A stretch of DNA of 37,910 nucleotides from a virus. The notes beneath the pieces are model-generated. The model was not told where the DNA came from and ran no database searches. It was given only the letters and a program-made list of their open reading frames with translations. Both the position numbers and the translations under genes were made by a program. This document shows, one piece after another, positions 1 to 37,910 of this stretch. The stretch covers positions 1 through 37,910 of IMG/VR virus record IMGVR_UViG_3300009149_000113. One strand, written 5' to 3'. Positions within the stretch are counted from its first letter, which is position 1, and every line of letters begins with the position of its first letter.

Positions 1-96
1 ACCTCCAATATGTTTTCCCTCATGATAGAAATCTCTTACTCCATGAAAACCTATTTTAAATAAATTATTTCCGTCAATTAATAATGTTTTAACCAC
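1..96 (-). CDS. 5'-3' exonuclease / RNase H-like PIN nuclease, N-terminal fragment
   Basis: The reading frame runs off the left edge of the window, so only about 32 N-terminal residues are visible. They begin VVKTLLIDGNNLF and continue with G-F-H-G and then G-K-H-I-G-G. The hydrophobic strand followed by DGNNL is the usual N-terminus of 5'-3' exonuclease/FEN-type PIN nucleases, where the Asp is a metal ligand. No ATG is available in frame, and a GTG at position 96 is the best start. It lies 18 nt after the uvsX stop, in the same direction, so the two are probably co-transcribed. T4 RNase H has a comparable role in primer removal. The call rests on a short segment; another PIN-fold protein is possible. 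Confidence 0.5.
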   Translation of the reverse strand, partial: MVKTLLIDGNNLFKIGFHGVRDFYHEGKHIGG

Positions 97-114
97 TTTA
101 TTTGTGTTAAATTG

Positions 115-1119
115 TTACTGTTCTTTTTTTTCCTCTTCTAACTTAAAGTCACCTTCAACTCCGATAACTTCTTTCCAATACTCAGATTGTTCACCTTTGT
201 ATTTTTCAATTGATTTTTTTTCCTCAGTACTTTCTTTACCCGCCAAGAATCCGTGAGGAGTTACAATTATTTTCCCATCAGCATACCCTAATCCGTTGAT
301 ATGATTTTTCATTACCGATATTTTTGTTCTGGACGCGAACTTCACTTTTCTTTTGTTCTTAACTGCAGATATAGTGGTAGTACCCGCGTCTTTTTGATTA
401 CCAAATAAGAAAACTAAAGAAGAGTTTAACCAAATCGCTTCACCCCCTTTACTCTTTATCTTAGGTTGACCAAATGGATTATCAGGAAGTTGTACCCAAG
501 GTTGATTAACGATTAATAAAGTGTTTTCATACTTAGAATCCGCTCTACGCGAACCCGATATTCTTTGGTTGATACCCATACCTATTTTATCCGCTAACGT
601 GGACGCATTATGCATTTTACCACCTTTACCATCAAAAGTCATTTTGCATGGTACTGAACCTACGGAATCCCATAAGAACAATAAGTCGTAATCTAACTCA
701 CCCTTAGACTGAGCATCTAATAACTCATTAATAAAGTCAGTTATTTGTTCTATATAATTAAAATTATTATTAAAAATAAAAAACCCGTCCCAATCTAATT
801 CACCCGTTTCTTCATCAACCACTTCATTACAATCAAAACCCATAAGTTTTGCGTGTTCAAAAGACCATTTTTGTTCCGTAATAATGAATACAGGTAATAT
901 ACCTTTTTTCTGCGCGTCTACCGCGGCTTTTACTAACGCAGTTGTTTTACCCGTATCTGAATGTCCTAAAAACATATTTAAATGACCTATTGCTGGCCCG
1001 GGTAATCCGACAGCATCTAAGAAATCCTCACCCAAATCAAAAAACCTTTGTGGTTTATATTTTGCAGATGTAGAAAATTTCTTTTTTATACTACTAAAAT
1101 CTTTTTTCTTTATTGTCAT
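115..1119 (-). CDS. uvsX: UvsX/RecA-family recombinase
   Basis: Strand-exchange ATPase for recombination-dependent replication and repair, acting on phage DNA in the cytoplasm. The 334-aa protein has a Walker A motif GHSDTGKT at residues 52-59, a candidate catalytic Glu in TEQKW (about residue 82), and a Walker B strand DLLFLWD ending at Asp151. Downstream, the NQPW and KSKGGEAIW segments look like the DNA-binding loop region. It is a little shorter than T4 UvsX (about 390 aa). The ATG at 1119 is preceded by an A/T-rich leader with no Shine-Dalgarno sequence. It follows the SSB gene, separated by a 72-bp spacer that contains a strong hairpin, and precedes a nuclease-like gene. This recombinase-SSB pairing fits a T4-type recombination module. 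Confidence 0.85.
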   Translation of the reverse strand: MTIKKKDFSSIKKKFSTSAKYKPQRFFDLGEDFLDAVGLPGPAIGHLNMFLGHSDTGKTTALVKAAVDAQKKGILPVFIITEQKWSFEHAKLMGFDCNEVVDEETGELDWDGFFIFNNNFNYIEQITDFINELLDAQSKGELDYDLLFLWDSVGSVPCKMTFDGKGGKMHNASTLADKIGMGINQRISGSRRADSKYENTLLIVNQPWVQLPDNPFGQPKIKSKGGEAIWLNSSLVFLFGNQKDAGTTTISAVKNKRKVKFASRTKISVMKNHINGLGYADGKIIVTPHGFLAGKESTEEKKSIEKYKGEQSEYWKEVIGVEGDFKLEEEKKEQ

Positions 1120-1137
1120 ATTTTTTTAAGAATAATA

Positions 1138-1165
1138 ATGGTAACGACACGAATGTCGTTACCAT
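1138..1165 (-). other. 12-bp stem with a UUCG-type loop between gene 32 and uvsX
   Basis: A perfect 12-bp inverted repeat (ATGGTAACGACA and its complement) flanks a four-base loop that reads TTCG on the minus strand. It fills most of the gap between the SSB stop and the uvsX ATG. No U-tract follows on the minus strand, so it is a weak candidate for an intrinsic terminator. An RNA stability or processing element that lets SSB be made in excess of UvsX is equally possible. Confidence 0.5.
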
Positions 1166-1191
1166 CAATTAATTAATTAATTAGTTTTTCT

Positions 1192-2052
1192 TTAAAACGG
1201 TAGATTTGTGTCTACACTTTCACTTGATTGTGGGTCAATGGTTTCTTCAGTCTTAGTCGGCTCATTAGAACCCCCTAATACAACTTCAGACGAATCGTCT
1301 CCATAAACGTACTTTTTTAAATCTGTATTCCAAACAGGTGTCTCACCTCTTGCAATAGCCTCTAAGTATTCTACGGGTTTCTGAGCGTACACGTCCTGCC
1401 ATGTTGACCCATCAGTCATCCATTCTTTCATCTGAGCTTTGTCTTCATGGATTACACACGGGTCGTCATACATAACTGTTTGAACAACTGTGTACTCAAT
1501 ACCTTTAGGTGTTTTCGCCTTTGAAAGTTCGACCATTAGGTCACGACCTTCATCCGCATTTGTAATATCTCCCTTAGCTTTCCATATTGGAATAATCTTA
1601 TCTAAAATACCTTCTTGTTTGTAGTTATCTTTGAATCTCCAAAATTTAGGTCCGTGGTCTTCGTTTTCTCTATCGATAAGTTTTACAATATAAAATTTAC
1701 ATGGACGATATTGTCTAGCTAAATCTTTATCTGATTCTTTACCTGTTGAGATTAATTCTTCGTAAACCTCAGTAAGAGGTGAACGTTCTCCGTCATTTTT
1801 TCCTGGGTCATATAGTTTTGTCCATTTACCGTCAACCTGTACTTCATGGTACCACACTTCTTTAAAAGGGGATGAACCATCAGGTGTTGGTAAAATACGT
1901 ACTCTTTTCTGACCTGATTTCGTACCTTTTGGTAGGTAAGTGGTGAAATAACGTTTTAGTCTATCTTCTTGTGAGATAGATTGTTTTCCTGTGTTTGTTT
2001 TTGAAGTATTTTGCTCATACTGAGCCAATACTGCGTCTAATGCATTTGCCAT
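1192..2052 (-). CDS. 32: gp32-type single-stranded DNA-binding protein
   Basis: The 286-aa protein coats single-stranded DNA at replication forks and recombination intermediates and would work with the neighbouring UvsX and the DNA polymerase further right. The N-terminus (MANALDAVLAQYEQ) is followed by a basic segment, then a core with RVRILPTPDG, a Trp/Tyr-rich stretch and RPCKFYIVKLIDR, as in phage gp32 cores. The last 35 residues are acidic and Ser/Thr-rich and end in DTNLPF. T4 gp32 (301 aa) has a zinc site, but here I see only two cysteines and no CxxC pair, so that site seems absent. The LPF end resembles bacterial SSB tips. The ATG at 2052 follows an A-rich leader. Confidence 0.75.
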   Translation of the reverse strand: MANALDAVLAQYEQNTSKTNTGKQSISQEDRLKRYFTTYLPKGTKSGQKRVRILPTPDGSSPFKEVWYHEVQVDGKWTKLYDPGKNDGERSPLTEVYEELISTGKESDKDLARQYRPCKFYIVKLIDRENEDHGPKFWRFKDNYKQEGILDKIIPIWKAKGDITNADEGRDLMVELSKAKTPKGIEYTVVQTVMYDDPCVIHEDKAQMKEWMTDGSTWQDVYAQKPVEYLEAIARGETPVWNTDLKKYVYGDDSSEVVLGGSNEPTKTEETIDPQSSESVDTNLPF

Positions 2053-2100
2053 AGTTTTTCTGTTTTCTCTGTTTTTAAATTATTATCGTTTACTCAAGTA

Positions 2101-2130
2101 ATAATATAACAAAGAAACTCACTAAGTCAA
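2101..2130 (-). promoter_or_regulatory. Candidate host-type promoter for gene 32
   Basis: Read on the minus strand, there is a TTG (2130-2128), a 19-nt spacer and TATATTAT (2108-2101), about 48 nt before the gp32 ATG. This partly fits the Bacteroidota consensus TTG-N19-TAnnTTTG: the TAnnTT part matches, the final TG does not. It lies downstream of a terminator hairpin, so gene 32 and uvsX would form their own transcription unit. Confidence 0.4.
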
Positions 2131-2135
2131 ATAAA

Positions 2136-2161
2136 AAAAGACCATTAATGAATGGTCTTTT
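2136..2161 (-). terminator. Intrinsic terminator between the tail operon and gene 32
   Basis: An 11-bp perfect stem (AAAAGACCATT) with a four-base loop AATG (2147-2150) is flanked by A and T runs on both sides, so it can work in either direction. On the minus strand it ends in a run of T after GGTC. It would stop transcription from the 206-aa gene before gene 32. Confidence 0.7.
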
Positions 2162-2188
2162 AGTGTTATTTATATTTGTGTTTGGGTT

Positions 2189-2809
2189 TTAATACTCTTG
2201 TTCAAATGGTGTGTCAAATGATTTCCTAACATCACTATCAGTATAACTCTCCACTTCATCGGAAGTTAAAACATATTCATTTTTTCCCGTTTTTTCCATA
2301 TCAGGTCCTTTGTCCATAAAAAAGTCAGTTAACTTTTGATTGTAAGGGTAACTATCTAAACTCCTTAACGATAATTTTTCTTCAGGAGACTTTTGACGGT
2401 ACTTCTCAACTTTATTTTCTAAGTCATTAATCTTAGTAATTATAGTGTCCATATCAGATAATTTAGAAGTTAAGTCGTTTAACCTATCCATCATACTATC
2501 CATGTACTCTTCTTGTTTAGTTGACATATCTTTTTGTGCTGTAACTAAATCGGTAATATCTAATTCCTCAGTACCGCTATCTTCTGAACTTACTGAATCA
2601 ACTTCAGGTTCACCAACAACTTCAACATCGGGGTCAGACTCGACATCTACCGGTTGTACGTCATCCATTTCAAGTTCATCACTATCTAAACTAATTTCTT
2701 CTTCACCACCGTCAATAGGTTCAGGTAAAGGTATTTCTTGTTCCGAAATATACTGGTTAATATTATTATATTTACGTATTTCTTCTAATATTTTTTTATC
2801 TACAGACAT
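2189..2809 (-). CDS. Acidic coiled-coil protein of unknown function
   Basis: I do not recognise this 206-aa protein. Residues 25-85 are very rich in Asp, Glu and Ser and probably disordered. Residues about 90-140 form a heptad-like helical stretch (MDRLNDLTSKL, INDLENKVEKY) that suggests a coiled coil. The C-terminal 60 residues contain a compact, less biased segment (SLDSYPYNQKLTDFF, then EYVLTSDEV). There is no signal peptide or membrane segment. It follows the 74-aa gene by 12 nt and is the last gene before the terminator at 2136-2161, so it belongs to the tail transcription unit. A scaffold, internal virion or baseplate accessory role is possible, but nothing in the sequence decides this. 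Confidence 0.7.
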   Translation of the reverse strand: MSVDKKILEEIRKYNNINQYISEQEIPLPEPIDGGEEEISLDSDELEMDDVQPVDVESDPDVEVVGEPEVDSVSSEDSGTEELDITDLVTAQKDMSTKQEEYMDSMMDRLNDLTSKLSDMDTIITKINDLENKVEKYRQKSPEEKLSLRSLDSYPYNQKLTDFFMDKGPDMEKTGKNEYVLTSDEVESYTDSDVRKSFDTPFEQEY

Positions 2810-2821
2810 TTTGTTTTTTTT

Positions 2822-3046
2822 TTAACCGTTTAAAAGTGTCTTCACCCCTTCAGGTGTTTCAACTCTTAAAGTCCTATTTAATTTTATAGAATTATCAACT
2901 CGTTCTATAAGGCCATCTCTCATTCTTACGGTATAACAGTCCCCAGTGTCTAAATCACAAACTTCTTTGTAACCGTTACCTGTATTTTTTTCAGTAATTC
3001 TAGTGTCTTTTGACAAATACTGGTCTAATAATGTTTTAGTATCCAT
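2822..3046 (-). CDS. Small conserved-looking protein, function unknown
   Basis: The 74-aa protein has no recognisable family. It has a short helical N-terminus (DTKTLLDQYLSK), then a strand-rich part with two cysteines (VCDLDTGDCYTVRMRDG) that looks like a small beta fold. It begins at an ATG 11 nt downstream of a TATTTATA motif and lies between the giant hub gene and the 206-aa gene, all in one direction. The reading frame is credible because it has its own upstream motif and 12-nt spacing to the next gene. Confidence 0.65.
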   Translation of the reverse strand: MDTKTLLDQYLSKDTRITEKNTGNGYKEVCDLDTGDCYTVRMRDGLIERVDNSIKLNRTLRVETPEGVKTLLNG

Positions 3047-3057
3047 AATCTTTTATT

Positions 3058-3065
3058 TATAAATA
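3058..3065 (-). promoter_or_regulatory. TATTTATA motif upstream of the 74-aa gene (candidate late promoter)
   Basis: On the minus strand the sequence reads TATTTATAAATAAAAGATT directly before the ATG, with 11 nt between TATTTATA and ATG. The same arrangement stands before the tape measure, superoxide dismutase and other virion genes. The element is nearly palindromic here, so a T4-type TATAAATA can also be read in the same direction. Confidence 0.5.
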
Positions 3066-3090
3066 TAAGCAAATTACTCTTTTTCTTAAA

Positions 3091-6000
3091 TTAACTGTTA
3101 TCCCACACAATTATTTTACTTTTAAATTTCGCTTCAGCATTATCAAAAAGTTGTTTCGACTGAGAATTAGTGGTTAAATCATGGTTTACTGATGCAATAA
3201 TAGAATCATCAATATTACTACCAGCACTTAATTCTTTATCAAAAGTTGTAAATCTAAAAGTGTAATACCATAAATAGGCATAAGTTTTAGAGATATTACC
3301 ATTAATAGTTGAATTAACTAAGAACGCGTCAATTATTTGGCTATATTGTGAACATACTTTTTCCATAAATCTTACAGATTCATCTGCGGTTTTAAATGAA
3401 AGATAAGGTATTGCGTTGTTATTATCATCAACACAAGTTTGTTCCTCAAAATTAATGGTCCACGCCGCATTTTCCTTCATATTTTTTAGATTGAAGAGGT
3501 TATTGTTAACACTTCTAACCTCAGTATTAAACCCATTCTCAACATACCCAATACCAAAAATAAATTTCTTTACACTATCATCGAGGGTACCACTATTAAT
3601 TATGGTTTTAAAATTAGATTGATTCAATTGGGTTTTTTCTAATTTAACGTATGGTTTACTTATTTTTTGACATGCAACACATTTTTGGACATCACTTATT
3701 TCGGTCTTACTACCACTTTTAGTTGTACTATTTTTAATCGAGTTAGCTCTATTAACCGTATCCCCTGTTGAACCAGCCAATGTTGGTATTCTCCTAACTT
3801 GAGAAAGATAGTTTTGTACAATTTCTCTATTTACGCTAGCAATTAACCCGTCAGGCATTTTTAACGAATATTTTGATATACGTACACCCTCAAAGCTAGT
3901 CACAAAATCTCTAGTTGTAATATCATGAGTTACACTAGTTATTAAATAAGGACCATAAAACATTGGTACATATCTTAAATTAAAATACATTGTGGGTTGA
4001 ATCATCACATTACCCATTGATGTAACATTACAATTATAACTGGCACTTTTATAAAAATTATATAAACTGACCGATTGTTGAGCCACTTTTTGACCGTCAG
4101 CCTGTGAACCCATGTTTGCCAATATTTGGAATGTTGGAGCAATATTTTTTCTTTGAGCCATATCAATTGAAATAGACTTAAATATACTTTGATTTTGTAT
4201 ACCAAAATCTACATTAAACGCAACTACTTTGTTTCTATTTGAAAAATTTGTTACACCATCTTCCGATGCTCGAACGGGTGATTGTGAAGGTTTAGTTATA
4301 TCAAACGAATCATCACCATATAAGTAATTCTGATTCTCAGGTGAAGTATTTATAGTCTCAGAAACTTTACCAACATAAATTGCTAGTAATTTAGGTTCAG
4401 AAGTGTGAGTATCCACCTCTAAAAATGTTCCAAAGGTATTATTAGCAATATCACTAAAAGATGGGTCAGGCATACCTTCTTTAACTCTTTCATTCCTACC
4501 ATAGAAATTTGAATATGACGGTGTCGGCATAAAAATGAAGTTATTTTTTTCTAAAATATGACCTATAAGAGATAAAACACTCGCACTACCATTAGAATTT
4601 TTTAAGAAATACCTTAACTCTTCAATATTAATAACTACATCATCACCTATAGGTCTATTAGCTTTATCTAGAAATAAAAATTGTTCGAATAATGTTTTAT
4701 TTTTAACATCTTGACCCGATATCCACCTATCATTAAAGTTTTTAAATGTTGACCATAATTCAGTCTTTAATAGTCCGTCCTTATCGTCTAATTTAGATAT
4801 TCTAACCTGAGTATTATTTACCTTTACCGAGGGTAAAGTTTTATTTAAAGTAGTAAAAATCTGATTTAACATATTATTTTGATATGTAACCTGTTCAGAC
4901 ATAAACGAATCAAAGGTTTGTTGAAAATCACTTTTAGTTAGGTTGTTGTTATCAAATTTTTCTGTCACAAATACTTTAATAATTTGTGACAAATCTCTTA
5001 CATTTTCTTTAGTAAACTTAATATCCATCGTTGGAAAGAAGTCCGTAATGTATGACCCATTATCTGAATACTTAATATTGTTTTCAGAGTAGTCACCCAC
5101 CCTTAGATATAACTCACTCCATACATCAGGAAAATTACCCTGACTACCTAACAACGTAGTCGCATTTGATGACGTAGGTACCGTACCTTCTACATAATAA
5201 CTAAAATCTATGGGGTCAATAGGTACTATTTTTTCATTCGTTGAGAATGAGTCAAAAACTCTTCTATTAAACCTACCTGGGTTACCAATCTTTAAAACGA
5301 CATCTCTTTCAGTAATTTGTGTTTTATTTAAGTTAACAAAGTTTTCCATTTGTTTTTCCGAAATACTCTTTGCATCGTCTTCTGAATCAGTACCTAAGTT
5401 AGGTTTATCAATAATCAATAGACTTTTCATCACCCTTTCGATGTTATTATCATATTCAATATTAAATGACCCTAAATACTCGTCATCATTTTTAGCGGAT
5501 GGATTAAAAACTATCTGATTGTAATCTTTTTCTTTTTTACAGAAGTTTAAGAAATGTCTTTCAAACTCATCTAACATTTCTTTAGAAAATATTGCAAAGA
5601 TTTCTTCTATAGATTTATAGTCATCATCACTACTTGTATTAATTAAATTAAACGCATTTTGTTGATTTTTATCGTTATCAATAAGTTTGATATACTCTGT
5701 AGTCTTTGGCTTTTTAACCCATTGGTTATTAAAGTAACCGTTATTTGAGGCCGACCATAATGACCTAACATTCCCATTCTGAATAGACTTGTTATTAATA
5801 TCAATATTTTGAGTTAATTTACCTTGGGCATTTAAACATTCTCTTTGTGCTTGTGTAAATTTTAAATACCCTGACGATGGTATTATTAACATCTTACTGC
5901 TATTGGTTGCCGTGTTCCCAGTCATTAAATCTAATGGTCCGCCCATATCAAAATCAAAACTTGTATTACCTTCAATATCAAAGTATTGGAAGTAACTACT

Positions 6001-9000
6001 ATATTGCATGGTCTTACCTGTATTACTTGGGTCATACCCCGCAGATAAAATATTACTTTGTGATTTACCTAATTTAAAATTACCGTTATTAAAAAGGTCA
6101 TTCATTTCACTATTACTATAATTGATTAGGGGTGATTTACCAGTAAAAAATTTATAAGTATCGTTAACCACTTTAGGGTAAAAACCATTATTAGTGAATT
6201 GAAAATCTGTTGTAACACCACTAACAGTTGTAGTTAAAGTTGTTTGAGGTACATATGTCGTTGAACCACCAGTATAGTTTTGAATGTCATATACTTTATT
6301 TATATTATTGGTAATCGGGTCATACGCGTTAACATAATTAAAATCCCCCCATATATCATTTAATATATCACCATTACCATTTTTATCCTCTTTATATCTA
6401 TGCCATATTGAACCGTATTTTAATAACCAAAGATAGGGTATCTTATGTATTGCCGCAAATTTACTTAGTCCCGCATATATGTTATCCCCCCATTTAGTTG
6501 TTGTAACACCCGCCTCACTTTCATTTCGACTTAAATATTTTTCGCTTAGTGTTGGTAATGGAAGTGAGTTTAAATAAAGGTAACCTAAACCAACATATGG
6601 ATTAACATTACCATTAGTTTCACCCGACACACCTTTTAATAATGCGTTAGTAAAATAAGGGGTATTTAAAAGTGATGTTGTCTGTGTTGATGTTAGGTTA
6701 TTAGTCGCTCCATTATAGTCCGTACCATAATTTAAACTTCCCTCAGTTAAATAAAAATCTTTATTTTCTCGATTATTGTAGTAAACAATCGACTGAGCAT
6801 TTGTTTCATACTGAGTACTATCACTATTATTTGACGTGTTTTGGTTGGGGTTTGATGGGTAATTTTTTTCATACTGAAAATAAGTCATATAACTATTATT
6901 ATACCTCTCATCGGTATCAGATTGGTCATCAAATGTCGCGATAGTTTTTTTAAGTATATTAAAATTCATAACACTTTCAGTACCATTTGCCTTTTCAATA
7001 CTACCCACCGAAGTACCTTTTGAGGTATTTTTTTGTAACCAAATTAAGTTATTAAATGGGTACACATCCATTAGTGTTGTTGCGTTTGATGATGAACTTG
7101 TAATATATTGTTCTAAATCTTTTACTGAATCCACTGAAGACACAATTTCCATTGAATTTGAATTCATACTTTCGATACTATAAATGCCGAAATCAACATC
7201 CATATAACCTTTGATATAGTCCTGAGTAAAAATATCTCTTGATTTTCTCGCGTAATAACTACCTTCCCCGTTATTTGAAATAGATAGTAGGTATTGATTA
7301 AATGTGGACGCGTTAAATTTAAACTCCTTTAATATTTTCATTAATTCAGGAATATTATCTAAACCATCCTTAATGTTGACAGATTCAAAATCAGCTAATA
7401 CATTATATAATGTTTTTCTAAAATTATTATTTCTTATAACCTTAGTATAGTTAGCCCCTAAATAAGTTCTTTCATATATTTCGTAAAAAAATGAAACAAA
7501 CTCTTCATTACTATATGGGGTATGTTCAAATGGAAACTCCACAGAATTTATACCAATATATTTAGAAACTTGAGTTTCGTTACCATAATTAATATTAATT
7601 TTAGGTTTATCTCGTTCTAATGACGCGGTAAGGTATTCCTCAACAAATTGTATCTCTGGCCATATACTATAATCGTATCCTTGGATTGTGTTTATGACAT
7701 CTTCTTGCCCGGGATACTTTAAAACATATTTAGAGTCTCCTTCTTTGGTTACTTCCTCTTCAAAATATTGAGGCCAAGGGTAAACGATTTGAGGATTTTC
7801 TAATGTATCACCTAATCCACCTACAGTAACTATTTTTAATGAATTTTTACCCTCAACACCAAAAGATTTCTCAGGAGGTATGATAGCACTTAACCTTACA
7901 GGGTCAGTTCTAACCTCCCAAGCGTCGGTATGGGTATTATCCATTAACCTATAGAACGCCTCTGCATTTGCACATATAACGGCCAAAACATTGTTCATGG
8001 TAGGATTAAATCCTAAACCTACATCAGATGATATTATTTTTTTCGCTAAGGCTTCTGATAATTGTTTTTCAATAGTTTCTCTTTTCTCCTTGAATGTACT
8101 CTCAATTTTGGCTAATTTAGCTAAGAAACTTCCATTCATGTAGTTTTTATCTTTAATTACATTACCAAATGAAATTAAGACTGATGGGTTTTCCGTTTCT
8201 TGTAATTCTCCGTCAGGACCTACTTTATAGCTTTTTGACGCAACCGCAAATTCCGCTTTAAGTTTTAACTCAAAATCCGCTAATTGGGTTTCAGTTGGGA
8301 CATTACCGTTTCGTCCAATATACGTATCTTTATAATTAATAACGCTTGGGTCCGTGATATTAGTTATAAAATCACTAGCTTTAATATTAACTGATATCTT
8401 CGATGGATTATCTTTACCTTCAATCACATATTTACCCGGACTGTAAAAGGTGGGATTATCTTTTAATGTTTTATTACCCTCATCAACGATTATCTTTAAT
8501 TTAGAAATTGCGGTTCTTCGTCCTTGAGCATCAAGTTCTTTTTTTAAACCATATAACTTAGAGGCTTTGGTATCATTTAAAATATATAATGATGTCGAAT
8601 CCACATACTGATTAAACCAATTCTCACCAATATCAGGATATACCTTAGTTCGGTATGTTCTGATACCTTGTTCATAACTAACAACGTCATTTAATACTGA
8701 CATATCTTCTTTAGAGTATGCTTCCATGACATATTTATTGAAGTACTCTAACCTCATCCTCATTTGATTCAGGGTTATTTCAGGAAAATCTTCATCAATT
8801 AATCCTTTAGATTTATATAAAGAATAGACTTCTTTTATTTTCTCCATTCCTTTAGTCGTATCTATCTTATCCATCGCCACTGTTCCTCCGGCGGGAATAC
8901 CTTTAACATTTTCTAATTCGTAACTCTTAGGATACATATGTGGTGTAGTATAAAGATAGTCTAATAACGTATCTTGTAAAAAAGCGTGTGACCTAGCAAC

Positions 9001-9684
9001 ATATGATGTGGTAATTTTATAACTACCATCAGATGGGTCAAATCTGGCGTTAAAATCTTTTAACATTAACTCTAACTTAATAGCTTTACCATAGTGTCCT
9101 TTAACTGTTAATATAAAAATTGGGTAAGGTAAGTTCATGAATAATGAATAAGGTGACTTATCTCCTTTTTCAAACAGTACTCTACCCTGTACATCAGTCA
9201 TTTCAATAGTTACTGTAGGTACAAAGGCGGGGTTCATTTTAATATTAATTTTCGTAATACCTAGTAGTTGCGCATCAACATTGTTAGTGTCGCTAAAAAT
9301 ATCGGTTGAACCATTGCTGTCTTGCCCAAAAAATTGGTCCGTCCAAGAGGTGTCAAAGTACTTTGGGTCATCATTCATTGAACCCCCTAAATTAACATTA
9401 GGTTCTTTTTGGTTCTGAGCATTACCCTCTAAAAAATTAACTTTTAATTGGGCTACCCCAACATTTTTTACACTATCCCCATAATTTGAGCCGGCGGCTA
9501 GTTTAGTTCTTGGAATAACTCTAGCCTCTAAGTTAGCGTATGTCATTAAGTTCTCTGCCTTAACGTTACGTTCTTGAACTGTACCGTCAGAATTTACAAC
9601 TTTATTTGGGTCAACCACAACAACATTGTCATAATCAGTCTCCACATAAACTTTATCGTTATCAAAGAATTTATTATCTGCCAT
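3091..9684 (-). CDS. Giant baseplate hub protein with gp27-like and C-terminal glucosaminidase-like domains
   Basis: This 2197-aa structural protein probably forms the central hub of the baseplate. Around residues 1820-1940 it carries a pattern typical of hub/late-control-D proteins (VAFNVDFG, then GNVMIQPTMYFNLRY, then GPYLITSVTHDI and a T-S-F-E-G end). Around residues 2038-2120, YVENGF followed by NNNLFNLKN and later YLSFKTADESV resembles the GH73 glucosaminidase fold, with the Glu of YVENG as the candidate catalytic acid. Such a domain would cut peptidoglycan during injection, as the lysozyme part of T4 gp5 does. The N-terminal 1800 residues are Asn/Ser/Thr-rich with no family I can name. 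I start at the ATG at 9684, which overlaps the upstream gene by 11 bp; a TTG at 9705 is also open but less likely. Hub: fairly sure. GH73: moderate. Confidence 0.7.
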   Translation of the reverse strand: MADNKFFDNDKVYVETDYDNVVVVDPNKVVNSDGTVQERNVKAENLMTYANLEARVIPRTKLAAGSNYGDSVKNVGVAQLKVNFLEGNAQNQKEPNVNLGGSMNDDPKYFDTSWTDQFFGQDSNGSTDIFSDTNNVDAQLLGITKINIKMNPAFVPTVTIEMTDVQGRVLFEKGDKSPYSLFMNLPYPIFILTVKGHYGKAIKLELMLKDFNARFDPSDGSYKITTSYVARSHAFLQDTLLDYLYTTPHMYPKSYELENVKGIPAGGTVAMDKIDTTKGMEKIKEVYSLYKSKGLIDEDFPEITLNQMRMRLEYFNKYVMEAYSKEDMSVLNDVVSYEQGIRTYRTKVYPDIGENWFNQYVDSTSLYILNDTKASKLYGLKKELDAQGRRTAISKLKIIVDEGNKTLKDNPTFYSPGKYVIEGKDNPSKISVNIKASDFITNITDPSVINYKDTYIGRNGNVPTETQLADFELKLKAEFAVASKSYKVGPDGELQETENPSVLISFGNVIKDKNYMNGSFLAKLAKIESTFKEKRETIEKQLSEALAKKIISSDVGLGFNPTMNNVLAVICANAEAFYRLMDNTHTDAWEVRTDPVRLSAIIPPEKSFGVEGKNSLKIVTVGGLGDTLENPQIVYPWPQYFEEEVTKEGDSKYVLKYPGQEDVINTIQGYDYSIWPEIQFVEEYLTASLERDKPKININYGNETQVSKYIGINSVEFPFEHTPYSNEEFVSFFYEIYERTYLGANYTKVIRNNNFRKTLYNVLADFESVNIKDGLDNIPELMKILKEFKFNASTFNQYLLSISNNGEGSYYARKSRDIFTQDYIKGYMDVDFGIYSIESMNSNSMEIVSSVDSVKDLEQYITSSSSNATTLMDVYPFNNLIWLQKNTSKGTSVGSIEKANGTESVMNFNILKKTIATFDDQSDTDERYNNSYMTYFQYEKNYPSNPNQNTSNNSDSTQYETNAQSIVYYNNRENKDFYLTEGSLNYGTDYNGATNNLTSTQTTSLLNTPYFTNALLKGVSGETNGNVNPYVGLGYLYLNSLPLPTLSEKYLSRNESEAGVTTTKWGDNIYAGLSKFAAIHKIPYLWLLKYGSIWHRYKEDKNGNGDILNDIWGDFNYVNAYDPITNNINKVYDIQNYTGGSTTYVPQTTLTTTVSGVTTDFQFTNNGFYPKVVNDTYKFFTGKSPLINYSNSEMNDLFNNGNFKLGKSQSNILSAGYDPSNTGKTMQYSSYFQYFDIEGNTSFDFDMGGPLDLMTGNTATNSSKMLIIPSSGYLKFTQAQRECLNAQGKLTQNIDINNKSIQNGNVRSLWSASNNGYFNNQWVKKPKTTEYIKLIDNDKNQQNAFNLINTSSDDDYKSIEEIFAIFSKEMLDEFERHFLNFCKKEKDYNQIVFNPSAKNDDEYLGSFNIEYDNNIERVMKSLLIIDKPNLGTDSEDDAKSISEKQMENFVNLNKTQITERDVVLKIGNPGRFNRRVFDSFSTNEKIVPIDPIDFSYYVEGTVPTSSNATTLLGSQGNFPDVWSELYLRVGDYSENNIKYSDNGSYITDFFPTMDIKFTKENVRDLSQIIKVFVTEKFDNNNLTKSDFQQTFDSFMSEQVTYQNNMLNQIFTTLNKTLPSVKVNNTQVRISKLDDKDGLLKTELWSTFKNFNDRWISGQDVKNKTLFEQFLFLDKANRPIGDDVVINIEELRYFLKNSNGSASVLSLIGHILEKNNFIFMPTPSYSNFYGRNERVKEGMPDPSFSDIANNTFGTFLEVDTHTSEPKLLAIYVGKVSETINTSPENQNYLYGDDSFDITKPSQSPVRASEDGVTNFSNRNKVVAFNVDFGIQNQSIFKSISIDMAQRKNIAPTFQILANMGSQADGQKVAQQSVSLYNFYKSASYNCNVTSMGNVMIQPTMYFNLRYVPMFYGPYLITSVTHDITTRDFVTSFEGVRISKYSLKMPDGLIASVNREIVQNYLSQVRRIPTLAGSTGDTVNRANSIKNSTTKSGSKTEISDVQKCVACQKISKPYVKLEKTQLNQSNFKTIINSGTLDDSVKKFIFGIGYVENGFNTEVRSVNNNLFNLKNMKENAAWTINFEEQTCVDDNNNAIPYLSFKTADESVRFMEKVCSQYSQIIDAFLVNSTINGNISKTYAYLWYYTFRFTTFDKELSAGSNIDDSIIASVNHDLTTNSQSKQLFDNAEAKFKSKIIVWDNS

Positions 9685-9991
9685 AATAGAAGAAGTGATT
9701 TTCAACAGCCGCTTTATAATCCTGTAACGAGTTTGTTAACGGAAAAGGTATGAATAAAAGTGCGTTATCAGGAATATTAGACTCTAAACCACCGTATTGT
9801 GGATTCGCAGCTAAAATTAACCACCCAAAATATGGTGACTCATAAAACTCATAACTTAATTTATCTAACCTACTACGTCCTGTCCTAAAGATGTACCGTT
9901 TATCTGAAGGTTTTGACGGTATTCTTACGAAAGGTACGATGGTCTGTTGTCCATTAACCAAAAAGTCAGTATATCTATTCCAATATCTCAT
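9674..9991 (-). CDS. gp53-like baseplate wedge protein with LysM-like domain
   Basis: The 105-aa protein would join baseplate subunits at the hub-wedge boundary. Residues about 40-95 read RLDKLSYEFYESPYFGWLIL, then AANPQYGG and ALLFIPFP, which is the LysM-like arrangement found in T4 gp53 and in LysM proteins near hub genes of other contractile tails. It is shorter than T4 gp53 (196 aa) and seems to be the LysM core with a short N-terminal arm. Its ATG lies 2 nt after the stop of the 1587-aa gene and its end overlaps the hub gene by 11 bp, so the three are translationally coupled. The family call is from pattern and position. Confidence 0.6.
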   Translation of the reverse strand: MRYWNRYTDFLVNGQQTIVPFVRIPSKPSDKRYIFRTGRSRLDKLSYEFYESPYFGWLILAANPQYGGLESNIPDNALLFIPFPLTNSLQDYKAAVENHFFYYGR

Positions 9992-9993
9992 AA

Positions 9994-12900
9994 TTAATTA
10001 AACGTATTTTTTCCATTAAACGAGTTCTTACCACCCTGATTTAGTCCTGAGTATAAATTATTGAAGTATCCGTCTTTAACTGTATTGATATTCGCTAGAG
10101 GAACGTCTATATAGTAAAATATTCTTTCTTTTTCTTTAGTAAATGGCGAATAGTCGTTAAACTTTCTAACTGAACTACGTTTACTAAATCTATCTAATTC
10201 TCTTTCAGTCTTATTCTGAACTTTTTCGTAGTCTTTATTTAAGTCATCAACAATATTATTTACATACCTTACCCATTTATTAATACCGTTTAACCTATCA
10301 TTCAATAATTTTTCAATAATAATTTCTTTAGTATTTAATATTTTTTGGTACATCGCGTTCATAAACCTGGCATAATACATTCCTTCACTTTGGTATTCAA
10401 CCGAAAAAGAATAATCAGACGTAAATGGTTTTTCAACAAGCTTATTATTATCTGTGAATATTTGGTTGTAGTAGTTCTGTAAATCGGTACCTAACGTTAT
10501 CATATCGTCCTGCATCTCTTCATATGTATTATTAACATTTTTAGAGGTCTTATCTACCTTATCTGTGGCATTTAAAGATTGTTGTACATTTCTCGCCTTT
10601 GAAGCGTAACCATCGGTATTAGTCATAACAAAATTAATTCTATCAATTGTCTGAACTAAACTTAATTGATTATTAACAACTTTTGACATAACACTCATAT
10701 AGTCAGAGATATAGTTAGTTTTAGTTTCATTTATTAAGTTCATAATATTAAACTTATAAAGGTCTATATCCGCATTACTGAAATTTTTATTCTGTATGTT
10801 TTTCAATAATGGTGAATTTCCATTACTAACATCAATAATTATTTCATCAAATAAATTATTTATTTTAGTTTGTAACTCATCTTCTTTTGGTTTACCAAAT
10901 AAATTAGTTGTAGTACTTGTTCCTGTGAACCCGTCAGTAAAATATCCTAAAACATTACCATCGACATAATCTCTTTCATCTGTAAAATAAGCTAAACCAT
11001 CGATAGAGTACTTATTCGCAACTTCATTAAGTGAATCAGTTATTGAGCTTGTATATCCCTGAACATCCTCGATTGCTGTTGCCATTATAGTTTTAAATGA
11101 TGTCTGACCACTAAGGGTAGAAATATCAGTTGTCGGATAGGTTGTGATAACATCTGTTTTAATTGTACCAATAGTAACACCTTTAGTCGGTATATCTGTA
11201 GTGGTCGGTCGGTTATCGGAACCAAATGGTACTGTCGACTCAATTGCTTCCCATATTTCTTGATTTAACTCGGTTCTATCTTCAGTAACCACCGCCCTAT
11301 CATCATAAATTTCAGTATTTGCGAAGTAATTAAATGAAAGTGCGTTTTGTAACCTATTAACGGGTTCCTTTAATCCTTGTCCCCCAATAAAATAAAAGGA
11401 TAGATTAACATCTGCTATCATCGGTTGCACACCAATACCTTCAGGATTTAAATCAAATACTAATGGTTCATAAGTAATCGATAATTGATTAATTGCTATT
11501 TTAGTATGATAAAAATCACCAATTCTAAGTATACAAATTGGTGGTGCACCAAACGAGGTGTTCTTAGCGTTAAATTCTGTTGGTCTACCATCGTCCCCAA
11601 TCACAGGTATAGTGTCACCAGGTCTGATACATTGGTGTAAGAACGTGAGTCTAGAGTTTAAACCTTCTGGGGTTGTTGAGTGGAATGCTGGTTGGAAGTA
11701 TTTTATTTTCTCCTTAATACCATTATATACCATAGGGGAACTTTCCTTTACTAAGTCGAAGTAATCACACTCAGTTAATAGTTTTCTAACAATTATTTTT
11801 GCTACTTCTTGTCTTTGTTTTTCAGTCCTTTCAGGCTGTTTTATTGCCGGCACTTCTTGAGTGCTTTGGTCGACATCATTAGATACCGTAGGTGATACAA
11901 TTACTTCATCAGTCACAGGAACCTCTTGAATCGGTTCAGGTGTTTCAACAACACTATGGAATAGAACTCTTCTGCAGGCCATGGCTTGTGGTGAATATGT
12001 TCTATCGGCTTCAGATAAATCGGCGGTACAATTAACTCCACCTATAGTAATTTCCTCTCCAGACTTAACCGATTCTATTATAAACTTACCATCGTCTTTC
12101 CATTGCTGTAAGGTTTTAGTGGTGCCGCCTGGAGTTAATGGTAACATATATTTTGTTACACTATCGATTCTCCTACTCGATAATGATTTATTATATGCGG
12201 TACTATTAGGTGCGGATGCCGAACCCTGTAGTAATATTTTAACCGTAGAACCCGCGTTTAACGCTTCCCCAACTCCCCGTATAAATTGTTGTGTTTTATA
12301 AAGAGGACCTTTAGTTGCCCCTGTTAAGATATTTTCTTGATAAAATTCCTCAACACCTACCGTATTTTCTGGTGAAGATTCGTTTTTATACTCTTGTTGT
12401 AAAGCAATATAAGACTTTAAAGTTGATTGGTATGTCTCATCACTTGTTGTAATATTTTTGTCCTTTGGACCCGGAACGTCATTATGGAAATAATACGCAA
12501 AATCGTATGAAGTTTCAGTAACCTTAGGTTCGTAGTCTTCAATCGTTGGGTCTTGAGTTCCTGGAACCTGAGGGTTTATTATATCAAAATTTTCTTTTAC
12601 TTCACCAGCAACCGGTGAATTAACTATAATTTCATATATATCACTATATGTGAACTGAGGGTATCTCAATGCTAACTCATATATATCATACTTTCTACAC
12701 CCCGCAAAGAATGAATCAACAATACTTGTTACTTTATTATTATTACTTTGATTGGCTAGTTCTTTATCAACAATCGCATTCAATATTGAAGGGTGGTCAA
12801 CAACAATTTTCCAACTTAGTGACCCTTGTCTTGTCGTATTATTATACGTGTATATCGGTTCAGGTCTCCCTAAAAATTCGTTTGTATTCCAATTAACCGA

Positions 12901-14757
12901 GTTTTGTTCACTAACTTTCATATCATAAGGAGGGAACCACATAATTCTTCCTCCATTAGGTCCCCTCTCGCAATGAGGTAAGTCCTGGTAGGTAAAACCT
13001 TTTTTTCTTGATGTTCTCCATGATAAATTCTCTAATGAGAACATATATTTTTTAACCTTACCGGCTAATCCTTCCCCTATTAGATTTGTACTCTCATTAC
13101 CTCTAATAGGTGCAATGTTTAAATTATAAGTACTGTCTAATACTGAGTAAGAAAATCGTCTTCCACTATTAACTATTCCGTCACCTTTTTGTAGGTCGGC
13201 CATAGAAAAGTAAGGAGTGTCTTTAGTAAAAACTCGACAATATTCTTGACCTACAATATCGCCTGCAATATCTTTATATGCTATTACTCTTGAACCTTTA
13301 GTTAATTCTCTAGTGCCGTCATGAAAAACTTTAGATATTTGGTCAATAGCATTACCAACATGTTGTAATTTTCTAACACCAACAACATCATCCGCAGCGT
13401 TAATTAATTTTTGAGTATTATCTAATATTGAGCCTGTTGTGTACTCATAATTACCTGAACCATCAACAGATTGTGTTGCAGTAAAAGTATTTTGAACCCC
13501 TTGTTCGTTCCAATCTGTATCAATGGTACCATAAAACTCGGCACCTTTACCAACTTTTTGTCCTGCTCTTTCTTGATATTTAGGAGATACCCACGTAAAC
13601 CCACCTTGTAACCCACCACTATCGTATGTTGAAGTTTGATTTAGACCAAATTGATATATGTTATCCCTCTTTTCATTCTCATATATTTTTGCAATTTCAT
13701 CATAACCATAAACCGGCGATTGAGTCTTATTACCATCTCTGTCTAACGGCAATGACTCAGCGGGGGCAACAATATCCCTCATTTCTTGTTGTGAACTACC
13801 TACATAATAATTTTGTTTAGGTACTTTAGTAAATAAATCGGTTAAGAAATTTCTATTATAATCAGGAATATAACGATTTAATCTAAGTCCGTGAAATAGT
13901 CTTGACCGTTGACCCCCACCTGTGTTGTCCAAGAATATTTGCATCCCCGTTTTTTCAGTTGGTAGTTTTAATACACCTCTCTTATCAAATAGACCAGTAA
14001 CTTGGTTAGCTATCTGATTTAAGTACATTTGTTTTGGTTCCGAACTAAAGTAATCTCCCGGTATCCATGAGTATGGTGAGTAAATTCCACTAATACGACT
14101 TATAAAGTCTAACCCTTTACCAATTAAACTTTTAGGTACTGAAATTTTCCAATCTCTCTCGATGACTGATTTGTTGCCTGTAACTATAGCTAATAAATCA
14201 AATGGGTCAGATAATGCGTCAATGGCATTTACCCTACCTATTGTTTGTTGGTAGGTTTCTTGAGCAACTCTATACTGAAACTCAGATTTAAGTGATTCGG
14301 CAGCTATTCTCGCTAAATCTGAATCCTGAGATAATGAACCATTATTTCCTTGTGGATTCTGACTAGTTAATAGAGTGAATGGATTATATGATGAAGCAAT
14401 AAATGTATTGTAAGGACTTTTACCGACCAATGCGGGTATTCCTTGTCCCATATCAAGGTTTAAGGTATTACTAAAACTTGTAACTGAATTAATAAACGTA
14501 ACATCTTCAATAGATTTAGGTGCACCAAAACCTCCTTCAGGACCATATTGGTTTTTAACATAAGCATAAGTACCCTCGCTTTGACCTATAACTTCAACCT
14601 CTTGGGTATCAATAACTACGGTGTCATTAATAATGATTTCACTTTGACCTGGCTGACTAGCCGGTCTAAAGCCATCACTATTGTATGGTTGTAAATTTTT
14701 AACTAATAACTTTTTTCTAAAGTTCTCAGTTGAATCAAATGATAACGGGCTCTGCAT
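9994..14757 (-). CDS. Large baseplate/tail protein (1587 aa) with an internal OmpA-like domain
   Basis: This structural protein lies between the tape measure and the gp53-like gene, the usual place for baseplate hub or tube-initiator components. Three regions stand out. Around residues 597-640, a motif GPNGGRIMWFPPYD is followed by LGRPEPIYTYNN and later DHP. Around residues 835-940, VKILLQGSASAP, then YNKSLSSRRIDSV and a later ACRRVLF match the OmpA-like peptidoglycan-binding fold. Around residues 1100-1140, NPEGIGVQPMIADVNLSFYF is followed by GGQGL and LQNALSFNYFAN, a pattern I associate with tail-tube-like baseplate proteins. A Pro/Val/Glu-rich linker (about 940-985) separates the last two. 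Residues 1250-1560 look helical. The start ATG is 18 nt downstream of a TATTTATC motif. Structural role: confident. Exact T4 counterpart: unknown. Confidence 0.7.
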   Translation of the reverse strand: MQSPLSFDSTENFRKKLLVKNLQPYNSDGFRPASQPGQSEIIINDTVVIDTQEVEVIGQSEGTYAYVKNQYGPEGGFGAPKSIEDVTFINSVTSFSNTLNLDMGQGIPALVGKSPYNTFIASSYNPFTLLTSQNPQGNNGSLSQDSDLARIAAESLKSEFQYRVAQETYQQTIGRVNAIDALSDPFDLLAIVTGNKSVIERDWKISVPKSLIGKGLDFISRISGIYSPYSWIPGDYFSSEPKQMYLNQIANQVTGLFDKRGVLKLPTEKTGMQIFLDNTGGGQRSRLFHGLRLNRYIPDYNRNFLTDLFTKVPKQNYYVGSSQQEMRDIVAPAESLPLDRDGNKTQSPVYGYDEIAKIYENEKRDNIYQFGLNQTSTYDSGGLQGGFTWVSPKYQERAGQKVGKGAEFYGTIDTDWNEQGVQNTFTATQSVDGSGNYEYTTGSILDNTQKLINAADDVVGVRKLQHVGNAIDQISKVFHDGTRELTKGSRVIAYKDIAGDIVGQEYCRVFTKDTPYFSMADLQKGDGIVNSGRRFSYSVLDSTYNLNIAPIRGNESTNLIGEGLAGKVKKYMFSLENLSWRTSRKKGFTYQDLPHCERGPNGGRIMWFPPYDMKVSEQNSVNWNTNEFLGRPEPIYTYNNTTRQGSLSWKIVVDHPSILNAIVDKELANQSNNNKVTSIVDSFFAGCRKYDIYELALRYPQFTYSDIYEIIVNSPVAGEVKENFDIINPQVPGTQDPTIEDYEPKVTETSYDFAYYFHNDVPGPKDKNITTSDETYQSTLKSYIALQQEYKNESSPENTVGVEEFYQENILTGATKGPLYKTQQFIRGVGEALNAGSTVKILLQGSASAPNSTAYNKSLSSRRIDSVTKYMLPLTPGGTTKTLQQWKDDGKFIIESVKSGEEITIGGVNCTADLSEADRTYSPQAMACRRVLFHSVVETPEPIQEVPVTDEVIVSPTVSNDVDQSTQEVPAIKQPERTEKQRQEVAKIIVRKLLTECDYFDLVKESSPMVYNGIKEKIKYFQPAFHSTTPEGLNSRLTFLHQCIRPGDTIPVIGDDGRPTEFNAKNTSFGAPPICILRIGDFYHTKIAINQLSITYEPLVFDLNPEGIGVQPMIADVNLSFYFIGGQGLKEPVNRLQNALSFNYFANTEIYDDRAVVTEDRTELNQEIWEAIESTVPFGSDNRPTTTDIPTKGVTIGTIKTDVITTYPTTDISTLSGQTSFKTIMATAIEDVQGYTSSITDSLNEVANKYSIDGLAYFTDERDYVDGNVLGYFTDGFTGTSTTTNLFGKPKEDELQTKINNLFDEIIIDVSNGNSPLLKNIQNKNFSNADIDLYKFNIMNLINETKTNYISDYMSVMSKVVNNQLSLVQTIDRINFVMTNTDGYASKARNVQQSLNATDKVDKTSKNVNNTYEEMQDDMITLGTDLQNYYNQIFTDNNKLVEKPFTSDYSFSVEYQSEGMYYARFMNAMYQKILNTKEIIIEKLLNDRLNGINKWVRYVNNIVDDLNKDYEKVQNKTERELDRFSKRSSVRKFNDYSPFTKEKERIFYYIDVPLANINTVKDGYFNNLYSGLNQGGKNSFNGKNTFN

Positions 14758-14775
14758 CTATATATATTCTTTTTA

Positions 14776-14783
14776 GATAAATA
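14776..14783 (-). promoter_or_regulatory. TATTTATC motif upstream of the 1587-aa baseplate gene
   Basis: On the minus strand TATTTATC is followed by TAAAAAG and, after 18 nt in total, by the ATG. This matches the A-rich extension seen at the other copies. It lies in a 97-bp gap that has no other clear feature. Confidence 0.45.
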
Positions 14784-14854
14784 GATGGTAACATAATTTT
14801 GCGTAATCTAAACGAGTAGAATTATCTCAAGCCACCAACATTATTTTATAACGA

Positions 14855-16783
14855 TTAGGAGTTATAAGTTCCTAACGTATTATTTATTTGAGAATTAATC
14901 GTAGCCATTGCGGTTGGATTATTAATTAGTAAGTTAGCTAATGCATCTTTATCTAATACTGAGTTGGTTGGTATCCCTTCAAGTGTGAGGTTAACTTGAC
15001 CGCTCACATTTACATTAGAATTAGACGCCATCATAGTTGTTGGTTCACCTATACTACCAGTACTGTAATTAAGACTAGATATAGATGGATTATCTCTACC
15101 CCCGGTTTCGTGATTAATTGATGGATTACCTCTACCCCCAGTTTCGTGGTCGATTATCTGAGTTTCACCATTCAAACTAGGGTTTTTTCTACTTCCAGTT
15201 TCTTTAAATATTCCCGAAATACTCTCAGGTAAGTTTTCGATAGCTAAAATAACTTCCCCCCAACCTTGCTTCATTAATAATAAAAGTGCGGCACCATCAG
15301 CTTTATCAATTAGTTGTTGAATAATCTCATTAGTGGCTTTAGCGGATTCATTAATACCATTAACAACCGCCTCAGTAATCGCGGCAGCTGTTTCCCTATC
15401 CATACTTAATTGTGTTTGTATTTGACCAATCCCACTAATAATATTGTCAGGAACCTTTATCTCATCTTCTCGTTTTAAAAACTCTTCAGTTAGCATTTTT
15501 TGAGCCTCTGTAGCTTTCTCAGCAAAAATATCAAAACCACCACCTTTTACTAAGTTTAACGTTGTTAAATTAATTAAAGTCTTCTGAGCTGCCTCAATTT
15601 GGTTAAGATAACCCATAGATTCCTTAGCGACATCAATTTCTGACATGTTATTAACATCTAACATATTTTCTAATTGAGTGTAATCACTAGCAATTAATTG
15701 ATTAAACCCTTCGCCAATTTTTTTAACCGTACCGTCTGGCATAGTTATCTCTAAATTACCATTAGCCCCAATTTTACCCATATTAGCGATTAGTTCTTTT
15801 TGCTCTTCAGGTACAGTATTAAAATTATCTAATATTTTTAACTTTTCAGTCTTTTGAGCCGCTTTCATACCCATCTCCGCAAACTCTTGATATGACATTC
15901 CAGCTAATTTTGCGGCTTCTCTAAGACGGTACATCTCAGTAACAGGAATATCAAACTCCCCTGACTCCTTATTAAATGAAACTGCCCCCGCTGCCATATC
16001 AACAAGACTATCTTGTAGTCCCGCCATATCTGTTTGAGCCATATTTAATAATGAGAATGGGTCTCCTAATTTACTAATTGACCCCCCTAACATTTGGAAT
16101 CCAGCTGCGGTTTTAATTGCCTTTTCAGGTGACATTAGTTCATCAGCAAAACTAACCGTCTTACCCATATCAATTCTTAAGGCTTGTGCTTGGGCAACCA
16201 TTTTAGAAAGACCTACGACACCGTCTTTAAAGTTATATGTGACCATTAACTTTAAATTCTTGTTAACCTCACCCATAAATGTGGAAACGTTTAAACCATA
16301 AGCTCTCGCTTGGTCGGTCATTTCTCCCATCATCGCAAGTGTTTGGTCTGTGGTATAACCTAAGGTATCGAATGAGGTAGCCATAGTAGCTAACTCGGTT
16401 GCCGTCATATTAGCGGTCATACCTAACGCTTGAAATCCTGTTATTTGTGAATCCGTGAGAAACGTATTTCTCATCATTGAATTATTTATCGCGGCAAATA
16501 ATTCAATATTTTTTTCAGCACTAATACCAATTTGCATAGTACTTTTAGCTGACTCAGCCATAACTTTTTGAACCTCATTACTTACCGCTCTAGTTTGTCC
16601 TAAACTTTCTCTAACCGTATTGGCAGATTTAGTTTGAATCGCAGCAGCCCTTTCAATTAACGAACCAACATCGATGATACTGTCTTTTAATTTTCTCGCA
16701 AATGCTGTAAGCGAGATGTCCGCTAACTTAATACTCGATTCTATCGATTTAACCTCTCCAGCTATTCCATCACCTTCAAACAT
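14855..16783 (-). CDS. Tail tape measure protein
   Basis: The 642-aa protein sets tail length and sits inside the tube until injection. It is Ala/Met/Thr-rich and strongly helical at the N-terminus, with an alternating pattern (FQALGMTANMTATELATMAT, then FDTLGYTTDQTLAMMGEM) typical of tape-measure cores. The C-terminal part (about 540-600) contains 12-residue repeats of the form H-E-T-G-G-R-x-N-P-S-I. The length is close to T4 gp29 (590 aa), so the predicted tail is about T4-sized. It follows the gp26-like/chaperone pair, the usual gene order for tape measures, and starts 13 nt after a TATTTATA motif. No lysozyme or other enzyme domain is visible. Confidence 0.75.
   Translation of the reverse strand: MFEGDGIAGEVKSIESSIKLADISLTAFARKLKDSIIDVGSLIERAAAIQTKSANTVRESLGQTRAVSNEVQKVMAESAKSTMQIGISAEKNIELFAAINNSMMRNTFLTDSQITGFQALGMTANMTATELATMATSFDTLGYTTDQTLAMMGEMTDQARAYGLNVSTFMGEVNKNLKLMVTYNFKDGVVGLSKMVAQAQALRIDMGKTVSFADELMSPEKAIKTAAGFQMLGGSISKLGDPFSLLNMAQTDMAGLQDSLVDMAAGAVSFNKESGEFDIPVTEMYRLREAAKLAGMSYQEFAEMGMKAAQKTEKLKILDNFNTVPEEQKELIANMGKIGANGNLEITMPDGTVKKIGEGFNQLIASDYTQLENMLDVNNMSEIDVAKESMGYLNQIEAAQKTLINLTTLNLVKGGGFDIFAEKATEAQKMLTEEFLKREDEIKVPDNIISGIGQIQTQLSMDRETAAAITEAVVNGINESAKATNEIIQQLIDKADGAALLLLMKQGWGEVILAIENLPESISGIFKETGSRKNPSLNGETQIIDHETGGRGNPSINHETGGRDNPSISSLNYSTGSIGEPTTMMASNSNVNVSGQVNLTLEGIPTNSVLDKDALANLLINNPTAMATINSQINNTLGTYNS
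15084..15155 (-). repeat. 36-bp tandem repeat in the tape measure gene
   Basis: Two 36-bp units, starting at 15084 and 15120, match at most positions; a more diverged third unit follows to about 15207. Each unit encodes 12 residues built around ETGGR-NPSI. The repeats lie near the C-terminus of the tape measure. Confidence 0.75.
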
Positions 16784-16796
16784 AATTTTCTTTTAT

Positions 16797-16804
16797 TATA
16801 AATA
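16797..16804 (-). promoter_or_regulatory. TATTTATA motif upstream of the tape measure gene
   Basis: On the minus strand the text reads TATTTATAATAAAAGAAAA and then TT-ATG, with 13 nt between TATTTATA and the start codon. It is almost identical to the copy before the superoxide dismutase gene on the other strand. The motif overlaps the stop-proximal gap after the 68-codon frame. Confidence 0.5.
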
Positions 16805-16808
16805 TTAG

Positions 16809-17015
16809 TTAACGAGATTTTTGCCTTTGTTTCTCTATTTGTTCATTTTTTTCTTGGAATTCGGTTGACAACTTATTAATAAAGAATTTTCTTTCGAATG
16901 TCGGCATAATAAGTAGGTCCGAGTAAGACATATTTACATGTTTACTTAGATAGTAGAACTCATCGAGCAGAACTTTTCTATAACTAGAAGAAAGGACGAA
17001 AAAACTCCGCCCCAA
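16809..17015 (-). CDS. Tail-chaperone extension frame, probably expressed by +1 frameshift from the gp26-like gene
   Basis: This 68-codon frame has no ATG at its 5' end. The only near-start is a TTG at 17015, inside the upstream gene, with no ribosome binding signal. It overlaps the end of the gp26-like gene by 32 nt in the +1 frame. The encoded segment (LLDEFYYLSKHVNMSYSDLL, then MPTFERKFFINKL) resembles the C-terminal parts of tape-measure chaperones, with helix, S-Y-x-D and E-R-x-x-x-I. It lies between the gp26-like gene and the tape measure, as lambda gpGT and its analogues do. If frameshifted after the TTT TTT C stretch, the fusion would be about 307 aa. Internal initiation at TTG cannot be excluded. 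Confidence 0.55.
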   Translation of the reverse strand: MGRSFFVLSSSYRKVLLDEFYYLSKHVNMSYSDLLIMPTFERKFFINKLSTEFQEKNEQIEKQRQKSR

Positions 17016-17733
17016 AAGTGATACGCATATTCACTTTTTCTCCTGACGGGGCTGTAGTAGTTCTATTAAGGTCTAATTTAAGTTCACAATCTGACATTGT
17101 GTTCCTAATAAACTTTGAATCCATAATAGGTAGCGTACTTATAAAGGTTGATATTTTTTCTCTGTTTTCATCACCATCGATAGACATAATGTGTTTTTCT
17201 AATCTTTTAGTAACAATTGGTACAGTTACTCCATTAGGGTATGAGTCGGGTAATGCAGATAATTCATTAGTGTCCTGAACATTTAAAAGTCGACATTTTA
17301 CATTAACACCCGATTTAGGTAGGTTAAATTCAAATAACCCTTTTTCATTTGGTGTTATTTTAGCTTTTATAATATTTAATTCATCTAAAGCGATTGTCGT
17401 CTCAAAATCTTTCCCTGTCTTAGGGTCTTTTAATTTAAAATTATAATCTGAGCCAAAAGCGGTATTTCTTAAAAAGATTAAGATAGCTTCCGCATCTCCG
17501 TCAAGTAATTCATTTACGTTAAAATCCGGCTCATAAATTTTATTCTTCAGTAATGTCATTACTAAATTGTTATTCCCTGCGTTTGATAATAATATATTTT
17601 CATCTTGAGCAGTTAAATAACCCACCTTAAGAGATTTTTTCTTACTTGTGTAGAATAAACCTTGTGATGGTAATGGTACCACATCATGTGGTAAGTCCAT
17701 ATTCATTTCTCCGTATTGTTTTCCTTGGTCCAT
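16984..17733 (-). CDS. gp26-like baseplate hub / tape-measure chaperone protein
   Basis: The 249-aa protein has the look of the T4 baseplate protein family that includes gp26. It starts with an LPSQGLFY motif (residues 21-28), followed by a segment with LTAQDENILLSN, then VNELLDGDAEAILIFLRNTA. The middle part (LKDPKTGKDFETTIALDEL) and C-terminal strands also fit. In other contractile and siphovirus tails the proteins at this place bind the tape measure and are frameshifted. Here it lies directly upstream of the tape measure and its last codons overlap the +1-frame extension. T4 gp26 is 208 aa. The ATG at 17733 is 19 nt after a terminator hairpin, so read-through from the tube gene or a weak own promoter must supply its mRNA. 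Confidence 0.65.
   Translation of the reverse strand: MDQGKQYGEMNMDLPHDVVPLPSQGLFYTSKKKSLKVGYLTAQDENILLSNAGNNNLVMTLLKNKIYEPDFNVNELLDGDAEAILIFLRNTAFGSDYNFKLKDPKTGKDFETTIALDELNIIKAKITPNEKGLFEFNLPKSGVNVKCRLLNVQDTNELSALPDSYPNGVTVPIVTKRLEKHIMSIDGDENREKISTFISTLPIMDSKFIRNTMSDCELKLDLNRTTTAPSGEKVNMRITFGAEFFRPFF
16998..17004 (-). other. Candidate +1 ribosomal frameshift site
   Basis: On the minus strand the frame-0 codons are GAG TTT TTT CGT. A tRNA-Phe on the second TTT can move one base forward to TTC, its better-matching codon, and the next codon becomes GTC in the 68-codon frame. The frame-0 stop TAG follows four codons after CGT. No other start signal for the downstream frame is visible. Confidence 0.5.
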
Positions 17734-17751
17734 AATTGTTTATTAAAATAA

Positions 17752-17785
17752 AAAACCATAGAAGTTCAATGACCTCTATGGTTTT
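17752..17785 (-). terminator. Intrinsic terminator after the tail tube gene
   Basis: An 11-bp perfect stem (AAAACCATAGA and its complement) with a 12-nt loop is followed on the minus strand by TTTTTTATTTTAAT. It lies between the tube stop at 17827 and the gp26-like start at 17733. A second 7-bp stem (TATTGAT/ATCAATA) stands a little upstream, near 17793-17814. The pair would give strong tube expression and reduced flow into the chaperone genes. Confidence 0.75.
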
Positions 17786-17826
17786 AAATATACTATTGAT
17801 TGTTTTATTATCAATACTTGTTTCTA

Positions 17827-18315
17827 TTAGTACACCAAAATACATCTATCAGGACGTAATGTTGCTGTAATTGTCGCTAACGCATCGTCACTATAACCTA
17901 AACTGTCGAAATTAACGTCAGTTAAGAATGTCCCTTGTAATATCCATTTCTCAACTGCTACCCCTGTTGGGTCTAACATCTCTAAGTCTAAATCTTTCTT
18001 ATAACCTGCTGCGTATCCCATACGGCCTATAACGGACTCTGAGTGTAGTCTAACCCACTCCATTAAAGCTTGTGAGGCTGATGGACCGATTGGGTCACGG
18101 AAAGTAACGTTTATTGTGTTCCAGGTAAATCTACCTGCCACGTAAGTGGATGTGTTTAGAAAAGGAATTTCTGTGGACCCGATTTGGATGTTAGGTCTTG
18201 ATGTAGACTCAACATACCAAGAATTAATCCCCAATGAAGATGGAAAAGATAAGATAAATCTATTCTTTCTTTTTGGTTCATAAGGAACGGGCATTTTCAT
18301 TAATAAGTCTGCCAT
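17827..18315 (-). CDS. 19: Tail tube protein (gp19-like)
   Basis: The 162-aa protein stacks in hexamers to form the inner tube of the contractile tail. The length is nearly the same as T4 gp19 (163 aa). The sequence shows KRKNRFILSFP near the N-terminus, then SSTRPN-type turns (ESTSRPNIQIG), a TWNTINVTFRDPIG strand and LMEWVRLHSE, all typical of myovirus tubes. The C-terminal strands ITATLRPDRC close the barrel. It is downstream of the sheath, HAD and 50-aa genes and followed by a strong terminator, which fits a protein needed in many copies. The ATG is 37 nt after a TATTTATA motif. Confidence 0.85.
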   Translation of the reverse strand: MADLLMKMPVPYEPKRKNRFILSFPSSLGINSWYVESTSRPNIQIGSTEIPFLNTSTYVAGRFTWNTINVTFRDPIGPSASQALMEWVRLHSESVIGRMGYAAGYKKDLDLEMLDPTGVAVEKWILQGTFLTDVNFDSLGYSDDALATITATLRPDRCILVY

Positions 18316-18352
18316 TGTATTTTGGTTTTATATTTCTTTTAGTTTATTTAAT

Positions 18353-18360
18353 TATAAATA
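18353..18360 (-). promoter_or_regulatory. TATTTATA motif upstream of the tail tube gene
   Basis: On the minus strand TATTTATAATTAAATAAA stands 37 nt before the ATG of the tube gene, in a 122-bp AT-rich gap with no other gene. The longer leader resembles that of the sheath gene (32 nt), the other very abundant tail protein. Confidence 0.45.
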
Positions 18361-18437
18361 TCCAGTTTAAAAGTTTTTCTATTTACTTTTATTTTTTTTT
18401 CAGTAATCTACTAGAGCAAATAAAATAATAATAATTA

Positions 18438-19289
18438 TTATACTTCTTTTTTATTTCCTCCTTTAGTTAAATATGTTTTAACTGGTTTATCTTTATATTC
18501 TTTATTTAAAAAGGCTTTAATTTTTTCTACATTGCCTGGGTCATCATCAGAAAACCCAATCATTGGTACAAAATTATTTTTTATATCATTTTTAAGAAAG
18601 GCTTCTTTACCAATTTTCTTACTTATATCTCTAACATAAGAGATAAATTCACGTAAAGCTTTAATCTTCCCTTCTTCAGGGTCAGCAGCATCACCTTCAC
18701 CGTAAGTTACGGGGTAATACCTATTAAGGTCCAAATAGTCGTTAATCATACCGAAGTAATTTTCTCTGTCGTCACCCGTAATATTACGATATTTTTTAAG
18801 GTTGTCAATTAAAGATTCCTTACTAATACCATTATGGTCAGTAACTATCATATTATAAATAGCTTCACGTAAAACTGAAGGTGTGTGACCTCTAGCGGTG
18901 ATTATTGAAAAAATGGAACCCCCATTTATCGCTTCAACAAAATCACCCCATGATGGACCTGGTTTAGCTAACATAGAATCAATTATAAATGCGTTATCAC
19001 CTTGTATACCGAAATTCTTATAAGGGTCCTTAGAGTATCCCACAATCATCTTACCTTTATATTCAAAAGGCTCTTTACCTATCATACTTCGATAATCTGC
19101 GAAATCTTCAGTAGACATACCTACCTCTTCATCATTGTCAGTTAATACTAAAATTTGGGTCGGCATCGTAGCGATGTTATCGTCCCAGTCGAACGCATAA
19201 TATTTTAAGTCTGGATTACCTTCAGGGTCAAACCCTTCACGTAGTAACCTTTCGCTAAAAAATTCCCTTATGACTCCCTTTAAACTCAT
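18438..19289 (-). CDS. HAD-superfamily phosphatase-like protein
   Basis: The 283-aa protein carries the HAD phosphotransferase motifs: motif I YYAFDWDDNIA with Asp34 (nucleophile) and Asp36 (acid/base); motif II SIITARG with Thr131; a Lys around 208-210 as motif III; and motif IV IGFSDDDPGNV with Asp248-250. A cap-like insert lies between motifs I and II. The substrate cannot be told from sequence; HAD enzymes of phages include nucleotide and nucleic-acid 3'-phosphatases. It sits in the middle of the tail cluster between sheath and tube, an odd place for an enzyme, and its ATG overlaps the stop of the 50-aa gene (ATGA). No signal peptide. The fold call is good, the function open. Confidence 0.7.
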   Translation of the reverse strand: MSLKGVIREFFSERLLREGFDPEGNPDLKYYAFDWDDNIATMPTQILVLTDNDEEVGMSTEDFADYRSMIGKEPFEYKGKMIVGYSKDPYKNFGIQGDNAFIIDSMLAKPGPSWGDFVEAINGGSIFSIITARGHTPSVLREAIYNMIVTDHNGISKESLIDNLKKYRNITGDDRENYFGMINDYLDLNRYYPVTYGEGDAADPEEGKIKALREFISYVRDISKKIGKEAFLKNDIKNNFVPMIGFSDDDPGNVEKIKAFLNKEYKDKPVKTYLTKGGNKKEV

Positions 19290-19438
19290 TTTCTATTTGG
19301 TTTCTTATTAATTTTTTCTATTAATCTTTCTAGTTGAGTTTCAGAAATAACAATATTCTGAGGTTTTTCTGAGAAAGACTTACTACCGTTAGACTTTACG
19401 TCTAAAGCTTCGTTAAGTATTTTTTTCTTAAATTCCAT
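19286..19438 (-). CDS. 50-aa protein coupled to the HAD gene
   Basis: A short frame beginning MEFKKKILNEALDVKS and ending KINKKPNRK, not assigned to a family. It is Lys/Asn-rich and mostly helical; the middle contains IVISETQLERLIEKI, the kind of short helical segment often seen at the N-terminus of phage structural proteins. Support for a real gene comes from the four-base ATGA overlap with the HAD gene and from an A-rich leader like those of its neighbours. Confidence 0.55.
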   Translation of the reverse strand: MEFKKKILNEALDVKSNGSKSFSEKPQNIVISETQLERLIEKINKKPNRK

Positions 19439-19467
19439 TTTATTTTTATTTAAACTTTTAATTGGCT

Positions 19468-19493
19468 AAGAAGGGAGAATTAACTCCCCTCTT
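19468..19493 (-). terminator. Terminator-like hairpin after the tail sheath gene
   Basis: On the minus strand AAGAGGGGAG, a six-base loop TTAATT and CTCCCTTCTT can form a 10-bp stem with one G-U pair. It lies 22 nt after the sheath stop. The T-tract is poor, so termination may be partial, which would step expression down from sheath to the HAD and 50-aa genes. Confidence 0.5.
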
Positions 19494-19496
19494 TAT

Positions 19497-19504
19497 TATA
19501 AATA
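19497..19504 (-). promoter_or_regulatory. TATTTATA motif between sheath stop and the hairpin
   Basis: On the minus strand TATTTATAATAAAG follows the sheath stop and precedes the hairpin at 19493-19468. It is 58 nt from the 50-aa gene ATG, further than in the other copies. A transcript started here would meet the hairpin at once, so its role is doubtful. Confidence 0.3.
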
Positions 19505-19514
19505 TAGTTAGTTA

Positions 19515-22500
19515 TTAAATATCTTCAAAAGATGCTCCTGTAGGAGTAATCAAAAATTCAATATCAATAAATTCAAGTGCTCTTGTTGGTTTCAAGTAAA
19601 TTTTACCTGTTAACGTGTTAGAGTCTAAATCTTCAGGTGTACCTGAAACTGTAACTCTAAAGTCAATTAAACCTCTGTCTCTCCTAATACTATCTAAGAT
19701 AGGGTTAACTGAGTCTAAGAATTCTTGTCTTACTTGTTCGTCATTTTGTTCGAACAATAATCTTACCGCCACAGCCGAAATTAATTTACGTGCTTGTAGT
19801 AATAATCTTCTAACGTTTATTCTATCAAGTGCAGATTCTTTAACTTGTAAAGTTTTGTTACCCCATATTACAGTACCAACATCGGAGAAGGTTGCAATTG
19901 GGTTTAATCTACCTTGGTATAGTACATCTCTATCTTCTTGTGTTAACTTCTTACGTGCTTTAACTGAGTTAACTAAACCTCTTGTGTAACCCGCAGATGC
20001 GAACCATGGGAAAGCTATATTATCAGTTAATGCTAAGTTCCTAGCAACCTCACCTGTTGGTGGAAGATATATTTGTGTATTATTAACCGTGTCTCTCGTA
20101 AGTATCCATGGATAATAAGTTGCTGTGTAGTTAGAGTCTATTCCTGTGTCTACTAAATTATCTACCGCTTCTTCAGGGTAAATAAAGTCAGTATCAAAAC
20201 TACCTAATGAAGGTGTAAACATTTGATAGTCAGGTGTAGTACAGAGATAAATTGAATCTGCTCTATCCTGTTCAATCATATCAATTGCTGACTCAACTAA
20301 GTTTGAGTTATTTACATAATCAATACCTGGTGTAGTAAACACATTAATGTTAACTGATTCAGGATTATTAAATGTATATTGACCCCATAAGTAAGCGTAA
20401 TAATCTGTGTTAGCCCAAGTTAATTGGTCTGGTCCTACAATTTGTTTAAACGCTCCCCATCCTGTTGCGGTTGGATAACTTATCGATGGTGCCGCCCCTT
20501 TTCTAAATCCTGCTGCTCCTAATTGATATCTGTCACCGTTAGTTCTATATTGTCTATAAATATCCCATCCATCGAAACCTCCTGATGGAACTACTGTGAA
20601 CTTACGTGCATTTAATCTAAAATATGGACTACCTTCAGTTGGTTCTGAATCGAAACTCGCGTCCCCAACTTCAAAAGCCGTTTCACCTGACGTAATATAA
20701 TTAGAAGAAATCATAATAACCGTTGCTCCTGAATCCATATGGTAATCTTTAGTAAGGTAACCCCATGGTTGTGAATCAGTTGCGGTCCCTAAATTTGTAG
20801 GGTTTTGTTTTCCTTTATACTGTAAGAAATCTGAATCAATCCCTACGGTGTTTGAAACACCTAAGAAAGTTCTTCTTACTCTATCACCTGAACTTCTCGT
20901 TTCATTGTCAGTACCTGTCGCCGCACCAAATGGTGGGTTCCAAATAACTTCACCTGGTGTGTCGTATTTTGTTTTATATTCTAAGAATGGTGAATTAACT
21001 CCTGAGTATTGTCTAGTTTGGTATCCACGGAAACCACAAGGTAGTGAGTCATAAGGTGCGTCCTCATTCATCTCTAACATTATAAATCTTGACCTTAACT
21101 CAAACTCCCCATTAGATGTACCAATTCTTTTAGCTACAAAACTATTTTGATTCATATCCATAGTACAGTTAGTAAATTTCTCTAAAACTACTGGGTTAGC
21201 ATCGGTATCGAAGAAATCACGTACAACTACATCGAATGTCCCATTATTAAATGAAATGTTCATAATAGAGACTTTTATCTCTCTATTTGCGGTGTTACCA
21301 TCAGATATAGTTAATACCTTAAACATATTGTAAACTTGATTACCTCTTAATTCAGAAACGAAATAAGGTGTTTCAGGTGTTTGGTATCTTTCTAAGTACC
21401 ATCCGATACTTGTATTGGTTGCTAAATCTTGTCTAGCACTTGGTAAATCAACTAGGTCACAACTTAATCCACGGACTTTACCTAAACGATACCCCGTATT
21501 TAATAAGTTATAATATTCTTCCTCAACAAATAATGGTACCTCTGATTTCGGTTTCGCAAAATTTGATTTACCAAATACCTTTGAAAGGTAGTTTGAACTA
21601 GATAAGTTAAATGATGTTTGGAATATAAAGTTATCTCCATCGGTAGTTGTTGCAGAGACTGCAAAAGTCGAAAAAGGATTAGTGGATATACCAGAATACG
21701 CTCCTGTACAATCTAAAAGAACGTCAGTTACCCCTGATACCTCATAAACTGGTCCGTCATCATTTGTATAGTTATCTATACCTCTTGAACGTAAAGTTGC
21801 AACTACCACATCGTGGTAACCGCTATATGGTGTACCCGAATAGCTTGTTACATAAACTTTAGCCGTACCTTGGAAGTTAAGACCTACATTCGTCATTGAT
21901 GTTACACCCATACCAAAACCTGTACCGTTATACACGTTAGCAGTTTCAGTAAATAATGCGTAATACCATGGGTCATTAACCGATGCGGTTAAATCACAAG
22001 ATTCAAAAAGAATATCTTCTACATTAAATACATTAGTATTAACTGACCCAAGAGCCCCTGTTTGATTAACCGTATCGCCTGTAGTACTATTAAATGTGGA
22101 GGCACTTACCGCTCCCCAAAAATAAGATGTTTCTCCTGAAGTCGTGTTATTTACAATCTCCGAATATAAATATCTATCCATATCACGAATAATAGAGGAC
22201 TCTCCACCCGTATATGTTGTATATGGATTAGTTATCACATCCGTAATACTGATAGGTAATGCTGAGTAATTTACTCCAACACTTGTGGATGTTCCTGAAA
22301 CTCCTGTAAATGAAATAGAGAAAGGTCCTAAAACGCCTGTTGCCGTTGTACCTGAGCTATCTAAGTTACCGATAGTTGTTATTGACCATGAAGGCCCCGC
22401 GTCGTACCCTGATAAACCAAGTACTCTAGTAACAAACAATTGATTTGATTGTTGTAGATATGATTTCGCTATGTAAGCTGCCTCGTACTTAGGTATCTGA

Positions 22501-22709
22501 GTATTTACGAATTTAGTTGGATTTGTACCACCAAAATAGGATTGGAACTCATCGTAATTAGTTATGAAAATCGGCTCGAACGCTGGTCCCGAAATTGTTT
22601 CACCTACTAACCCAAGAGTTATGACTCCCACACTTTGTGCTACAAAACTTAAATCTCTTTCTGATGTATAAACACCCGGAGATACAAATACTTTGTTAGA
22701 TGTTGCCAT
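19515..22709 (-). CDS. 18: Contractile tail sheath protein (gp18-like, large)
   Basis: The 1064-aa protein forms the contractile outer sheath. The N-terminus FVSPGVYTSERDLSF, followed by VGVITLGLVGETISG and ITNYDEFQSYFGG, is the classic sheath start. The last 100 residues (VNVRRLLLQARKLI, then FLDSVNPILDSIRRDRGL and the final strands KPTRALEFIDIEF) form the conserved C-terminal domain that links neighbouring subunits. T4 gp18 is 659 aa, so about 400 extra residues are inserted in the middle, rich in Ser, Thr, Gly and Tyr, probably as surface domains. It is read from an ATG with a 32-nt A-rich spacer to a TATTTATC motif and is followed by a hairpin. The neighbours are the ribbon-helix-helix gene (divergent) and the 50-aa/HAD genes. 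Confidence 0.9.
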   Translation of the reverse strand: MATSNKVFVSPGVYTSERDLSFVAQSVGVITLGLVGETISGPAFEPIFITNYDEFQSYFGGTNPTKFVNTQIPKYEAAYIAKSYLQQSNQLFVTRVLGLSGYDAGPSWSITTIGNLDSSGTTATGVLGPFSISFTGVSGTSTSVGVNYSALPISITDVITNPYTTYTGGESSIIRDMDRYLYSEIVNNTTSGETSYFWGAVSASTFNSTTGDTVNQTGALGSVNTNVFNVEDILFESCDLTASVNDPWYYALFTETANVYNGTGFGMGVTSMTNVGLNFQGTAKVYVTSYSGTPYSGYHDVVVATLRSRGIDNYTNDDGPVYEVSGVTDVLLDCTGAYSGISTNPFSTFAVSATTTDGDNFIFQTSFNLSSSNYLSKVFGKSNFAKPKSEVPLFVEEEYYNLLNTGYRLGKVRGLSCDLVDLPSARQDLATNTSIGWYLERYQTPETPYFVSELRGNQVYNMFKVLTISDGNTANREIKVSIMNISFNNGTFDVVVRDFFDTDANPVVLEKFTNCTMDMNQNSFVAKRIGTSNGEFELRSRFIMLEMNEDAPYDSLPCGFRGYQTRQYSGVNSPFLEYKTKYDTPGEVIWNPPFGAATGTDNETRSSGDRVRRTFLGVSNTVGIDSDFLQYKGKQNPTNLGTATDSQPWGYLTKDYHMDSGATVIMISSNYITSGETAFEVGDASFDSEPTEGSPYFRLNARKFTVVPSGGFDGWDIYRQYRTNGDRYQLGAAGFRKGAAPSISYPTATGWGAFKQIVGPDQLTWANTDYYAYLWGQYTFNNPESVNINVFTTPGIDYVNNSNLVESAIDMIEQDRADSIYLCTTPDYQMFTPSLGSFDTDFIYPEEAVDNLVDTGIDSNYTATYYPWILTRDTVNNTQIYLPPTGEVARNLALTDNIAFPWFASAGYTRGLVNSVKARKKLTQEDRDVLYQGRLNPIATFSDVGTVIWGNKTLQVKESALDRINVRRLLLQARKLISAVAVRLLFEQNDEQVRQEFLDSVNPILDSIRRDRGLIDFRVTVSGTPEDLDSNTLTGKIYLKPTRALEFIDIEFLITPTGASFEDI

Positions 22710-22741
22710 TGTATAATTTTTTTCTTAAGTTTTTATTTATT

Positions 22742-22749
22742 GATAAATA
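22742..22749 (-). promoter_or_regulatory. TATTTATC motif upstream of the tail sheath gene
   Basis: On the minus strand TATTTATCAATAAATAAAAA stands 32 nt before the sheath ATG, in the 135-bp divergent region shared with the ribbon-helix-helix gene. The plus-strand copy for that gene begins 38 bp away, so the two units could be controlled together. Confidence 0.45.
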
Positions 22750-22786
22750 TTATGAAAAATACCAAAAAACTATTATATTAAGACTA

Positions 22787-22794
22787 TATTTATA
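22787..22794 (+). promoter_or_regulatory. TATTTATA motif upstream of the leader peptide and RHH gene
   Basis: On the plus strand TATTTATAAAGAGT runs directly into the ATG of a 15-codon frame at 22801 and lies 50 nt before the ATG of the ribbon-helix-helix gene. It faces away from the sheath copy at 22742-22749. Confidence 0.45.
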
Positions 22795-22800
22795 AAGAGT

Positions 22801-22848
22801 ATGAAAAACTTCTACCTTTTTTCTACCTTTTTAAAAAAACACCTATGA
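22801..22848 (+). CDS. Possible 15-aa leader peptide coupled to the RHH gene
   Basis: The frame MKNFYLFSTFLKKHL ends in TGA overlapping the ATG of the next gene (CTATGA). It starts 6 nt after the TATTTATA motif. It is short and may be chance, but the overlap would couple translation of the regulator to it. It also covers the 11-bp tandem repeat. Confidence 0.3.
   Translation: MKNFYLFSTFLKKHL
22810..22831 (+). repeat. Perfect 11-bp tandem direct repeat, possible operator
   Basis: TTCTACCTTTT occurs twice without a gap (22810-22820 and 22821-22831), just upstream of the ribbon-helix-helix ATG at 22845. An 11-bp step is about one DNA turn, so two dimers could bind on the same face. RHH repressors often bind such tandem sites near their own gene. 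The binding is inferred. Confidence 0.5.
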
Positions 22849-22994
22849 GTAAAATAAAAAACATAAAAATTTCACCTGAGTCTCATGAGACATTAAAACT
22901 CTACTGTAAAAAACACGGTTTTACGTTATATAAATTCATTGAGAAATTAATTGAAGAAAAGTGTAAAGAAGAAAAGGATATTTATGGTGAGTAA
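22845..22994 (+). CDS. Small ribbon-helix-helix (Arc/CopG-type) DNA-binding protein
   Basis: The 49-aa protein starts with a basic strand (SKIKNIKISPESHETL), followed by a helix, a turn at KKHGFT and a second helix (LYKFIEKLIEEKCKEE). This is the strand-helix-helix order of Arc/CopG-type transcription regulators, in which the strand of a dimer enters the major groove. It is the only plus-strand gene between 1 and 25.1 kb, is divergent from the tail sheath gene and ends exactly one base before the end of the convergent gp15-like gene. A tandem 11-bp repeat in its leader may be its operator. Likely role: control of its own and perhaps sheath transcription. The fold call is from a short sequence. 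Confidence 0.55.
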   Translation: MSKIKNIKISPESHETLKLYCKKHGFTLYKFIEKLIEEKCKEEKDIYGE

Positions 22995-24035
22995 CTAAAG
23001 TAAACGAGCTTTAGCTTTTAAAACTGACTCCTTACTATTATCATTCTTTACTACATCAATTTTGATTGAGTCATTAGTTGAAACCTTAATAACCGGAACA
23101 TCGTCACCAATATAATTACCATTAATGTATGTGGAGTAACTATCGACATTAGTACTCTCTAAAATAGATAAGTTAATCTCATACCTATAAGTCTCCGTTA
23201 AAGATGTAACGCCATTAATAAAACGTATGTCTAAATCAAAATTATTTGGATTAGAAGGATACTTCTCTACTTTCCGACCAGTATTCAATGTGTCAACCTC
23301 AAAGATAGTTGCGGTTCTTGAAATTGCCGGTGAAACCTCAAACTCTTCTTCATCCAATAGAAACCCCATCATTAGAAATTCATAACTTTGTACGTAATAC
23401 TTTCTTTTCTCCAATTCTAAAACAGATTCATCAGACGAACTGTTTAAAATCATTGGGATATAATGTCCCTTTATTTCGGTATATGCTTGTCTTGATGAAA
23501 ATTTCTGTAAGACTTTTTTATTAAAATCATTCAGTTCCCTCATTCTATTACAGAATATTTTAACGTTAAATGTTATATCTACGGGCACAGGTTGGGGTAT
23601 CTTGTAAATGTCCATACCCTTTCTTTGACCATCCCATGTGGGTACTTTAGCGTAGTAAAATTGTCTACGATTAGGTATTGTATATTGTAAGGATGGGTTA
23701 GTCCCAAATTTAACATCAGGATTTCTAACTGTGGCAACAAAGGGTGGTTGTATATTTTTATCTAAATCTTGAAAATTCCATGTTTCAGTAAATTGTGCCC
23801 AATTTTGGGTAGTAATAATTAAATCAATATTACTTATATTTTTACCGTTTACTGAAATACCTAATTCATTCTTTACGAAATCTAACATACCCCTATCTAA
23901 ATCGGCGTGTAGAATAGATTTAGGTAAGTAAGTCCCATTTTCTTCAATTTGTTCCAACAACTCTTCCCTCCTTTTAAGCAGAATCTTATTGAGAGTTAAG
24001 GGTAAATGTTTCTTTACGTTTTTAGGTAATCCCAT
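22995..24035 (-). CDS. gp15-like tail sheath stabiliser / tail terminator
   Basis: The 346-aa protein is placed where T4 has the head-proximal tail genes, upstream of the sheath. The middle part fits the gp15 layout: NRRQFYYAKVP, then a PVPVDITFNVKIF strand, a helix with LNDFNKKVLQKFSSRQ, IKGHYIPMIL, and EKRKYYVQSYEFLMMGFLLD. T4 gp15 (272 aa) caps the tail tube and sheath and joins the neck. The C-terminal 90 residues (from about 255) look like an added beta domain. The start ATG overlaps the stop of the zinc-ribbon gene (TAATG), so the three genes 25107-22995 form one translational unit. Confidence is limited because the match is by pattern. Confidence 0.5.
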   Translation of the reverse strand: MGLPKNVKKHLPLTLNKILLKRREELLEQIEENGTYLPKSILHADLDRGMLDFVKNELGISVNGKNISNIDLIITTQNWAQFTETWNFQDLDKNIQPPFVATVRNPDVKFGTNPSLQYTIPNRRQFYYAKVPTWDGQRKGMDIYKIPQPVPVDITFNVKIFCNRMRELNDFNKKVLQKFSSRQAYTEIKGHYIPMILNSSSDESVLELEKRKYYVQSYEFLMMGFLLDEEEFEVSPAISRTATIFEVDTLNTGRKVEKYPSNPNNFDLDIRFINGVTSLTETYRYEINLSILESTNVDSYSTYINGNYIGDDVPVIKVSTNDSIKIDVVKNDNSKESVLKAKARLL

Positions 24036-24595
24036 TATTTTTTATTTTCACTTATAAAAAAAACTTTATTTTTAGAGTTAATCATCTCAACCTCATTAGC
24101 GTTATAGATTGGTTTTTCACTTCCCTTTCTGACGAATGAATCGTACTTATACGGATTATAAGTGATTATGTTTTCATTTGGCTCATCGGGTAAATCTTCA
24201 CACGGGTAATTACAAAACTCCACTAAGGTTCCGATAACAAACGCGTGGACATTTTTTCTCATCTCATCCCTTACTTTTTCTTTTCCTCCCTGTCTAACTC
24301 TAAACTCTACGTCATTTAATTTAACGTAATCGGCATACATAACAATTTTACCCTTATATGAAACTGAAAATGTGTGTTTATGTAAATTATAATAAACCAT
24401 AACTTTTTCACCTACGTAGTTTACCTCTTGATTATTGTTACCACATTTATGACAAATATATGGGTCATCCCCACCGTCACTTAAATCCCAAGACCAACCA
24501 CAATCATCACACACAACTTTTTCGCCCTCGATACCTTCACACATATGTACCATACAACTTTTAATTAAATTTATCTCTTTTATTAATTTTTTCAT
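24035..24595 (-). CDS. Zinc-ribbon protein of the neck/tail operon, function unknown
   Basis: The 186-aa protein has a zinc-ribbon-like segment at about residues 29-52: VCDDCGWSW, then a short Asp/Gly-rich turn and YICHKCGN, giving two CxxC knuckles. The following part (VYYNLHKHTFSVSYKGKIVM, then EFRVRQGGKEKVRDEMRKNV and HAFVIG) is strand-rich and basic, and may bind nucleic acid or protein. The rest is not recognised. It overlaps both neighbours by four or fewer bases, ATGA with the 171-aa gene and TAATG with the gp15-like gene, so it is made together with neck and tail terminator proteins. A role in assembly is likely by context only. Confidence 0.65.
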   Translation of the reverse strand: MKKLIKEINLIKSCMVHMCEGIEGEKVVCDDCGWSWDLSDGGDDPYICHKCGNNNQEVNYVGEKVMVYYNLHKHTFSVSYKGKIVMYADYVKLNDVEFRVRQGGKEKVRDEMRKNVHAFVIGTLVEFCNYPCEDLPDEPNENIITYNPYKYDSFVRKGSEKPIYNANEVEMINSKNKVFFISENKK

Positions 24596-25107
24596 ATCCC
24601 TCTAAATTCACCGTCATTAACAGGTGCCGCAATTATACTTCGGTAGAAAGGTTTGTAACCTCCATACGTATGTTTATTATCACTAACAACTCGGCCGTCA
24701 TTTACAACTGAATAATATCTTACTCGGTCCTCAGTTTCATAATACCCTAAGTAATCACCATAATCAATGTCGATATTTAACTCATCTAATGATTCTTGAT
24801 AGACACCCACTTTTAAGTTCCCGGGCTCCATTTGAGATAAGTTAGAACTAGCATAATTTTGATTATCAGGTGACTCAATGGTAACATAACCTTTAAACTC
24901 TACAGGTGGTAAAAATTGTATTCCATCTTCTAATGATTCACCATAAACATCGTCAGTTTTTGTTTTTTGTCGGTCAACCCGATATAAAACTATAGTAAAA
25001 TGCATGTCACCCTCAAGCCATTCTCGACCCATACTTTGTTCTAAACCAAAATCTTCGGACCCAAAAAACTTCTCTAATCGTGTTATAGGTATCTTTCTGT
25101 TACTCAT
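24592..25107 (-). CDS. Possible neck/head-completion protein
   Basis: The 171-aa protein is not clearly recognised. It is strand-rich: MHFTIVLYRVDRQKTKTDDV, then VEFKGYVTIESPDNQ, LDELNIDIDYGDYLGYY and RYYSVVNDGRVV. This outline, with an early D-x-Y-G-E motif and a later G-D-Y-L-G, resembles gp14-type neck or head-closure proteins, which join the portal to the tail. It is first in the three-gene unit that continues with the zinc-ribbon and gp15-like genes. The ATG at 25107 is preceded by TATTTATC (5 nt away) and TATTTATA (31 nt away). Structural role: likely. Neck: a guess from order. Confidence 0.4.
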   Translation of the reverse strand: MSNRKIPITRLEKFFGSEDFGLEQSMGREWLEGDMHFTIVLYRVDRQKTKTDDVYGESLEDGIQFLPPVEFKGYVTIESPDNQNYASSNLSQMEPGNLKVGVYQESLDELNIDIDYGDYLGYYETEDRVRYYSVVNDGRVVSDNKHTYGGYKPFYRSIIAAPVNDGEFRGI

Positions 25108-25112
25108 ATATT

Positions 25113-25120
25113 GATAAATA
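25113..25120 (-). promoter_or_regulatory. TATTTATC motif directly before the 171-aa gene
   Basis: On the minus strand GTATTTATCAATAT runs into the ATG, with 5 nt between. This is too close for an ordinary leader, so the more distant copy at 25139-25146 may be the active one. Confidence 0.3.
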
Positions 25121-25138
25121 CATAGTTTATTGTTATAT

Positions 25139-25146
25139 TATAAATA
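25139..25146 (-). promoter_or_regulatory. TATTTATA motif 31 nt upstream of the 171-aa gene
   Basis: On the minus strand TATTTATAATATAAC stands 31 nt from the ATG at 25107, a spacing like those of sheath and tube. On the plus strand the same bases read TATAAATA, 7 nt before the helicase ATG at 25154, so the direction of action is not certain. Confidence 0.4.
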
Positions 25147-25153
25147 TCTCAAT

Positions 25154-26917
25154 ATGGAAAGTAATAAAGATAAATTATCCAAAATACCTGAAGTAAGGGC
25201 TCAACGTATATTAGAAGTATACGATGGGTTCAATAACTATATACAATCTATTCAAAAGAAGTTTAGAGAACAGAAACATTTTAAACTCACAAGAGCCCAA
25301 TCAGACTATATTAATACTTACCATAATCTTGTCCCAAAAATAGCAAGAAAATGGGTTGATTTAGATAGTTATTTTGGTAAAAAAATGATGGAGGATAAGT
25401 TACTTACAAAAGTACCTGAAAAAATATTTGTTGAAAAACTTTTAGTTGAAAAAGATAAGTCCTTTCACATTTGGGGTAAAATCTTTGAGAGTGAAAAATT
25501 ACACTCATTTTGGTTACCTCGTGTATCATTGATTAAAACTCAAGAGAACCTAAAAGTATCGATTGACTATTCAAAATATTCTCATCGTCCACCGTTAGAA
25601 CATCAGATAGAGTCAATTGAAAAATTGGCAACACATGATAAATATATTTTAGCGGATGATATGGGTTTAGGTAAAACTACTTCTACAGTAATAGCCGCTT
25701 TAGAATCTGGAGTAGAAAGAGTTTTAATTGTTTGTCCGGCATCTTTAAAATTTAATTGGAAAAGAGAAATTGAAAATTATACTGATAAAACAATATCAAT
25801 TGTTGAGGGTAAGAAATGGGAGAGCGCCGACTTTGTAATAATAAATTACGATATTTTAAAAAATTTCCATGACTTAAAAAATAAAGAAGAATCTATTATT
25901 CTACAAGAAGGGTTTGATTTAGTAGTTGTGGATGAGGCCCATTATATACAAAATGTACAAGCTAAACGAACTAAACTTATTAACGACATAATTAATTCAA
26001 TAGGTAAAGTGTGGTTATTAACGGGAACCCCAATGACATCGAGGCCTATAAATTATTATAATTTACTAAATTTAGTTGAGTCCCCCGTTGCATATAATTG
26101 GATGGCTTATGTTATTAGATATTGTGAGAGGTACCAATTTAATGTAGGTAACCGTAGAGTTTGGAACGTAAATGGGTCATCTAATTTAACTGAACTACGT
26201 GATAGAACTAAAACCCATGTACTACGAAGATTAAAACAAGACATTTTAGATTTACCTGATAAAATAATTACACCAATTTATTTAAATTTAAAGTCTAGAG
26301 ACTATGAAGGACTAATGAGTGAATATTATAATTGGATTGAAGATGACAGTGAACAGAAATCATTAACCGTTCAATTCTCTAAACTAATGAAAGTAAGACA
26401 AGTCATCGCTGAGAGTAAAGTCAATGAGACCTGTGAATTAGTTGAAAATATAATTGAGCAGGGGAAAAAAGTTATTGTATTCACAAATTTTACTAACGTT
26501 TTAAATAGAATAACCGACCATTTCGGGAACAAAGCGGTTAAGTTAGATGGAAAAATGAGTAAAATTGCCAGACAAAACTCGGTAGACCAATTCCAAGAAA
26601 ATGATAAAATTAAAGTCTTTGTCGGTAATTTAAAAGCTGCTGGTGTTGGAATAACATTAACGGCTGCGGAAGCCGTTATAATGAATGACTTATCTTTTGT
26701 ACCTTCAGACCACTCACAAGCCGAAGATAGGGCATATCGATATGGTCAAAATTCAAATGTTTCAGTATTTTACCCAATCTTTGAAAATTCTATTGAAGGG
26801 GCGATTTATGATATTTTGTCTCGAAAAAAGAATATATTTGAGACAGTTATGGGTGATAACGAAGATAGAGGAGACATTATGGAACAAATTATAAATCAAA
26901 TATCAGTAAGACGATGA
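25154..26917 (+). CDS. SNF2-family DNA helicase/translocase
   Basis: The 587-aa protein is an ATP-dependent DNA translocase that could remodel replication forks or recombination intermediates, a job that UvsW does in T4. Motifs: Q-motif-like LEHQIESIEKL around 148-158, Walker A DDMGLGKT (168-175), DEAH box at 260-263, TGTP at 290-293, motif V GVGITLTAAE around 497-506, and motif VI QAEDRAYRYGQ (522-532). The VVDEAHYIQN context and the RAYRYGQ form are those of SNF2/SMARCAL1-type enzymes rather than of UvsW. The N-terminal 140 residues are a private accessory domain. I start at ATG 25154; an upstream TTG at 25130 is open but overlaps the promoter region. Confidence 0.85.
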   Translation: MESNKDKLSKIPEVRAQRILEVYDGFNNYIQSIQKKFREQKHFKLTRAQSDYINTYHNLVPKIARKWVDLDSYFGKKMMEDKLLTKVPEKIFVEKLLVEKDKSFHIWGKIFESEKLHSFWLPRVSLIKTQENLKVSIDYSKYSHRPPLEHQIESIEKLATHDKYILADDMGLGKTTSTVIAALESGVERVLIVCPASLKFNWKREIENYTDKTISIVEGKKWESADFVIINYDILKNFHDLKNKEESIILQEGFDLVVVDEAHYIQNVQAKRTKLINDIINSIGKVWLLTGTPMTSRPINYYNLLNLVESPVAYNWMAYVIRYCERYQFNVGNRRVWNVNGSSNLTELRDRTKTHVLRRLKQDILDLPDKIITPIYLNLKSRDYEGLMSEYYNWIEDDSEQKSLTVQFSKLMKVRQVIAESKVNETCELVENIIEQGKKVIVFTNFTNVLNRITDHFGNKAVKLDGKMSKIARQNSVDQFQENDKIKVFVGNLKAAGVGITLTAAEAVIMNDLSFVPSDHSQAEDRAYRYGQNSNVSVFYPIFENSIEGAIYDILSRKKNIFETVMGDNEDRGDIMEQIINQISVRR

Positions 26918-26935
26918 AGATTTCTAATTGACCAT

Positions 26936-26943
26936 TATTTATA
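26936..26943 (+). promoter_or_regulatory. TATTTATA motif upstream of the superoxide dismutase fusion gene
   Basis: TATTTATAATTAAAAGAAA is followed at once by ATG, with 11 nt between TATTTATA and the start. It is almost the same text as the copy upstream of the tape measure on the other strand. It suggests that the gene is expressed with the virion genes. Confidence 0.5.
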
Positions 26944-26954
26944 ATTAAAAGAAA

Positions 26955-28517
26955 ATGAAGTTCAAAAGATTAATAAATAAAATCTCATTTATAGAACATA
27001 AATTAAATAGCCGAGAAGAATTAACAGAAGTTAATCACAAAAACTCGCAATTCCCTAAAGAAATTTTAACAGAAATGAAAAAAATAGGTATTGAAAAATT
27101 GCCGTACTCTTATTCTGCCTTAGAGAGATTTATAGACTCAGAAACTATGGATACTCACTATAACAAACACTATAAAGGATACGTAAAAAAATTAAATGAC
27201 GCTCTATCAAGTAAAATTGATGGAGATATTGGATTAGAACAAATAATAAAAGGCATATCGAGATATAATAAAACAATCAGAGACAATGGTGGAGGAGTAT
27301 TTAACCACTCACTTTTTTGGAAAATCATGTCACCTGAAAAACAAAAAGCTCATGGAGAAATCTACAATAAGATAATCAAAGATTTTGATAATTTTCCAAA
27401 ATTTAAAAAAATATTTAGTAATGAGGCACTTAAAAACTTCGGGTCTGGATGGACATGGTTGGTTCTGACTAAATCGGGTAGATTAAAAGTTATGTCAACA
27501 CCGAACCAAGATAACCCATTAATGGATGTTGTAAAAAATGGTGGTTATCCATTACTTTGTTTAGATACATGGGAACACGCATATTACTTAAAATATCGTA
27601 ATAAAAGAGATGATTATATAAGGAATTTTTGGTCGGTAATTAATTGGGATTACGTTAACGAATTATACGTATCTCAAACATCAAAAAAATTAAATGAGAC
27701 AAAAATCGTAAAAAGTATTATCTCTGAAGGGGCAAGTGCCGGATGTAATAGAAATCAAGTTCAAACATATAGACGACTATTTAATACTAATCCTGAAATT
27801 AAAAAACGTTTTATGTATACCATTATGGATATATTAAAAGAGGTCTTTTCAGAATATTGGTATGAAAAAAATAAGTACTCTGAAGGTCAAATGTCAGGTA
27901 TTTACGATTACGAACAAAAAGGTCGTTCAGTTATTAATAAATTAAACACTAATTATACTGCGTTTTGTACATTAGTTAGTGATATTAATAAGTACTTAAG
28001 AAAATATGGTATCGATGCCATTAATTTTAACGATAAAAACCGTAACCAACAATTATCGGAAGTAGATAGATTAAATAAATATTTAGTTGAATTAAGATAT
28101 AGCATTTTTAATTCAGACTCCCCAACATTTAAAACTATCATGTCTGGTTTAGATAAAACTAATAAGTTTGGTGATAAACGTGAAGTAGATGCGGTTGTAA
28201 GTTTAAGAGAAATTTTTAAAACCGAGAAAGTTAAAAAAGTTGGGGAATTAGGTGATGTTGATGATATGATTAAAGGTATTGATGCAATTGTCCAATTACC
28301 TGAAGGGTCTAAAACCATACAAATAAAACCATTTAACGGTGTTAATAAACGAAACGGTAAAGTGGTTGTTTATGGTACTGGTAACGTTAAGCCCTATAAA
28401 ACAGATTACTTAGTTTTCCATAGTGATAAGTTAGGAACTGTTGTTTTTGAGAATAATTCTACCAAAATAATTAACGGTAGATACGTTTTTAACGAATCAT
28501 CTGAATATATTAATTAA
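26955..28517 (+). CDS. Mn-type superoxide dismutase fused to a PD-(D/E)XK-like C-terminal domain
   Basis: The 520-aa protein combines two unrelated parts. Residues about 48-240 are an Fe/Mn superoxide dismutase: LPYSYSALERFIDSETMDTH, FNHSLFW, FGSGWTWLVL, STPNQDNPLM and LDTWEHAYYLKYRNKRDDYI. The four metal ligands are present (His68, His118, Asp204, His208). Gly114 and Gln185 are at the positions typical of manganese enzymes. It would convert superoxide to peroxide and oxygen in the cytoplasm; no signal peptide is seen. Residues about 410-500 resemble a PD-(D/E)XK nuclease core: Glu410, G-I-D at 441-443, I-Q-I-K at 455-458 and a following TDYLVF strand. Residues 250-400 are helical and unassigned. 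It lies between the SNF2 and neck genes. The SOD is near certain, the nuclease fold moderate. Confidence 0.85.
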   Translation: MKFKRLINKISFIEHKLNSREELTEVNHKNSQFPKEILTEMKKIGIEKLPYSYSALERFIDSETMDTHYNKHYKGYVKKLNDALSSKIDGDIGLEQIIKGISRYNKTIRDNGGGVFNHSLFWKIMSPEKQKAHGEIYNKIIKDFDNFPKFKKIFSNEALKNFGSGWTWLVLTKSGRLKVMSTPNQDNPLMDVVKNGGYPLLCLDTWEHAYYLKYRNKRDDYIRNFWSVINWDYVNELYVSQTSKKLNETKIVKSIISEGASAGCNRNQVQTYRRLFNTNPEIKKRFMYTIMDILKEVFSEYWYEKNKYSEGQMSGIYDYEQKGRSVINKLNTNYTAFCTLVSDINKYLRKYGIDAINFNDKNRNQQLSEVDRLNKYLVELRYSIFNSDSPTFKTIMSGLDKTNKFGDKREVDAVVSLREIFKTEKVKKVGELGDVDDMIKGIDAIVQLPEGSKTIQIKPFNGVNKRNGKVVVYGTGNVKPYKTDYLVFHSDKLGTVVFENNSTKIINGRYVFNESSEYIN

Positions 28518-28526
28518 AGAAATGTA

Positions 28527-28552
28527 GTTTTCTTAATATTTATAAAGAAAAC
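28527..28552 (+). promoter_or_regulatory. Inverted repeat around a TATTTATA motif before the neck gene
   Basis: GTTTTCTT (28527-28534) and AAGAAAAC (28545-28552) form a perfect 8-bp inverted repeat that encloses AATATTTATA. TATTTATA itself is at 28537-28544, 14 nt before the gp13-like ATG. It may be a hairpin ending the dismutase mRNA, a protein-binding palindrome over the promoter, or both. Confidence 0.45.
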
Positions 28553-28558
28553 ATACAT

Positions 28559-29671
28559 ATGTCAGTAATTAATGAACCACAAAGAACAAAACTATATACT
28601 CGTGTAAAACACCTACTAGGTGCACCAATACGTAGTGTAGAAGTCGAAGATGAAATGATGGACTCACTATTAGAGTTTTCAATTCAAGATTACGCCCAAT
28701 ATGTGAATGATTGGTTAATTGAATCACAATGGACATCTCTTTATGGGATGAACTTAGATGAAGAATCCGTCACAAGGGCATTTACCACACGTTCCTTAGA
28801 TTGGGAAACTCAATACACTTACGCATATTCTAAAATTGTTGGACTACAAGCGGGTGGTGACTATATACTTAAAAGGGATTATATTAACCTCGTAAACGGT
28901 CAACAAATATATGAAATACCCGCAGGTAGAGAAGTTAATGAAATTTTATGGTTTACTCGTGCGGAGTTAGACGCGGCTTTTTTCGACCTATTTATGGGTG
29001 GTATGGGAGGCATGGGTGGTGGAGGTCTCGGTGGTGGTGCCGGTTTCTCACAAATGGGTTCAGCTGGAAATTATGCTATAACACCCGCATTTGATATATT
29101 ACTTAGAATGCAAGACATAAATTTAAAACGAAGAATTATAAGTGGTGAGTTAACATACCGTATTACTGCACTTCCTGAAGATAAAAAAGCACTACATCTT
29201 TATAATGTGCCTGGTGGGGAGTTTGATTTTGGTAATATAGCAAATAACGAATATAAAGTATGGTATTGGTATTATGAGACCGATGATAGGGAAGATTGTT
29301 TAGCAAATAACCCTGACGTTGTTAGATTACCTTCCGATATACCTATTGATGAGATGTTATGGGCGGAGTTAAATAACCCAGCACAGGCTTGGGTTAGGAA
29401 ATGGTTTGTCGCATACGTTAAAGAAACTTTAGGTCGTGTCCGAGGTAAATTTAGTGGTAATTTAAAGACACCTGATTCTGAAGTCACAATGGATTATGAT
29501 TCATTACTTACAGAGGCTAAGGACGAAAAAAGTAAATTAATGGAAGAGTTAATTGCTAGGTTAGAAAGATTAAGACCAGATAAAATGATGGAAAGAGAGG
29601 CTAATTTAGCTGAAAACCTTAATAAATCATTACAGTACCGAGCTCTACCTCGTCAAATGTATGTAATATAA
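28559..29671 (+). CDS. gp13-like neck / head-completion protein
   Basis: The 370-aa protein would sit in the head-tail connector. The N-terminus (LYTRVKHLLGAPIRSVEVED, then MMDSLLEFSIQDYAQYVND) is the typical start of T4 gp13-type neck proteins, in which a first helix is followed by LGAP and a V-E-V-x-D strand. A Gly/Met-rich loop (MGGMGGMGGGGLGGGAG) lies at about residues 142-158. The C-terminal half contains AWVRKWFVAYVKETLGRVRG and ends in a helix. T4 gp13 has 309 aa; the extra length is mainly the loop and C-terminus. It is followed after 1 nt by the 111-aa gene. Confidence 0.65.
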   Translation: MSVINEPQRTKLYTRVKHLLGAPIRSVEVEDEMMDSLLEFSIQDYAQYVNDWLIESQWTSLYGMNLDEESVTRAFTTRSLDWETQYTYAYSKIVGLQAGGDYILKRDYINLVNGQQIYEIPAGREVNEILWFTRAELDAAFFDLFMGGMGGMGGGGLGGGAGFSQMGSAGNYAITPAFDILLRMQDINLKRRIISGELTYRITALPEDKKALHLYNVPGGEFDFGNIANNEYKVWYWYYETDDREDCLANNPDVVRLPSDIPIDEMLWAELNNPAQAWVRKWFVAYVKETLGRVRGKFSGNLKTPDSEVTMDYDSLLTEAKDEKSKLMEELIARLERLRPDKMMEREANLAENLNKSLQYRALPRQMYVI

Positions 29672-29672
29672 T

Positions 29673-30008
29673 ATGGGAATCTCAAAATCATACCCAATAA
29701 AAAAAATAATAAACGGTCAAGAAAAGTTTATTTCAGACTCTATAATTGTGAACGGATTAAACTACACAACTAATGGAGAAGGGGTAATTATTGTAAAAAA
29801 TAAAATTAATGTTAGTACTATAACATTAGATAACACTACGACTAACCACATAACTATTAAGTCTATGTGTGATACCATTATAAAAACAGACAAACTAATC
29901 GATGAAGAATATGAAGAAATTCAACTAGAAAGGTTTGCTTCTGTAGAATTAAAGTTCGTTGGAGATAATTGGTATGTTATGTCTTCTGACGGATTAAAGA
30001 ATTCATAA
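29673..30008 (+). CDS. Small fibre-like structural protein
   Basis: The 111-aa protein is strand-rich and has a pattern often seen in phage fibre or decoration proteins: ITIKSMCDTIIKTD, then a short acidic turn and SVELKFVGDNWYVMSSDG at the end. The final hydrophobic W-Y-V-x-S-S-D-G motif is like the tips of beta-structured fibre repeats. It begins 1 nt after the stop of the gp13-like gene, so it is made with the neck protein, and may be a whisker or collar part. Its last 32 bp overlap the end of the convergent DNA polymerase gene. No specific family is claimed. Confidence 0.5.
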   Translation: MGISKSYPIKKIINGQEKFISDSIIVNGLNYTTNGEGVIIVKNKINVSTITLDNTTTNHITIKSMCDTIIKTDKLIDEEYEEIQLERFASVELKFVGDNWYVMSSDGLKNS

Positions 30009-32808
30009 TTTCCATATTCTTATTAACATATTTCTCATCTACTAATTTAGTAGTGTTTTCTAAGTACATATAAAACGGGCTTATATTAACATCATTCCAA
30101 AATCTAATTTCTGGTTCTGATAAAGTTAAAACCTCATCTAAATTATCTTGACTACCTTCTTTCATTGGGAAACCTCTAACTAATTCTGTTTGAGATTTTG
30201 TGAAAAATGGTCGGTCTTCAGGGTTGTCGATTAATACTTCACTACGAATATCAGGAGAAAAAACTACTAATAAGGGCTCAATACGTTTATTAAACGCCGC
30301 CATATATCTAGGGATATTATATTCACCTAATTTGTCAGGTGTTTCACTAATATATTTATCATCAATCAAGTAACAATTAAGTACAATTTCGGAAGAGTCA
30401 GGAGGCATTGGTTTCCCATTAACAATAGCATATTCTCTCTTTTCAGCTGCGGTTGCGCTCCACTTATTTTTTTTCTGTACGTCACCATGAGACTTTCTTT
30501 CTCCATTATTGACATAGTAGATAGTGTCACCTAAACCAACATTTAACTTATGTTTTATAGATAATTCCATGTGAGCTTGTCTTGACATTAAAGAACCTGA
30601 TTTAGTTCTTTTTTTCATATGTAATTTATAATCACCGATACTTTGTTTTACACGAGATTTGTTGGCTATTTTAGAAATTGGTATTTGTAAGTTATAGATT
30701 TTATCAACATACTCATAATAAAAATCTAAGAACTCGTGACCTTTACCATCTAATAATAGTCTTAACCCGTGGTCCAAAAACTCAGCAACATATGTGGGTA
30801 GTTTTTTAGATTTAATACTATTTCCCGTTAATTTAACTTTACCTGTGTCAGTAAGTAACGCGTAGTTTTTACGTGCAACATTTATAGTTGATGGCCATAC
30901 CCCATCAGTATCTAACCCCATTTCTCCCCTCATGAATATATCGTTGTATTCCGCAACATCTGCTTCTGTACCGATGTATTCTTTACCTTCGACAACTAAA
31001 CCATTTAAACCTTTACCTATGTATGTATGTTTTTCACGTTCAGGTGGTGAGGAAAAGTTAACCCCATCAGTATCCATTACAAGAGGATTATACCCGCGTT
31101 TCATAAACCACATAATCATTTGTCTAAGATATTGTCGACCAGTACACGTAATTTGTTCACCCATATCCATATCTCCCCATGGAAATACATGAGGGGCAGA
31201 TAATGAACCAAAGAAAGCGTTAATGAATATTTTAATCGGTAATTGTTTACGGTTATACTTCTTAGATTGCTCAGGGTCGGATACGTATAAATCTGAGGCT
31301 AACTGTTTATAGTTAATACGGGTATCTCTAAAGTACTTCAACATACTCTTCATTGCCCCCGTTACATCACACTTAGGGAACACATCATGGACTAACTGTA
31401 TTGATGGGTATAGTGAGGAGTAATCTAATTTTAAAACGTCCGTAGAGTACCCAACGGCTAATAATCTTGAGAGTCCCCCGGTAAATGGTCTCTTCTCACC
31501 TTTCTTAGGGATAGCTAAATTATGTTTATATGACCATGCTGCCATAATCATCTTCCATAATGTAGCTGTACCCATAGTAGATAGTCGTTCATATGTGGTA
31601 GGAACCAGTTTAGAGAGTAGAAAATTTGCTTGATTAAATTCTTCATCAACAATCATAGTCTCCCATATATCATCATAAAGATATCTCTCAATAATATAGT
31701 TACCGTTTACCTTCTCGTAATGGCCTGGAAATCTTTCCATTAGGTCTTCAGTTCCTGTTGACCCAACTTCTTTATAACCACCCGTCTTAGGATTAAAATA
31801 ATAGTCTTTATTGTCAAAATAAATTTTACCAATTTTATCTCCCTCAACATAAACTCTGTTTTCTTTTTCCGCTCCGATGAATTTAGTGATATATTTAAGT
31901 CCCCAACTTTTAATGTCTGAATTAATTGCTTGGGTTCTTCTAACGGCATGCGCAATATCAATGATATTATACCCCCACATCATTGTTTGAGTATATGGCT
32001 CCATTTCATTAGCCAATTTTAACATACCTTCTTTCTGTCTTAATTTTTGTTTAGGATTTAATGTTTTAGATATTTTTTTGATATCTAATCCTAATATTTC
32101 GGCTCTACGAATAATAAAGGGGAAATCGAAAAACGCTGAATTATATCCTCCGATTAACGATGGTTTAATAAATGATATAATATCAAAAAACTCAATAATT
32201 AATTTACGTTCTTCTTCGTCATTCTCACACGCAATAACCTTTTCAAACCCTTTATTGTCTTTCATACCTATCATGAAAATTCTACTTTCTTCTGGAGATA
32301 GTCCCGTTGTCTCAATATCGAATACGAACCTATGTACCTCATCATACTCATCAAACCCTTTAAAAAGTCTTTTATTTTTTTGTATGAGATATTGTTCCGC
32401 GGGTGCTAGAATCATTATATAGTCGGAATTACCTCGACCCCATGGGTCTAACCCACCACCCTTAAAGAAGTTCACTAAGTTACTATATGTTTTAGTTGTT
32501 TTAACTAAATATTTTAAACCTTCTTCCATTCGTGAATCATTATGTGTATCTAACGTTTCTATGATAATACCATGTGTAGACATGGCTTGTTTCTGAGCAG
32601 ATTTAGACCCACCATAAAAGTTAATTCCTTGTAGGTTACCTACCCAAGCGAATGGGATAAATGTGTCTGATTTTATTGTTTTACCCTGAAGAGGGTCTTG
32701 AATTACTTTGAATATTTTTCCTGATGCGTAATCATATTCTAACGCTACTATATACTTTTCAGGGTCTTCTCCGTTAAGGAAGATTTCAATTTCTTCTTGT
32801 GATACCAT
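29977..32808 (-). CDS. 43: Family B DNA polymerase (gp43-like)
   Basis: The 943-aa replicative polymerase has a 3'-5' exonuclease: Exo I FDIETTGL (Asp164, Glu166), Exo II GYNSAFFDFP (Asp228), Exo III around YLYDD (376-380). The polymerase motifs are A LDYSSLYPSI (Asp462), B around KIFINAFFGSLSAPH (526-540), and C MDTDGVNF (Asp579, Asp581). Motif C has Gly in place of the usual Ser after DTD. A segment of about 60 residues (about 310-372) is inserted before Exo III. T4 gp43 has 898 aa. It is transcribed on its own from a Bacteroidota-type promoter at 32906-32876, and its end overlaps a convergent gene by 32 bp. It would work with the gp32-type SSB encoded at the left end of the window. Confidence 0.92.
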   Translation of the reverse strand: MVSQEEIEIFLNGEDPEKYIVALEYDYASGKIFKVIQDPLQGKTIKSDTFIPFAWVGNLQGINFYGGSKSAQKQAMSTHGIIIETLDTHNDSRMEEGLKYLVKTTKTYSNLVNFFKGGGLDPWGRGNSDYIMILAPAEQYLIQKNKRLFKGFDEYDEVHRFVFDIETTGLSPEESRIFMIGMKDNKGFEKVIACENDEEERKLIIEFFDIISFIKPSLIGGYNSAFFDFPFIIRRAEILGLDIKKISKTLNPKQKLRQKEGMLKLANEMEPYTQTMMWGYNIIDIAHAVRRTQAINSDIKSWGLKYITKFIGAEKENRVYVEGDKIGKIYFDNKDYYFNPKTGGYKEVGSTGTEDLMERFPGHYEKVNGNYIIERYLYDDIWETMIVDEEFNQANFLLSKLVPTTYERLSTMGTATLWKMIMAAWSYKHNLAIPKKGEKRPFTGGLSRLLAVGYSTDVLKLDYSSLYPSIQLVHDVFPKCDVTGAMKSMLKYFRDTRINYKQLASDLYVSDPEQSKKYNRKQLPIKIFINAFFGSLSAPHVFPWGDMDMGEQITCTGRQYLRQMIMWFMKRGYNPLVMDTDGVNFSSPPEREKHTYIGKGLNGLVVEGKEYIGTEADVAEYNDIFMRGEMGLDTDGVWPSTINVARKNYALLTDTGKVKLTGNSIKSKKLPTYVAEFLDHGLRLLLDGKGHEFLDFYYEYVDKIYNLQIPISKIANKSRVKQSIGDYKLHMKKRTKSGSLMSRQAHMELSIKHKLNVGLGDTIYYVNNGERKSHGDVQKKNKWSATAAEKREYAIVNGKPMPPDSSEIVLNCYLIDDKYISETPDKLGEYNIPRYMAAFNKRIEPLLVVFSPDIRSEVLIDNPEDRPFFTKSQTELVRGFPMKEGSQDNLDEVLTLSEPEIRFWNDVNISPFYMYLENTTKLVDEKYVNKNMEIMNSLIRQKT

Positions 32809-32875
32809 AATATTTGTTTTTCGTTTGAGACATTTACTCGTATCGTATTGATGCGATTACTCTTTAACACTTAAA

Positions 32876-32906
32876 CAAAGGTAAGGTAAGTTATTGAAGT
32901 TGTCAA
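32876..32906 (-). promoter_or_regulatory. Bacteroidota-type promoter of the DNA polymerase gene
   Basis: On the minus strand TTG (32906-32904), a 20-nt spacer and TACCTTTG (32883-32876) give a full match to the TTG-N19/20-TAnnTTTG promoter of Bacteroidota housekeeping sigma factor. It lies about 67 nt before the polymerase ATG and touches the stop of the 117-aa gene. No TATTTAT motif is present, so this is probably an early gene read by host polymerase. Confidence 0.65.
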
Positions 32907-33256
32907 ATAATATTGATATAAAGATTTTCTCTAATTGGAGCAATTAATTCACCCATTGAATTATGAATATGAAATTCACCAATAAACCTACCTTTAGTGT
33001 TTGTATCACGTTTACTCCATCGATAATAAATGTAATATTCTGATGGTGAGTCAGGATTAAGTTGTGTTTTTTCAGTTATATATGCGTTATTCATAAGTAT
33101 TTTTTGTATACCATTTGATTCATTTTTCATAGAAAATCGAATAGTCGCGGTATCTAAGTCAGTATCAAAAATCTTATAGGCGTCTGTTCTACCATCTCTA
33201 ACCACTTGCATTTTAAGAATTGGTAATTCACTTTTATGTTTTATAAAAAATTCCAT
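32903..33256 (-). CDS. Structural paralogue B (BppU-like fold)
   Basis: The 117-aa protein is a paralogue of the next gene upstream: both start (M)EFFI-K/R, share LPI-K-Q-V/I-V-x-DGR, a FSM strand in the middle, E-Y-x-Y-Y, and finish with GEF, I-x-P-x-R and L-x-I-N-I. The pattern of a beta fold with G-x-x-I-G-E-F resembles N-terminal domains of baseplate upper proteins that hold fibres. It belongs to the unit starting with the 697-aa gene and ends at the polymerase promoter. Structural role is inferred. Confidence 0.6.
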   Translation of the reverse strand: MEFFIKHKSELPILKMQVVRDGRTDAYKIFDTDLDTATIRFSMKNESNGIQKILMNNAYITEKTQLNPDSPSEYYIYYRWSKRDTNTKGRFIGEFHIHNSMGELIAPIRENLYINII

Positions 33257-33281
33257 ATTTTATTATTTTATATCATTTTTA

Positions 33282-33689
33282 TTATGTCCCATTGGGGGTA
33301 CTTGGTTTACAACATAAATCAGCTCGACTAAAAGAATCTGTTATATTAATAAATAACTTTTTTCTTCTCGGTAAAATAATTTCACCTTGACTATTTGTAA
33401 CTTTAAACTCACCTATATATCCACCAATATCCCTTGTTTCGTGAGAACTTAATTGGTAATATACAAAATACTCCACTTCATTGGACCCGACCGTAGATGG
33501 TTTAACCATTACCGAAGCGGGTTTATTCATTATGTAATACACATTAGTTTCTTCATTCCACATACTGAATGTGATGGTAGAGTCTTTTGTTAAATTATCG
33601 AATTCACGAAATCCTAATCTACCATCTTTTACGATTTGTACCTTTATAATTGGTAACGTACTATTTTTTCTTATAAAAAACTCCATCAT
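33282..33689 (-). CDS. Structural paralogue A (BppU-like fold)
   Basis: The 135-aa protein is the longer of a tandem pair. Two ATGs open it (33689 and 33686); the second aligns with the start of its paralogue and may be the true one. Shared features are EFFIRKNSTLPIIK, DGRLGF, a FSMWNEE strand, VEYFVYYQLS and GGYIGEFKVTNSQGEI. The C-terminal extra 18 residues contain a Cys-Cys pair (ADLCCKPS) not found in the shorter copy. It begins 6 nt after the stop of the 697-aa gene. Likely part of a fibre or baseplate periphery complex, by context. Confidence 0.6.
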   Translation of the reverse strand: MMEFFIRKNSTLPIIKVQIVKDGRLGFREFDNLTKDSTITFSMWNEETNVYYIMNKPASVMVKPSTVGSNEVEYFVYYQLSSHETRDIGGYIGEFKVTNSQGEIILPRRKKLFINITDSFSRADLCCKPSTPNGT

Positions 33690-33695
33690 TAATTA

Positions 33696-35789
33696 TTATA
33701 TATTAGGGTCATTATCAGATATATTAAATCCAAAATCACAAGTTATTTCATCAGCTACGAAATCAAAATCACATGCCGCAGCGTCGGCATCAAAATTAAA
33801 GTAACACCCTAATAGACAAGGGAAACAATCGATACACCAAAAATCATATAAATTATACTTTGTTTTTAGTTCCCTATAATTATGTTGTATTTGTGGAGTT
33901 GACAACGGCTCCGTATACATTCTAAATTGTGATATACCACCCATAAACGTACCACCAAAATTAGGTTCGATTAGAATGTCGGTAGTCAATCCAGATAATG
34001 AAGTACCTGATAATGTTTGATTCGGCATATCTTCAGGGTCTTGAATATAAGGACCTTCAGTTGCGGTACAAGCACTGAACATTAGACTCTCTCTAAGTCC
34101 CTGTGTCCCTCCTCCCCAACTTATGTTAAAAGGAACCCCAAGTTGTTTTTCTTTTTGGGTATTTAATTCACGAGGTATAATTTCTTCAAAATCCTCAATC
34201 ACCATAAATAAATAACCATTAACATATAGTTTTAAAAGACCTTGTCTTCTATCTTTATTTCTTAACCATTTTCGATTTAAATCTATAAGACTTGTTTTCT
34301 TCTCTTTTTTACTACCGATATGTGTTTGTGGTGGCGTAATTAAATTAATACTAGCGCCATTTATTGATGAAGGATAAACAACGTCTCTAATATCTCCTAA
34401 TCCCCCCCAATTGATTAAATCACAATCCTCTAATGTTTGATATCTTTCGAATACAGCGGAAAACATTACCCATCTTTCTTCAGTATTTGCGGTTAAACAT
34501 ATTAATGAATCATAACCACAATCATCATATATACCTCTAACTGAACATATTTCATTTATACAGTAACCTGAAGAGTATGTTAGCCCCGTAGTACCACAAC
34601 TACCTGTTGTTACACAATCACCCGTTAATTTAATATATTTTACACATAAATGGGGGTTCTTAGGGTCTCCTGATAATCTGATTGACATTGCGTTAGATAA
34701 CGCATCTACACCAGGGTCAACAGGGGGATTTACGATTGTAGTGTTATATGCCCCACAAGGACCTGTATTATGTTTAACTGTTGTTCCTGATGTTGGAAAA
34801 ACGTCAAAACAATTAGAGTTAGTTACGCCAGTATTTGAGCAGGCACATGTTCTTATACAATTCCCTAAACCTGAAGTTACTCTTTTATATGTCCATTGAG
34901 TAGAACTACTGCCTGAGGTATCAACATTAAATCCACAATTATAATTATAACAACCTAAACCATCTGAACCTTGGTTTCCTCTTTTAGATTCAGTCTTACC
35001 TGATGATGGATGATAATATTTATTTTCTGCCCTTGTACCAAAATAAAAGAACATACCCGAATTTTCAGGATAAACATCATTTAAGTATACTTCAGAAGGC
35101 TGTATTTTAAACTCTTCCCTTTGTCTCGGTTTAATGACGGTCTCCATTGTCCATCCCTTGTTAACCCTCTCAGGAAAAACCTCATAATCATAACCAAATA
35201 ACTTATAAAATCCCTGATAAAACCCCCCATAAAGTTCATTATAATAACCAATAGAGTCTCCATTATTTTTAGATATCACATTATATATGGTTTTTGAGTT
35301 ACCTGAAAACCTATGATTTGGCCAATCGGCATATGACGTAACAGGGTGAAATTTCATTCTGCGGTCATAATAGTGTGGGTTCCATTTTTCAAAATCATTA
35401 ATACCCATAGTAAACGTTATTGTCTCACCGGTCATTTTATCGTATAAACCGTTATCCGTAGCAACTAAACCAATATCACATAAAGTAGTCGCGGATTCAC
35501 AATATAAATCAACGTTTTTAGGGTTATAATAATTTTCTGAAACTAAAGTATTTCCGGTATAATTAACATTCCATAACAATTTCATTTGTTGATTTGACAA
35601 ATTTGATGATAAATCAATATATACGGGCAGTCTGTCTCCATCGTCTTCTGCGATTAGTTTTGTAGAAAATACTACTTCCTCATCATAATCTCTCTCATCT
35701 GATGCGATTGTGAGGTCAAAGTAACTACTATAGTCTAAACGGATATCGTATCGATTAAAATTATAATTATTAATATTCTGACTGGGCAT
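33696..35789 (-). CDS. Cysteine-rich virion protein with ConA/LamG-like C-terminal domain, possible adhesin
   Basis: The 697-aa protein is unusual for the many cysteines in its middle (about residues 280-440: CIRTCACSN, then DCVTTGSCGTT and CINEICSVRGIYDDCGY). The region about 440-650 fits a concanavalin/LamG fold: LKLYVNGYLF, then GGISQFRMYTEPLSTPQIQH with N-Y-R-E-L-K. The C-terminus has a repeated C-x-F-x-F motif (CYFNFDADAAACDFDF, CDFGFN). The N-terminus (YDIRLDYSSYFDLTI) is a beta domain. LamG-like domains bind sugars or proteins, so a receptor-binding or head-fibre role is plausible. It heads a unit with the two paralogues below and has a TATTTATC motif 14 nt before its ATG. Function remains inferred. 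Confidence 0.6.
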   Translation of the reverse strand: MPSQNINNYNFNRYDIRLDYSSYFDLTIASDERDYDEEVVFSTKLIAEDDGDRLPVYIDLSSNLSNQQMKLLWNVNYTGNTLVSENYYNPKNVDLYCESATTLCDIGLVATDNGLYDKMTGETITFTMGINDFEKWNPHYYDRRMKFHPVTSYADWPNHRFSGNSKTIYNVISKNNGDSIGYYNELYGGFYQGFYKLFGYDYEVFPERVNKGWTMETVIKPRQREEFKIQPSEVYLNDVYPENSGMFFYFGTRAENKYYHPSSGKTESKRGNQGSDGLGCYNYNCGFNVDTSGSSSTQWTYKRVTSGLGNCIRTCACSNTGVTNSNCFDVFPTSGTTVKHNTGPCGAYNTTIVNPPVDPGVDALSNAMSIRLSGDPKNPHLCVKYIKLTGDCVTTGSCGTTGLTYSSGYCINEICSVRGIYDDCGYDSLICLTANTEERWVMFSAVFERYQTLEDCDLINWGGLGDIRDVVYPSSINGASINLITPPQTHIGSKKEKKTSLIDLNRKWLRNKDRRQGLLKLYVNGYLFMVIEDFEEIIPRELNTQKEKQLGVPFNISWGGGTQGLRESLMFSACTATEGPYIQDPEDMPNQTLSGTSLSGLTTDILIEPNFGGTFMGGISQFRMYTEPLSTPQIQHNYRELKTKYNLYDFWCIDCFPCLLGCYFNFDADAAACDFDFVADEITCDFGFNISDNDPNI

Positions 35790-35803
35790 GAATGGTTTTT
35801 ATA

Positions 35804-35811
35804 GATAAATA
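35804..35811 (-). promoter_or_regulatory. TATTTATC motif upstream of the 697-aa gene
   Basis: On the minus strand TATTTATCTATAAAAACC leads to the ATG at 35789, 14 nt away. It forms a divergent pair with the plus-strand copy at 35824-35831, which is also 14 nt from its ATG. Confidence 0.5.
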
Positions 35812-35823
35812 CTTTGTTCGCGG

Positions 35824-35831
35824 TATTTATA
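35824..35831 (+). promoter_or_regulatory. TATTTATA motif upstream of the 250-aa gene
   Basis: TATTTATATTAAAAAAGA is followed after 14 nt by the ATG at 35846. Its position supports that ATG rather than the upstream one at 35792, which would put the motif inside the coding region. Confidence 0.5.
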
Positions 35832-35845
35832 TTAAAAAAGAATCA

Positions 35846-36598
35846 ATGAAGTCATATCTTTATAAAACTGTAGAGCAAGCTGAGAAAGCTGCAAATGAAT
35901 TAGGTTGTGAAGGTTCTCACAAACATAAAAGAAATACATTTATGCCTTGTAAGACCCACAAAGAGTTTTTGTCAACAACTAAAAGTGATAAACCTGAGGG
36001 TGAAATGGACGAAATAATCGACTATGATGGTACTATGTTAAATTCTAAAATACCAATATTAGACCCGACTGTTAGTGCAGATGGAAATACCACCATGGAT
36101 AAAACTGTTGCCATGGCACGTATCACTCAAGACCCTCTAACAAGGGGTTATAGAGTTTATTACGGTGAAAGTGTTGAACCTAGGGAAATTAGTGAGGAGG
36201 ATATGGAAGACGCTTTTGGGTATGATGAAACTAAATATATGGACGCCGATGAGACTATCGATTTTTTTATTGATGAGTTAGGTTTTGATGAAGATGAGGC
36301 TAAAGGTCGGTCTGAAGAAATGGGCAAGGACCCTAAATTAGACGACTCATCTTATTTTAAGAAAATGAAAGATTTTGTAATGAAAGGTAGATTGGTTGAA
36401 AAGGGGAAAGTTTTAAGTAAAGAAGAGTTAATTAAGATGGCAGACGATATGTTAGTATCTAAATCAGACAATAAAGATTTAAAAATTAATAGTAAAATCT
36501 CACCAATCTTACAAAGAAACATTAAAGTTTTAAAAAAATTAGCGGTAGCTGATGGTATTTCTACTAATGAGTTAGTTAAAATTTTAAAAAATGAATAA
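35846..36598 (+). CDS. Acidic protein with GCxGxH...PC motif, virion-associated by context
   Basis: The 250-aa protein is not assigned. Its N-terminus (KTVEQAEKAANELGCEGSHK, then FMPCKTHKEF) has a Cys-His-rich motif that I know only as a recurrent feature of phage proteins, and it could bind a metal ion. The middle part is very acidic (EISEEDMEDAFGYDE, IDELGFDEDEAKG) and the C-terminus helical and basic (ISPILQRNIKVLKKLA). An ATG at 35792 would add 18 residues but runs over the TATTTATA motif, so I choose 35846. It is the first of at least five genes with overlapping starts and stops (8-bp overlap with the next). Confidence 0.65.
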   Translation: MKSYLYKTVEQAEKAANELGCEGSHKHKRNTFMPCKTHKEFLSTTKSDKPEGEMDEIIDYDGTMLNSKIPILDPTVSADGNTTMDKTVAMARITQDPLTRGYRVYYGESVEPREISEEDMEDAFGYDETKYMDADETIDFFIDELGFDEDEAKGRSEEMGKDPKLDDSSYFKKMKDFVMKGRLVEKGKVLSKEELIKMADDMLVSKSDNKDLKINSKISPILQRNIKVLKKLAVADGISTNELVKILKNE

Positions 36599-37055
36599 AG
36601 AATTATATGATAGAAAAGTAAAGATACCTGAATCTCTTTGTGGTCACCTATCAAAGTGTTTTGATTCTGTAGACGCGGATAGTAATGTTGAAGGGTTTAA
36701 TAGAAACAAAGACATGAGAGATAGTGGGGTGGCTACTTACCAACAGATAAAACGAATTAAAAATTGGTTTGAAGGTTATGAGGGAACTAAAGACGAACCG
36801 TCTTTTATTTTAAACGGTGGGGATAGAATGGAGAAATGGTGTAACAGTGTTTTAGACCATTGGAGAAAAACTTTAGATATCGGTAATAAAGCCAAGTTAG
36901 AAGGTGGTATGGAAAATGAATATATAAAATATCATACTAAAGACGGGATAGTTGTTAGTCCTAATCAAAAACATGAAAAAGGTATTAACAAATTTGATAC
37001 GTCTGTTACCGAACAGATAAAACAAATAAACGACATAATGAAAACATTAATATAA
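36591..37055 (+). CDS. Hypothetical phage protein, 154 aa
   Basis: No family recognised. The N-terminus reads LYDRKVKIPESLCGHLSKCF, followed by a helical part with TYQQIKRIKNWFEG and LNGGDRMEKWCNSVLDHWRK; the C-terminus is polar and helical. The three Cys do not form an obvious metal site. Its ATG lies within the end of the preceding gene, so translation is coupled, and its stop overlaps the next ATG (TAATG). A structural or assembly role is suggested only by its neighbours. Confidence 0.6.
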   Translation: MNKELYDRKVKIPESLCGHLSKCFDSVDADSNVEGFNRNKDMRDSGVATYQQIKRIKNWFEGYEGTKDEPSFILNGGDRMEKWCNSVLDHWRKTLDIGNKAKLEGGMENEYIKYHTKDGIVVSPNQKHEKGINKFDTSVTEQIKQINDIMKTLI

Positions 37056-37354
37056 TGGCAACACAAAACGACAAATTAGACTTCGCTCAACCAGTAAACA
37101 CATTATCTGAATACGCTGAAGCAGAAAGAGCAAAATTATTCCCAAAGAATGATTATTCACCTAATAGTGACCTTTATTCACCTCAACATCCAGATGCAAT
37201 GGCTGATGGTGATAAATTAGGGAGAGGAACCGCAAAATACTTAGATATCTATAACCATGAAGTTGGTACTTCTACGGATATCCAAGCGAGAGTAGAGAAT
37301 GAAAAAATTGACAAGTATAGTCATAACAAACCTTACCCAAGTTTCGAGTTATAA
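37055..37354 (+). CDS. Hypothetical small phage protein, 99 aa
   Basis: No family recognised. The protein is polar and Tyr/Asp-rich (LSEYAEAERAKLFPKNDYSP, then GRGTAKYLDIYNHEVG) with little regular hydrophobic pattern, as in extended virion or scaffold proteins. It has TAATG overlaps at both ends, which supports it as a real gene of the operon. Confidence 0.6.
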   Translation: MATQNDKLDFAQPVNTLSEYAEAERAKLFPKNDYSPNSDLYSPQHPDAMADGDKLGRGTAKYLDIYNHEVGTSTDIQARVENEKIDKYSHNKPYPSFEL

Positions 37355-37743
37355 TGAATTTACTTACCACGGTTAAAGGTCTCATAAATGAAATCGCGTC
37401 TCTTAATGATATTGAAAAGTCAATTAGAGACCGAAAAGTTGTGATTATTAATTACGATGGTAAAGAACCTGGTGGTAAAGGTTATAGGACTATTGAACCT
37501 GTGTGTGTGGGTAGAAGTAAAGGTGGTAATAATATGGTACTTAGGGCGTGGGATACGGAAGGGGCCTCACATACCGCAACTATAGGTGAAAAACCATTAC
37601 CTGGGTGGAGATTATTCAGAGTCGACAAAATATTTACTTATAAGTTAACTAATGATACCTTTAATGAACCTAGACCTAACTATAACCCTAACGGAGACAA
37701 TAGTATGTCTAGCGTGATTTTAAACGCAAAATTTAATAATTAA
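37354..37743 (+). CDS. Stand-alone WYL-domain-like protein
   Basis: The 129-aa protein appears to consist of a single WYL-like domain (residues about 22-95): IRDRKVVIINYDG, then GYRTIEPVCVGRSKGGNNMV, LRAWDTEG and PGWRLFRVDKI. The arrangement of an early R-K-x-V-x-I-x-Y strand, R-x-I-E-P and a final R-L-F-R-V-D-K-I is the WYL pattern. WYL domains are ligand- or nucleic-acid-binding sensors, often joined to a helix-turn-helix domain in bacterial regulators; no such domain is present here. The C-terminal tail is disordered. It is coupled to the 99-aa gene by TAATG. The ligand is unknown. Confidence 0.6.
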   Translation: MNLLTTVKGLINEIASLNDIEKSIRDRKVVIINYDGKEPGGKGYRTIEPVCVGRSKGGNNMVLRAWDTEGASHTATIGEKPLPGWRLFRVDKIFTYKLTNDTFNEPRPNYNPNGDNSMSSVILNAKFNN

Positions 37744-37747
37744 TAAT

Positions 37748-37910
37748 ATGAGTAGTAACCTAATGGAGAAATTAGCAGTTTCTAAGAAAATAATGGAAAA
37801 GCATAATGCAACACCAAGAGCACATGGTGGTTCATTACCTATGTCAGAAAATATCAACGCTTCGTATAATATACCTCAAGACATGATACAACAACCACCA
37901 CCACAACAAC
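37748..37910 (+). CDS. N-terminal part of an unknown protein, cut by the window end
   Basis: The frame starts MSSNLMEKLAVSKKIMEKHN and continues for 54 codons without a stop to the end of the window, finishing in a Gln/Pro-rich stretch (MIQQPPPQQ). It begins 4 nt after the WYL gene stop in the same direction. The low-complexity end suggests a flexible arm of a virion protein. Nothing more can be said from the visible part. Confidence 0.6.
   Translation, partial: MSSNLMEKLAVSKKIMEKHNATPRAHGGSLPMSENINASYNIPQDMIQQPPPQQ

Follow-up and report, generated by a model that had tools for sequence, protein, structure and literature searches.

How would an open frame with no usual start codon be expressed? 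The question is raised by a cluster of tail genes in the window, by which we mean the entire 37,910-nucleotide stretch analyzed (IMG/VR virus record IMGVR_UViG_3300009149_000113), where the minus strand carries, in order, a tail tube gene, a gp26-like ORF, the frame in question, and a 642-aa ORF (Table 1). Programmed +1 ribosomal frameshifting, which would generate short (249 aa) and long (307 aa) tail chaperones, is the explanation that best fits the sequences, and we consider it highly probable. Comparison of relatives shows a conserved site, a coding shifted frame, a hairpin with covarying stems, and the lack of any conserved start codon; that slippage occurs, that it moves the ribosome forward, and that the hairpin influences it are what we infer.

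A single message would give rise to two tail-assembly chaperones. Most ribosomes would terminate at the frame-0 stop, releasing the 249-aa, gp26-like TAC-N; on a fraction of ribosomes at GAG TTT TTT CGT, the P-site tRNA-Phe would step forward by one base, from TTT to TTC, and these +1-shifted ribosomes would complete the 307-aa TAC-NC with its gp51-like C-terminal domain. Just upstream is a stem-loop, its 3′ foot separated from TTTTTTC by 4 nt, that probably folds again in the wake of the ribosome and would aid the forward slip.

Table 1. Positions in the window of the genes, the putative shift site and the predicted stem-loop elements.
Feature	Position	Strand	Basis or remark
Tail tube protein, upstream neighbor of the gp26-like ORF	17827..18315	-	phrog_4542 tail tube, E 2.7e-28
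gp26-like ORF, frame 0; predicted short tail-assembly chaperone (TAC-N), 249 aa	16984..17733	-	PF12322, phrog_150
Stem P1, 5′ arm GCCCCG	17047..17052	-	100% of cells paired, 23 distinct sequences
Unpaired TCAGGAGAA between P1 and P2	17038..17046	-	contains invariant GGAGA, complementary to the anti-SD core
Stem P2, 5′ arm AAAGTGA	17031..17037	-	84.5% of cells paired
Stem P2, 3′ arm TCACTTT	17015..17021	-	covariation and synonymous randomization
Stem P1, 3′ arm TGGGGC, ending 4 nt upstream of TTTTTTC	17009..17014	-	covariation alignment
Putative shift site TTT TTT C	16998..17004	-	frame 0 GAG TTT TTT CGT; P-site TTT would re-pair with TTC in +1
+1-frame extension (predicted TAC-C domain) ...FVLSSSYRKVLLDEFYYLSKHVNMSYSDLLIMPTFERKFF...	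16809..16998	-	translation with one +1 step
642-aa ORF, downstream neighbor; tape-measure candidate by position only	14855..16783	-	same place annotated tape measure elsewhere

The gp26-like gene, its extension and its neighbors

The coordinates and phase of the two frames in the initial annotation were correct: the second frame lies in the +1 phase relative to the gp26-like ORF. It is open for 73 codons (16809-17030, minus strand), or 68 when counted from a TTG at 17015, the point from which its overlap with the gp26-like ORF measures 32 nt. The fused product of 307 aa would run from 17733 to 16812, with a stop at 16809-16811.

The short form exceeds the curated cut-off of PF12322 (E 3.6e-7; 30.5 bits against 24.5) and matches the phrog_150 baseplate hub profile (E 2.9e-11). 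Its AlphaFold2 model (pLDDT 85.6) resembles predicted gp26/baseplate-hub proteins from T4-like phages, SP-15 among them; a Foldseek search of the model against the PDB returned nothing below E 0.6, and a sequence search of solved structures gave no useful match. Pfam-type and phrog profile searches yielded no tape-measure family match for the 642-aa ORF, and the gene in its place is annotated as tape measure in Flavobacterium phage immuto and Listeria phage LIS04. Homology and gene position together suggest a chaperone role. The tail tube and gp26 proteins have Flavobacterium phage immuto and Rhodothermus phage RM378 among their closest cultured relatives, together with phages that infect other hosts.

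Other features of the window deserve brief mention. Between the tail tube gene and gp26, positions 17741-17800 (minus strand) contain a hairpin followed by a T run and are terminator-like; the SP-15 annotation has a rho-independent terminator at the corresponding position. The tail sheath gene (19515-22709, minus strand; 1064 aa) is matched by sheath families in its C-terminal part only (~784-1061). On the plus strand, a 520-aa ORF (26955-28517) contains an Fe/Mn superoxide dismutase domain at residues 47-236 (PF02777, E 4e-38; PF00081, E 2.7e-21), followed by ~280 aa of unfamiliar sequence.

The peptide encoded downstream of the overlap had been read as the C terminus of a tape-measure chaperone, and profile similarity to the C terminus of T4 gp51 and to cyanophage tails supports this view. 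In hhalign comparisons, the +1 tails gave a moderate match to the C-terminal 46 residues (205-250) of T4-like gp51 (probability 80%, E 1.3e-5), the extension profile matched cyanophage tails (probability 95%, E 6e-8), and the cyanophage tails matched both gp51 (probability 96%) and phrog_634, 'baseplate hub assembly catalyst'. Membership in DUF6760 (PF20546) was considered and rejected, with scores of 14.9-15.5 bits under a curated cut-off of 27. Since T4 gp26 and gp51 both belong to PF12322 and the extension matches the gp51 C terminus, the pair looks like the product of a gene duplication, with gp26 corresponding to the short form and gp51 to the long one.

Both T4 proteins are given as hub assembly chaperones in PMC3004832. 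Where they deal with T4-like chaperone genes, PMC10885494 and PMC12846349 credit Vladimirov, Gautam and Davidson 2022 with identifying them and, according to PMC10885494, that work reported that some T4-like phages have separate short and long copies in place of frameshifting. The initial annotation had judged a T4-like example at gp26 to be worth recording; the example itself is supported, and it is less new than was thought because the T4 gp26/gp51 pair apparently is already in print as tail-assembly chaperones, as PMC12846349 and PMC10885494 indicate.

The putative slip site, the shifted frame and competing explanations

In frame 0 the overlap reads GAG TTT TTT CGT CCT TTC TTC TAG, and among the 27 window genes (12,064 codons) TTTTTTC occurs in frame nowhere else. 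A scan of viral contigs produced 80 relatives, and in all 76 complete ones, which were checked first and share 55-99% identity, TTTTTTC in frame and an open +1 frame are both kept; the heptamer is likewise present throughout the 23-sequence hairpin alignment. On contigs of sufficient length, the open +1 frame extends 142-178 nt beyond the frame-0 stop. The Phe pair is TTT TTT in 29 of 29 representatives, although TTC makes up 27% of the gene's Phe codons. Synonymous identity among 29 non-redundant genes is highest at codons 222-238 and 241-249 of the gp26-like gene, invariant codons being 228-231 (GCC CCG TCA GGA), 241 (GGG), 244-245 (TTT TTT), and 248-249 (TTC TTC), and codon identity exceeds expectation at GGG, TTT TTT, CCT, and TTC TTC. 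Invariance from the shift site onward can be due in part to two overlapping frames; upstream of the site it is not explained in this way, because that region lies outside the stretch that would be translated in +1.

The idea that gp26 avoids in-frame TTT-C fitted 25 of 26 window-family genes, but most of the SP-15/GXN1-group genes tested dropped out because of other in-frame TTTC words or stops. Across the 27 window genes, C follows TTT less often than it follows TTC (31/435 vs 24/131; Fisher p 3.5e-4), which could mean that slippery TTT C is avoided or could be an effect of ordinary codon context.

Selection acts on the shifted frame as on a coding sequence. Downstream of the point where frame 0 ends, the +1 frame has a median pairwise dN/dS of 0.14 vs 1.1-1.2 for the other two, with a control value of 0.23 for the C-terminal part of gp26. 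Start codons conserved in this frame were not found. Initiation at the TTG at 17015 (position -11) was rejected, as this codon is not conserved, being absent from 7 of 25 sequences. The earlier claim that the second frame lacks an ATG is true of the window, where none occurs before 73 nt past the slip site, and does not extend to the many relatives that carry one at +34; other relatives lack this ATG, and in one of the relatives, L102, the first ATG, GTG or TTG comes no earlier than +91, within the conserved core.

These observations bear directly on an alternative that we regard as improbable, in which the second frame would be a small gene of its own whose translation begins at the TTG at 17015, at an ATG farther downstream, or through reinitiation by ribosomes that have terminated at the end of gp26. 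The ATG at +34 could start a shorter free peptide in the relatives that have it, the homologous peptide is annotated as a gene with its own ATG in KVP40 and cyanophage Bellamy, and there is a TAATG junction in jumbo phage L085. However, the TTG is unconserved, L102 and 30 loci of other groups have no usable start, and the +34 ATG comes only after a conserved FxLSS..Y segment. A separate gene would also leave the retention of TTT TTT C at synonymous sites unexplained. The +1 slip of tRNA-Phe from TTT to TTC that the initial annotation had proposed gains comparative support from site invariance, coding selection, and the absence of a conserved start.

Two other routes into the +1 frame seem very unlikely to us. 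RNA polymerase slippage on the T run could change the frame of some transcripts, and the window site does contain six consecutive T; such a stretch, ended by an invariant C, is, however, short for polymerase slippage, and T runs of three or fewer occupy the equivalent place in 17 immuto-like and 13 SP-15/GXN1-like loci. The other route is a -2 slip instead of a +1 slip. TTTTTT permits both, with products that differ by one residue, but a -2 slip would mispair in relatives with TTT CTT TGG or TTC TTT CGT, where a +1 slip pairs (CTT to TTT, TTT to TTC). Sequencing or assembly error or a decayed gene, which the homopolymer at the site might bring to mind, can be set aside almost entirely, as the same frame relation recurs in well over 100 loci from many metagenomes and in the isolates SP-15, LIS04, GXN1, and immuto, and the shifted frame is under purifying selection.

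A stem-loop upstream of the putative slip site

In addition to the features first described, a conserved 5′ stem-loop precedes the shift site, with the layout GCCCCG-TCAGGAGAA-AAAGTGA-loop-TCACTTT-TGGGGC. Our case for this structure is based on covariation and on randomization of the inner codons in 23 distinct sequences. In the outer stem, P1, the outer pair varies among GC, GU, and AU and the inner pair among GU, GC, and AU, and four of the seven pairs in P2 show changes on both sides. The structure as a whole contains 16 cells with changes on both sides vs 6.3 +/- 2.1 in shuffles, none of 500 shuffles reaching 16, and pairing drops to 37-59% when the register is slid. In some relatives the inner stem is one base out of register. 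In most sequences folding was weaker after synonymous randomization of the inner codons (mean z -2.15; 19 of 23 sequences at the 10% level), and folding z-scores of single sequences over the whole 51 nt are modest. Because related sequences are not independent, we take these statistics as supportive and not as exact. An Rfam search gave nothing useful, and an upstream structure sought in the immuto, SP-15/GXN1, and cyanophage groups was not found there, the hairpin being seen only in the window's own family.

An SD placed 3 nt upstream of the site, as in prfB, was considered as a stimulator and rejected, since the NGAG at that place varies in the hairpin alignment (GGAG, AGAG, TGAA, GGAC, CGAC). 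As a separate observation, two partners are conceivable for the GGAGA left unpaired between P1 and P2: the anti-SD and the TTCTTC 3′ of the shift site.

When the second TTT occupies the P site, the hairpin foot falls 7 nt upstream, within the mRNA exit region, which is the seat of the SD:anti-SD duplex in prfB-type frameshifting. Only one of the 27 window genes is preceded by an SD-like stretch, the others having A/T-rich leaders as in Bacteroidota, and the anti-SD is described as hidden in Bacteroidia ribosomes in the pertinent parts of PMC8710568 and PMC9976891. By analogy, and given the exit-region position, the SD-poor window genes, and the hidden Bacteroidia anti-SD, a stem-loop in place of an SD:anti-SD duplex is a reasonable guess, with a Bacteroidota-type host as a candidate. 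We offer only tentatively the fuller proposal that the upstream mRNA stem-loop, and not an SD:anti-SD duplex, stimulates the +1 shift by folding behind the ribosome and pulling the message, a device that would suit hosts that hide their anti-SD, such as Bacteroidia.

Other phage groups and known systems

A +1 frame that is open across the gp26 stop is also present in immuto, Microcystis phage Mel-JY01, Bacillus phage SP-15, LIS04, Streptococcus phage GXN1, and jumbo phage LR756508. The records of SP-15 and immuto list the second half as a hypothetical gene of 36-39 aa, and those of LIS04 and GXN1 leave it unannotated. Among viral contigs, the +1 frame is open in 79 of 82 immuto-like loci, with sites that are mostly TTT TTT TGG or TTT CTT TGG, and in 33 of 39 SP-15/GXN1-like loci, mostly with TT(T/C) TTT C; in 30 loci from these two groups the shifted frame has no start codon of any kind up to +45 past the stop. 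In cyanophage-like relatives it is the -1 frame that is open (80 of 81); all 80 carry T TTT TTC, and a purine-rich, GAGGG-like stretch lies ~10 nt upstream of it. Most have an ATG soon after the stop, which is missing there in L344 and L357. In L286 no Met separates the slip site from the ENMIPWER motif, which makes a -1 frameshift look likely in that contig. The cyanophage-like contigs L284, L286, L287, and L288 have T TTT TTC and a longer frame-0 end. In jumbo phage L085 the extension is a separate ORF in -1 phase whose start is at the TAATG junction. A scan of bacterial genomes returned only an Erysipelotrichaceae MAG contig.

Programmed frameshifting is the probable route to short and long chaperones, encoded by two genes in T4 itself, in many T4-like phages that fall outside the T4 group, and an evolutionary series of +1 frameshift, -1 frameshift, separate ORF, and duplicated gene therefore becomes traceable. 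The predicted product is a pair of tail-assembly proteins for a contractile tail, and the putative frameshift is usually overlooked in the annotation of related T4-like phages; it would account for wrongly annotated or missing small genes in the isolates SP-15, LIS04, GXN1, and immuto. Frameshifted tail chaperones are already known, and what is new is a +1 version that has a hairpin upstream and occurs in a phage with SD-less genes, an RNA-hairpin-based +1 signal that is testable.

As in lambda gpG/gpGT and other TAC-N/TAC-NC systems, a short and a long product would come from one gene, which directly follows the tail tube gene and precedes the ORF that is a tape-measure candidate by position. 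In contrast to the -1 shift in lambda, the window phage would shift +1 on TTT TTT C with an upstream stem-loop, and its protein belongs to PF12322, unlike lambda-type TACs. With T4 gp26 and gp51 it shares PF12322, and the C-terminal extension of gp51 matches the frameshift extension; T4 has separate genes for short gp26 and long gp51, whereas in the window phage one gene appears to yield both.

Further parallels are the relatives of Pseudomonas phage Adele and the T4-like TAC-N poly-T sites which, in the relevant portion of PMC12846349, have a conserved frame change at a T-rich site at the TAC-N end. There, too, the second half is usually annotated as a separate hypothetical gene; unlike in the window, the direction is -1 and the motif GTTTTT, and that portion of the paper describes no upstream hairpin. 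In prfB (RF2), as proposed for the window, a pyrimidine codon in the P site slips +1 and an upstream mRNA element is thought to pull the message (PMC8710568). In prfB, however, the upstream element is an SD-like sequence 3 nt away and the A site holds a stop codon, whereas the window has CGN as its A-site codon and a stem-loop as the upstream element.

Follow-up and report, generated by a model that had tools for sequence, protein, structure and literature searches.

A single polypeptide of T4-like phages is predicted to combine an intact Mn-type superoxide dismutase (SOD) domain with a helical and PD-(D/E)XK-like module that follows it, and from conservation at the sequence level we regard it as almost certain that this fusion is genuine and that both of its catalytic sites are intact. 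The gene lies in a 37,910-nucleotide stretch of viral DNA (IMG/VR record IMGVR_UViG_3300009149_000113; hereafter, the window). An earlier, sequence-only reading of the window had placed it at positions 26955 to 28517, where an ATG-initiated open reading frame of 520 codons was indeed found on the + strand, with the following parts:

26955–28517, + strand: SOD-nuclease fusion gene, 520 aa, ATG start
26955–27092, + strand: N-terminal region ahead of the SOD domain (residues 1–46), with a helix at its start (residues ~2–22)
27093–27662, + strand: Fe/Mn superoxide dismutase domain (residues 47–236), with ligands His68, His118, Asp204 and His208
27690–28145, + strand: helical part of the nuclease module (residues ~246–397), with conserved GRSVINKLNTNY and CxLVxDIN motifs
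28146–28514, + strand: PD-(D/E)XK-like core (residues ~398–520), with Glu410 on a helix and Asp443 and Gln456-x-Lys458 on strands

Profile searches with the 520-aa protein matched Pfam Sod_Fe_N to residues 47–126 (E 2.7e-21) and Sod_Fe_C to residues 133–236 (E 4e-38), both SOD domains lying far above their curated cut-offs (130 + 76 bits vs 20.9 + 27). Mn-SODs were retrieved from the PDB by phmmer at E 1e-56, the alignment spanning residues 48–238, and among NCBIfam models, the matches of which were confined to the SOD half of the protein, SOD [Mn] scored higher than SOD [Fe] (180 and 163 bits, both under the equivalog cut-offs). The sequence-only reading had named the four metal ligands His68, His118, Asp204 and His208 together with Gly114 and Gln185, which are Mn-type residues. 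All six are present, and the four ligands proved invariant in 110/110 distinct fused proteins, as did the second-sphere or dimer positions His72, Tyr76, Gly114, Asn117, Trp122, Trp166, Gln185, Trp206, Glu207 and Tyr211, Glu207 and Tyr211 being dimer-bridge positions; invariance thus extended to 14/14 of the SOD positions examined. With such a complement of residues, the SOD domain is very probably catalytically active. In a phylogenetic tree, the fusion SODs formed one clade (support 100/100) amid mostly Bacteroidota SODs, the cellular SODs nearest to them also being mostly from this phylum, so that the SOD was likely captured once; we infer that Bacteroidota are the hosts of these phages.

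For the C-terminal half, a PD-(D/E)XK identity had been proposed from Glu410, a GID triplet at residues 441–443 and an IQIK stretch at residues 455–458. All of these were found, the Gly and Asp of the triplet, Gln456 and Lys458 being invariant. Glu410, Asp437, Asp443, Gln456 and Lys458 were identical in the 109/109 fused proteins covering this region of the C half, and the same residues (Glu410, Asp443, Gln456-x-Lys458 and Asp437) were invariant in 46/46 diverse nuclease modules, a set of representatives that includes three devoid of SOD, among them a homologue from a 735-kb phage. Fully invariant positions among the 46 modules are a small set, to which the catalytic-motif residues belong; within the core, Asp437 and Tyr481 are invariant. 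TnsA and Mrr-type enzymes are active PD-(D/E)XK members in which Gln replaces the second acidic residue. Residues 246–520 yielded no convincing match in Pfam, PHROGs, PDB profiles or NCBIfam, the PHROG matches of the C half being only weak (phrog_5018, a family of unknown function, best E 0.003), and the Hjc family (PF01870) was matched neither in the C half nor in the records of 20 relatives. Single-sequence matches by phmmer to beta-propellers in the PDB ('Pizza', PknD) over C-half residues ~187–239 were low-complexity repeat matches; since they vanished under profile search and conflicted with the predicted model, the beta-propeller reading was rejected.

An AlphaFold2 model of the C half, built with 21 homologues, reached medium confidence (mean pLDDT 72, pTM 0.50), the core helix and most core strands lying at pLDDT ~70–90 and the loop preceding Asp443 being weaker; a model of the full-length fusion resembled it. 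The modeled C half has a mixed alpha-beta core with the order helix, strands, helix, as in the PD-(D/E)XK superfamily. In a Foldseek search of this model against the PDB, a PD-(D/E)XK-like core was recovered, the top 14 matches all being PD-(D/E)XK enzymes (I-Ssp6803I and archaeal Hjc) with probabilities up to 1.00 and E-values of only 0.018–0.46. Among the viral models of BFVD, two apparent relatives were followed by matches including, by name, a PD(D/E)XK endonuclease and a Holliday junction resolvase. Because the Foldseek E-values are weak, the assignment rests on the fold, the order of secondary-structure elements and the invariant E...D...QxK residues together. The fold search thus put first the fold anticipated by the earlier reading, and the C half is in all likelihood a PD-(D/E)XK nuclease, as judged by its motif and predicted structure.

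The fusion recurs in at least 176 loci on at least ~150 distinct IMG/VR contigs, some contigs being counted twice among the loci, in one open frame holding both the SOD and the nuclease module, and at least 110 of the fused proteins are distinct. IMG/VR was scanned with four kinds of query, namely the entire protein, its C half and a pair of C-half alignments, one of these scans alone giving at least 454 confirmed stretches, and profiles of both halves were run on every locus retrieved: three loci had the nuclease module alone, against 176 that were fused. Identity of the C half to the window protein drops to ~33% among fused relatives with no change in domain order, and the fusion was intact in a near-identical 162-kb contig of a separate record (L002). 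No homologue with the SOD and nuclease halves as separate genes was found among the relatives retrieved, and no nuclease half was found, with the patterns used, in the bacteria and archaea of 84,980 species genomes. Values of dN/dS were 0.03–0.10 in both halves (Nei-Gojobori, 14 pairs, two of the nuclease values being saturated), indicating strong purifying selection on the SOD half and the nuclease half. Being intact in L002 and in at least ~150 further contigs, the fusion is neither a product of chance nor an assembly error; a widespread uncultivated group of T4-like phages carries it and has retained it in nearly all relatives examined.

The window derives from the genome of a T4-like myovirus and encodes a UvsX-like recombinase, a gp32-like single-stranded DNA-binding protein and a family-B polymerase, along with the tail tube, sheath, baseplate and neck proteins of the virion. 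The surroundings of the fusion gene comprise:

25130–26917, + strand: SNF2/UvsW-like DNA helicase, the immediately upstream syntenic partner
26936–26944, + strand: AT-rich TATTTATAA motif before the fusion gene, 11–19 nt before its ATG
28559–29671, + strand: neck / head-tail adaptor protein (PHROG 211), following the fusion gene in the majority of inspected loci
29977–32808, − strand: family B DNA polymerase (PolB), convergent, ending the conserved block

In 9/9 relatives inspected, the genes follow one another as helicase, fusion (or nuclease alone), neck gene, small ORF and convergent PolB, with an extra ORF separating fusion and neck gene in three of the nine loci (L094, L072 and L068). In L094 (6848–7987) and L072 (6833–7981) this ORF encodes 379–382 aa and had no significant match in a PHROG search; that of L068 encodes 101 aa. 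The upstream helicase matches SNF2 and phage DNA-helicase profiles, which match T4 weakly, and a helicase of the SNF2/UvsW type is present in one copy in each of 20/20 long records. In T4, UvsW carries out branch migration. The sequence-only reading had suggested that the protein could protect phage DNA or virions, or take part in an attack on host DNA; its conserved placement among genes for virion and recombination proteins points to phage DNA being processed late in infection rather than to an attack on the host.

Two other genes of the window deserve mention in their own right. The tail sheath gene (19515–22709, − strand) encodes an unusually long protein of 1064 aa, the best stretch of the sheath profile covering residues ~849–1061 and the N-terminal ~850 aa being largely without profile assignment. 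The nearest annotated relatives of PolB (29977–32808, − strand) are found in Salinibacter and Nostoc/Anabaena phages, at 24–26% identity.

The TATTTATAA motif is also found ahead of the neck gene and of genes 14855–16783, 17827–18315 and 24592–25107, its positions near genes being 16796, 18352 and 25138 on the − strand and 26936 and 28537 on the + strand. The window holds 10 copies against 4.2 expected, and 1/100 shuffles reached 10. The 'late-type motif' of the sequence-only reading is this AT-rich sequence, which several virion-type genes share; TATTTATAA is a candidate element of promoters, perhaps late ones, in this group of phages.

Contigs L093 and L100 carry at the equivalent locus the helicase, the nuclease module alone (294 aa), the neck protein and PolB, and no SOD was found elsewhere on either of them. 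A third form without SOD comes from a much larger genome:

LR756501.1 (L104; 735-kb huge phage), 5743–6615: stand-alone nuclease-module homologue, 290 aa, hhalign E 1.4e-14

This homologue retains the catalytic residues and has no SOD domain, and no SOD gene was found in the LR756501 genome. The record is unannotated; a gene near the stand-alone module was named by eye as PhoH-like. The GRSVINKLNTNY and CxLVxDIN motifs of the helical part are retained in the SOD-less forms too. Conversely, in 20/20 fusion-bearing records tested, the only SOD gene is the fusion itself, in a single copy. Since L093, L100 and LR756501 have the module without SOD, and the fusion is the sole SOD of those 20 records, it is quite probable that the nuclease module represents the constant partner and that the SOD was joined to it, an event that probably happened once. 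L093 and L100, which group in the tree with a fused relative (95/77), favoring SOD loss, although the root sits on a very long branch, either lost or never had the SOD, which is therefore not indispensable. At their N-termini, a likeness to the N-terminal helix of the fused protein L171 is seen, none of 500 shuffles giving an equally good alignment; it is weaker or absent when other fused proteins, including that of the window, are compared. An N-terminus resembling the region of residues 1–46 may thus also be present in SOD-less relatives, which would fit excision of the SOD segment from, or its insertion into, a helix-plus-nuclease protein.

The best overall explanation, which we put forward tentatively, is that of a late nuclease for branched DNA, to which an SOD was added for dimerization and local removal of superoxide. 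The nuclease would provide the constant function: as an endonuclease of late DNA processing, it would cut phage DNA that is branched or arises from recombination, with Holliday junctions and forks as envisaged substrates, and would cooperate with the UvsW-like helicase encoded next to it, either ahead of packaging or in its course. Such joint processing of branched DNA with the helicase is a possibility that we would not yet call probable. The SOD, captured once and probably from a Bacteroidota-like donor, would pair two nuclease domains through its usual dimer and clear superoxide near DNA and metal centers late in infection, when host respiration and lysis could increase the oxidant load as infection ends. 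Protection of the DNA or of the enzyme from oxidants may conceivably be the reason for the fusion, a suggestion advanced with the same reserve. More speculative still, and somewhat unlikely, is the proposal that a sizeable group of T4-like and probably Bacteroidota-infecting phages has a bifunctional enzyme of a new class, in which superoxide dismutation would be physically coupled to DNA cutting, allowing DNA to mature in a local oxidant-free zone or the SOD domain to exert redox or manganese tuning.

Profiles of other resolvases were run on the long records. RuvC, Hjc and RusA gave no match above cut-off, nor did Endonuclease VII, for which the T4 positive control was found and a weak sub-threshold match was seen in G018 (E 0.004); this absence, which is weak evidence for a resolvase role of the fusion, holds at the level of profiles, as contigs may be fragments and a diverged resolvase would escape.

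We consider it unlikely that the fusion is instead a virion or injected protein, the nuclease of which would serve in head completion or at DNA ends as a functional analogue of T4 gp4 or gp2, while the SOD would shield from superoxide the phage DNA, both in the virion and on entry, as well as the cytoplasm of the host. The position of the gene directly before the neck gene and the TATTTATAA motif that it has in common with virion genes are consistent with such a role, as is the pattern of T4 gp4 (E29...D68...E82-I-K84-P), which is similar to that of the C half; yet hhalign probabilities of 0.1–0.3% reveal no detectable homology, and the C half was accordingly rejected as a gp4 or gp2. A search of 21 fusion-family records yielded no gp4 homologue, a point in favor of the virion role, but this absence is weak evidence because the same search also failed in the T4-like Flavobacterium phage Immuto. 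LR756501, moreover, has a clear gp4 homologue (70679–71107, E 1e-34) alongside its stand-alone module, so that in this genome the module is not simply gp4.

Returning to the preferred reading of a late nuclease coupled to a working SOD, it seems improbable that the SOD domain is mostly a scaffold for dimerization and metal loading of the nuclease, with dismutase activity being incidental. Fe/Mn SODs are obligate dimers, PD-(D/E)XK resolvases and homing enzymes work as dimers or tetramers, and the dimer-bridge positions Glu207 and Tyr211 are invariant; however, a pure scaffold should lose some of its catalytic residues, and every one of those checked, His72, Tyr76 and Gln185 among them, is the same throughout the 110 proteins. 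Just as doubtful is a function outside phage DNA maturation, in degrading host DNA or in countering a host defense that uses superoxide or DNA. T4-like phages do degrade host DNA, and a nuclease and an ROS-scavenging enzyme together could serve host takeover, but the position of the gene is fixed among late virion and recombination genes, a PADLOC search gave no match that would indicate membership of a defense system, and the low dN/dS (0.03–0.10) shows no sign of arms-race turnover. That two genes were artificially joined through a missing stop, in assembly or annotation, is ruled out for practical purposes by at least ~150 contigs with an uninterrupted open frame and a constant domain order down to ~33% identity in the nuclease half.

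SODs of phages are commonly counted among the loose auxiliary metabolic genes. In the present case, the SOD forms one protein with a nuclease, its gene lies in the late region close to the virion genes, and almost every member found of a broad phage group retains the fusion. Control of oxidants is thereby linked directly to the processing of phage DNA, which offers a testable prediction as to why phages carry SODs. The analysis also names an undescribed nuclease family, of which a 735-kb phage has a stand-alone member, and could help to amend database entries in which the entire protein is labeled 'superoxide dismutase' and the fusion is classed as metabolism. As a separate observation, the SOD in the region 90065–100637 of MW462191.1 (L103) is neighbored by an aminotransferase, an L,D-transpeptidase, efflux genes and DeoR/HxlR regulators; this record, like several OR84/OR85 'phage' records that lack annotation, may hold DNA of cellular origin deposited under a phage label, and misfiling of this kind could make SODs seem more frequent in phages than they are.

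Fe/Mn SODs and PD-(D/E)XK nucleases are each already known; what appears undescribed is the fusion architecture and the nuclease family. The sequence-only reading knew of no standard family with this fusion, and no paper on a phage SOD-nuclease fusion was found in titles and abstracts of mostly non-subscription literature, but the window protein is not unique: A0A6J5L953, 'superoxide dismutase [uncultured Caudovirales phage]', is a full-length relative (501 aa, 44% identity over 496 alignment columns). That database entry takes its name from the SOD half; for the other half, no description was found. Compared to the Fe/Mn SOD family (PF00081 + PF02777), the fusion has the complete two-domain SOD with its ligands, second sphere and Gly114/Gln185, but adds ~46 N-terminal residues and a C-terminal module of 275 aa, and its clade is phage-specific. 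Archaeal Hjc and I-Ssp6803I, the best fold matches of the C half, share its E...D...QxK layout; the likeness is at fold level only, the C half being without a profile match and having an extra helical domain and the SOD fusion. The T4 head-completion nuclease gp4 (PHROG 218) is another late nuclease of T4 type, and its E...D...ExKP pattern resembles that of the C half, but it shows no detectable homology to the latter, and gp4 and the stand-alone module are both present in the 735-kb phage. Finally, Vibrio phage 2.275.O and Pseudomonas phages PA5oct and MIJ3 encode stand-alone Fe/Mn SODs that are divergent from the fusion (25–29% identity) and lie in other gene contexts, that of the Vibrio phage being a short separate gene.
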